DNA from: a virus
Direction: 5' to 3' (one strand)
IMG/VR virus record: IMGVR_UViG_3300047471_000117
Span: 1 to 34,114 of that record
DNA: 34,114 bases
The notes beneath the pieces were generated by a model. It had not been told where the DNA came from, made no database searches, and saw nothing but the letters and a program-made list of their open reading frames with translations. Positions 1 through 34,114 of this stretch are shown here, piece after piece. Positions within the stretch are counted from its first letter, which is position 1. The number at the start of each line of letters is the position of its first letter. The position numbers and the translations under genes are program-made.

Positions 1-292
1 GCATGATATTGGGATCGAGCGGAGTCGGCGGGACCGTCTGATCTCCCGGCGCGATGGCGGGAGGCGTCATTGGAGGCGTAGCGGTCACCGGAGGTGCAAT
101 GGGGCGAGCGGCAGCTATGGCAGCGGCAGCATCAGTTCCCGGCGGTTGATAGGGCGGCAATGCACCGTAGGGTTCGTTATGCAGTCCGGCAAAAGGCATC
201 TGATAGGCCGGAACTGCGGGCGCTCTCTGATTCGCATTTGGCGCAGCCAACAAATGACGAGCCAGCGCAACCAAATGCGGATTGTTTGCCAT
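1..292 (-). CDS. Pro/Ala-rich phage protein, 3' end outside window
   Basis: The reading frame opens at an ATG that overlaps the stop codon of the upstream AT-hook protein gene by one base (TGATG) and stays open to the left edge, so the C-terminus is missing. The visible 97 residues begin MANNPHLVALARHLL and then become rich in Pro and Ala (GALPPYQPPGT, repeated APP/TPP). Such low-complexity stretches are common in linkers of phage structural proteins. I recognise no domain. Its place after the coat and decoration genes suggests a head or tail-completion protein. The function is unknown. Confidence 0.7.
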   Translation of the reverse strand, partial: MANNPHLVALARHLLAAPNANQRAPAVPAYQMPFAGLHNEPYGALPPYQPPGTDAAAAIAAARPIAPPVTATPPMTPPAIAPGDQTVPPTPLDPNIM

Positions 293-945
293 CAGGCTGC
301 CTCTTGCTCTTCCTTGCGCGGCCTGCCCGGACCACGCTTTGGCTGTTCAGTGCCGCCGAACCTTGCGACGAGCTCGTCCATCTGGCGCTGCAGCCGCTCG
401 TTCTCGGCCCGCAGTTCCTTCTCGACCGCTTCCATCTTCACCATCGGCGCATTCTTCTCGCGCAGATCGATGAACTTCCGCGCATTACCGCGAAGCTCTC
501 CGAAGCCCATCATCTGGGTGATCTGCATCGAATCGGGAACCGTCGCCAGCGTCTCGACAAAATGCACGCCCGATGCCTTCAGGGTAGCCATCTTGGCCGC
601 ATCCATGCCGGGCAGAAGGTTCAGGGGCGTTCCTACCCCGTTGTCGGTCTGGCCGCTCTTGAACTGCTCAATGATCGTCTGGTAACGCCGGTAATAGACC
701 GGATGCTTGATTACCGTTCCGTCCGGCTTCTTGCGCTCGCATTCATGGACGACCGTGGACTTGGCACCATGTCCACCGGCTGAAATCTCAGCCATCAGCA
801 CATTGTCGAAGATGTCATAACCCGCCACTTTGGACGATTCTTCGTCCTTCATCGCCTGTTCGCGAAAGAACACGATGAGCTGGTCGGGCACGACGCCGGG
901 AGGCGCCGCAGGGTCAGTCCACAGAAACGGCACAGCATTATCCAT
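292..945 (-). CDS. Putative virion-associated protein with C-terminal AT-hook
   Basis: The product has 217 residues. The start is supported by a strong GGAGGACTT ribosome-binding site just before the ATG. The N-terminal 150 residues form a globular region with no family I recognise (PFLWTDPAAPPG near the start). Residues about 170-195 look like a coiled coil (VEKELRAENERLQRQMDEL). The C-terminus carries a basic AT-hook, RGPGRPRK at 204-211, which is the minor-groove DNA-binding motif. It is the first gene after the terminator at 978-1017 and overlaps the next gene by 1 nt. It may be a DNA-binding head protein or a regulator expressed with late genes; the sequence does not decide this. Confidence 0.75.
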   Translation of the reverse strand: MDNAVPFLWTDPAAPPGVVPDQLIVFFREQAMKDEESSKVAGYDIFDNVLMAEISAGGHGAKSTVVHECERKKPDGTVIKHPVYYRRYQTIIEQFKSGQTDNGVGTPLNLLPGMDAAKMATLKASGVHFVETLATVPDSMQITQMMGFGELRGNARKFIDLREKNAPMVKMEAVEKELRAENERLQRQMDELVARFGGTEQPKRGPGRPRKEEQEAA

Positions 946-977
946 AAGTCCTCCGTCGCCCTTGAGGGGCAGCTTGG

Positions 978-1017
978 AAAAATCTCCGGCCCCTCGCGTG
1001 GAGCAAAGGGACCGGAG
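978..1017 (-). terminator. Intrinsic terminator after the coat/decoration genes
   Basis: On the minus strand an 11-bp stem, CTCCGGTCCCT pairing with AGGGGCCGGAG with one G-T wobble and a 12-nt loop, is followed one base later by TTTTT. It lies in the 92-nt gap after the decoration-like gene and before the AT-hook gene. This is a classic Rho-independent terminator for leftward transcription. It would keep most late transcripts within the capsid genes and lower expression of genes further left, unless those have another promoter or the terminator leaks. Confidence 0.85.
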
Positions 1018-1037
1018 TCGTAGTCGGGACAGTTACG

Positions 1038-1556
1038 CTAGAGAATCTGCGACTGCACCGCCGGCCTGTCCAGCGTGACGATGGCCTGATTGGTCGTCGG
1101 CGTGCCATTGGAAGAACTCGCCACCGCATGGTCGATCTGCTTGCCATTGACCGCCGCCGACTGAACGACGCCGGTGGTCTGGAAATATAGCGGATTGCCG
1201 GCCGTGATCGTCCCGGAGGTCGCGACAATCGCCGCACCGCCGATCTGATACCAGCCCCATTTGGCAGCCACGATTGCCGCCGTCGCAACCGCGATGGGAG
1301 CGCCCGTATTGGCCGTGCCTGCCCAAAGCACCGTAGTACCATTGAGCGAGACGCCATCGGAGAGCTGATACGTCACTACCGAGCCGAGGATGGTATTGGC
1401 AGCACCGAGGAGATAGATGAACTCGCCGCCGCCAAGGATTGCGTCCCGGAAGGTGGCGACCGTACCGGCCGGGACCAGCATCGAGGAATCGACGTTACCG
1501 GGAGCGGTCCAGCCGATCTGGGTGGATTCGGAGATCCAAGTTGGTGAATATACCAT
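1038..1556 (-). CDS. Putative head decoration/minor capsid protein
   Basis: This 172-residue protein is rich in Ala, Gly, Thr and Val, with short alternating hydrophobic stretches suggestive of beta structure (IYLLGAANTILGSVVTYQL). Its ATG overlaps the coat gene stop by one base (TAATG), so the two are probably translationally coupled. A small beta-rich protein made right after the major capsid protein is often a decoration (head-stabilising) protein in tailed phages. That is inference from position and composition; I see no diagnostic motif. An intrinsic terminator follows at 978-1017. Confidence 0.7.
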   Translation of the reverse strand: MVYSPTWISESTQIGWTAPGNVDSSMLVPAGTVATFRDAILGGGEFIYLLGAANTILGSVVTYQLSDGVSLNGTTVLWAGTANTGAPIAVATAAIVAAKWGWYQIGGAAIVATSGTITAGNPLYFQTTGVVQSAAVNGKQIDHAVASSSNGTPTTNQAIVTLDRPAVQSQIL

Positions 1557-2542
1557 TACTTGAGCACTCCCTGCAGGAAGCCGTTAGATCGGGTCATATT
1601 GCCAGCCCAGCCGATGAGTTTGATCACGGCGTCCTGGTTCGTTGAGTACCGATCGGGATCGACCACTTCCATGTTTCGGTCCTTGTGCGGCCGGAAGAAG
1701 ATGTAATCAGTGGTCAGGAAGTACATATGCGCGCTCGGTGCACCGCCTGTGCCGGGAGTCGGCGGTGGGGCCGTGCTGCCCTGATAGCCACCATCCAGGA
1801 TTACCGGGATGTTGCCCATGAAGGCCAGGTTCTTGAAGCCTGCCGAGGCCCAGTCGGGATCGGTCACGCGCTGGATGGTCTGCATGGACTGCAGATAGCG
1901 ACTGTAGGCCGTGTTATCCGCCAAGATCAGCTTGGGCCCATCGGTGCCGCGAACGAGCTGGACATACATGTCGTCCATGCTGGCCTGCATCACCGCTGCC
2001 GCCGAGCCGATCGTGCCGGCAATCGACGCCCAGAAAGGCCAGGATGACTGACTGATGCCACCCACCGAGCCGGTCGGGGTATCTGCCACCAGCAACTGCA
2101 GCCCGCCGATGATCTTGCCACCGAAGGCCGTGCCGTCCGAGTACATGCCCAGGGCAACCACGTTCTTCATGGTGCGTTCGGCGTTCTCGACACGAGAGGC
2201 GACAAGGTTGATCGACCGTTCCTTGCCGCTGTTCTGCAGCATCTCGAGGCCGGAAACCGAGACCGCCACCATCAACTGCTTGATGTCGAACTCTGCCGAG
2301 GTAAAGGTGTTCTGCGGGTTGATCGCTACCGTCTCATAACCCGAATACCACGTGGCATTCGTGTTATTGGCATAGTCGATTTCCTGAAGGATCGTGCGAC
2401 CACCATCGAATGGCAGAAGGCCGGTGGAACGCTTGTCTAGTTCCCGCAAAATGGCGTTGTTGCGGGTAACGTTGTCCGCAAGCTCACCCGTGCGGCTCCG
2501 GAGGGTTGTCGTTACAAGTTCACTGAGGCCGGGGTCGGCCAT
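1556..2542 (-). CDS. Major capsid (coat) protein
   Basis: The product has 328 residues, a usual size for an HK97-fold coat protein. It starts MADPGLSELVTTTLRSR, and an AAAGGAT ribosome-binding site precedes the ATG. Features typical of podovirus coats are the N-terminal helix and the internal WYSGYETV and FTSAEFDIKQLMVAVSVSG segments, a P-domain-like stretch of helices (NLVASRVENAERTMKNVVAL), and an aromatic C-terminal strand (YFLTTDYIFFRPHKDRN). A Pro/Gly-rich loop around residues 255-270 (APPPTPGTGG) may be surface exposed. It follows the scaffold gene and precedes the decoration-like gene, the expected order for a head module. No mature protease site is evident. Confidence 0.85.
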   Translation of the reverse strand: MADPGLSELVTTTLRSRTGELADNVTRNNAILRELDKRSTGLLPFDGGRTILQEIDYANNTNATWYSGYETVAINPQNTFTSAEFDIKQLMVAVSVSGLEMLQNSGKERSINLVASRVENAERTMKNVVALGMYSDGTAFGGKIIGGLQLLVADTPTGSVGGISQSSWPFWASIAGTIGSAAAVMQASMDDMYVQLVRGTDGPKLILADNTAYSRYLQSMQTIQRVTDPDWASAGFKNLAFMGNIPVILDGGYQGSTAPPPTPGTGGAPSAHMYFLTTDYIFFRPHKDRNMEVVDPDRYSTNQDAVIKLIGWAGNMTRSNGFLQGVLK

Positions 2543-2557
2543 GGTCTAATCCTTTTG

Positions 2558-3616
2558 CTAGGCCCCCGACAGATCCTCATAGGCTTGAAGGACAGCATCG
2601 CGGGCGGTTTTTGCACGGCCTCCCGGTGGTTGCGCACCCTCAAGAGGCGATCCGTTGACAGAGGCGCGCGTGGCCAACTTGGCCTTCTGCACCTGTGCAG
2701 CATTCGCCTTCTCGGTGGCTTCGCGTTGTGTCTCGAGGAGATGAGCGCGGATGGCCGGGTTGGCCCACGTAGCCTGTTCGTATGCCTCTTCCAGGGACTT
2801 GGCGGCCCCGGCCTGGATCAACTGGCCCATATGAAAGCGGACATCGTTGAAAAAAGGCCGTTTTGGATCGGCTGCGAACTGACTGATCGTGGATTCTAGC
2901 TGCTGGTTCTGCTGTTGCTCGGCCTGCGCCTGGAAAGGCTGGAGGCGTTGCTCAACGAGCTGCGCGACCAAAGATTGAATGTCCTGTGGCTGCTGCGTTT
3001 GGCCGCCCTGAGGCTGGCCAGAGAACGCAGTGCGGGGGTCAATCCCTTTCGAGCGAAGAATATGTTCCGCCAATGCAACTGGATTGTCAACCGACAACCG
3101 GGCGAACTGCATCATCTGGCGCATTGCTTCGGGCACAGAACCAGCCTGATTGACCAGAAATTCCCGATTGACCTCAAACATCTCCTTGAGTGGCAACAGA
3201 TCCTGAGTTGCCGCCACGCGCGTTTGTTCATGCTTAACGATCTCCTCCTGCACGGCCGCCGGAAGCTTGTCCCATCGGACCTTGGCCAGCCCGGACCATT
3301 CCTGGGGCGCCGCGATCTTCTCCGGTGCCACCGGCGGCGCTGCACTTTGGGTCGTGGGGGAGGCAGCGCCCGGTTGTTCATCCGGTGCCGGTGGCGTCTT
3401 GAGCTTCAGCGTCGGCCGAGGCTCTTTTTCCTTGGGTTGCTTGGCAAAGCGTCCTGCTTCATCGCGGACACGATCCGCCGCCTGTTGTTCCGTTTCCTCC
3501 GGTACAGGAGTTGCCGAAGGTGAGCCCTCAGTCTCGACAATGGGAGCAGGAGCCGCCTCAGGCGTTTCAAGACTGTCATAGGCGGCATTCACCGTATCAA
3601 GGATGCTGTCAGCCAT
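2558..3616 (-). CDS. Putative scaffold protein
   Basis: This is a 352-residue, highly charged and largely helical protein with a long Pro/Ala/Glu-rich N-terminal region (residues about 15-105, probably disordered). The helical core runs from about 110 to 310 and includes a Gln-rich coiled-coil-like stretch (VEQRLQPFQAQAEQQQNQQ). It sits directly upstream of the coat gene, the standard place for a scaffold that guides procapsid assembly and then leaves. The start overlaps the previous gene by 8 nt and has a GGAGACGC ribosome-binding site. Composition and order carry the call; scaffolds diverge too fast for motif recognition. Confidence 0.75.
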   Translation of the reverse strand: MADSILDTVNAAYDSLETPEAAPAPIVETEGSPSATPVPEETEQQAADRVRDEAGRFAKQPKEKEPRPTLKLKTPPAPDEQPGAASPTTQSAAPPVAPEKIAAPQEWSGLAKVRWDKLPAAVQEEIVKHEQTRVAATQDLLPLKEMFEVNREFLVNQAGSVPEAMRQMMQFARLSVDNPVALAEHILRSKGIDPRTAFSGQPQGGQTQQPQDIQSLVAQLVEQRLQPFQAQAEQQQNQQLESTISQFAADPKRPFFNDVRFHMGQLIQAGAAKSLEEAYEQATWANPAIRAHLLETQREATEKANAAQVQKAKLATRASVNGSPLEGAQPPGGRAKTARDAVLQAYEDLSGA

Positions 3617-3983
3617 TGTTGCGTCTCCATGCGGTTCGTTGTTCTTCCGCCTTCACACGGTCGGCCATGCCCTGATAGTTCCCGTCAAACTGCTCATAGG
3701 CGGCCTTCACGGCCTGCCCATAATCAGGCTTCGGCGGCGCGCTGCCCCGCATGTCGTCGTTGCCGCTGATCTCGAGCCCATGGGCCTTCACGTCTGCCCG
3801 ATAGCGGCTTTTCGAGTCAAAATGCTTCTTGTCCTTGCGGTACATCGCCCGAAGGCCATTCACGCCCGCGCCCATGTCGTCGCTGATCAGGTGCGGGCCT
3901 TTCGGCTCCTCGAAATAGTTCGAGTTGGAGCGCACCTCGACAAGGCATTCCATGTCCTTGTCCCAGCGGAATGTCGTTCTCAT
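3609..3983 (-). CDS. Phage protein of unknown function in head module
   Basis: The product has 124 residues and begins MRTTFRWDKDMECLVEV. The middle contains NSNYFEEPKGPHLISDDM and a charged segment (YRKDKKHFDSKSRYRADVK). The C-terminal 40 residues are helical and polar. Proteins of this look are common just upstream of scaffold or coat genes in podovirus-like phages, but I cannot assign a function. ATGA-type overlaps at both ends place it firmly in the head operon: it starts inside the end of the glycosyltransferase gene and ends 8 nt inside the scaffold gene. Confidence 0.7.
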   Translation of the reverse strand: MRTTFRWDKDMECLVEVRSNSNYFEEPKGPHLISDDMGAGVNGLRAMYRKDKKHFDSKSRYRADVKAHGLEISGNDDMRGSAPPKPDYGQAVKAAYEQFDGNYQGMADRVKAEEQRTAWRRNNG

Positions 3984-4786
3984 CGCAGCCCCATCATCTG
4001 TTCGGCCCGCGCCTTGGCCTTCAGGTATTCGACTGTCGGCGGGAACTTGTCGCCCTGGTTAGCCTCGATATTGTCCGCTTCCCGATAGAACGCCGCGCTG
4101 ACATCGCAGCGGTTGTTGTCATCCAGCGGTGCCGGCGGCCAGCCCAGAGCCTTGGCAATGCGGACCGCCTGGGCCTGCCGCTTGCCCTTGCTCCAGGTAT
4201 AGAAATCGCTCCAGAAGCGCAGATCTCTCATGCGATGCGTCGCCACCGCCTGATCGTCCAGCCATGCTTCAACCGGAAGGATTGGAAGACCGGACGCGAA
4301 CATCCAGACCTGGAGAAGCCACATATCATCCCACCAGAACGGGAAATAATCGGTCCAGATCTGACCCGATGCCTTGCGCCATTTCTCGCTCACGATGGCA
4401 TAGGTTGCCGGCCGAACCGCGAGCGTGCGCCACCACCACACACCATCCGGCCTGACTGTCCAGGCATCGGCAATCGCATCGTCCCAGTGAGGGGTCAGCA
4501 CCACCACGTCATCGCAGAGACAGACATAGGCATCGGCCGGATTCTCATCGATCAGCCGGTTCATCATCACGCCCAAGGACGGCTGGCGAACCATGCAACG
4601 TGGCGCAATCCGGCAATCATAGAGCTTCTGCAGGTAGCCCATTGTCACGGTTTCAGGATCGTCCGAATCGCAGCCGATCACATACCTGATCTCATGCCTG
4701 CCCGATTCCAACCCGCGAATAGTGTCGAGCATGGTTTTCAGCCGGAAGGCACGGCCGCGGCTCGGGATTAGGACCGAGAGTTTCAA
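3980..4786 (-). CDS. GT2-like glycosyltransferase in the head module
   Basis: This 268-residue protein starts MKLSVLIPSRGRAFRL, the classic first strand and loop of a GT-A (family 2-like) glycosyltransferase. A second strand ends in an acidic motif, CDSDDPE (about 39-45), and a third ends in CLCDDVVVL. These are candidate DXD-type sites that bind the metal and nucleotide-sugar. Further on it is Trp-rich (FPFWWDDMWLLQVW), which could form the acceptor site. No membrane segment is visible, so it should act in the cytoplasm. It lies between virion genes rather than in the sugar cassette at 11-17.7 kb, so it may glycosylate a virion protein or be an inserted accessory gene. The sugar and acceptor are unknown. 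Confidence 0.75.
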   Translation of the reverse strand: MKLSVLIPSRGRAFRLKTMLDTIRGLESGRHEIRYVIGCDSDDPETVTMGYLQKLYDCRIAPRCMVRQPSLGVMMNRLIDENPADAYVCLCDDVVVLTPHWDDAIADAWTVRPDGVWWWRTLAVRPATYAIVSEKWRKASGQIWTDYFPFWWDDMWLLQVWMFASGLPILPVEAWLDDQAVATHRMRDLRFWSDFYTWSKGKRQAQAVRIAKALGWPPAPLDDNNRCDVSAAFYREADNIEANQGDKFPPTVEYLKAKARAEQMMGLR

Positions 4787-5004
4787 TCGGCTGCCTTGAT
4801 GTTTGTTACGTTGGACTGGGAACCTTCCAGCTCGGCAATGCGCGCCTCCATGGCGGCAATCCTTGCATCTCGCGCCACAAGCTCATTGATCAGGTCGGCA
4901 ACATTCGCCGTCAGTTCCTGCACCCGGCTCATCAGATAGATACCCGACGATTTCGGATACATTATCGTCGGCGTTGGTGCGTTCTGCAGTTGCTCGTTGG
5001 CCAT
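4783..5004 (-). CDS. Small coiled-coil phage protein
   Basis: The product has 73 residues. The ATG at 5004 is chosen because AAAGGGAA lies at the right distance; an upstream in-frame extension would run into the fibre-like gene. The first 25 residues are polar (MANEQLQNAPTPTIMYP). The rest forms an uninterrupted heptad-like helix (VQELTANVADLINELVARD and RIAAMEARIAELEG), so an oligomer is likely. It overlaps the glycosyltransferase gene by 4 nt (ATGA) and follows the fibre-like gene by 10 nt. It could be a trimerisation or assembly partner of that fibre, but no function can be assigned. Confidence 0.7.
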   Translation of the reverse strand: MANEQLQNAPTPTIMYPKSSGIYLMSRVQELTANVADLINELVARDARIAAMEARIAELEGSQSNVTNIKAAD

Positions 5005-5014
5005 GTCGTTCCCT

Positions 5015-6175
5015 TTAGGCTGCAGTGGTGAAGTTGGTCCAGGTTCCAGCGGCGGAAACCTTGACATACATGCGGGTCGCCGTGCTTGAACCAGATGTAT
5101 TGATGTAAAGACATCCCTGCGTGGCTGCGATGGTAGGAGCCACGCTGCCAAGTGCTCCCCAGATCACGCCGAAACTCGCCGTGCTGCTGAATTGCAGGGC
5201 GAAGTTTGCGCCCGTCGCGGAAGCTGCCACGCCGTTCTGGGTGGTCAGGATGCCTGTCGCCGCCGCCGATACCAGCGTCACATTGCCGGTCAGGCTGGGC
5301 GCGGCACTCAGGACCATCGAACCTGTTCCGGTGACAGTGCTATTCAAGGTCACGCCGCCGTAGACCATCGCAGAAGAGAAGGTCGCCAATCCTGAATGCG
5401 TCATGGCAGCTACTGACGCCGTTCCGGTAAGCGCCGGACTGGCAGACAGGACCATGCTGCCAGTTCCGGTGACAGTGCTGGCAAGCGTCACGGCGCCATA
5501 GGTCAGAGTTCCTGTCGCTACAAGACTGGAAAGGCTAGGATTCGTGCCGCCAACTAGAGAACCGGAACCAGTGACCGTTGAGGCGAAAGTCACAGTTCCA
5601 TAGGTAAGAGTACCAGTGAGGACCGCAGAAGAGGCTAGAATTATGCCCGCGATGGCCGTACTAGAACCGAGAACTGCCAAAGAACCTGCGGCCGTTCGCG
5701 TAAGTCCAACATCAACCACCGAGGCCGATGATTTGAAACCAAGCACAGCCGCCGAAGACAGACCGAGCCCGCCAAAAGCGCCATTCGCTCCCAATGTCGC
5801 GCCACTAGGAGAATAGATGTCGTTCAGGGTGCGGAAAATCGTGAGCGCAACGCTGCCTTCTGGCGTACCGAAATTGATCGTTTGCGATGCAAAAGCACTG
5901 ATCAGCAGATTGACCGCAGAATTGCCCTGCAGGGTCGTAAGAGTGAGTTGCCCGGCGTTTACGCTGCTGTAGGTGACCGCTCCATCAGTTTCCCCCACCG
6001 TGCCGCCATTGTCATATAGCAGTCGCGTGGTCGTGCCGCCCGTGATGGTGCTGGTATTGATTGTAATTCCCGTGCCGCCGCCGCTGATCACCTTGACCGG
6101 CATCGCGTTGGCAGAAGACAGAACAGCCCCGCCAAGTATCGGCGTTACTGGATTGAGAAGATCGGTTGTTGGCAT
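5015..6175 (-). CDS. Repeat-containing fibre-like structural protein
   Basis: This 386-residue protein consists almost wholly of Gly, Ala, Ser, Thr and Val, with few charged residues, as is usual for extended beta-structured phage fibres. Residues about 187-300 hold three related units, two of which begin TGTLTYG and all of which contain (A/N)STVTG(S/T)GS. The last 30 residues (GCLYINTSGSSTATRMYVKV followed by GTWTNF) resemble the C-terminal cap seen in many phage appendage proteins. A GAGG ribosome-binding site precedes the ATG. Because it sits between portal and scaffold genes rather than with the tail genes, it may be a head fibre. That role is inference. Confidence 0.7.
   Translation of the reverse strand: MPTTDLLNPVTPILGGAVLSSANAMPVKVISGGGTGITINTSTITGGTTTRLLYDNGGTVGETDGAVTYSSVNAGQLTLTTLQGNSAVNLLISAFASQTINFGTPEGSVALTIFRTLNDIYSPSGATLGANGAFGGLGLSSAAVLGFKSSASVVDVGLTRTAAGSLAVLGSSTAIAGIILASSAVLTGTLTYGTVTFASTVTGSGSLVGGTNPSLSSLVATGTLTYGAVTLASTVTGTGSMVLSASPALTGTASVAAMTHSGLATFSSAMVYGGVTLNSTVTGTGSMVLSAAPSLTGNVTLVSAAATGILTTQNGVAASATGANFALQFSSTASFGVIWGALGSVAPTIAATQGCLYINTSGSSTATRMYVKVSAAGTWTNFTTAA
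5276..5617 (-). repeat. Threefold internal repeat in the fibre-like gene
   Basis: Codons 187-300 of the fibre-like gene encode three related units of about 34-43 residues. Unit 1 starts TGTLTYGTVTFASTVTGSGS, unit 2 starts TGTLTYGAVTLASTVTGTGS, and unit 3 has VYGGVTLNSTVTGTGS. The second and third also share MVLSA(S/A)P(A/S)LTG. The nucleotide sequence is partly conserved too, which suggests fairly recent duplication. Such repeats usually lengthen the shaft of a fibre and can change in copy number by recombination. Confidence 0.7.
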
Positions 6176-6182
6176 GGCTACC

Positions 6183-6377
6183 TCAGGGGAGCGTGATTGG
6201 AATGGGATTGGTGTCGCTTACCAGGGCACCGTTGATAAGCCATGTCACCGGAGCCAACAGTGCCGTTGAAACCGGGGCGCTGGTATCGGCCGTCGAATTG
6301 CATGGCAGAGGGTTGGCATCGCTCACCGGAGCACCATTGAACATCAGTGTCTGGGGATTGCAGATCGTCTCGCTCAT
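6183..6377 (-). CDS. Small two-repeat protein between portal and fibre-like genes
   Basis: The product has 64 residues. It overlaps the portal gene stop by 4 nt and ends 7 nt before the fibre-like gene. Two halves resemble each other: MFNGAPVSDANPLPC near residue 12 and LINGALVSDTNPIPITL at the end. This points to an internal duplication of a short beta-hairpin-like unit. No family is recognised. Tight coupling to the portal and fibre-like genes suggests a small virion or assembly protein. Confidence 0.6.
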   Translation of the reverse strand: MSETICNPQTLMFNGAPVSDANPLPCNSTADTSAPVSTALLAPVTWLINGALVSDTNPIPITLP

Positions 6378-8488
6378 TGCGTTGGTCCTTGCGTTCGCTT
6401 GGCTGCATCGGCCTTGGCGTCCGTCAGCGCGATGTCGGCCGCCACCTTATGCATGTTGGCGTGATGATCGACCACGCTGTTCACGACATCCAGTTGCGCC
6501 TTCTGCCCTTCGGCCTGCGCTTTTATCTGGGCAGTCTGCTGATCTACCTGCGACTCCTGGATTGACGCCTGGGCCTTGGCGACCTCGGCCTGGGCCTTGG
6601 CCTGCTCGCCCTGCATCTGCGGATTGGGGGCCGGCGGCTGGTCGGCTTTCTTCTCCATCTTCTCGACCGCTTCCTCGATCACGCCCTCGAGCGAATCGCC
6701 CATCTTGAACAGCCGTGCTGCTGAAATCAGCATTTCACCGGCAAGGTCGGCAAGATCGGGAGCGGCCGGCAGGATCTGCGCCCATGCCGCGCAGTATTGC
6801 GTCACCGCAGTAAGGAAGGCTTCGGCCTTCTGCTGCTGCTGGGTCTGGTCGGCCTCGATGGTCGAATCCGTCTCCACGTCGATGATGAAGCCTCTGAGTT
6901 TCTCGTCGCGCAGCAGGCTCATCACCATTTCCCAGGTCGGTTCCTTCAGCATCTCCAGCATGTCCTCATCAGGTTGCGGGATGCCCGGCGGCTGCGGCAT
7001 CGCCACCGGCATGCCCTGTTGGGCCTGCTGCTGCGCTTGCTGCTGGGCCTGTCCGAACTGCTGCCAGGCCTGCTGGGCCTGCATAAGCATCTGAGCCTGC
7101 TGCTGGGTCAGCAATGGAACCCCGGACATCTTCTGGATAACCGGCAATTCAAAATGCTGACCGATGATGCTGCTCATATGCAGCAGGATCTGCCGGATGT
7201 ACCGTTGCACATCCCTCTGGCGCTCGCGTGTCCGCACATCCGAGAACTGGCTCTTGAGCTTCTGGGCGCCCAGCGTCTCGTTGGGATCGGTCTGGCCACG
7301 CTTGATGTCCGAGATGCCCGTGACCTCGTACATCGCCTGGATGGCCTTGTCGCGGCTCGTATAGCACCACTCCAGAACCTTCGCGATCATATCGACCGGG
7401 AAGTAGGCTATCAGGTTGTTGGCTCCCCCGCGTTCTCCCAGCATTGCCCAGTTGGGAATGGGGATCAGGTCGGCATCGTTGGCGCTGTCCATCGCCTGCT
7501 TGATCGACTCCATGTCGCCCGGATAGAGCCCACGCACCCGGAGGCTTCTGGTCAGCACGTAGATACGCTGCGTCAGCAGGTCGATCTCGTCCACCTGGTC
7601 CTGGTACTGGTCAAGGTCGGGAACCGGGATGGTCGAGTCCGTCGCCGTCGTGGAAAACAGCGGACGCGGAATAGGAAAGAAGTCCTCGAAATTTACCGGC
7701 GGGTCATAGATGCCCAAAGGCCCATGGGCATAGCCCGTCGAGATGTGGATCACCTTCTTCTGCTTTGAGTCCCAGATGCACCATACCGTTGCCTTGGACA
7801 TGCTGTCGTCAGCGTCCTTGGTCGCCTTGTGGTCCAGCACGATGGCCGTCGCTACCTTATTGCCATAAGCCTTCCTCACTTCAGCGCGAGTGAGATAACT
7901 CACATAACCCCACCACCACACTTCCTGCCAGTACCGCGCGACGTTGGTAAGCTGGTCCTTCCAATGGACATACCTTAGCCGCGCTTCCTGCCAGCCGACC
8001 TGATCACCCTCGACCTGAGGCACGTACTCCACCATCGAGCAGGCATATCCCGGCAGCAGCAGGTTCTCGATGTCCTGGTTCAGCACATGGTCGAAATCCT
8101 GCATATCGAGTGTATTTGCAAGGACCCGCTCGAGCACGATCGCCGCCCATCTTCCCACAGGGTCCTTGTCCTTGTTCCTTCGCGTCACGTTTGGCTTGGG
8201 AGTCATGGCATACAGGATGGGCTTCTGCGTCTGCACGTTGGCCCATACGAAGTTCATGCGCTTCTGACCGACTGCAATCGTCGGTGCGCTAGAGCTGATC
8301 TCCTGTTTGCGGTTCTTGTAGCGGCGCACGATCTGCTCGCCGCGCTTCCTCCATTGCTTGACCTTCTTCTCGCTGAACTCGATCTGGGCCAGCCAGAACG
8401 AGGCAAGCTGCTCCGGGCTTTGATCCAGTTCGTCCGTCTTGCCCGGAACCGAGGCCGGGACAATGGATGTGGCAGTCGTGTCAGCCAT
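6374..8488 (-). CDS. Portal protein
   Basis: This 704-residue protein is close to the size of P22-type portals, which form the dodecameric channel at the head vertex for DNA entry and exit. The N-terminal half shows typical portal features: early charged helices (WRKRGEQIVRRYKN), a YGNKVATAIV segment and a long helix region (DLDQYQDQVDEIDLLTQRIY). A Gln-rich stretch lies near residues 465-500. The C-terminal 100 residues are a long Ala/Gln/Glu/Lys helix (AKAQAEVAKAQASIQESQ), like the barrel of P22-like portals. Position after terminase and before scaffold and coat supports the call. The start overlaps the GIY-YIG gene by 8 nt. Confidence 0.88.
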   Translation of the reverse strand: MADTTATSIVPASVPGKTDELDQSPEQLASFWLAQIEFSEKKVKQWRKRGEQIVRRYKNRKQEISSSAPTIAVGQKRMNFVWANVQTQKPILYAMTPKPNVTRRNKDKDPVGRWAAIVLERVLANTLDMQDFDHVLNQDIENLLLPGYACSMVEYVPQVEGDQVGWQEARLRYVHWKDQLTNVARYWQEVWWWGYVSYLTRAEVRKAYGNKVATAIVLDHKATKDADDSMSKATVWCIWDSKQKKVIHISTGYAHGPLGIYDPPVNFEDFFPIPRPLFSTTATDSTIPVPDLDQYQDQVDEIDLLTQRIYVLTRSLRVRGLYPGDMESIKQAMDSANDADLIPIPNWAMLGERGGANNLIAYFPVDMIAKVLEWCYTSRDKAIQAMYEVTGISDIKRGQTDPNETLGAQKLKSQFSDVRTRERQRDVQRYIRQILLHMSSIIGQHFELPVIQKMSGVPLLTQQQAQMLMQAQQAWQQFGQAQQQAQQQAQQGMPVAMPQPPGIPQPDEDMLEMLKEPTWEMVMSLLRDEKLRGFIIDVETDSTIEADQTQQQQKAEAFLTAVTQYCAAWAQILPAAPDLADLAGEMLISAARLFKMGDSLEGVIEEAVEKMEKKADQPPAPNPQMQGEQAKAQAEVAKAQASIQESQVDQQTAQIKAQAEGQKAQLDVVNSVVDHHANMHKVAADIALTDAKADAAKRTQGPTQ

Positions 8489-8849
8489 CCGCCCCTACTG
8501 TCTCGGCCAGGAATTCGCCCGACATATTATTACTTTCGCTCGGTGGCGCAAGGTCATAATGTTGCGCCATCGCCCGAGTGCAGGCTGCGATGGTTCGGTT
8601 CATAAGGCCATCATGCAGCGCAATCATCGCCGTCTCATATGCGCGAGCCTCAATCTCCGTCGCGTAATGAGCCAGGGGATATAAAACGCAATGTTTTCCA
8701 AGAACTTCCAGAGCTTGCGACTTGTCATAAGCCGCCGAATCTCGGTGATTGTGTGATTGCGCCCGCTGCGCCGGATCGATGGTAATTCCGATATAGAATG
8801 GGTGGTCTTCGTCCCCCTCCGGGGCAATCGCATAGACAGTCCAAGTCAT
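8481..8849 (-). CDS. GIY-YIG-like nuclease-domain protein
   Basis: The 122-residue product fits the compact GIY-YIG nuclease fold: VYAI at 5-8 stands for the GIY half, FYIGIT at 18-23 for the YIG half, and Arg29 in DPAQRAQSH and Glu72 in YETAMI fall where the catalytic Arg and Glu are expected. There is no separate DNA-binding domain. GIY-YIG enzymes nick or cut DNA and include homing endonucleases, UvrC and SLX1. It lies between large terminase and portal with 4-8 nt overlaps, so it is part of the packaging operon and not a free-standing homing insert. It may process packaging substrates or branched DNA. Activity is inferred from motifs only. Confidence 0.65.
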   Translation of the reverse strand: MTWTVYAIAPEGDEDHPFYIGITIDPAQRAQSHNHRDSAAYDKSQALEVLGKHCVLYPLAHYATEIEARAYETAMIALHDGLMNRTIAACTRAMAQHYDLAPPSESNNMSGEFLAETVGADG

Positions 8850-10309
8850 CCCCAGTTCCTCGCCCGCTGATGGTCGCGCCAGATGTCATCCACCGTAGGT
8901 GCTCCCCCCGCATGAGCCCCGCCGATCGTCATTCCGGGGAACACCGGCGCGGGCTTGGGCTGGTTGTCGGCTACCCACGGCCTCGACATGCAGGCATATC
9001 TGCATTCATCCGGGGCGTGGTCCTCTGCCGCCGTATCCACATCCTCCGGTCGGTTCACGTCGTGCTGGAGCGCCGGGAGCGTGCGGATAAGGTCTTTGCA
9101 GGTTTCGAAGACGTAGAGCATGGGGCGTCCGTCTTCTCCCACGAGACGTTGCCGAACTTGGTCCCACCCTCCCATTGCTCCCAGTCTGCCAACGCGCGCG
9201 TTGTCGGCCTTCCTGAAGGCTTTAACACCGAGACGCTCCCAGATCGAAGGGCCGCCATCACTTGAGAAAGCTGCCGGATCCAAGACCCCATAGGTGATCT
9301 CCTCCCCTGTTTCACGTGAAACAATGCCATGCCCTACCTCGTTCGCCGGCATGTGCAGGCCAACGTTGGGCTCATTGGGCTTCATGCCGTACCATTCACG
9401 ATATCTGATGATCGCACCGCGCGGGAACTGCTCAAGCGTGCCGTCCGATATCGCCCACCAACCTACCGAGAAGGGCTTGGCAGAGCCCCAATCCATCGAT
9501 CGGAAGCGCGTCCAGTCCTTCGGTAACGTTACGGGCCGAACCACGTGCTTCTGCGTATCCCATTCGGGAAAGAAGGCTCCCGCAATGACACTCCAGTCAC
9601 CTTCAAGCCAAGCCCGGACAAGCTCTGCGTTACCGCTGAGATGGAGATTGGCGACATACTCGGGGCCAAGGTAGCGATTATCGTCAAGACGGCTGGGGAT
9701 GTAGACCCTGTCGCGTTTGACTCCAGTGCCTGTAAACGGGTTCTTAAACTCACTGGTGATGATCTCCCATCCAAGCGGTGCAGGATCGATGTAACGCGCC
9801 TTAACCCACTGGTGCCCAGGCCCGCCAGGGTTGCCCGTTGCTCTGAAGCCGCACGGCACACCAGCGCCCGAACGCAGCGTCGCCATCAGCTTCATTATGG
9901 GCACAGGGCTGGGGAAGTTCCCTATTTCTTCAATGTAGACGCGGCTGTAGCTGTGGCCCTGGTAGCCGTCCGCGTCTGCATCCCGCTCGAGGTATGCGAA
10001 CCTCAGTCTTGCTCCGTTGGGCCAGCGCCAGAGCTTATCCTGTTCGTGGTACTTGGCTCCGAGAGGCCGGAAGATCTGCTTGGATCGCTCAATCGTTTCA
10101 GTGAGTTGGACGAGCGTGCGACGGACCATAAGTCCGATAGCGTGCTCACCGTAAAGATCAGCATGACTAGCCCACTCACCCAGAGCTGCATCAGTCTTTC
10201 CTCCACCGCGGGCTCCTCCAAAGAAGATCTCGAACACAGGGCATCTGACAAACTGCCACTGCGGGCCTGGCTGTGGCTCCCAGCCTATGCGGATGGGCCT
10301 GCCGTCCAT
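8846..10309 (-). CDS. Terminase large subunit
   Basis: This is the ATP-driven packaging motor and nuclease. With the start at 10309 it has 487 residues. Walker A is GGARGGGKT at 31-39 and Walker B with catalytic Glu is RVYIEEIGN near 123-131. The coupling-motif region is FRATGNPGG. The C-terminal RNase H-like nuclease has its expected acidic residues in RSMDWGSAKPF, TYGVLDPAAFS and DTAAEDHAPDE. The chosen ATG forms a TGATG overlap with the upstream gene; an in-frame start at 10339 would add 10 residues. It heads the packaging module just before the GIY-YIG gene and portal. Confidence 0.93.
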   Translation of the reverse strand: MDGRPIRIGWEPQPGPQWQFVRCPVFEIFFGGARGGGKTDAALGEWASHADLYGEHAIGLMVRRTLVQLTETIERSKQIFRPLGAKYHEQDKLWRWPNGARLRFAYLERDADADGYQGHSYSRVYIEEIGNFPSPVPIMKLMATLRSGAGVPCGFRATGNPGGPGHQWVKARYIDPAPLGWEIITSEFKNPFTGTGVKRDRVYIPSRLDDNRYLGPEYVANLHLSGNAELVRAWLEGDWSVIAGAFFPEWDTQKHVVRPVTLPKDWTRFRSMDWGSAKPFSVGWWAISDGTLEQFPRGAIIRYREWYGMKPNEPNVGLHMPANEVGHGIVSRETGEEITYGVLDPAAFSSDGGPSIWERLGVKAFRKADNARVGRLGAMGGWDQVRQRLVGEDGRPMLYVFETCKDLIRTLPALQHDVNRPEDVDTAAEDHAPDECRYACMSRPWVADNQPKPAPVFPGMTIGGAHAGGAPTVDDIWRDHQRARNWG

Positions 10310-10608
10310 CAGTGAGGCTTGGGCAGCGAGGCGCGCCACTCCTCGGCAGTCTGCGCGGGCTCGGGGGCTCTGATAACAGTGCGCTCGTCCGTTACGGCCA
10401 CGTCAAGTGTTTGGGCTGGCTTGCCCTCAAGCCGGTCAGCAATCTCCTTGATGGCAGCGATGTCACCCGATAGGCCGGCATTGACGAGGCTTTCGGCCAA
10501 GGCTCGCAGCCGCGGCTTGCCTTTCACGGTGTCCATAACAGCGAGGCGCAATGCTTCGCGAAAGGGTTTCTCGCTCCAAGGGCCTGCTGGTCTGTGTGGG
10601 CGTGCCAT
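10309..10608 (-). CDS. Putative terminase small subunit / DUF5681-like protein
   Basis: The product has 99 residues, begins MARPHRPAGPWSEKPFREAL and contains GDIAAIKEIADRLEGKPAQ, a pattern seen in many phage and prophage proteins encoded directly ahead of large terminase. The position, size and helical content suggest a small-terminase role in recognising phage DNA, but no clear helix-turn-helix is visible. It is the first gene of the packaging operon. No Shine-Dalgarno sequence precedes the ATG; instead a TACAAT hexamer ends 7 nt upstream, so its mRNA may be leaderless. Confidence 0.65.
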   Translation of the reverse strand: MARPHRPAGPWSEKPFREALRLAVMDTVKGKPRLRALAESLVNAGLSGDIAAIKEIADRLEGKPAQTLDVAVTDERTVIRAPEPAQTAEEWRASLPKPH

Positions 10609-10640
10609 TTACTGTATTGTAACCTGTTGAAACTTAACAG
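10609..10640 (-). promoter_or_regulatory. Candidate late promoter with inverted repeat ahead of terminase
   Basis: On the minus strand TACAAT (10616-10621, five of six matches to the sigma-70 -10 element) ends 7 nt before the ATG at 10608. No good -35 TTGACA is found at the normal distance. Where it would be expected to begin, there is an imperfect inverted repeat, CTGTTGA-AAC-TTAACAG (10624-10640, one mismatch), which could bind an activator or repressor. A weak -35 together with an upstream operator suits a regulated late promoter for the packaging and head genes. This is inferred from sequence only. Confidence 0.45.
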
Positions 10641-10643
10641 CGT

Positions 10644-10796
10644 TCAGCTATCCAGCGGGATCTTGTGCCGGTCTATCTCGACCTTCTCGAGCATGGCGAT
10701 GGTGATTTCCATCTGCTCTACCATGTTCTCCCACCATGCCTGCCATTGTTCGACGCTGGCGTTCTCTGGAGGGCGCGGGATGTCGATGGTTTTCAT
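10644..10796 (-). CDS. Small Trp-rich phage protein
   Basis: This is a 50-residue reading frame from MKTIDIPRPPENASVEQWQA to an end in HKIPLDS. Its ATG overlaps the stop codon of the preceding gene (ATGA), the same coupling used throughout this operon. The middle is an amphipathic helix (ENMVEQMEITIAMLEKVEID). No family is recognised. It is the last gene before the candidate late promoter, so it probably closes the middle operon. Confidence 0.55.
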   Translation of the reverse strand: MKTIDIPRPPENASVEQWQAWWENMVEQMEITIAMLEKVEIDRHKIPLDS

Positions 10797-10981
10797 CGTT
10801 TCATCAGCATCTTGGCGAGCTTGGGCCTGACGTGTTGGGGCAGTTCTTTGATTTCCTTGCCCTTGTCGGCTGCAGCGAAGTCCTCGCCAACTGATTGGGG
10901 CACCCCAACACGCTTGGCGGCGGCGGGATCATGTGCCACCATTTCCATGAAGTTGTGCTGCTTCTTGCTGACTGAGGGCAA
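10793..10981 (-). CDS. Conserved small phage protein (SVSKKQHNFM family)
   Basis: The product has about 62 residues and starts (M)PSVSKKQHNFMEMV, continuing GVPQSVGEDFAAADKGK. This is a small family I recall from many phages and prophages of proteobacteria, usually without known function and typically starting exactly at MPSVSKKQ. The start chosen is a TTG at 10981 with GAGG six bases upstream. An earlier in-frame TTG at 11038 would overlap the glycosyltransferase gene by 14 nt and add 19 residues unlike the family. It overlaps the next small gene by 4 nt. Confidence 0.65.
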   Translation of the reverse strand: MPSVSKKQHNFMEMVAHDPAAAKRVGVPQSVGEDFAAADKGKEIKELPQHVRPKLAKMLMKR

Positions 10982-11024
10982 ATCTGGCCTCGATTCGCTT
11001 ATTTCAGCGACGATACGCCTAAAA

Positions 11025-12293
11025 TTACATGCTTTCAACCAAGATGGGTTCGGGCTGGCTCATCATGCTGATCTCGGCCTGCACCGTCGCGCAGATTTCA
11101 TCCACTGCGCCCTTCCAGTCATGCGGCGCAGGCTGGCGAACCAGCGTCATCGAAGGATACCATGGCGTCGTCGGTATCATTCCAGGATAAGGCCAGCCAC
11201 CCCTGCAACTGAGAAGCCCGATGCAATCCAGGCCCATCGCGCCGGCAAGGTGCAACGGGGCCGTGTCTACGCTCACGATCAGGTCCATTTCCTGCATGAA
11301 GAGCGCAAGATCATTAAAGTCCATGCTCTTGGCTGCAAGGTCATAGATCAGGTATTCGGCGCCTAATCGCTCGATCTCGCCCGTCCCGCCCGTCTGCAGG
11401 CTGTAAAGCGTCACGCCCGGTATATCTGCCAAGGGCAACAGCTGCTCGAGCGGCACCGACTTCTGCATGCCATGAACACCCGCCCCCGGCTGGGATGTGT
11501 CTATAATCCCTGACTTTGACCGCCAGACCAAACCGATCTTCAGTCTGGTGTCGTCGTCCATAGGACAGTCAAACTTGCCCAGCGGGCTGATATATGGCTT
11601 GTCGAATGTCATTTCGCTTATCGAAAGACGGTTCGGCAGGCTCATAATGGGGAGGTAATAGTCCACATCCTTGGGAAAGGGCTCGTTGGTATTAAACACC
11701 GGGCAATCGAAGCTGGCCGCCATCAGTTTCAGCAGCACGCTCGGCACGCCCAATGAACAGGAACCTTTCGGCATGTGGTTGAGCCAGCGGCTATAGGCGA
11801 TCGCATCGCCATATCCCTGTTCGTGATGGATGGCCACGCGCTTGCCCTCCAGGGGTTCGCCCATCCACATCGGGACTGGAGGATTGCCCCAGCGTGTCAT
11901 TTCCAGTCTGGCCTCGCGGAGCTCGAAGCCTTCCTTCCATTTCCGGGCACCCAGCATCGCCTGGCCCCGGCAGTCACGGGCATAGGCCGTCGTGCATAAT
12001 CTCGGCGTAAAATAGGTCAGCGCCTTTTCGGGCAATCCCATGTCAAGATAGAGACAACCGTAAATAAACTGCGCCCGGTCGAACATCCCGTTACGGCAGG
12101 CATAGTTCAACTCGACCAGGGCCTCATCGAATTCCCAGATTCTTCGCAGGTTGTCCGCCAGATTGGCCCGCAGATCATGGCGATTGGGGTCAAGTTCGAG
12201 TGCCTTGCGGAAATTGTGGATGGCTCCCGTGAACTGCGCTTTCTCGTGGCAGTTGGCGCCTATCAAGGCCCATTGATCAGTCTTTAATTGCAT
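11025..12293 (-). CDS. TPR-containing GT9-like glycosyltransferase (heptosyltransferase-like)
   Basis: The product has 422 residues. Residues about 1-110 form tetratricopeptide-like helical repeats (GAIHNFRKALELDPNRHDLR, LPEKALTYFTPRL). The rest is a GT-B glycosyltransferase: KRVAIHHEQGYGDAIAYSRW near 151-170 is an N-domain loop. DLIVSVDTAPLHLAGAMG (337-354) is the nucleotide-sugar-binding signature of GT9 enzymes, the family of ADP-heptose:LPS heptosyltransferases. TPR-GT9 fusions also include protein glycosyltransferases. With HldE-like kinase and adenylyltransferase genes upstream in the same operon, ADP-heptose is the likely donor. The acceptor may be LPS or a protein. The start overlaps the previous gene by 17 nt. 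Confidence 0.8.
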   Translation of the reverse strand: MQLKTDQWALIGANCHEKAQFTGAIHNFRKALELDPNRHDLRANLADNLRRIWEFDEALVELNYACRNGMFDRAQFIYGCLYLDMGLPEKALTYFTPRLCTTAYARDCRGQAMLGARKWKEGFELREARLEMTRWGNPPVPMWMGEPLEGKRVAIHHEQGYGDAIAYSRWLNHMPKGSCSLGVPSVLLKLMAASFDCPVFNTNEPFPKDVDYYLPIMSLPNRLSISEMTFDKPYISPLGKFDCPMDDDTRLKIGLVWRSKSGIIDTSQPGAGVHGMQKSVPLEQLLPLADIPGVTLYSLQTGGTGEIERLGAEYLIYDLAAKSMDFNDLALFMQEMDLIVSVDTAPLHLAGAMGLDCIGLLSCRGGWPYPGMIPTTPWYPSMTLVRQPAPHDWKGAVDEICATVQAEISMMSQPEPILVESM

Positions 12294-12477
12294 CTATTTC
12301 CCCCGCCAATAGGGCATGTTCATTGTATGGATTGATAGGCCCCGCATCACGTGCGCGCCGCAATAAATCGATGGCATGGAGAACAGTATCAATGGCCGTC
12401 CATTCTAAGGGACCTAAGCCAACATGATCCCGATTTCTAATCATTTTCATGATCTCGGTTGCTTCTTTCAATTGCAT
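12277..12477 (-). CDS. Small helical protein in the sugar cassette
   Basis: The product has 66 residues and begins MQLKEATEIMKMIRNRDHVG. It is mostly helical and polar, with a hydrophobic helix around TAIDTVLHAIDLLRRARDAG. The start overlaps the GT-A-like gene by 10 nt and the end overlaps the TPR-GT9 gene by 17 nt. Both this protein and the TPR-GT9 protein start MQLK, from nearly identical nucleotides. That could be a copied translation-initiation segment or chance. No function is known; it may assist the adjacent glycosyltransferase. Confidence 0.6.
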   Translation of the reverse strand: MQLKEATEIMKMIRNRDHVGLGPLEWTAIDTVLHAIDLLRRARDAGPINPYNEHALLAGEIDAIKD

Positions 12478-13208
12478 AGCTCTGCCAGTTCTGGAAAGTG
12501 GTTGAGACGCAGGAAGTCAGCATAAACGCCCATATGCGCATGGGTGAGAAAGTCGATGCCATCTGGCCATAGCTCGGCCAACTCGCCCGGTTTGGTCAGC
12601 CCCGCATCCCTGTGACCGCGTAACGGTAGCATCTCAAGATCATCGCCAATGATGTTCCAAAGCCGCTTTTCGCCTTCAGGAACCACACTGCCCTTCCAGT
12701 TGTACTTGCCGATGAAATCGGTTTTCCAGATGTATTCGACATCGAGGAACAGAAGGCCAGTCTCCGGAAACTTGCCGTGGTTGACCAATGGCCCGCAGGC
12801 GCATGGCTTGGTCATGCGATCGAAGATGCCCTGCACGGGCAGGGCAAACAGCAGATCCATCTCGATATAGGCGAACTTGTCGTATCCGCTGGCAATGGCA
12901 ATCTCGAGCATCTTGATGAAGGCTCGGTCGCTGCCCGAACGCTGCAGCACGCCATCATGGAAGGGATGACCTAAGGCATCGCGAAATCTGATGATGGTTG
13001 ATTCCTTGATCGATGGAACATGGTCATCATTGAGTAGCCTTTGCACATCCCAACCATCCGTATGAAGCGCAATCGGGCTGGCGCTGTCTATAATCAGGTA
13101 ATCTCCCGAATCCCCATCAAGTTCCTGGCGCAATTCCCACCATATCTGCAGCAATGTCTGCTCGTCGGGCGTTCGCAGATGGGTCTGGCAGGAAATCAGC
13201 GTGCGCAT
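12468..13208 (-). CDS. Putative GT-A-like glycosyltransferase
   Basis: The product has 246 residues and begins MRTLISCQTHLRTPDEQTLL. It has a Rossmann-like start, then YLIIDSASPIALH (about 37-49) and KFAYIEMDLLFALPV (about 115). The latter resembles the DXD-containing strand of GT-A enzymes, where the acidic pair binds metal and nucleotide-sugar. ETGLLFLDVEYIW follows, similar to the segment after the DXD in small capsular or LPS glycosyltransferases. No membrane helix is seen. It lies between a sugar O-methyltransferase and the TPR-GT9 gene with very short overlaps. The assignment to GT-A rests on pattern, not on an exact family. Confidence 0.5.
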   Translation of the reverse strand: MRTLISCQTHLRTPDEQTLLQIWWELRQELDGDSGDYLIIDSASPIALHTDGWDVQRLLNDDHVPSIKESTIIRFRDALGHPFHDGVLQRSGSDRAFIKMLEIAIASGYDKFAYIEMDLLFALPVQGIFDRMTKPCACGPLVNHGKFPETGLLFLDVEYIWKTDFIGKYNWKGSVVPEGEKRLWNIIGDDLEMLPLRGHRDAGLTKPGELAELWPDGIDFLTHAHMGVYADFLRLNHFPELAELCN

Positions 13209-14122
13209 TATTTGGGATCTTCCTTGGCATACTTCGCGCGCATCTCATCAACTCCATCCGGCAAATCGCGAAAGCTCTTCCCGAAGATTGCTTCGTTGAT
13301 CGGATATTCAAGGCTGAGGCGCACCAGCAATTCGCGCGATGGCGGCATCAGCGGGTCGGTCTGCCCCGCTCCCGTCTCGTCGATCAATATCTCGCCCGGC
13401 ATAACGACCGAACCTGTGCGGTTGTGGCTATAAAAATAGCTGCAGGTTTCTTTGATCAGTGACAGGTAATCGACCACGGTTTCCGGCAGCATCTCGCCCA
13501 TACTGCAGGTATTGATCGCCATGTCGAAGCTATAGCCCATCAGGTCCTTCCACAGCCGCGCCGGGACAAAGTGGAAGTCTGCCGACGTGCCAAAGTCGGC
13601 TGCAGTGTGGCACCATTTGAAAGTGCGATCCGGGAAATGCGTTTTAAGGTAGACATAGCTGCAGAACAGCGAGCCCGGCAGATCGAGGATGGTGTATTGC
13701 CTCTGCATCTTGCTGTTGAGAATGCGCGCCAGGCCGCCAAATCCTGCGCCGATCTCAAGGATGGCCATTGGTTTTACCGTGTCGATGCGCCCGGCATAGT
13801 AGGTATGGAGTAGCAGTTGGGTGGAGAGCCGCTTGCCATCGCGCATCACGATGCCGCTCGGTGTGGCGTAGGGCGATTCCTCGACCGGAACATCTTTGAG
13901 AATGGCCAGCCAGTTATCGATGGTTTTGAGTTGATCTCCGTCACTGGCCGGATGAGGCGCGGTGAAGCAATCCACGCTGGTCAGCCAGTCAATAAATGCC
14001 GGTCCATCGCTGAATCGGCTGCGAGCTTCGGCTATGCCGTTCCCATTGTTGGTCCATAGCTCGGATTTGGCCGTGTCGTCCGGCGTTGCTTCCAACAGCT
14101 TGAGAGCTTCAGCGTAGATCAT
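13208..14122 (-). CDS. Putative sugar O-methyltransferase
   Basis: The product has 304 residues. The S-adenosylmethionine-binding motif I is ILEIGAGFGGLARIL (121-135), and a second acidic strand, YTILDLPGSLFCSYVYL, follows where motif II is expected. FDMAINTCSMGEMLPETVV then matches motif IV of this family and lies before a C-terminal half with SYFYSHNRTG. The overall layout resembles the putative sugar O-methyltransferases found in capsule and LPS clusters. It overlaps the adenylyltransferase gene by 4 nt (ATGA) and the GT-A-like gene by 1 nt. It probably methylates a hydroxyl on the sugar made or transferred by its neighbours. Confidence 0.7.
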   Translation of the reverse strand: MIYAEALKLLEATPDDTAKSELWTNNGNGIAEARSRFSDGPAFIDWLTSVDCFTAPHPASDGDQLKTIDNWLAILKDVPVEESPYATPSGIVMRDGKRLSTQLLLHTYYAGRIDTVKPMAILEIGAGFGGLARILNSKMQRQYTILDLPGSLFCSYVYLKTHFPDRTFKWCHTAADFGTSADFHFVPARLWKDLMGYSFDMAINTCSMGEMLPETVVDYLSLIKETCSYFYSHNRTGSVVMPGEILIDETGAGQTDPLMPPSRELLVRLSLEYPINEAIFGKSFRDLPDGVDEMRAKYAKEDPK

Positions 14123-14502
14123 GCCCGCTTCCTGATTTCTTCGGTGGTCGAGTAGCCGGGCAGCTTCGGAACGAGAAAGCGGCGCGGAACAAGATGCCAG
14201 CCAAGCGGCAGCCCTCCCTCGTCCCCGCGAATCAGCACATCTGGGCGCAGTCGTAGAATAAGCTCGATGGGCGTATCTTCCTCAAACTCGATCACTACAT
14301 CGCAATAGGGGCGAAGGGCTTCGCGACGAAGCGAGAGGCCCTCAAAATGATGGCTGACGCCCTTCAACTTCTTAATGGCTGCATCTGAATTGATGCCTAC
14401 CACCAATGTGTCGCATTGCTTGCGCGCTTCAGTCAGCAAGTGAAGGTGTCCCGCATGCAGCAATTGGAAGCATCCGTTCGCTAGCCCCACAATCTTTCTC
14501 AT
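14119..14502 (-). CDS. HldE C-domain-like heptose-1-phosphate adenylyltransferase
   Basis: The product has 127 residues and is a nucleotidyltransferase with the HxGH signature HAGH at 16-19 in GCFQLLHAGHLHLL. It matches what I know of the C-terminal domain of E. coli HldE: VVGINSDAAIKKLKG (about 34-48), FEEDTP (73-78), RPDVLIRGDE (86-95) and GYSTTEEIRK near the end. HldE-C transfers AMP from ATP to heptose-1-phosphate, giving ADP-heptose. The start at 14502 has GAGG six bases upstream and overlaps the kinase gene by 74 nt in another frame. Related cytidylyltransferases share HxGH, but the NSD and FEEDTP motifs favour HldE. Confidence 0.82.
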   Translation of the reverse strand: MRKIVGLANGCFQLLHAGHLHLLTEARKQCDTLVVGINSDAAIKKLKGVSHHFEGLSLRREALRPYCDVVIEFEEDTPIELILRLRPDVLIRGDEGGLPLGWHLVPRRFLVPKLPGYSTTEEIRKRA

Positions 14503-15307
14503 AAGCCGCCTCCAGTTCCTCGATCGTGCATGTAGCTGTACCAAAACGTCCAACAACAATTCCTGCCGCCGCATTGGCCAGCCGCGCCGCGCTCTCCAGG
14601 TCGAAGCCCACTGCTATTGCTGCCGAGAGAACTGCAACCACGGTGTCGCCCGCGCCGGTTACATCCACTGGGCCGGTGTTGGTGGCAGCGATGTGAATTT
14701 CCTCATTGCTCGGAGGCAGGATGCGCATTCCGGCCGCGCCTTGCGTTATCACCACTATTGCTGTGTCAGGTTCATTGGGCGTTGCCTGCCATTCGCGCTC
14801 GTTTGGTGTGATGACATAGGCACCTTCATACTTGCTCCAGTCATCGCCCTTAGGATCCACCACCACCGTGACGCGCTGCTCCTTCGCCCATTTGATAAGG
14901 CGCTGGCAAAGGCTCGGCGTGCAGACGCCCTTGGCGTAGTCGGAGATGATCAGGACATCGACATCTATCTCAGATGCGATGGACCGCACGATATAATCTT
15001 CCTCGGCCTGCGAGATCGGCGTGCAATCCTCCAGATCACTACGGAAAATTTGCTGATTATTCACAACATAGCGCGTCTTGCGGGGAGCATTTTTGGTGTC
15101 AAAGTCGCCCGGCAGGCAGCCCAAAGCCATGAGATTGGCAATCACATTGCCCGCCCCGCCTGCGCGTTCCTCCCGCCACTCCTCCACAAATACCGGCACC
15201 GGAGCCTCAGGCGATATGCGATCAACGCGCCCATGCACCCAGACATCGACCATGGCATCACCGACCACGACAATGCGGGCTTTGGACAGGTCAGAGATTG
15301 AAGGCAT
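14429..15307 (-). CDS. HldE N-domain-like heptose-7-phosphate kinase
   Basis: This 292-residue PfkB/ribokinase-family protein has RIVVVGDAMVDVW at 11-23, RISPEAPVPVF at 30-40 and a GGAGN substrate loop near 50-54. ISDYAKGVCTP lies at 121-131, VVDPKGDDW near 149-157, and the catalytic DVTGAGDTV at 215-223. These follow the kinase half of E. coli HldE, which phosphorylates D-glycero-D-manno-heptose-7-phosphate at C1. About 30 residues present in E. coli HldE after the LGA motif (the VGLTGxDD region) are missing here. The start at 15307 overlaps the FkbM gene by 17 nt; an ATG at 15334 is less likely. It is encoded just before the adenylyltransferase, so the pair is a split HldE. Confidence 0.85.
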   Translation of the reverse strand: MPSISDLSKARIVVVGDAMVDVWVHGRVDRISPEAPVPVFVEEWREERAGGAGNVIANLMALGCLPGDFDTKNAPRKTRYVVNNQQIFRSDLEDCTPISQAEEDYIVRSIASEIDVDVLIISDYAKGVCTPSLCQRLIKWAKEQRVTVVVDPKGDDWSKYEGAYVITPNEREWQATPNEPDTAIVVITQGAAGMRILPPSNEEIHIAATNTGPVDVTGAGDTVVAVLSAAIAVGFDLESAARLANAAAGIVVGRFGTATCTIEELEAAYEKDCGASERMLPIAACGTPSLAD

Positions 15308-16028
15308 CCACGATCTCCCTGGCAAAGTCATCATAACCGCAGAGCATGCATGCCATCGCCGCCACCTGCTGTTGACGTTGGCTCATTTCCTGTTCGAGCG
15401 GGTCTTTGATGAACAGTGCATCGGCATGCAGTAGCCGCTCACGTCCCTTCCATGGCGTGCGGCTGCGGTAACTCATGTTGTCGAAGCCGAGGAAGGAGAA
15501 ATCGTATTGGCGCAGCAATCTTTCAACATCGCCAAACAGTCTTTGTTCTCTGTAAATCTTCGCGAATTCTACTTCGCAATAAATGGCTGCCGTGCGCTCA
15601 AGCAATGTTTCGTTTGCGCCTTCCAATATTTCGTATTCGGTTCCTTGCGTGTCGAGTTTGATAAACTCTCCATGCCCCGGAAAGTCTTGCAGAACGACAT
15701 CAAGCGTCTCGGTCTGAATTTCAGTCGATCCAATCTGCGCGAATTTCACCATGTTGTAGCGATCTATAAAAGCCTGATTGATCGGCCGCAGAGAATCGTT
15801 GGTCGGTGCTGCGCATCGATACAGCGTTGCCGAGCCTGTTTGATTAGATAAAGCAACATGCAGGCAAGAATCACCGACAGCAATGGCTGCCTCTTGATCA
15901 GCCTCGAAGCCTAGAATGTTGACGTAAGACTTGATCGGTTCCACCAGCGGATGCATGCCACCCCGCGCGCCGATGTCCACGAAGCCCAGCGGATGCTCGC
16001 TAAACCATTTCTTTGCAAGCTCGATCAT
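15291..16028 (-). CDS. FkbM-family methyltransferase
   Basis: The product has 245 residues. SAM-binding motif I is GFVDIGARGGMHPL (15-28) and the acidic end of strand 2 is LGFEADQEAAIAV. TLDVVLQDFPGHGEFIKLDT and GTEYEILEGANETLL form the FkbM core: the KLDTQGTE segment is diagnostic, being the usual K-D-E/Q-G stretch. FkbM enzymes methylate hydroxyls on sugars, lipids or polyketides and are frequent in surface-glycan clusters. It overlaps the upstream 77-residue gene by 4 nt and the kinase gene by 17 nt. The likely target is a sugar in the glycan built by the cassette. Confidence 0.82.
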   Translation of the reverse strand: MIELAKKWFSEHPLGFVDIGARGGMHPLVEPIKSYVNILGFEADQEAAIAVGDSCLHVALSNQTGSATLYRCAAPTNDSLRPINQAFIDRYNMVKFAQIGSTEIQTETLDVVLQDFPGHGEFIKLDTQGTEYEILEGANETLLERTAAIYCEVEFAKIYREQRLFGDVERLLRQYDFSFLGFDNMSYRSRTPWKGRERLLHADALFIKDPLEQEMSQRQQQVAAMACMLCGYDDFAREIVDAFNL

Positions 16029-16258
16029 GGCTTCTTCTCCGCCCGCAGCGCGGCCTTCGCTGTCTTCAGCGCCCGCTCGCGACGTTCCTGAGCAAACGAT
16101 TTGATGCGCTCAATGTCGTAGCCATATCGTTTATGCCATGACAGATCGCTCAACATTTCCCATGTTATGCGGCCGGGGCAAGTCTGACTTCCCGGCGGCC
16201 CCAGCCATGCTGGAGACTCTTCATAAATTGCTCTGGCCATGCGCTCTAGCTTGGTCAT
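16025..16258 (-). CDS. Small hypothetical protein between methyltransferases
   Basis: The product has 77 residues, with its ATG overlapping the TylF-like gene stop (ATGA). MTKLERMARAIYEESPAWLG at the start and a Lys/Arg/Ala-rich helical end (RRERALKTAKAALRAEKKP) suggest a small helical, basic protein. The N-terminal LERMARAIYE pattern with Trp and Gly-Pro following is common in short phage early proteins of unknown function. Nothing points to an enzyme. Confidence 0.6.
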   Translation of the reverse strand: MTKLERMARAIYEESPAWLGPPGSQTCPGRITWEMLSDLSWHKRYGYDIERIKSFAQERRERALKTAKAALRAEKKP

Positions 16259-16992
16259 GGCTTGACCACATAGGCACCGGGATTGCTCGACCATGTAAAG
16301 CGCCGCAGTTGTACTGTCTCAAAGAACTCATCTACCGCCTTGCTCTCGCCCTCCCATGGCGGGATACCATATTCGTCAAAGGCAACCACACCACCGGAGA
16401 CAACCAGCGGCCATAGGGCCTTCAATGCCGTCAGCGTCGGCTTGTACAGGTCGCAATCGAAATGCAGCAGCGAGATTCGCACGCCGGGATTTTCCCTCAC
16501 CCAGCGTGGCACCGTCTCGCAAATGTCGCCCTTCACCAGTTTGATGCGCGCCTTGTAGGGAATGAACCTGTCGGCATCGAATATATCTATAGCAGTGCAG
16601 ACGGCAGCCTCATTGCCCGTATAGCCGCCTGCAATCTTACCCACTCCCGCATCGCCCGTGCCATCCTCGGGCGCGAGCTCGCCAAGGCCCTCAAAGCTGT
16701 CGAAACCCCATATCCGACGCTGCCGGTCGCCCATGCAGCGGATTTCCAGGAAGTTCGCCCAGCTCATCAGGGAGATGCCGTGATAAACGCCCAGCTCTAC
16801 GATGTCGCCGGGCAAGTCCACGACTATGCGGAATAGTTCGTAATGTGCCAGGAACCGCTTGAGATGGACGCGGCGGGCGTAGATCGGGAAGGCTTGCAGA
16901 ATGTTTGACGGCGAGATGCCTTCAAGAGCGTCGTCAATCGCATTGTAAATCAGATTATCTTCGCGAAGTGGCGTGCGGCCATCGAAGCTCAT
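16255..16992 (-). CDS. TylF/MycF-like sugar O-methyltransferase
   Basis: This 245-residue protein is of the macrocin O-methyltransferase (TylF) type. GDIVELGVYHGISLMSWANF is motif I. GFDSFEGLGELAPEDGTGDA supplies the acidic residue for SAM ribose and the D-rich lid. KLVKGDICETVPRW and ISLLHFDCDLYKPT carry the metal-binding acidic residues, and SGGVVAFDEYGIPPW completes the metal site. The family methylates sugar hydroxyls with Mg2+. Overlaps of 4 nt on both sides put it in the same operon as the HldE-like genes. It probably acts on the same glycan or nucleotide-sugar as the FkbM protein. Confidence 0.83.
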   Translation of the reverse strand: MSFDGRTPLREDNLIYNAIDDALEGISPSNILQAFPIYARRVHLKRFLAHYELFRIVVDLPGDIVELGVYHGISLMSWANFLEIRCMGDRQRRIWGFDSFEGLGELAPEDGTGDAGVGKIAGGYTGNEAAVCTAIDIFDADRFIPYKARIKLVKGDICETVPRWVRENPGVRISLLHFDCDLYKPTLTALKALWPLVVSGGVVAFDEYGIPPWEGESKAVDEFFETVQLRRFTWSSNPGAYVVKP

Positions 16993-17243
16993 TGGAAATG
17001 CTCCGGTATGAGCTTGGACACCGGAAGCTCCTGCTTATGCGGACCAGTGACGCGGATGCAGTCATAGTTGATCTGATCCCATAGCCATTTGGCATGTTTT
17101 CGGGCTTGTTCTTCAGTCTCTGCGCTTGCCGCAACGGGCATCCAATGCATGGGCTCGCTGCCATGGGAGGCATGTATCGCGTATGAGATGAGCCAATACT
17201 CGCTCTCGCGTGTGCGCGCGTACTTCGTCGGCGTATCACTCAT
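16989..17243 (-). CDS. Small phage protein of unknown function
   Basis: The product has 84 residues and begins MSDTPTKYARTRESEYWLIS, then has an alpha/beta pattern (IHASHGSEPMHWMPVAASAE, followed by a helix ETEEQARKHAKWLWDQI). Short proteins of this kind occur in phage early regions, but I know no function. The ATG overlaps the dioxygenase stop and the stop overlaps the TylF-like start. A longer upstream extension would lie inside the dioxygenase gene, so this start is preferred. Confidence 0.6.
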   Translation of the reverse strand: MSDTPTKYARTRESEYWLISYAIHASHGSEPMHWMPVAASAETEEQARKHAKWLWDQINYDCIRVTGPHKQELPVSKLIPEHFQ

Positions 17244-17749
17244 AGCGGCACCTCGACCCGTTCCTCGCGGCCTGCCCTGAATGGAAAGCCCGTCTTGATG
17301 TAGGTCAGCACCACCACCGGACGCGGACCATGGCCAGAACATGATCTGTGCGGCACGTCACCGTCGAGGATGATTGCCGAACCCTTGGGGACTTCGATCA
17401 GCTTGCGATCGATGACGAGGCCGCCATTGCCGTTACCCACATTGGCCAAAGCCAACCAGATGGTCAGGAAGGTGCCCGGCATGGCTTGCACGTAGTCGTT
17501 GTCCAGGTGCGTGGAATAGCCGGCTGACTGACTGAAATAGTAGCTGCCAAGCCCCGACACGTTGGGCCCCAGATGCCGTCTCGCCAGCGGGGCGCACATG
17601 TTGAATGCTGCCCTGAATAGCGGGATGGTGCGGTGGGGCATGGTGATGCGTTCCTTGCCTTCTGCGGCCTCGAGCAGGGCATCGCAGGCCACATCCGGAC
17701 AGGCATGGACGATCTCCCAGCCCCGTATTGCGTAGTCAGTCATTGGCAT
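17240..17749 (-). CDS. 2-oxoglutarate/Fe(II) dioxygenase-like (PhyH-type) protein
   Basis: The product has 169 residues and a compact double-stranded beta-helix pattern. The iron-binding facial triad is visible: His81 and Asp83 in YSTHLDND, and His134 in DGDVPHRSCSG. Arg143 in HGPRPVVVLTYI falls where the 2-oxoglutarate carboxylate is bound. The jelly-roll strands LTIWLALANVG and SAIILDGDVPH support the fold. Such enzymes hydroxylate small molecules, sugars, proteins or DNA bases. It is the first gene of the sugar cassette and overlaps the RHH gene by 8-14 nt. It could modify the cassette sugar or serve DNA modification next to the methyltransferase. Starts at 17749 and 17743 are both possible. 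Confidence 0.68.
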   Translation of the reverse strand: MPMTDYAIRGWEIVHACPDVACDALLEAAEGKERITMPHRTIPLFRAAFNMCAPLARRHLGPNVSGLGSYYFSQSAGYSTHLDNDYVQAMPGTFLTIWLALANVGNGNGGLVIDRKLIEVPKGSAIILDGDVPHRSCSGHGPRPVVVLTYIKTGFPFRAGREERVEVPL

Positions 17750-17951
17750 ACCCCATCCTCACCCTGCGTCTGACAATCTCGGCAAATGGCAGGCTCTTTG
17801 CCTCCGATTCCCGGGATAGTTTTCCCAGCAGATCAGGCGGCCAACTCACCGTCACCCGCGGCGATTGCAACGTAGATCGTCCGCTGGTGTTTATCGTGCA
17901 GCCCTTGGCAAAGCCCTTGTTGCGCGAGAGGCGGCGTTTCACATCGCTCAT
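17736..17951 (-). CDS. Ribbon-helix-helix (CopG/Arc-like) DNA-binding protein
   Basis: This 71-residue basic protein has a C-terminal half that fits the ribbon-helix-helix fold: a beta strand PRVTVSWPPD (31-40), then helix A LLGKLSRESEAK and helix B LPFAEIVRRRVRMG. The N-terminal arm is Lys/Arg rich (KRRLSRNKGFAKG). Such proteins are dimeric repressors or activators that bind DNA through the paired strands. Its ATG overlaps the DNA methyltransferase stop (ATGA). It could regulate late genes, for example at the inverted repeat ahead of the terminase operon, but no site is proven. Confidence 0.7.
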   Translation of the reverse strand: MSDVKRRLSRNKGFAKGCTINTSGRSTLQSPRVTVSWPPDLLGKLSRESEAKSLPFAEIVRRRVRMGYAND

Positions 17952-18634
17952 GGCACCCTCGCCTTGCTGGCCACGATCAATTCCAGTTGCTCTGCTTTGG
18001 GATGAGGCTCGGCAAACAAGCGAGGCTGCCGATATGCTTCCTCTATCCGCCGACACGCGATGTCGAAATACTTTTCCTCAATTTCAATTCCGATGAACTT
18101 GCGGCCGAGATTCACACACGCGACTCCGGTGGTGCCAGAGCCCATGAAGGGGTCGAGGATGGTGTCGGCGTAATCAACGAAGCGGATGCTCCATTGCATC
18201 ACTTCCACCGGCTTCTGCGTTGGATGTTCTTTGCCGTGCATCTTGTTGCAAAGTGTAAACTCACGAACCGCCGCGTCACGACTTGTCCAAGCCAACTCGC
18301 CATCCGAAAAGTCACCGCCCATTAACTTCTGCCAATAAAGCCATCCCATTGAGGGAGGAAGTTTGTCGCTAAAATAGTTTCCACCCCAAATGACTTGTCC
18401 CGTGCTAATACAACGGATTAGATCAAATGCCCTTTTGGGTGGCGGCGCATAATCCCAATCTCCTTTTGGCAAAACGCGATGCCCGCCTCCCTTGCGATCA
18501 CGAAACCGTCCACCATCCTCTCCAATCCCATAAGGCGGGTCTGTCACCACCGCATCGACCCTGCCGAGCGTCGGGAGCACTTCAAGACAATCTCCGAGGA
18601 TTAGGCGGCAATCTCCGATCTGTTCCTCTCTCAT
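17948..18634 (-). CDS. DNA adenine/cytosine-N4 methyltransferase (DPPY, beta-class order)
   Basis: The product has 228 residues. The catalytic motif IV DPPYG is at 32-36, HPTQKP at 137-142, and the SAM-binding motif I DPFMGSGTTGVACV at 161-174. With the catalytic motif before the SAM motif this is the beta arrangement. DPPY enzymes methylate N6 of adenine or N4 of cytosine; DPPY with HPTQKP is most often adenine. No restriction endonuclease gene is adjacent, so it is an orphan, probably protecting phage DNA from host restriction or marking DNA. The ATGA overlaps place it between a 62-residue protein and the RHH gene. Confidence 0.87.
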   Translation of the reverse strand: MREEQIGDCRLILGDCLEVLPTLGRVDAVVTDPPYGIGEDGGRFRDRKGGGHRVLPKGDWDYAPPPKRAFDLIRCISTGQVIWGGNYFSDKLPPSMGWLYWQKLMGGDFSDGELAWTSRDAAVREFTLCNKMHGKEHPTQKPVEVMQWSIRFVDYADTILDPFMGSGTTGVACVNLGRKFIGIEIEEKYFDIACRRIEEAYRQPRLFAEPHPKAEQLELIVASKARVP

Positions 18635-18819
18635 GGCACGCGCTTCCTGCTGGCCTCGATAAACGCATACCAGTCCCTCAAGACCGGCGTGGCCTGCTCG
18701 ATCTGCTTGGCCGTGCGCGCCTGCACGAACTGCTCGGTGTGGCGCCCCTTGTCGTGCGATGCCTGGCCTTCCTTGCGGCCGGGCCAGAACTTCTCCTTGA
18801 GGGAGGGCATGTTGCTCAT
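18631..18819 (-). CDS. Small basic phage protein
   Basis: The product has 62 residues and starts MSNMPSLKEKFWPGRKEGQA. It is charged and mostly helical, ending RDWYAFIEASRKRVP. The start overlaps the replication-associated gene stop and the end overlaps the methyltransferase start, each by 4 nt. No family is recognised. It may assist replication proteins or the methyltransferase. Confidence 0.6.
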   Translation of the reverse strand: MSNMPSLKEKFWPGRKEGQASHDKGRHTEQFVQARTAKQIEQATPVLRDWYAFIEASRKRVP

Positions 18820-19244
18820 AGCGCGGCCTTCAGCGCATCGCGGATTTGCTTGCGACCCTTCATCCGGTTATCGAGTTCGTTCTTGAGGTCAGCCCACGTC
18901 GGCCAGAATTGATTGGCGTCGGCCCATCTGTCACAAGTCGTGTTGACCACATCGCGCGGATATTCAGCGAGTCGCCGCGTGTAGGCTGCTGCGAGTAATT
19001 CGGTATCCTGTCCGTCGCGCGCACGGTGCGCCGTCAATACGCGAAGTTCCGTCAGCTTCTGGGCGGCGAATGAGGCTTCGCAAGGCATGAGATAGGACGC
19101 TAGTGCCTTCAGCATGGCGTCGGCCTGATGCCTACTCACGCCGTCGATCACTCTGACATCGGTGATCTTGATGCCCTCAAAACCATGGCTACCGTATAGG
19201 CTCGCGTCCCCCCAAGCGAGCAGCGGCGCGAGCGAACGCGCCAG
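18816..19244 (-). CDS. Putative replication-associated protein (start uncertain)
   Basis: The product has 142 residues if it starts at the ATG at 19244, which overlaps the replisome-organiser gene by 56 nt. An in-frame ATG at 19490 would give 224 residues but demand a 302-nt out-of-frame overlap. The C-terminal half contains AAYTRRLAEYPRDVVN and ANQFWPTWADLKNELD. This helical FWP-W segment occurs in phage replication-region proteins, often beside an initiator. A helicase-loader or accessory role is therefore plausible but unproven. A short gene follows with a 4-nt overlap. Confidence 0.55.
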   Translation of the reverse strand: MARSLAPLLAWGDASLYGSHGFEGIKITDVRVIDGVSRHQADAMLKALASYLMPCEASFAAQKLTELRVLTAHRARDGQDTELLAAAYTRRLAEYPRDVVNTTCDRWADANQFWPTWADLKNELDNRMKGRKQIRDALKAAL

Positions 19245-19962
19245 CATCGCCGCCGTCTCTGGTAGATCGAACGCCCTTAGAACCGCGTTTTCCCGTGGTG
19301 CTATCGTTGCGACACCAGTTGCGCCAAGTGGCTTCCCAATCGACCTTGCAGCCACGTTGTCCGGGCTGGGCGATCCAGTAGTCCCGGAACCGCTCGCGGG
19401 TTTCTGCCGGATCGAGTCCCTGATCGCTGGCAAAATGGCAGAGAGCTTCCGAGGGATACCAATCTTCGGCAAGTCGTGTTCCTCGTCCATTCGCTTTCCC
19501 TTTCGTTGGGCGCGCTTGCGCGCTCTCAGACTCTTCTCTGCTTGTTGCTTCTGCTTCTGCTTCTGCTTGGGCTGACGGCGGCTTACGCGGCTTATTTTGC
19601 TTATTCCGCCACCGTTCCTGCGCCGCTCTGTTCTGCGTGCGCCGATCTTCTTCGGAACGGATTGACCTGTATTTTCCGTAGTTTACGATGCGCCAACCCC
19701 AAACGCGGTGTTCGTCCATCTTGACGATGCGGCGACCTTCTTCCTCGGGACTGCGGCTGTCCGGGTCGGCAGCCTCAAGGTTGGCGATGGCTTTCTCGAC
19801 CCGCTCACGACTGATGCCGACCTCTTCGGAGATCGCGCGCCAGTGCTTATCCACCATCCCGAATGAATCGGCGTGGGCAAGGAGATTGGTGAAGACTAGG
19901 ATTTCGTCGGCACAACCCCTGAGGGTGCCCTGATAGAGCGATGCAAAGAGCTTCGCGTACAT
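19189..19962 (-). CDS. Replication initiator / replisome organiser-like protein
   Basis: The product has 257 residues. The N-terminal 70 residues form a winged-helix-like domain (ILVFTNLLAHADSFGMVDKH, EEVGISRERVEKAIANLE), as in phage replication initiators. A charged Ala/Glu/Lys-rich linker follows (about 105-165). The C-terminal domain LAEDWYPSEALCHFASDQGL with FRDYWIAQPGQ and DWEATWRNWCRN matches the Trp-rich DnaT/primosome-like C-terminal module of these proteins, which recruits the replicative helicase. It is the first gene of the leftward replication operon. The ATG has no Shine-Dalgarno sequence, but a strong promoter puts its -10 element 7 nt upstream. Confidence 0.75.
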   Translation of the reverse strand: MYAKLFASLYQGTLRGCADEILVFTNLLAHADSFGMVDKHWRAISEEVGISRERVEKAIANLEAADPDSRSPEEEGRRIVKMDEHRVWGWRIVNYGKYRSIRSEEDRRTQNRAAQERWRNKQNKPRKPPSAQAEAEAEATSREESESAQARPTKGKANGRGTRLAEDWYPSEALCHFASDQGLDPAETRERFRDYWIAQPGQRGCKVDWEATWRNWCRNDSTTGKRGSKGVRSTRDGGDAGAFARAAARLGGREPIR

Positions 19963-19997
19963 AATGCTTATAATAATATCTCACGGCTTATTGTCAA
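19963..19997 (-). promoter_or_regulatory. Strong sigma-70-type promoter for the replication operon
   Basis: On the minus strand TTGACA (19992-19997, six of six) is followed after 16 nt by TATTAT (19970-19975, five of six). The -10 element ends 7 nt before the ATG at 19962, so transcription should start at or within about one base of the start codon and the mRNA would be leaderless. No Shine-Dalgarno sequence is present. Its -35 contains TTGAC, the half-site of the operators at 21007-21037, so the repressor might also act weakly here. Confidence 0.7.
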
Positions 19998-20033
19998 CGG
20001 GCGGCTACGCTTCTGCATCTGCTTTGCCAAGCG

Positions 20034-20219
20034 TCATGTGTCGATCTCTCGAATCCAGTGCCGCAGATACCGGGGGCGCAGAAAGTCCGGCAGCACGTCG
20101 AGTCCTACGTCCAATGGCGCGTTCCATCGCTCGACCCACTTCCACCACACCCATTTGTCTCCGGGTTCTGGCCAGCGAGACTTCGCGATTTGAACCGGAT
20201 ACCAAGCGAACCATTTCAT
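20034..20219 (-). CDS. Small Trp-rich phage protein
   Basis: The product has 61 residues, begins MKWFAWYPVQIAKSRWPEPG and contains KWVWWKWVERWN; it has eleven Trp residues. It looks like the short Trp-rich proteins found in phage early regions near replication genes, with unknown function. The overlapping frame from 20214 lacks such character and is rejected. A 17-codon reading frame precedes it with an ATGA overlap, and a ten-codon frame (MTLGKADAEA) follows at 20005-20037, also with ATGA overlap. The second is too short to call. Confidence 0.6.
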   Translation of the reverse strand: MKWFAWYPVQIAKSRWPEPGDKWVWWKWVERWNAPLDVGLDVLPDFLRPRYLRHWIREIDT

Positions 20220-20269
20220 AGCCGATTGCCTCCGAGGCGAAGCGCGCTATCGTCTTGTGGCGTATCCAT
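20216..20269 (-). CDS. Possible 17-residue leader-like peptide
   Basis: An ATG at 20269, two bases after the DUF1064 gene stop, opens 17 codons (MDTPQDDSALRLGGNRL) whose stop overlaps the start of the Trp-rich gene by 4 nt. The tight fit suggests a translated coupling peptide that carries ribosomes from one gene to the next. The length is too short for compositional support, so it stays tentative. Confidence 0.25.
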   Translation of the reverse strand: MDTPQDDSALRLGGNRL

Positions 20270-20271
20270 GG

Positions 20272-20691
20272 TCAGGAGAGCCGCCAGTCAATCTCTGGAT
20301 AGAGCGCCTTGGCGAGCTTCCACTTCAGCTTGAACTCGGGCGTCTGGAAGCCCTTGGCGTCCTCGACTACGCGGCGCTTCGGGTTGTAAACGGTATAGGC
20401 CCAGTCCCCGATATATTTACAAACCAGCGTTTCTCTCACCATAAGTCTAATCTCAGGCTGCCGGATTAGATCAAAAATCTCCCCCCGCTTCTGCATGTCA
20501 AGCAGGACAAGGTGGCGCTCCAGTTCGCGCTTGGAATCGAACTTCTCGCCCTGCCATTCGCACTTGCGATTACCGTATTTCGTCCGTTTCTGAAGCTCGG
20601 CAAGGTTCACATCCTGCAAGCGTACCAATGCACGATTGCGGAAGCCCTTGGGTGCCTTCTTGTACCGCTTCAATGCCTGGGTCGGTGTCAT
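20272..20691 (-). CDS. DUF1064 family nuclease-like protein
   Basis: The product has 139 residues. KYGNRKCEWQGEKFDSKREL (38-57), followed by ERHLVLLDMQKRGEIFDLIRQPE, is the hallmark of phage DUF1064 proteins, which are thought to be PD-(D/E)xK nucleases related to resolvases. Candidate catalytic residues are Glu56 in RELERH, Asp96 in YIGDWAYT and the EDAKG segment at 110-114. These would make a Holliday-junction or branch nuclease, though activity is not proven for the family. GAGAGG precedes the ATG. It lies after the control region in the leftward direction and ends 2 nt before a tiny coupling frame. Confidence 0.75.
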   Translation of the reverse strand: MTPTQALKRYKKAPKGFRNRALVRLQDVNLAELQKRTKYGNRKCEWQGEKFDSKRELERHLVLLDMQKRGEIFDLIRQPEIRLMVRETLVCKYIGDWAYTVYNPKRRVVEDAKGFQTPEFKLKWKLAKALYPEIDWRLS

Positions 20692-20807
20692 TTCACTTGC
20701 CTCTCAACCCGATGCGAAGCCACGAATTAGTGGGCCGATGCCGCTGGAGGGGGAGACCTTTGCCCGGCACCGGCCCTGACCCGCTCCGTGTTTGGGGGCG
20801 GTGCGGA
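20692..20807. other. Short intergenic region with no clear feature
   Basis: This 116-nt gap lies between the repressor gene and the DUF1064 gene. It contains the GAGAGG ribosome-binding site for DUF1064 and GC-rich stretches (CCGGTGCCGG). I see no convincing promoter, terminator or coding frame. The DUF1064 gene may therefore be read from the repressor promoter or from an unrecognised promoter here. Confidence 0.5.
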
Positions 20808-20975
20808 TCATTTGCGAGATTGCTCGGCAAGCGAGATAATCAGGGCTTCATCGGCCTTACGAAACTTGGAAACGCCGCGCGCCAGCCAGTAGATGATAAC
20901 CGTTCGCGCTACCCCCGACGCCTTGGCCGCGCCGCTGGGTCCGCCGAGAACCTTGACCGCCTGCTTGAATGTCAT
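20808..20975 (-). CDS. Cro/YdaS-like HTH transcriptional regulator
   Basis: The product has 55 residues and begins MTFKQAVKVLGGPSGAAKAS. Residues about 10-35 form a helix-turn-helix (PSGAAKASGVARTVIIYWLA) and the remainder is a short basic helix (VSKFRKADEALIISL). The pattern A-K-A-S-G-V then W matches small Cro/YdaS repressors of phages and prophages. It is divergent from the early plus-strand operon and lies next to two tandem palindromes, so it most likely represses early transcription and its own. The ATG at 20975 is preferred over longer frames because the promoter -10 TATTTT ends 7 nt upstream. Confidence 0.75.
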   Translation of the reverse strand: MTFKQAVKVLGGPSGAAKASGVARTVIIYWLARGVSKFRKADEALIISLAEQSRK

Positions 20976-21011
20976 GCCGTGTAAAATAATCGAGGCGAAG
21001 CGAACTGTCAA
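20976..21011 (-). promoter_or_regulatory. Promoter of the repressor gene
   Basis: On the minus strand TTGACA (21006-21011, six of six) is separated by 17 nt from TATTTT (20983-20988, four of six). The -10 ends 7 nt before the repressor ATG, so a leaderless transcript is expected, as for CI of phage lambda made from PRM. The -35 overlaps the left operator palindrome at 21007-21019, which implies autoregulation. Confidence 0.65.
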
Positions 21012-21037
21012 CCCTTGACACACTGTCAAACCTTGAC
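21007..21037. promoter_or_regulatory. Two tandem operators GTCAA-N3-TTGAC
   Basis: Two perfect palindromes, GTCAA-CCC-TTGAC (21007-21019) and GTCAA-ACC-TTGAC (21025-21037), repeat with 18 bp between centres, within a direct repeat ACTGTCAACCCTTGAC / ACTGTCAAACCTTGAC. They lie between the repressor gene and the early operon and overlap the -35 elements of both promoters. Dimeric HTH repressors bind such sites. The near two-turn spacing suggests cooperative binding on roughly one face of the helix. Confidence 0.75.
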
Positions 21038-21050
21038 TAGTTTGGTGGCC
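21015..21050 (+). promoter_or_regulatory. Early rightward promoter
   Basis: TTGACA (21015-21020, six of six) is followed after 17 nt by TAGTTT (21038-21043, three of six). The hexamer ends 7 nt before the ATG at 21051. The -35 spans the first operator and the spacer holds the second, so binding of the repressor should block it. GGTGG sits 2-6 nt before the ATG, too close to be a normal ribosome-binding site. Confidence 0.55.
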
Positions 21051-21284
21051 ATGAACACACCCAACTCAGGCGACCAAGTCGCCCTCGCCGTCGATAACCC
21101 GAAGCGCGAATGGGATGGCTGGCCGTGGCCCTATGCTGACCGGAAGGCATCCTACAAGCCCGGCAAGTTCACGCCGCGTCCGCTGGACCCGCAGCCGGAG
21201 CCGATGTGGCCGTACTATCTGGCAGCAGTCATCACGCTTTGCGGCGTTGCGTTCGTGACATGCGCCTATTTCTGGAAAGGCTGA
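21051..21284 (+). CDS. Small early protein with C-terminal membrane segment
   Basis: This 77-residue product starts MNTPNSGDQVALAVDNPKRE. The N-terminal 50 residues are polar and Pro/Trp-rich, and the C-terminal 23 residues (YYLAAVITLCGVAFVTCAYF then WKG) form one transmembrane helix. It is the first gene of the early operon, where phages often place host-takeover or superinfection-exclusion proteins, and a tail-anchored membrane protein would fit. That role is inference. The start is chosen because it sits 7 nt after the promoter -10; an in-frame ATG at 21015 lies inside the promoter. Confidence 0.65.
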   Translation: MNTPNSGDQVALAVDNPKREWDGWPWPYADRKASYKPGKFTPRPLDPQPEPMWPYYLAAVITLCGVAFVTCAYFWKG

Positions 21285-21287
21285 ATC

Positions 21288-21497
21288 ATGGACCTTGAAA
21301 GCATCATGAAGGGCCACGCCGAGATCATGCGGACGGGCCTCAAGCATGGCGAGAAACTTGGCTTCGGCAAGCTGGTGGACAGAATCAACCAGATGGCCGA
21401 CGCCACGGGCGTTGCGACCGAATACAACCGGGGCTTTCGTGCCGCGCTGTTTGCGACGCGCGCCTACATCCTCGCTGAGATGAAGGACAAGCCATGA
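21288..21497 (+). CDS. Small early phage protein
   Basis: The product has 69 residues and begins MDLESIMKGHAEIMRTGLKH. It is largely helical (KLGFGKLVDRINQMADATG, then a helix with RAALFATRAYILAEMKDKP). Its start lies 3 nt after the previous stop and it overlaps the next gene by 4 nt. No known domain is seen. Its place in the early operon suggests a role in host takeover or replication. Confidence 0.65.
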   Translation: MDLESIMKGHAEIMRTGLKHGEKLGFGKLVDRINQMADATGVATEYNRGFRAALFATRAYILAEMKDKP

Positions 21498-21820
21498 GCA
21501 TGTTCATCTGCCACCGCTGCGACCAGATGCGCGATAGCGACGACGGGGCAATATCGGAAGAAGGCACGGACAACGCAATGCTCTGCATTGATTGCGCGAA
21601 CGAATTGGAGGACGAAGTTTATCATACTTCCAGTAGCCCCGCCGAGGAGTACGAGCGCGTCGAGCGGATGCGCCGGGACATGGAAAAAGCCATGGGCCCG
21701 GACCACACCAAGACCGGCATCTTCGTCTACAACCGCTGCGCTTACTGCGACGATGGCAGGCTGCCGTGCAGGCAGGGTGCTCCCAACCGCTGCGACAATC
21801 CACGCGCAAGGAATGATTAA
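21494..21820 (+). CDS. Small Cys-rich, probable zinc-binding protein
   Basis: The product has 108 residues and carries three Cys pairs: CHRC (6-9), CIDC (31-34) and CAYC (81-84), plus Cys91 and Cys98. The first two fit a zinc ribbon, and the third with the C-terminal Cys residues may form a second site. The middle is an acidic helix (PAEEYERVERMRRDMEKAMG). Such small zinc proteins in phages may bind nucleic acid or host proteins. No specific function can be given. The start overlaps the previous gene by 4 nt. Confidence 0.65.
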   Translation: MSMFICHRCDQMRDSDDGAISEEGTDNAMLCIDCANELEDEVYHTSSSPAEEYERVERMRRDMEKAMGPDHTKTGIFVYNRCAYCDDGRLPCRQGAPNRCDNPRARND

Positions 21821-21821
21821 T

Positions 21822-22004
21822 ATGGGGCTTAGTGATGAAGCTATCCGCTCATGGCACGAGTTGGGTGGCGCGCGGCGCAGGGTTGCCCGCATGTTGGGGA
21901 ACTGGCCGGAACATCAGGAAACCTTCGTGGCCGTTATCGACCTTTTGAACGAAGCGGCAAAATTGATTGATCCGCTATGCAAGGAACCCGAGGACACGAA
22001 ATGA
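21822..22004 (+). CDS. Small early phage protein
   Basis: The 60-residue product begins MGLSDEAIRSWHELGGARRR and contains a helix-rich C-terminal half (TFVAVIDLLNEAAKLIDPL). An AAGGA ribosome-binding site lies 9 nt upstream of the ATG. The stop overlaps the annealing-protein start by 4 nt, so translation is coupled to it. No family is recognised. Confidence 0.6.
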   Translation: MGLSDEAIRSWHELGGARRRVARMLGNWPEHQETFVAVIDLLNEAAKLIDPLCKEPEDTK

Positions 22005-22702
22005 CTGACAACCTCCGTATCTGGTCGGCGCTGGAAAAGACCGATCCAAAGCACACCAAGAACTTCAAACGGGCTGGCGGCTTCTCAGGGACGGCGATGA
22101 AGCCGATCTGGCTCGTCAAGCGGTTGACGGAGCTATTCGGCCCCTGCGGTGCAGGGTGGGGCATGGGAATGCCAGAGTTTCAGACTGTCGCGGCGGGCGA
22201 TGAAGTCCTCGTCTTTTGCACTGTCGCACTCTGGTACATGAACGGTGCAGAGCAAAGCGCCCACATCTACGGCGTCGGCGGCGACAAGGTGCTGGGCAAG
22301 AACAAATACGGCCCCTTCACCAACGATGAGGCCTTCAAGGCCAGCTATACCGACGCGCTGTCCAATGCCATGAAGCAGATCGGCGTTGGCGCCGACATCC
22401 ACATGGGCTTGTTCGATGACGAGAAGTACGTCCGCGAGACGGCGCGGGAGTTTGCCCATGCACCCGCCACCCAGGCCCCAGACCTCGCCCAGGATGAGGA
22501 CGTAAAGCAGGGCGCCATCAACTGGATGCGCGATGAACGCGGCAGCCTCAACGTCATGACCATTGCAGAGGAAGTGAAGGATTGGCGCAAGCGCAAGGCC
22601 AAGCCGCTGGCCAAACTGGAGGCCAATTACCCCGACATCTACGAGCAGCTCATGCAGACCTATGACTTAGCTCTGGAAAGGGTTACGGGGCGCGTCCAAT
22701 GA
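22001..22702 (+). CDS. Rad52/Sak-like single-strand annealing protein
   Basis: The product has 233 residues. The first 145 show the Rad52-type annealase pattern: WLVKRLTELFGPCGAGWGMG (38-57), a strand with VFCTVALWYM, then GKNKYGPFTNDEAFKASYTD and ALSNAMKQIGVGADI, where the A-x-x-D-A helix then a G marks Rad52/Sak-family proteins. LFDDEKYV follows. The C-terminal part is helical and charged. The family anneals complementary ssDNA in phage recombination and repair. It is followed by NinB and HNH genes, consistent with a recombination module. The ATG at 22001 overlaps the upstream stop. Confidence 0.72.
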   Translation: MTDNLRIWSALEKTDPKHTKNFKRAGGFSGTAMKPIWLVKRLTELFGPCGAGWGMGMPEFQTVAAGDEVLVFCTVALWYMNGAEQSAHIYGVGGDKVLGKNKYGPFTNDEAFKASYTDALSNAMKQIGVGADIHMGLFDDEKYVRETAREFAHAPATQAPDLAQDEDVKQGAINWMRDERGSLNVMTIAEEVKDWRKRKAKPLAKLEANYPDIYEQLMQTYDLALERVTGRVQ

Positions 22703-23007
22703 TCCGCCTCATCCTCGCCCCCGCCAAGTTCCCCGGCAAGTTTATTGCGCGGATGGACGATAACGACCCGCGAGTTCCTGAGGAAGTCTGTGTCTCCCAC
22801 CAGCCTATGGTTGACGGTGCGCGGGTGCTGCTAAAACACGGCTTCGACCCCGAGACGCTAGCCACATGCCGCCACGAAGGCAAATCCTACGATTCCTTCG
22901 TACCGCGCAGGCTGGGCGACTGGGCGCAAGATTCTTACTCTGAAAGCGATAAGGGAGGACTGCGGCGGGATAGGTGGCGTCCCTATCTGCGCGGTGACAT
23001 TGCGTGA
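22699..23007 (+). CDS. Phage protein of unknown function
   Basis: The product has 102 residues, begins MIRLILAPAKFPGKFIARMD and contains HQPMVDGARVLLKHGFDPET followed by CRHEGKSYDSF. It resembles small early phage proteins encoded between annealase and NinB genes, but I know no function. ATGA and GTGA overlaps couple it to both neighbours. Confidence 0.62.
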   Translation: MIRLILAPAKFPGKFIARMDDNDPRVPEEVCVSHQPMVDGARVLLKHGFDPETLATCRHEGKSYDSFVPRRLGDWAQDSYSESDKGGLRRDRWRPYLRGDIA

Positions 23008-23414
23008 GCGCATTCGCCACCTTCCGGCTATCCACCCCCCAAGCCCGGCAGAATGCACGGGAGGCCATCCTTGTGGCTCCTGAAGGCTATGTCTGCCAAC
23101 TCAAGGAGCCGACCCGGAACCTCGACCAGAATGCTGCACTGCACGCGGCGCTTGCAGACATTGTGAGGGCCAAGGTCAAATGGGCAGGCCGGGAATGGGA
23201 TATCGATTCGTGGCGGGCCATCTTCGTCAGCGCGCACGCCAAGGCCGAAAATCTGCCCGTACAGACGATTCCGGGGCTGGAGGGGGAGTTTGTATCCATC
23301 CGGCGCTCAACCACCCGTATGACCAAATCTGAGCTTTCAGGGCTGATCGACTACGTGTTCGCCAAGGGAACGGAATGGGGCGTGGTGTTCAGGGACAGGC
23401 ATCATGCGTCGTAG
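23004..23414 (+). CDS. ninB: NinB-family recombination protein
   Basis: The product has 136 residues. LDQNAALHAALADIVRAKVK near 40-59, IDSWRAIFVSAHAKAENLPV, and then RRSTTRMTKSELSGLIDYVF match the lambda NinB (Orf) pattern: Q-N-x-x-x-H, D-W/S-W and the S/T-x-x-M-x-K-x-E segment. NinB is an ssDNA-binding recombination mediator that helps load annealases, in keeping with the Rad52-like gene nearby. Start is a GTG overlapping the preceding stop; the end overlaps the HNH gene by 11 nt. Confidence 0.8.
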   Translation: MSAFATFRLSTPQARQNAREAILVAPEGYVCQLKEPTRNLDQNAALHAALADIVRAKVKWAGREWDIDSWRAIFVSAHAKAENLPVQTIPGLEGEFVSIRRSTTRMTKSELSGLIDYVFAKGTEWGVVFRDRHHAS

Positions 23415-23712
23415 CCTATCCGCTCGCCAGCGCATAAAGATCTTCGAGGCTGCGAAAGGAATCTGCCACATCTGCGAGCAGAAGATCCGCGTGGGCGAGA
23501 AGTGGGATGCCGACCATATCGTGCCGCTCGCGCTGGGCGGTTCCTATATGGCTCCCTCGCACGTTACCTGCCATGCAACCAAGACCAAGGATGACGTGGC
23601 ACGCATTGCCAAGGCCAAGCGCCAGTCTGCCAGGCATCATGGAGCCAAGCAATCGAAGTGGCCCAGGTCGAAATGGAAACGGAAGGTTTCTGGCGAGACG
23701 GTGTTGCGGTGA
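23404..23712 (+). CDS. HNH endonuclease
   Basis: The product has 102 residues. GICHICEQKI supplies a zinc-binding CxxC at 21-24, DADHIVPLALGG at 35-46 carries the catalytic His38 with a bound metal, and HVTCHATKTKDD near 53-64 completes the HNH fold (the usual Asn is not obvious). The C-terminus is very basic (RHHGAKQSKWPRSKWKRK), as expected for DNA contact. It probably nicks or cuts DNA during recombination or is a selfish nuclease. It overlaps NinB by 11 nt and the cytosine methyltransferase by 4 nt, so it is not a recent insertion with its own promoter. Confidence 0.78.
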   Translation: MRRSLSARQRIKIFEAAKGICHICEQKIRVGEKWDADHIVPLALGGSYMAPSHVTCHATKTKDDVARIAKAKRQSARHHGAKQSKWPRSKWKRKVSGETVLR

Positions 23713-24353
23713 AGCCCTTGGCCATTGACCTTTTCTGCGGGCTTGGCGGATGGACGGAAGGTCTGCTTGCCGAGGGCTATGACGTGGTGGGCTTCGACAT
23801 CGAGCAGCATGTCTACGGCGAGCATCGCTATCCGGCCCAGCTTGTGGTGCAAGATGTCCTCACGCTGCACGGCAGGCAGTTCAAGGATGCCGCGCTGATC
23901 GTCGCGTCGCCGCCCTGCCAGGCCTACAGTTATCGTGCCATGCCGTGGAAGCGGGCCAAGGCTTTGCCGCCACCGGACAACACGCTCTTTGAAAGCTGCT
24001 TTCGCATCCAGCGCGAGGCAAGCGAGGCGGCTGGCCGACATATCCCGCTAGTGGTCGAGAACGTGCGCGGGGCGCAGAAGTGGGTGGGCCGGGCGCGCTG
24101 GAATTGCGGAAGCTATCACCTTTGGGGTGACGTGCCTGCGCTCATGCCGCCGCTCGACCCACGGAAAGGCTTTGCAGGTTTCAAGGGCTTTAAGGACTTC
24201 CATGACTGCGAGGCTGCCAGGCGATGGTCGTCCAAAGACCCGCGCCGCAAGGAATGGAGCGCCATGATCGCCAAGATCCCCCTGCCGTTGTCGCGCTGGA
24301 TCGCCAGGACGTTCCTGCCCGCCACAAATCCCCCTTCCAAAGGTGGCACATGA
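23709..24353 (+). CDS. C5-cytosine DNA methyltransferase
   Basis: This 214-residue protein, counted from a GTG that overlaps the HNH stop (an in-frame GTG at 23658 would extend it by 17), carries motif I AIDLFCGLGG (5-14), motif IV ASPPCQAYS with catalytic Cys70, and motif VI VVENV (115-119). RARWNCGSYHLWG stands near motif VIII. It is shorter than bacterial Dcm-type enzymes (about 320-480 residues), and a reduced target-recognition region is likely. It adds a methyl group to C5 of cytosine, most likely to protect phage DNA from restriction. No partner endonuclease is visible. Confidence 0.85.
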   Translation: MKPLAIDLFCGLGGWTEGLLAEGYDVVGFDIEQHVYGEHRYPAQLVVQDVLTLHGRQFKDAALIVASPPCQAYSYRAMPWKRAKALPPPDNTLFESCFRIQREASEAAGRHIPLVVENVRGAQKWVGRARWNCGSYHLWGDVPALMPPLDPRKGFAGFKGFKDFHDCEAARRWSSKDPRRKEWSAMIAKIPLPLSRWIARTFLPATNPPSKGGT

Positions 24354-24421
24354 CCTACTCAGAGCGTGAGTTCGGTGCATCGCAGTCGGGACTACCCAAA
24401 GGAACAGCAGATGAGCGATAG
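24350..24421 (+). CDS. Possible 23-residue peptide
   Basis: An ATG overlapping the methyltransferase stop (ATGA) opens 23 codons (MTYSEREFGASQSGLPKGTA plus DER). It overlaps the next gene start by 11 nt in a different frame. This fits the coupling style of the operon but is too short to confirm. It may just be a ribosome carrier to the gene at 24411. Confidence 0.25.
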   Translation: MTYSEREFGASQSGLPKGTADER

Positions 24422-24653
24422 CGTGGAGCGCATCAGCGACGAACGATTGTCAGAAATGACGGCGATCTACAGAACGCACCCGCAGATGTATTCCTTGTTG
24501 AGCGAACTCCAGCGCCTTCGGGCTGGTCGTGCCGCCGTGGTGGAGGCGCTAGAAAACGCAGTATCAAAATGTGGCCCAAAACTAGACTGCGCTTTGGTCG
24601 ATGGACAATTGCTTAGAGACGCCCTTGCGGCTCTCAAAGGCGGCGCAGCATGA
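24411..24653 (+). CDS. Small helical early protein
   Basis: The product has 80 residues and starts MSDSVERISDERLSEMTAIY. An AAGGA site lies upstream of the ATG. Mostly helical, with SLLSELQRLRAGRAAVVEAL in the middle and two Cys residues (CGPKLDC). It overlaps the next gene by 4 nt. No function is known. Confidence 0.6.
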   Translation: MSDSVERISDERLSEMTAIYRTHPQMYSLLSELQRLRAGRAAVVEALENAVSKCGPKLDCALVDGQLLRDALAALKGGAA

Positions 24654-25018
24654 CCACACCAGAAGAAGCCGCACGCAGGATACTTGAGCCGCCAAAGAAG
24701 GAACGCCCAACTATTGCAGAGTTGGAAGCAATCTTGGCCGCGCCAGATGGACCGCCCATCACGATCAATCCAGACGGTTCGATTGGCGTCGGTGAAAGCG
24801 ATGCAACCATCGTCGCCCACGCCCTTCTCGCCGCCGAGGCGCGCATACGGGAATTGGAAAACATCGTGAAGCACATGCTTGAGGCGATTGATGGCGGCAC
24901 TATCGACAGCGAGGAAATCGCGGGCGACTACGAGAGCGGCATTTCTCCGCACAAGTGGCACGACCAATGGTCTTACTATGCCCGCCGCGCGCTGGCCAAG
25001 CCAGAGGAGACACCATGA
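24650..25018 (+). CDS. Phage early protein of unknown function
   Basis: The product has 122 residues and begins MTTPEEAARRILEPPKKERP. An acidic helical middle (ELEAILAAPDGPPITINPDG) is followed by a coiled-coil-like helix (AEARIRELENIVKHMLEAID), and the end is SPHKWHDQWSYYARRALAK. No domain is recognised. It overlaps both neighbours by 4 nt. Confidence 0.6.
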   Translation: MTTPEEAARRILEPPKKERPTIAELEAILAAPDGPPITINPDGSIGVGESDATIVAHALLAAEARIRELENIVKHMLEAIDGGTIDSEEIAGDYESGISPHKWHDQWSYYARRALAKPEETP

Positions 25019-25149
25019 GCAAGGAACTAATGTGGTGGGGTGGAGTGATCGGCTTCTTCATCTACATTGCCATCTGTGGTGCCGGAATCATCTCCAATCC
25101 CAAACGCCCGCTTTCACATTGGGACAAGGACGATGCTTCCCATCATTAG
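25015..25149 (+). CDS. Small single-pass membrane protein, last early gene
   Basis: The product has 44 residues. It starts MSKELMWWGGVIGFFIYIAI, so a transmembrane helix spans about residues 6-26, with a short polar C-terminal tail (NPKRPLSHWDKDDASHH). It overlaps the previous gene by 4 nt (ATGA) and is the last confident plus-strand gene, 27 nt from the convergent o-spanin gene. It could be an accessory membrane or exclusion protein. No terminator hairpin is visible between the converging operons. Confidence 0.6.
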   Translation: MSKELMWWGGVIGFFIYIAICGAGIISNPKRPLSHWDKDDASHH

Positions 25150-25216
25150 CCGCGCCCGCTACTGGTGGGACCGCATTACCTGGCCTGTAAGAAGCCAGCC
25201 AGAGCGTCGAACCTAG
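25133..25216 (+). CDS. Possible 27-residue peptide overlapping the o-spanin gene
   Basis: An ATG inside the end of the 44-residue gene opens 27 codons (MLPIISRARYWWDRITWPVR, then SQPERRT). It overlaps the convergent o-spanin gene by 41 nt. The Trp and Arg content is like other small early phage proteins, but the evidence is weak. Confidence 0.2.
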   Translation: MLPIISRARYWWDRITWPVRSQPERRT

Positions 25217-25466
25217 CCTCTACGCACTCGCTGTATCGCTCCTGCCCTACGATGAAGACAGCAATTTCGTTGTCACTTGGGCTTGTTGACAGGGGCAGCA
25301 AGGGGCGTAGGCACTCCTTTCGCGACAGGAGGCTTGCGTCCGGTCTGCTCGTCACTGCTGTCACGGAGTTCGCGCACCCCGTCGAGAGCAGTGCGAACGA
25401 CAGGACCGCAGCCAGTGGTAACAGGCGCTGATACAATACGCTGGATGATCGGCTGGGCTTTCGCAT
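25176..25466 (-). CDS. Outer-membrane spanin (Rz1-like lipoprotein)
   Basis: The product has 96 residues. A basic N-terminus (MRKPSRSSS) and hydrophobic signal (LLPLAAVLSFALLSTGC) end in a lipobox, LSTGC, with Cys31 as the lipidated residue. That yields a mature outer-membrane lipoprotein of 66 residues. It begins inside the i-spanin gene in another frame (194-nt overlap) and runs 97 nt past it, the overlapped Rz/Rz1 layout. It links with the i-spanin to fuse inner and outer membranes in the last step of lysis. Confidence 0.82.
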   Translation of the reverse strand: MRKPSRSSSVLYQRLLPLAAVLSFALLSTGCANSVTAVTSRPDASLLSRKECLRPLLPLSTSPSDNEIAVFIVGQERYSECVEARFDALAGFLQAR

Positions 25467-25668
25467 CGATGACCTCCAATTTGCCTTGGAGGAGCCCGAT
25501 CTGTTTCTCGCTGTTGGCGTGGTCCTTCAAGTTCTGCTGTATGACCGCTTGATCGTTGGCGTGCTTTAGCGAATCGGCCTTGTGCTCCTGCCACAGCCCC
25601 CAGATGCCCAGCCCCATCACCGCCATGGCGATGTAGGGAGCGAAATGGAGGAGAAGACTCACAGGCAT
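25273..25668 (-). CDS. Inner-membrane spanin (Rz-like)
   Basis: The product has 131 residues. One N-terminal transmembrane helix (LLLHFAPYIAMAVMGLGIW, 5-23) is followed by a periplasmic coiled coil (HANDQAVIQQNLKDHANSEK then QIGLLQGKLEVIDAK) and a Pro-rich end. This is the Rz-type layout. With the overlapping Rz1-like lipoprotein it forms the spanin complex that disrupts the outer membrane after peptidoglycan is degraded. Presence of the pair shows a Gram-negative host. Confidence 0.82.
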   Translation of the reverse strand: MPVSLLLHFAPYIAMAVMGLGIWGLWQEHKADSLKHANDQAVIQQNLKDHANSEKQIGLLQGKLEVIDAKAQPIIQRIVSAPVTTGCGPVVRTALDGVRELRDSSDEQTGRKPPVAKGVPTPLAAPVNKPK

Positions 25669-25672
25669 TGTG

Positions 25673-25894
25673 CTATGCTCTCAGGGCTGCGGCGGCGTGG
25701 TAATTGAAGTCCAGGCAGTCGTATGGTGCGGCCAGAACAAAGCACCCTGATGTAGCAGAACTCCCTGACCTTGCCCTCCAAAGGTTGAAAACCCCACCGG
25801 GTTCCAAGAGGAGAGAAGGCCGGTCAAAGCCATCGTTGCAGAGCTTCGTGGCTGAAGCACGATCCCGGATCGAATCCAGTCCGGCCCGCAGCAC
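25673..25894 (-). CDS. Possible small protein in lysis region
   Basis: A GTG at 25894, one base after the stop of the 37-residue membrane protein, opens 73 codons that end 4 nt before the i-spanin start. The reading frame begins (M)LRAGLDSIRDRASATKLC and has three Cys residues and a final FNYHAAAALRA. It exactly fills the gap, which favours reality, yet no family is recognised and the start codon is not ATG. An overlapping 106-codon frame from 26001 is rejected because it would cover the membrane protein gene. Confidence 0.42.
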   Translation of the reverse strand: MLRAGLDSIRDRASATKLCNDGFDRPSLLLEPGGVFNLWRARSGSSATSGCFVLAAPYDCLDFNYHAAAALRA

Positions 25895-25895
25895 C

Positions 25896-26009
25896 TCATA
25901 CCCACCGCGCCAGCCCGATCACAAGGATCATCCCCATCGTCGCCAGGATGAGGAAGAAGATAAAATTGGAGTTCACCCATTGCTGGGCCTTGGAGATCCA
26001 ATCCATCAT
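25896..26009 (-). CDS. Very small membrane protein, candidate holin
   Basis: This 37-residue reading frame (MMDWISKAQQWVNSN, then a hydrophobic stretch of about 19 residues, FIFFLILATMGMILVIGLA, ending RWV) is one transmembrane helix. Its ATG overlaps the stop of the muralytic enzyme gene (ATGA). Small one-pass membrane proteins next to an endolysin and spanins are often holins or antiholins, so a lysis-timing role is likely. A start at 26006 is also possible. Confidence 0.6.
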   Translation of the reverse strand: MMDWISKAQQWVNSNFIFFLILATMGMILVIGLARWV

Positions 26010-26461
26010 GTTGCTGCCGCCACGCCCTCGGCGATTACTTCAGGTGTATAGGGCATTCCTGCACATTCAACCCGGATGATGCCGTCGATCAGCGCACACG
26101 CCGTCGCCGCGTCGAAGATGTCGATGCGATCATCCGGCCCGACGTTCAGGCTCTCGGCCACCCTTGCGATGTAGCCTGCCGTGTTGTTCTCGTTGGGTGG
26201 TGCCCAGCGGTTGATGTAGTCGCGGATGGTCGAGCAGCCGAGGTTCGTATGATAGGCCTTCAGGTTCTTGTCCATCGCCCGGATGCCATGCACGGCATCG
26301 GTGAACACGCAGAACCGGCCATGCGTCAGCTCGGCCCGCTGCACGTAGTTCAGACATTCGTTGATGTCGCGTATCTCACCGTTCCATGGAGGTTCGCTGC
26401 GATCCATGTTGCCGGGGTTGTTGTTGAGATAACCCCGGGTTGAGAGTGGGTCTATTGGCAT
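26006..26461 (-). CDS. Putative muralytic enzyme (endolysin) of the NNPGN/RWAP type
   Basis: The product has 151 residues. NNNPGNMDRSEPPW (13-26), GRFCVFTDAVHGIRAMDKNL (48-67), YHTNLGCSTIRDYINRWAPP and NENNTAGYIARVAESLNV follow the pattern of a lytic-transglycosylase-like phage domain often annotated as structural protein P5 or endolysin. It has no signal peptide, so it would need a holin, and two candidate small membrane proteins flank it. It should cleave the peptidoglycan glycan strand at lysis. The same motif set occurs in the ejection protein at 32046-33650. Confidence 0.72.
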   Translation of the reverse strand: MPIDPLSTRGYLNNNPGNMDRSEPPWNGEIRDINECLNYVQRAELTHGRFCVFTDAVHGIRAMDKNLKAYHTNLGCSTIRDYINRWAPPNENNTAGYIARVAESLNVGPDDRIDIFDAATACALIDGIIRVECAGMPYTPEVIAEGVAAAT

Positions 26462-26634
26462 CAGTGCTTACCGTTCGGCATAGGTCGGGGCTTGGGCATC
26501 TCAAATGGCTCCTGTCCAATTTCTTCTTCCAGGAACTTGTGCTCCAGGCGCTCTACAACGTTCATCAGTTTCCTGTGCGCCTCGTCGGCCTCCTTGATCA
26601 GGCTCTTGATTTCCTTGCGCTTGCCATTCTCCAT
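26461..26634 (-). CDS. Small coiled-coil protein in lysis cassette
   Basis: A 57-residue reading frame (MENGKRKEIKSLIKEADEAH, then RKLMNVVERLEHKFLEEEIG and a Pro-rich end PKPRPMPNGKH). It lies between a small membrane protein gene (1 nt apart) and the muralytic enzyme gene (1-nt TGATG overlap). The heptad-like helix suggests oligomerisation. It is too short for any family call, but its coupling to the lysis genes suggests a partner of those. Confidence 0.6.
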   Translation of the reverse strand: MENGKRKEIKSLIKEADEAHRKLMNVVERLEHKFLEEEIGQEPFEMPKPRPMPNGKH

Positions 26635-26635
26635 G

Positions 26636-26848
26636 TCACGCTCCGACCTTGGTTGCTATCCTATCCAGCACCGAGGTCAGGGCATTGTCGGAGGTGATCT
26701 TGTCGCGCAGCAGTTGCGTGTTTGCGTCCTGCAACGAACGCCTCTCCGACCGCTCTTCCCGCCACTGATAGAACATGAAACCGGCAATCACCCCGCCGGG
26801 ACCCAGTCCTAATAGGGTCTTCATCAGGTCGGATACAAGACTATCCAT
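26636..26848 (-). CDS. Small membrane protein, holin candidate
   Basis: The product has 70 residues. A hydrophobic segment (LLGLGPGGVIAGFMFYQW, about 12-29) follows a short N-terminus and is followed by a basic, charged helix (REERSERRSLQDANTQLL). One transmembrane helix plus a cytoplasmic charged tail suits a holin or a holin-like lysis protein encoded just before the muralytic enzyme. A second candidate holin gene lies at 25896-26009. No clear ribosome-binding site precedes the ATG. Confidence 0.55.
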   Translation of the reverse strand: MDSLVSDLMKTLLGLGPGGVIAGFMFYQWREERSERRSLQDANTQLLRDKITSDNALTSVLDRIATKVGA

Positions 26849-26904
26849 GGTGCCACGAATTTGCCACAGCCCCTATTAGCGCGGTAGGTGCAAAAATGCA
26901 TATC

Positions 26905-28620
26905 TTAGTTGGACGCCGTAATGATCCAATTGCTGCTATCGGACCATAGGTCCGCCCACTTGCCCGCCGTGGCTGCAAGGATGGCCGTGCCCGCTGAACC
27001 GCCGGCCAGAGGCACCACATTGGAACTATCGGAAACAACCGCCTGTGCCTGGATGGTCACTATCCGGATGGTCCGCCCGGAGTAAGCCAAGGCATCCGGC
27101 AACGTTAGCGTCACCGTCCCCGCGCGGTTGGCGATGATGCAATTGTCGGTGCTGAGAACCGTGCGCGAGGCCCCAGTCTCGGTTGCTGGAGTGTTCTGCC
27201 TTATGTTGAGACTGCTCTTGAAGCCGGTCGGCGTCATCAGGCCAATCTGAGTCCCGGCACGCCCATTGGAATTGAAGATAACCGACCCGGCACCCTTGGC
27301 CCAGATCACCGGGCTGCAATCGGTCGATGATCCGGTGCCGCCAATGGCCGGCGCCCCAGCGCCACTCCCCTCGACCTGGATGTAATCAGCACTCCCCGTG
27401 CCCAACTGAGTTGCCCCAAGATTTTGGAAGAAGCCGGACTGAACGGCCGCGCCCATGGCACCGCTGCCAGTCGGATTGATTACCGCGGCAAACGTCAGGT
27501 CCACCGAGTTCGACTTGTTGAAGGTGCAGTTGCTGATAATCGTGTTGTAGTCGGCGCCGACAAAGGTGCTGGTCGCCTGGAAGTCGAGCGCCCCGCCTGC
27601 TGTCGAGAAGACGCAGCCATCGACCAGCCCACCGATCACCGAGTCGAAGGCAATGCCGACACCTGAGTTGTTATTGATGATGCTGTCTCGAACCACGATG
27701 CCGGTGCAACGATGCGTGGCATCGGCCCGCACCTTGATGCCCGTCACGCCATTGCCGATGGTCGTTCCGGTGATCTCGACCGAATTGGACCCAGCCGCAA
27801 TGTCGATTACCGATACATGGCCATCGAGAAAACAGGAATTGATGTTGATGTTGGCCATGCCGCCGGTGGTCACGACGCTGTTTCCCAGCACCACCGCACT
27901 GTCAGGTCCGCCATCGACTGCCGTATTTGTGATGTCGAAAACGAAGATGTCCTTGTCTACCACGATGGCGTTTGTGTTGCCGAAGAACAGGCTGTTGGTA
28001 ATCCTCACCGCCTGCGGCTGCGTCGTTGAATAGGTCATGAAGATGCCGGTCGTATCCGAGCCAGCCGACACGAAATTGTCGATCACGCAGTTGATGAAGC
28101 GGTCGTCGGTATAGATGCCGAACGTATTGTGGTCTGTGTTGCAGTTGGTCAGAGTTGCTACGTCAGCGGCGGAATAATGGAAGGCGTGCGTGCAGTTTGT
28201 GATCTTCACGTTGTCTATAACCGTGTAATCACCGATGATCTTGATGCCCTTCGGAGTGATGTTATTGCCGTGTAGATAGATGCCGGACACCTGACAGGCA
28301 TCGTCCACGCTGAGAATGAAATCTGCGGGCGGAGTAAGAGGCTTCAGGATTGTGGTGAACTTATTTTCCCCGATCAATTTTTTTTGAGCAGCCATCACCA
28401 CGCCGCCCACGTTGTAGGTTCCAACCGGCACGAATACGCTATCGTTGGCCGCGAACGCAGCAGTGAACGCCGCCGAGTCATCAGTTGACCCGTTACCTGT
28501 CGCGCCATAATTCAAAACGCTTGGCAATACGCTATTGAGAAGATAGGCAAAATCCACATCCAGATATGATGCCGGAACATTGCCCGCCGGTTGCGTTCCG
28601 AAGATGTTGGGGACGGTCAT
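26905..28620 (-). CDS. Tailspike with pectate-lyase-like beta-helix
   Basis: The product has 571 residues. After a short virion-binding N-terminus it has LNYGATGNGSTDDSAAFTAA (about 36-55), the signature of the Pectate_lyase_3/beta-helix superfamily. Long runs of short strands rich in Asn, Thr, Val and Gly follow, with repeated N-C, I-D and I-x-N turns, to about 410. The C-terminal 90 residues form a separate beta domain (CIIANRAGTVTLTLPD). Such spikes bind and often cleave capsule or LPS. AAGGT precedes the ATG and overlaps the fibre gene stop. An A8 run (plus 28378-28385) lies within the coding sequence. Confidence 0.82.
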   Translation of the reverse strand: MTVPNIFGTQPAGNVPASYLDVDFAYLLNSVLPSVLNYGATGNGSTDDSAAFTAAFAANDSVFVPVGTYNVGGVVMAAQKKLIGENKFTTILKPLTPPADFILSVDDACQVSGIYLHGNNITPKGIKIIGDYTVIDNVKITNCTHAFHYSAADVATLTNCNTDHNTFGIYTDDRFINCVIDNFVSAGSDTTGIFMTYSTTQPQAVRITNSLFFGNTNAIVVDKDIFVFDITNTAVDGGPDSAVVLGNSVVTTGGMANININSCFLDGHVSVIDIAAGSNSVEITGTTIGNGVTGIKVRADATHRCTGIVVRDSIINNNSGVGIAFDSVIGGLVDGCVFSTAGGALDFQATSTFVGADYNTIISNCTFNKSNSVDLTFAAVINPTGSGAMGAAVQSGFFQNLGATQLGTGSADYIQVEGSGAGAPAIGGTGSSTDCSPVIWAKGAGSVIFNSNGRAGTQIGLMTPTGFKSSLNIRQNTPATETGASRTVLSTDNCIIANRAGTVTLTLPDALAYSGRTIRIVTIQAQAVVSDSSNVVPLAGGSAGTAILAATAGKWADLWSDSSNWIITASN

Positions 28621-28629
28621 CAGTTTACC

Positions 28630-29829
28630 TTAGACATAATGTTCTTCAACCGTGATGAAGCCATCAGCGCCAGCGCCACCTGTCGCAGCAGCCGTTCCGG
28701 TTCCAATGCCTCCCGCCCCGCTCGCTCCAATGGTGTACGTATAAGTCCCAGCCGGAGAACCGATGATCAGCTCGGCATATTCACCCGAGCCACCACCGCT
28801 GCCGCCTGCCGTCGTGCCGCCTGACACTGCACCGCCGCCACCACCTCCTGTATTAGTGGCTCCCGCTGCTCCATTCTGTCCGGCCGTTGGTACAGCAATC
28901 GTCGGTCCCCCTCCACCAAAGAAGGGAGAACTACCGCCCGTCGCAGTGCTATTGATGGTAGCACCGCTGGCAAAGATGCTGCCGCCACCGGCCTGGCCTG
29001 GAACGCGCAGGGTCGCAGTTCCAGTTCCGGCCGTACCTCCCGCGCCACCCGTCGCAACTGGCGTTCCACCCGTGTTTCCGGTTCCTGGCGAGCCACCTGC
29101 CGCATGGATGGCATTGAAGATCGTATCACCGCCTGCCGTGCCATTCGGTCCGGTCGTGCCCCCTGATCCACCACCACCACCACCCGCACCGACAAAGCGA
29201 ACCTTGATCCACTTCGCTCCAGCAGGCGTCGTATAAGTTGCCGCCGAACCGCTGGTGAAATTCTGTGTCGTGGGGGATGTAGTATTGACTCCCGGCGTCG
29301 GGGTTTGCAGATGGAATGTCGGCGTCGCGCTGGCAACGATCACATCATAGAGCCCATTCAGGGTGATATCTCCAGCCCGCAGGGCTGTTCCGTTGGCCCA
29401 ACTGATAACGCCGGCTGTCAAACCATTGACAGCCAATGTCGGCGTTGTCGTCAGGCTGGTGTGAATCGCCTTGAAGCGGAACGCCTGTCCGACAGCATAG
29501 GCGCTAATGGCAGGAACGGGTGCGATGGCATAGAGATCGGCCGTGCCAGTATCAATCGCATAGACACCCGCTCCACTGACCAGCTGGCTCATGTTGGCGG
29601 CATCGGTCGAGAGAACGCCGTTGCCAACGCCCTTCAACCGGAAACCTGAGAAGGGAATATCCGCTGCCACCGTGCTCTGGCCATCCTTGCAGATCATGGT
29701 AGATAGACCAGCCGCAATCGCTGCCAGCAGTGTATTCCAGTCCGTGGGCGTCGCCGCCTGTCCGGAGATGGCGGGGCTCCATGAGCCGGGCAAGCTTGGG
29801 GGAGTCCATGTGCCGCCTGAGAAACCCAT
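28630..29829 (-). CDS. Tail fibre / receptor-binding protein with Gly-rich C-domain
   Basis: The product has 399 residues. The N-terminal 200 residues are beta-rich and typical of virion attachment and shaft domains (GFRLKGVGNGVLSTDAANMS; AYAVGQAFRFKAIH). A coiled core is followed by a highly Gly-rich region from about 215 (GAGGGGGGSGGTTGPNGTAG, with many GG and G-x-G), resembling the polyglycine-helix tips of some phage adhesins. The end returns to strands (GTYTYTIGASG; GFITVEEHYV). It overlaps the ejection protein gene stop by one base (TAATG). It probably attaches to the host cell with the tailspike. Confidence 0.75.
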   Translation of the reverse strand: MGFSGGTWTPPSLPGSWSPAISGQAATPTDWNTLLAAIAAGLSTMICKDGQSTVAADIPFSGFRLKGVGNGVLSTDAANMSQLVSGAGVYAIDTGTADLYAIAPVPAISAYAVGQAFRFKAIHTSLTTTPTLAVNGLTAGVISWANGTALRAGDITLNGLYDVIVASATPTFHLQTPTPGVNTTSPTTQNFTSGSAATYTTPAGAKWIKVRFVGAGGGGGGSGGTTGPNGTAGGDTIFNAIHAAGGSPGTGNTGGTPVATGGAGGTAGTGTATLRVPGQAGGGSIFASGATINSTATGGSSPFFGGGGPTIAVPTAGQNGAAGATNTGGGGGGAVSGGTTAGGSGGGSGEYAELIIGSPAGTYTYTIGASGAGGIGTGTAAATGGAGADGFITVEEHYV

Positions 29830-32045
29830 TATTGCTCTCCACCAACTTGACCGGCGCCAATGATGCCAGATTGACTTGCGCTACCCCGCAGAGCCTTGGC
29901 CAGCCGCTTTTGATTCATCTCTGCGATGCGTTGCAATATCTTCTGGTTTTCGGCCGGATTGGTCTGGCTCAACAGTTTTGCCAACTGTTCCCGCGTTCCT
30001 TCCGTCATCGGGCGCGTCCCGACGTTCTTTATAAAAGACTTTGCCACATCCATGGCAGCGCCTCCTAGATCGCCTCGCATGGCGGCTTCCGCACCGGGAA
30101 TGTTTTCCTCCGCTGCTGCCGTCATGCGTCTGCCCGTAGGAGAGCCGCCCATGACATTCACATGGGTCTTGCCATATAGGCGCTCCGCCTGGGATGCATT
30201 GACAAGACCCTGCGTATTCTCCTGCCCGATAACGGGAGCAAGACGCTTCTGGATGATCGTATTTCCCACGATGTCGCGCGCCAATTGATGTGGGCCAGCT
30301 TCTCCCTGCGCCAGGGCCGTGTTGAAATCGGATGCAATGCCTGTCCGAAGTCCTTGCGTCACTTCTGGCGCCTGACCAGCCACTTCACGCTGAATAAGTT
30401 CCGGGGTTACAGCCTGCGCGCGTTCGCCCAATCCTCTGGCGCGGAAGGTCTGTCCCTTTTCCATCGCATCGAGAATGTCGCTATGCAGCTTGTACGAAGT
30501 ATCAGCCTCTTTGACCAAAGGCATGCTTTCATGCAGCGCGGCTTTGTATCTCTGCGCCACATCGCCAGCAGGTTTTGCGAAATTGAAGCCTTCCTGCTGA
30601 TAGAGTTTGCTGGCCGTCGATTGAATCGCTTCCTTTACCTGATGATCTAGGTCAACAGGATCGATCGGCACACCATGATCCACGTGCCATTGTTCGATGG
30701 TTTTCCTGATCTTGGAAATCGCAGTCGTGGAATTTAGCGCCTGCAATTCGGCATTGGGCGTGTATCCAGCGGCTCGGGCTGCTGCAAAAGCCTGATCTCC
30801 AGTATTCTTTAGCGTATTCGTAGCCGCTTCGTGCGCCTGGAAATAGTTGGGCGCGCCACCGACATATTGATTTACCGCCTCCCCCATGCGTTCGCCGGTT
30901 CCTGCGGCGCGATTCTCCAGAGCGGTTTCCATCACGTCTTGGCCGCCATGGCCCTTGGTCACAACCAGTTCTGCCTCTCCGCGAAGACGCTTGCCAATAT
31001 CCGCAAGCATCGTGGCGGGACCGATTTCCCGAATCTTCGCTATGGCTTGTGCTGGCGTATAGCCTTGCTGCTTCAGCGTATCGGCAAGTCTCGCATAGGC
31101 GGCATTGACTTCGATATTCTCAGCAGTGCCCTTTAATTTCTCTGCAACTCGCTGGCGAAAAGGCGCGGCAGCCTCAGGCGCTGCCCTGGCTTCGGCAAGC
31201 CCTGCGCCCATGTCGCTATAGGGCGCCGTTTCAACCATCTTGGGAGTGATCGGGGCCTCGGCAGGAAAGAGATTGCCGCGAATCTCTGCTGCCGTTGGTC
31301 CTGAGCCCTCGAAGACGCTTCCTAATTTATTCAGGACTTTGGGAGCGGCATAGGTGTAGGCACCTCGCGCAGCAATGCCGAGCGGAACTCCGGCCACGCC
31401 TCCAATGCCGCCCCAGAGAGCTCCCGATGCGGCGCCTTCCTTGGCACTTTGCAAGCGGCTTTCCGAAAGAGGGGCGCCCTCACCTTCCAGATAACCCGAT
31501 ACACCACCTTGAGCGCCACCAAGACCAAGGCCAGCGACTCCTCCGTAAAGTGTGCGGCCAATGACACCTGCAGGAGCAGCACCAGCAATGGCAGGAGCGA
31601 GGGGTGCAAGGCCAGCAACCGAACCGGCAATCTTTGTTCCCCCAGCAACATAGGGATGGGCTGCCTCAAACGTTCTTGCTCCCTGTTTTTCCTTCGCCAA
31701 TTCGGCTGCATATCTCTCGTCATAGGTCGGAGCTGTGGAAACCGTCTGATCTGGAACCTGTGCTTCTCCTGCCAGCTTCAGTTCAGGACCGCGCATCATC
31801 CAGTTTGAAAACTCAGGCAATGCCGCTCGCACGGCCGCAGTCGCCATATGACCGCCACCCTGCAGGACCCCTTGCCCGAACTCACGCGCGAGATTGTCGC
31901 CAGTGATCGATGTCTTGCGTTCACTCTGGAGAGCCGCAATCGTTGCCGGATGGCTATTCAGCGCATCGGTAATCTCTGCCGGCGAGAGCGTATCCGGCAG
32001 CTTGGCAATGCTGCCATCCGGCATGGTGAAGGTAAGGTCTGCCAT
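29829..32045 (-). CDS. Large internal virion (ejection-type) protein
   Basis: The 738-residue product starts MADLTFTMPDGSIAKLPDTL, a short beta domain seen at the front of several phage internal proteins. A Gly/Ala-rich hydrophobic stretch (GGTKIAGSVAGLAPLAPAIA; LYGGVAGLGLGGAQGGV) that could enter a membrane follows at about 130-235. The remainder is a long helical region with charged repeats. Proteins of this composition, after another internal protein and before fibre genes, are usually ejected with DNA to form a channel across the envelope. It is a podovirus-type feature. It begins immediately after the upstream gene stop. Confidence 0.65.
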   Translation of the reverse strand: MADLTFTMPDGSIAKLPDTLSPAEITDALNSHPATIAALQSERKTSITGDNLAREFGQGVLQGGGHMATAAVRAALPEFSNWMMRGPELKLAGEAQVPDQTVSTAPTYDERYAAELAKEKQGARTFEAAHPYVAGGTKIAGSVAGLAPLAPAIAGAAPAGVIGRTLYGGVAGLGLGGAQGGVSGYLEGEGAPLSESRLQSAKEGAASGALWGGIGGVAGVPLGIAARGAYTYAAPKVLNKLGSVFEGSGPTAAEIRGNLFPAEAPITPKMVETAPYSDMGAGLAEARAAPEAAAPFRQRVAEKLKGTAENIEVNAAYARLADTLKQQGYTPAQAIAKIREIGPATMLADIGKRLRGEAELVVTKGHGGQDVMETALENRAAGTGERMGEAVNQYVGGAPNYFQAHEAATNTLKNTGDQAFAAARAAGYTPNAELQALNSTTAISKIRKTIEQWHVDHGVPIDPVDLDHQVKEAIQSTASKLYQQEGFNFAKPAGDVAQRYKAALHESMPLVKEADTSYKLHSDILDAMEKGQTFRARGLGERAQAVTPELIQREVAGQAPEVTQGLRTGIASDFNTALAQGEAGPHQLARDIVGNTIIQKRLAPVIGQENTQGLVNASQAERLYGKTHVNVMGGSPTGRRMTAAAEENIPGAEAAMRGDLGGAAMDVAKSFIKNVGTRPMTEGTREQLAKLLSQTNPAENQKILQRIAEMNQKRLAKALRGSASQSGIIGAGQVGGEQ

Positions 32046-33650
32046 TTACTGCAAGACCCAGCCCTTGCCGGGAATGAATTGATGCGTCGGAGCCTGTGGC
32101 GCTGCTGCTGCTGGTGCCCCGCCAGGACCCGCCTGGATGGTTCGCGGTCCCGGCTGTGGTTGCACGTTCGTCACGACAGGCTGGCCGGGCTCTCCGGGCT
32201 GGCCGACATCGAACGGGGCAGGGAACATCTCGGGCCGCGCGCCCTTATTGATCGCCATTGCCTGCGCCACATGTGATTTGATGACTTCGTTAGCTGTCAT
32301 CTTCGCATTGGTATGGGCGCGGTCTACTGCTTCCACCAAACCGGCGCGCTCATCTGCCGTCAATACGCCGTGTCCCGCCAACCTGTTTGCATATTCGCGG
32401 ACTTTCTCGCCCACTCCGCTTTCCTTCTTCAGATCATCCACGGAGGTCACTGCGCCAATCTTAGGAGCAATTACCGCCACGGCATTCATCAGCAGTTGGC
32501 TGTCTGTGTGGTTGTCATGGGTTGGCAGGCTCGCAATCTGCTTGACCGTATTCACTAGCGGTATCTGGGCATAAATTGGCGCGGCAACATTCTGGGCAGC
32601 CTCAGCGCGGGAGCGAACATCTCGCATCTGGGAGGTTCTTTCTTCATTGGCAGTCGTAGCCGCCATCTCGGCTTGCTTGGTGAGAATCGCCTGCTTTTCT
32701 TTGATGTGATTCTGAATCTGGGCATGAGCTTCCGAGGCAGTCAGCTGGCCAATATTGTGCTGGCGAATGACGTTAGCCACGAATGCCGGATCAGGCTGCG
32801 CCGTGGGAATGTTGTAGCCGCCGGTGCCGCCTGCTGGGTTAGCTTGTGCAACTTGAGCGCCACCGCCTGACAATGCTTTCGCGTAGACTTCCGGCGGCTG
32901 GACCGCCTGCGCGCCATGCTCGGCACCATGCACGCCTCGAGCAAAAGCCGCTGCGGTTGCAGGATCATTCATGTCGAGAGGCTTAGTTGGGTCAAGACCA
33001 CCGATCGAGGCTACATTCTTCGCCCATTGAAGCGGATCGTTGGCTCCATCACCCGTAGGAGCATATCTCTGGCCAATCTGAATGAGATTCATTGGCTGGC
33101 CATTGTTGAACTTTGCCGGATATGCTTTGACGGTGTTAACGGCTAATTGAACGCCTTGATCGAACGTTTGCGGTTGGGCAAATCCATTGCCTTCCCGAAC
33201 ATTGCCTATGTTGTTTGGATTGACTCCGCCTCCCGCTCCCGCTTGCTGTGGTTGTCCACCACCTAGCCCATATTGGGCCGTCAAGGCATCGCTGCCGACT
33301 TTGGCCAGTGCCATCTTGCGTGCAAAGTCCGCCTGACCCTGCATGATCGGCACTGCCGTTTCAGCAAGCATCGGATGGGATTTAATCAGTTCGCCCACAT
33401 CGGGCATCTTCAATGGATCGGCACCATAGGACTTGTAAAAGTCCGCCAGAGCCGCAGCATCGCCTGCCTGCTGTTCCTTGGCCTGATTAAAGGCTCGGCC
33501 CTGCATGTAACCGCCCAATCCGCCCTGCAATGCTCTTGCAAGGCCCTCCAATGGAGAATGCACGGGGGCCGTGCTCATGCCCGTCTTGAGATTCTCCTGA
33601 GACAATCCATAGCTGGGATTCATCATCAGGTATTGGGCGAGCGTAGGCAT
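32046..33650 (-). CDS. Internal virion protein with muralytic-like domain
   Basis: The product has 534 residues. An N-terminal helical region precedes a central domain at about 143-246, with NPNNIGNVREGNGF, QTFDQGVQLAVNTVKAYP, LIQIGQRYAPTGDGAND and VASIGGLDP. This is the N-x-I-G-N / R-x-A-P pattern of a peptidoglycan-processing fold, also found in the lysis enzyme at 26006-26461. The C-terminal half is helical and Ala/Gln-rich with a Pro-rich end. As a virion protein it probably opens the peptidoglycan during DNA injection. The ATG overlaps the preceding gene stop by one base (TAATG). Confidence 0.72.
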   Translation of the reverse strand: MPTLAQYLMMNPSYGLSQENLKTGMSTAPVHSPLEGLARALQGGLGGYMQGRAFNQAKEQQAGDAAALADFYKSYGADPLKMPDVGELIKSHPMLAETAVPIMQGQADFARKMALAKVGSDALTAQYGLGGGQPQQAGAGGGVNPNNIGNVREGNGFAQPQTFDQGVQLAVNTVKAYPAKFNNGQPMNLIQIGQRYAPTGDGANDPLQWAKNVASIGGLDPTKPLDMNDPATAAAFARGVHGAEHGAQAVQPPEVYAKALSGGGAQVAQANPAGGTGGYNIPTAQPDPAFVANVIRQHNIGQLTASEAHAQIQNHIKEKQAILTKQAEMAATTANEERTSQMRDVRSRAEAAQNVAAPIYAQIPLVNTVKQIASLPTHDNHTDSQLLMNAVAVIAPKIGAVTSVDDLKKESGVGEKVREYANRLAGHGVLTADERAGLVEAVDRAHTNAKMTANEVIKSHVAQAMAINKGARPEMFPAPFDVGQPGEPGQPVVTNVQPQPGPRTIQAGPGGAPAAAAPQAPTHQFIPGKGWVLQ

Positions 33651-34114
33651 TATCGGCCGCCCGCTATTGAACGACCAGCAGTTCCTCCAATATATGCGCC
33701 CATTGGGCCGCCAAAGGCAGCGCCCAATCCTGCTCCAGCAAGGCCAAACAGGCCGCCCATTGTTGCGTTATTGGATGCCTGATTTTGCTGATATTGCTGC
33801 AATTGTCCCTGATAGGAGGCATAGGCGGGGCTGGTGACATCGGTCGCCGCGACCTGTCCCGCGCTTGCCGGGGCATAGGTCGGCTGCTGCACGCCACCGC
33901 CAAAGCCCAGCAATGCGGAGTAGTCCTGCAGCGGTTGATTATGGATCTGCTGGGCCTGCGCGAGGTTCTGACCCGCCACGTTGCCGGCGTTGATGACGCC
34001 CTGATTTGCTATGTCCGTCCGTTGCTGCTCGAGCGGAAGCAATGCGTTGCTGTAGGCATCCGATCCCGCCTGGATGCCCTGGTTGGCAAGCTGGGCCTTC
34101 TGTTGTGCCAGTTG
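33650..34114 (-). CDS. Ala/Gln-rich internal virion or tail protein, 5' end outside window
   Basis: The frame is open from the right edge of the window (residues reading LAQQKAQLANQGIQAGSDAY before an internal TTG) to its stop at 33650. The start codon therefore lies beyond the window. The visible 154 residues are rich in Gln, Ala and Gly and include a Gly-rich hydrophobic segment (GGLFGLAGAGLGAAFGGPMG) that could interact with membrane. It is coupled to the muralytic-domain protein by a TAATG overlap. It is probably an ejection protein of the same group. Confidence 0.65.
   Translation of the reverse strand, partial: QLAQQKAQLANQGIQAGSDAYSNALLPLEQQRTDIANQGVINAGNVAGQNLAQAQQIHNQPLQDYSALLGFGGGVQQPTYAPASAGQVAATDVTSPAYASYQGQLQQYQQNQASNNATMGGLFGLAGAGLGAAFGGPMGAYIGGTAGRSIAGGR

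Follow-up and report, generated by a model that had tools for sequence, protein, structure and literature searches.

A GT-A-type glycosyltransferase gene in a phage virion gene cluster suggests virion glycosylation by exchangeable enzymes

The window, i.e., the whole analysed stretch of 34,114 bases that constitutes an IMG/VR virus record, carries a virion gene cluster on its minus strand in the order terminase, GIY-YIG gene, portal, p64, Ser/Thr-rich fibre, coiled coil, glycosyltransferase (GT), p124, probable scaffold, major head protein and virion structural protein. The terminase large subunit (8846-10339) was identified by PHROGs, the portal (6374-8488) matches phrog_12082 (E 1.6e-165), the major head protein (1556-2542) matches phrog_9953 (E 3.3e-96), and the virion structural protein (1038-1556) matches phrog_29386 and is a distant homolog of decor155, a small protein encoded next to related GTs. 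The probable scaffold (2558-3616, 352 aa) is assigned by position and composition and has no PHROG match. A GIY-YIG endonuclease-type gene lies at 8481-8849 between terminase and portal, and a pectate-lyase-like beta-helix protein, probably a tailspike, is encoded at 26905-28620. Among isolates with a related portal are phages of Bradyrhizobium, Rhizobium, Ruegeria, Stenotrophomonas, Myxococcus and Microcystis.

Four genes surround the GT gene on the same strand. A 64-aa protein (6183-6377), which is 44% identical in L030, is encoded beside a 386-aa fibre-like protein (5015-6175) that lacks Pfam and PHROG matches and is a candidate acceptor. Its Ser+Thr content of 29.5% is the highest among the 12 window proteins measured, and the four homologs from the window, L006, L007 and L030 range from 27.8 to 31.0%. 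This fibre gene is one gene away from the GT gene and hence not adjacent to it. The gene in between encodes a small coiled-coil protein of 73 aa (4783-5004; best start ATG at 5004, although translated from 5013 in the scripts and therefore labelled cc76), which is not Ser/Thr-rich (11.8%). Downstream of the GT gene, a 124-aa head-module protein is encoded at 3609-3983.

The GT gene itself (3980-4786) is an open reading frame of 268 codons with a TTG start. It shares four nucleotides with the upstream coiled-coil gene (4783-4786, TTGA) and four with the downstream 124-aa gene (3980-3983, ATGA). An initial sequence-only reading had placed a GT gene with 4-nt overlaps among head genes, between a coiled-coil gene and the scaffold region; the overlaps are present on both sides and the gene does sit in the virion cluster, with the 124-aa gene intervening before the probable scaffold. 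The frame is a real gene and no chance ORF, because homologs occur in 18 further virus contigs and Ka/Ks is low. Together with the window, these contigs encode 17 distinct proteins among 19. Ka/Ks is 0.087 between the window and L006, 0.224 between the window and L007, and 0.017, 0.100, 0.223 and 0.224 in four other pairs; the gene is thus under purifying selection in all six pairs (0.017-0.224).

The relatives are metagenome contigs throughout, many of them short. Three viral scans yielded the 18 contigs and one weak match in L034 (29% identity over 116 residues), which lies amid apparent sugar and methyltransferase genes and was excluded from the 19-contig counts because its site is a run of sugar-type genes; later scans added the relatives L059/L196 and L181. 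Among 50,697 phage records, neither the window GT (E limit 0.01) nor the L029 GT (E limit 0.1) had a match, and for the L032 GT the only matches in phage isolates were fragments of Streptomyces phage GTs with 30% identity (E 0.03). Two scans of bacterial genome contigs returned 67 and 31 hits to the patterns, and no GT relative was confirmed among them, within the limits set by the short peptide patterns used. A promoter and terminator scan was uninformative, as its counts were below the shuffled expectation.

An AlphaFold2 model of the GT, built with 15 aligned sequences, reached a pLDDT of 89.5 and a pTM of 0.87. Glycosyltransferases ranked first in a Foldseek search of the PDB (E 7.7e-9), and VIA-align placed heparosan synthase 2 at the top (Z 17.8, rmsd 3.0, 212 aligned residues), with WrtF at Z 17.5 and GalNAc-T2 at Z 16.8. 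Values of Z >= 8 were obtained for 908 of the 999 chains aligned, and the best 50 matches (Z 17.8 to 15.1) are entries that we take to be glycosyltransferases or polysaccharide synthases. The window protein is accordingly predicted by its model to adopt a GT-A fold. D40, D43, D92 and D93 are invariant across the 19 aligned GTs (17 distinct), with the acidic pair D92/D93 at the DXD position in every one, and D153/D154 are present in all 18 GTs that reach that far. The DXD-type metal site therefore looks intact at D92-D93 in sequence. In an HMM alignment the pair is matched to the DAD motif of dolichol-phosphate mannose synthase, in a match that is itself non-significant (E 0.3-0.46); the best hit of the profile search against the PDB had likewise a non-significant E of 0.3.

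The relation to named families is distant. No Pfam or NCBIfam family was assigned to the window GT, and the gathering cut-off of Glycos_transf_2 (PF00535) was not reached; the relative in L029 gives a sub-threshold match to that family (18.8 bits versus a cut-off of 23.3). Thus, the window GT shares with GT2/Glycos_transf_2 the predicted GT-A fold and the acidic pair at the DXD place, but not a Pfam match. In PHROGs, it weakly matches phrog_14945 'glycosyltransferase' (E 0.0022) over residues 2-159, i.e., in the N-terminal part only, with the helical C-terminal third outside, and the L032 GT matches the same group better (E 2.8e-8). The Kyte-Doolittle mean of the most hydrophobic 19-residue stretch is only 1.23 and gives no indication of a membrane anchor. 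Because the model, the structure matches, the invariant aspartates and the Ka/Ks values agree, the gene is predicted to encode a conserved GT-A protein and enzyme, and structure modelling thereby sustains the earlier proposal of a glycosyltransferase, whose DXD-type site looks intact.

In all 19 contigs, i.e., the window and its 18 relatives, a small gene lies directly upstream of the GT gene, and its type varies. A coiled-coil homolog precedes the GT in four contigs (window, L006, L007 and L030), a fibre89 gene in eight (L004, L005, L011, L012, L023, L024, L029 with two copies, and L033), a decor155 gene in six (L025-L028, L018 and L031) and a phrog_644 protein in one (L032). Portal or coat homologs are found near the GT gene in 17 of the 19; of the other two, L030 has it among fibre-like genes without family matches, and the surroundings in L032 are unclassified. 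Two head types carry the GT: one with the phrog_12082 portal and the phrog_9953 head protein (window, L028), and the P22 type, represented by L004 (P22_portal E 2.1e-177, P22_CoatProtein E 1.7e-44). In a FastTree tree, the GTs of the window, L006 and L007 cluster with the GTs from P22-type phages (support 0.75), whereas the GTs of decor155 phages form a separate clade (0.93), although the head proteins of these phages belong to the window's own families. Gene order thus places the GT within or beside the virion gene cluster, a feature shared with virion-glycosylating systems.

Decor155 matches phrog_29386 'virion structural protein' (E 1.1e-6). No family matches were obtained for the fibre89 proteins of L004, L029 and L063, and only weak ones for the coiled coil. 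Since decor155 and its window homolog are the only ones with a virion label in PHROGs, while the other upstream genes differ by lineage and mostly lack a family, a surface location of these other products is presumed; the particle place of fibre89 and of the coiled coil is deduced from gene order and fibre-like sequence. At L029 7324-8004, the fibre89 gene is doubled directly before the GT gene, and the two copies are 91% identical over 69 residues. A Ser/Thr segment, AVATTA-x-I-x-SS, is invariant in seven aligned GT-linked fibre89 copies (L004, L011, L023, L024, L029 and L033), and similar Thr-rich stretches are present also in fibre89 copies without a GT.

The position of the GT gene in a head module also bears on the idea that the enzyme glycosylates hypermodified phage DNA. 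Many kinds of DNA-modifying phage GTs exist (Pyle 2024, as cited in the accessible text of PMC12619734), and the window encodes C5 and N6/N4 DNA methylases. Matches to TET/JBP (PF12851) or thymidylate-synthase-type (PF00303) domains were, however, absent from the nine records searched, a negative that weighs little because the TET search was silent in the control genomes and the records may be fragments. With the gene placed among head genes, we consider a role in DNA glycosylation most improbable.

The GT is an accessory insert in the head module. L008/L009 have the order portal, p111 and scaffold with nothing inserted and no match to A3, the family profile of the window GT; a homolog of the window's 124-aa protein follows the portal directly, and the portals are 58-73% identical by segment. 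At decor155 loci where p189 directly follows, the GT is also absent. In L007, the order is portal, coiled coil, GT and p123, with the homologs of p64 and the fibre far off in a tail-type cluster (L054 4085-5432), and a run of p67, fibre, coiled coil and GT is embedded in fibre-like genes of L030. One virus seems to be the source of both L030/L053 and L008, because they stem from the same metagenome and nearly adjoin within the scaffold gene. The coiled coil is the tightest neighbour of the GT in the window, L006, L007 and L030, and a fibre is present in all four, even where it is not adjacent. Given the differing arrangements in L007, L030 and L008/L009, fibre, coiled coil and GT look like a loose mobile module. 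The notion that the Ser/Thr-rich fibre is the sole acceptor is weakened by L007, which keeps coiled coil and GT without an adjacent fibre. What had been suggested before about this fibre therefore holds in part: it is Ser/Thr-rich (29.5%) and a plausible acceptor, but not a constant neighbour, as L007 and other phages with different small genes before the GT demonstrate.

The genes that follow fibre89 were surveyed with A3 and with a second profile, A7, over six frames within 1.6 kb downstream. A scan for fibre89 gave 58 loci, 52 of which had room (at least 600 nt downstream). An A3 or A7 GT was detected at 29 of these 52 loci and not at 23, in a set with many near-duplicates, obtained with a query (A6) in which four rows came from GT-bearing contigs and further ones had been picked up next to GT-like genes, and with an A7 model seeded from ORFs chosen in the slot. 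Clustering of the whole set left a GT in 24 of 44 clusters at 90% identity, 17 of 31 at 75% and 2 of 5 at 60%; among loci not in hand before the scan, it was 19 of 39, corresponding to 16 of 33 clusters at 90% and 12 of 25 at 75%. Nine of the 29 GT-bearing loci had A3 only and 20 had A7, with L184 and L189 having both. GT matches outside the 1.6-kb stretch were seen only in L180 and, as an additional match, in L189. A7 proteins lie behind fibre89 at L063 4225-4899, L064 4284-4949 and L152 4219-4896, among others, and in L184 (4279-5280 onward) and L189 (4292-5143 onward) A7 is followed in tandem by a distant A3 behind one fibre89 gene. The typed fibre89 query found one weak partial match in phage isolates.

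The A7 family is GT-A according to its structural model (pLDDT 93.9), which is closest to A197 of STIV (Z 18.7, rmsd 2.1, 162 aligned residues, 24% identity) and second to the GT domain of LH3 (Z 16.9). Each A7 member was recovered at E 1.2e-35 or better with relatives above 50% identity left out, and the two members tested in PHROGs (L063 and L064) match phrog_1574 'unknown function'. Comparison of the A3 and A7 profiles revealed no detectable relation (probability 0.3%). A methyltransferase domain occurs also in the slot of L064 and L062 and, by eye, apparently in that of L195.

A third, putative enzyme type follows decor155. Among the best 80 of 107 decor155 homologs, 77 had room, and behind these 77 lay an MptE-like protein in 18 cases, A3 in six and neither in 53; the six A3 loci were already known, since their contigs form six of the seven rows of the decor155 query A4, and most of the 18 MptE-like loci have similar scores and are apparently close copies. 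A7 was not found behind these 77. The one MptE-like protein checked, that of L095, belongs to PF01973 (48.9 bits, cut-off 34.6). MptE/DUF115-like proteins are encoded directly behind decor155 in L088, L090-L101, L105-L107, L132 and L136, and the MptE-like gene is itself followed by one for a 275-aa fibre-like protein in L088 and L095. In the three stretches covered from isolates with a related portal (L050-L052), no GT is annotated between portal and capsid, and the A3, A7 and MptE-like profiles found nothing at E 0.01.

The same slots are therefore re-used by different glycosyltransferase-type genes. This re-use bears on the proposal that the window protein, although folded as GT-A, lacks catalytic activity and acts in head assembly as a structural element or chaperone, a view in whose favour its lack of a Pfam family and its site in an assembly cluster could be cited. 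Both acidic pairs are, however, kept in every GT that reaches them, relatives have the head module without a GT gene, and unrelated GT-type families occupy the slot in other phages, which argues for shared chemistry rather than shared shape; an idle fold is thus very unlikely. More broadly, tailed phages of uncultured hosts may possess a general 'glycosylation slot', in which interchangeable GTs of at least three families without detected kinship, sometimes accompanied by methyltransferases, stand directly downstream of genes whose products are small exposed virion proteins (fibre89, decor155 and the coiled-coil/fibre module). We offer this generalisation tentatively, as somewhat short of probable. 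If it holds, particle glycosylation would be a widespread and swappable trait and not a mycobacteriophage curiosity. Among the literature matches listed, covered by titles and the starts of abstracts and with most subscription journals outside the scope, no description of such a slot was found.

A separate sugar cassette lies on the same strand at about 11025-17749, just upstream of the terminase genes. Family searches identified a TPR protein with a GT9-like (heptosyltransferase-like) domain (11025-12293), an FkbM methyltransferase (15291-16028), a TylF-like O-methyltransferase (16255-16992) and a PhyH-like dioxygenase (17240-17749), and a NanM-type sugar O-methyltransferase is encoded at 13208-14122 (83.8 bits, cut-off 44). 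A 246-aa protein (12468-13208) is GT-A-like by eye only and has no family matches. At 14119-15334, HldE-like adenylyltransferase and kinase halves are encoded by two genes that overlap and share the cassette with the TPR-GT9 gene; the adenylyltransferase-like domain (14119-14574) scores 98.7 bits, under its cut-off of 181.5, and the heptose kinase-like domain (14429-15334) 257.6 bits, under its cut-off of 345. An ADP-heptose route to protein or LPS glycosylation via this cassette is possible, and functional ADP-heptose enzymes in viruses are reported in the accessible part of PMC11461863. The cassette is present in the window and L007 and in part in L006, L035 and L008, some of which are cut by contig ends; L008, apparently the same virus as L030, has two of its genes. 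The TPR-GT9 gene occurs in three of 11 GT-bearing records and is missing from eight, although the records may be fragments, so cassette and GT need not cooperate. A dependence of the GT on the cassette is unsupported by this count, and the GT seems independent of it. The previous suggestion of two glycosylation loci thus stands as far as a separate cassette exists, but joint action is unsupported.

The cassette could also be read in favour of a GT that modifies the host surface, i.e., LPS or capsule, late in infection, and thereby blocks superinfection or keeps progeny off debris. Its HldE-like and GT9-like genes are parts of an LPS-type pathway, and serotype-altering phage GTs are established (Markine-Goriaynoff 2004, as cited in the accessible text of PMC10955285 and PMC12619734). 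Against such a role stand the absence of the GT9 gene from those eight GT-bearing records, the lack of an indicated membrane anchor, the 4-nt overlaps with virion-cluster neighbours on both sides, which do not fit a separate moron, and the small gene that precedes the GT in every contig, with portal or coat genes near 17 of them. Modification of the host surface is therefore unlikely.

Virion glycosylation by a swappable GT is the reading that the sequence comparisons suggest as the best one, because varied sugar-transfer-type enzymes settle behind the same small particle genes across lineages; glycosylation of the neighbouring product, or of its complex, would best explain this re-use by different enzymes. 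The window GT is probably a soluble GT-A enzyme that is made with the head proteins and adds a nucleotide-derived sugar to an exposed virion protein, most likely the product of a gene just upstream. It would be produced jointly with the head proteins, would use a nucleotide sugar that the host most likely supplies, and would attach the sugar before or during assembly. The Ser/Thr-rich fibre (5015-6175) is a plausible acceptor in the window, with the coiled-coil protein (4783-5004) as an alternative acceptor or adaptor, and the resulting glycan may serve in shielding, adsorption or stability. If correct, this proposal names concrete enzyme/acceptor pairs for virion glycosylation beyond mycobacteriophages, in a two-gene layout that is simple to test, and provides a genomic rule to predict glycosylated phages. 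It would also give a role to a GT family without a clear relative found in sequenced phage isolates, and would prompt workers with phage particles to look for sugars on them.

Different known systems resemble parts of this arrangement. MptE-like/DUF115 proteins are presumably linked to the Maf-type flagellin glycosyltransferases, whose MptE-like (PF01973) counterpart fills the slot behind decor155; this Pfam family differs from anything matched by the window GT. In mycobacteriophages Che8 and Rita, glycans on capsid and tail proteins and phage-encoded GTs have been published (Freeman 2023, as cited in the accessible text of PMC11256854 and PMC12619734), and in the Mycobacterium phage Maravista the GTs are encoded close to the 3' genome end (PMC11256854). 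STIV has a glycosylated major capsid protein and encodes A197, a small single-domain viral GT-A (Larson 2006, as cited in the accessible text of PMC10551542), whose acceptor is unproven according to the same text; A197 resembles the slot family A7 (Z 18.7) and not A3, the family of the window. Thus, virion glycosylation as a kind of modification is known, while the gene family, the slot and the swapping of enzymes within it look new.
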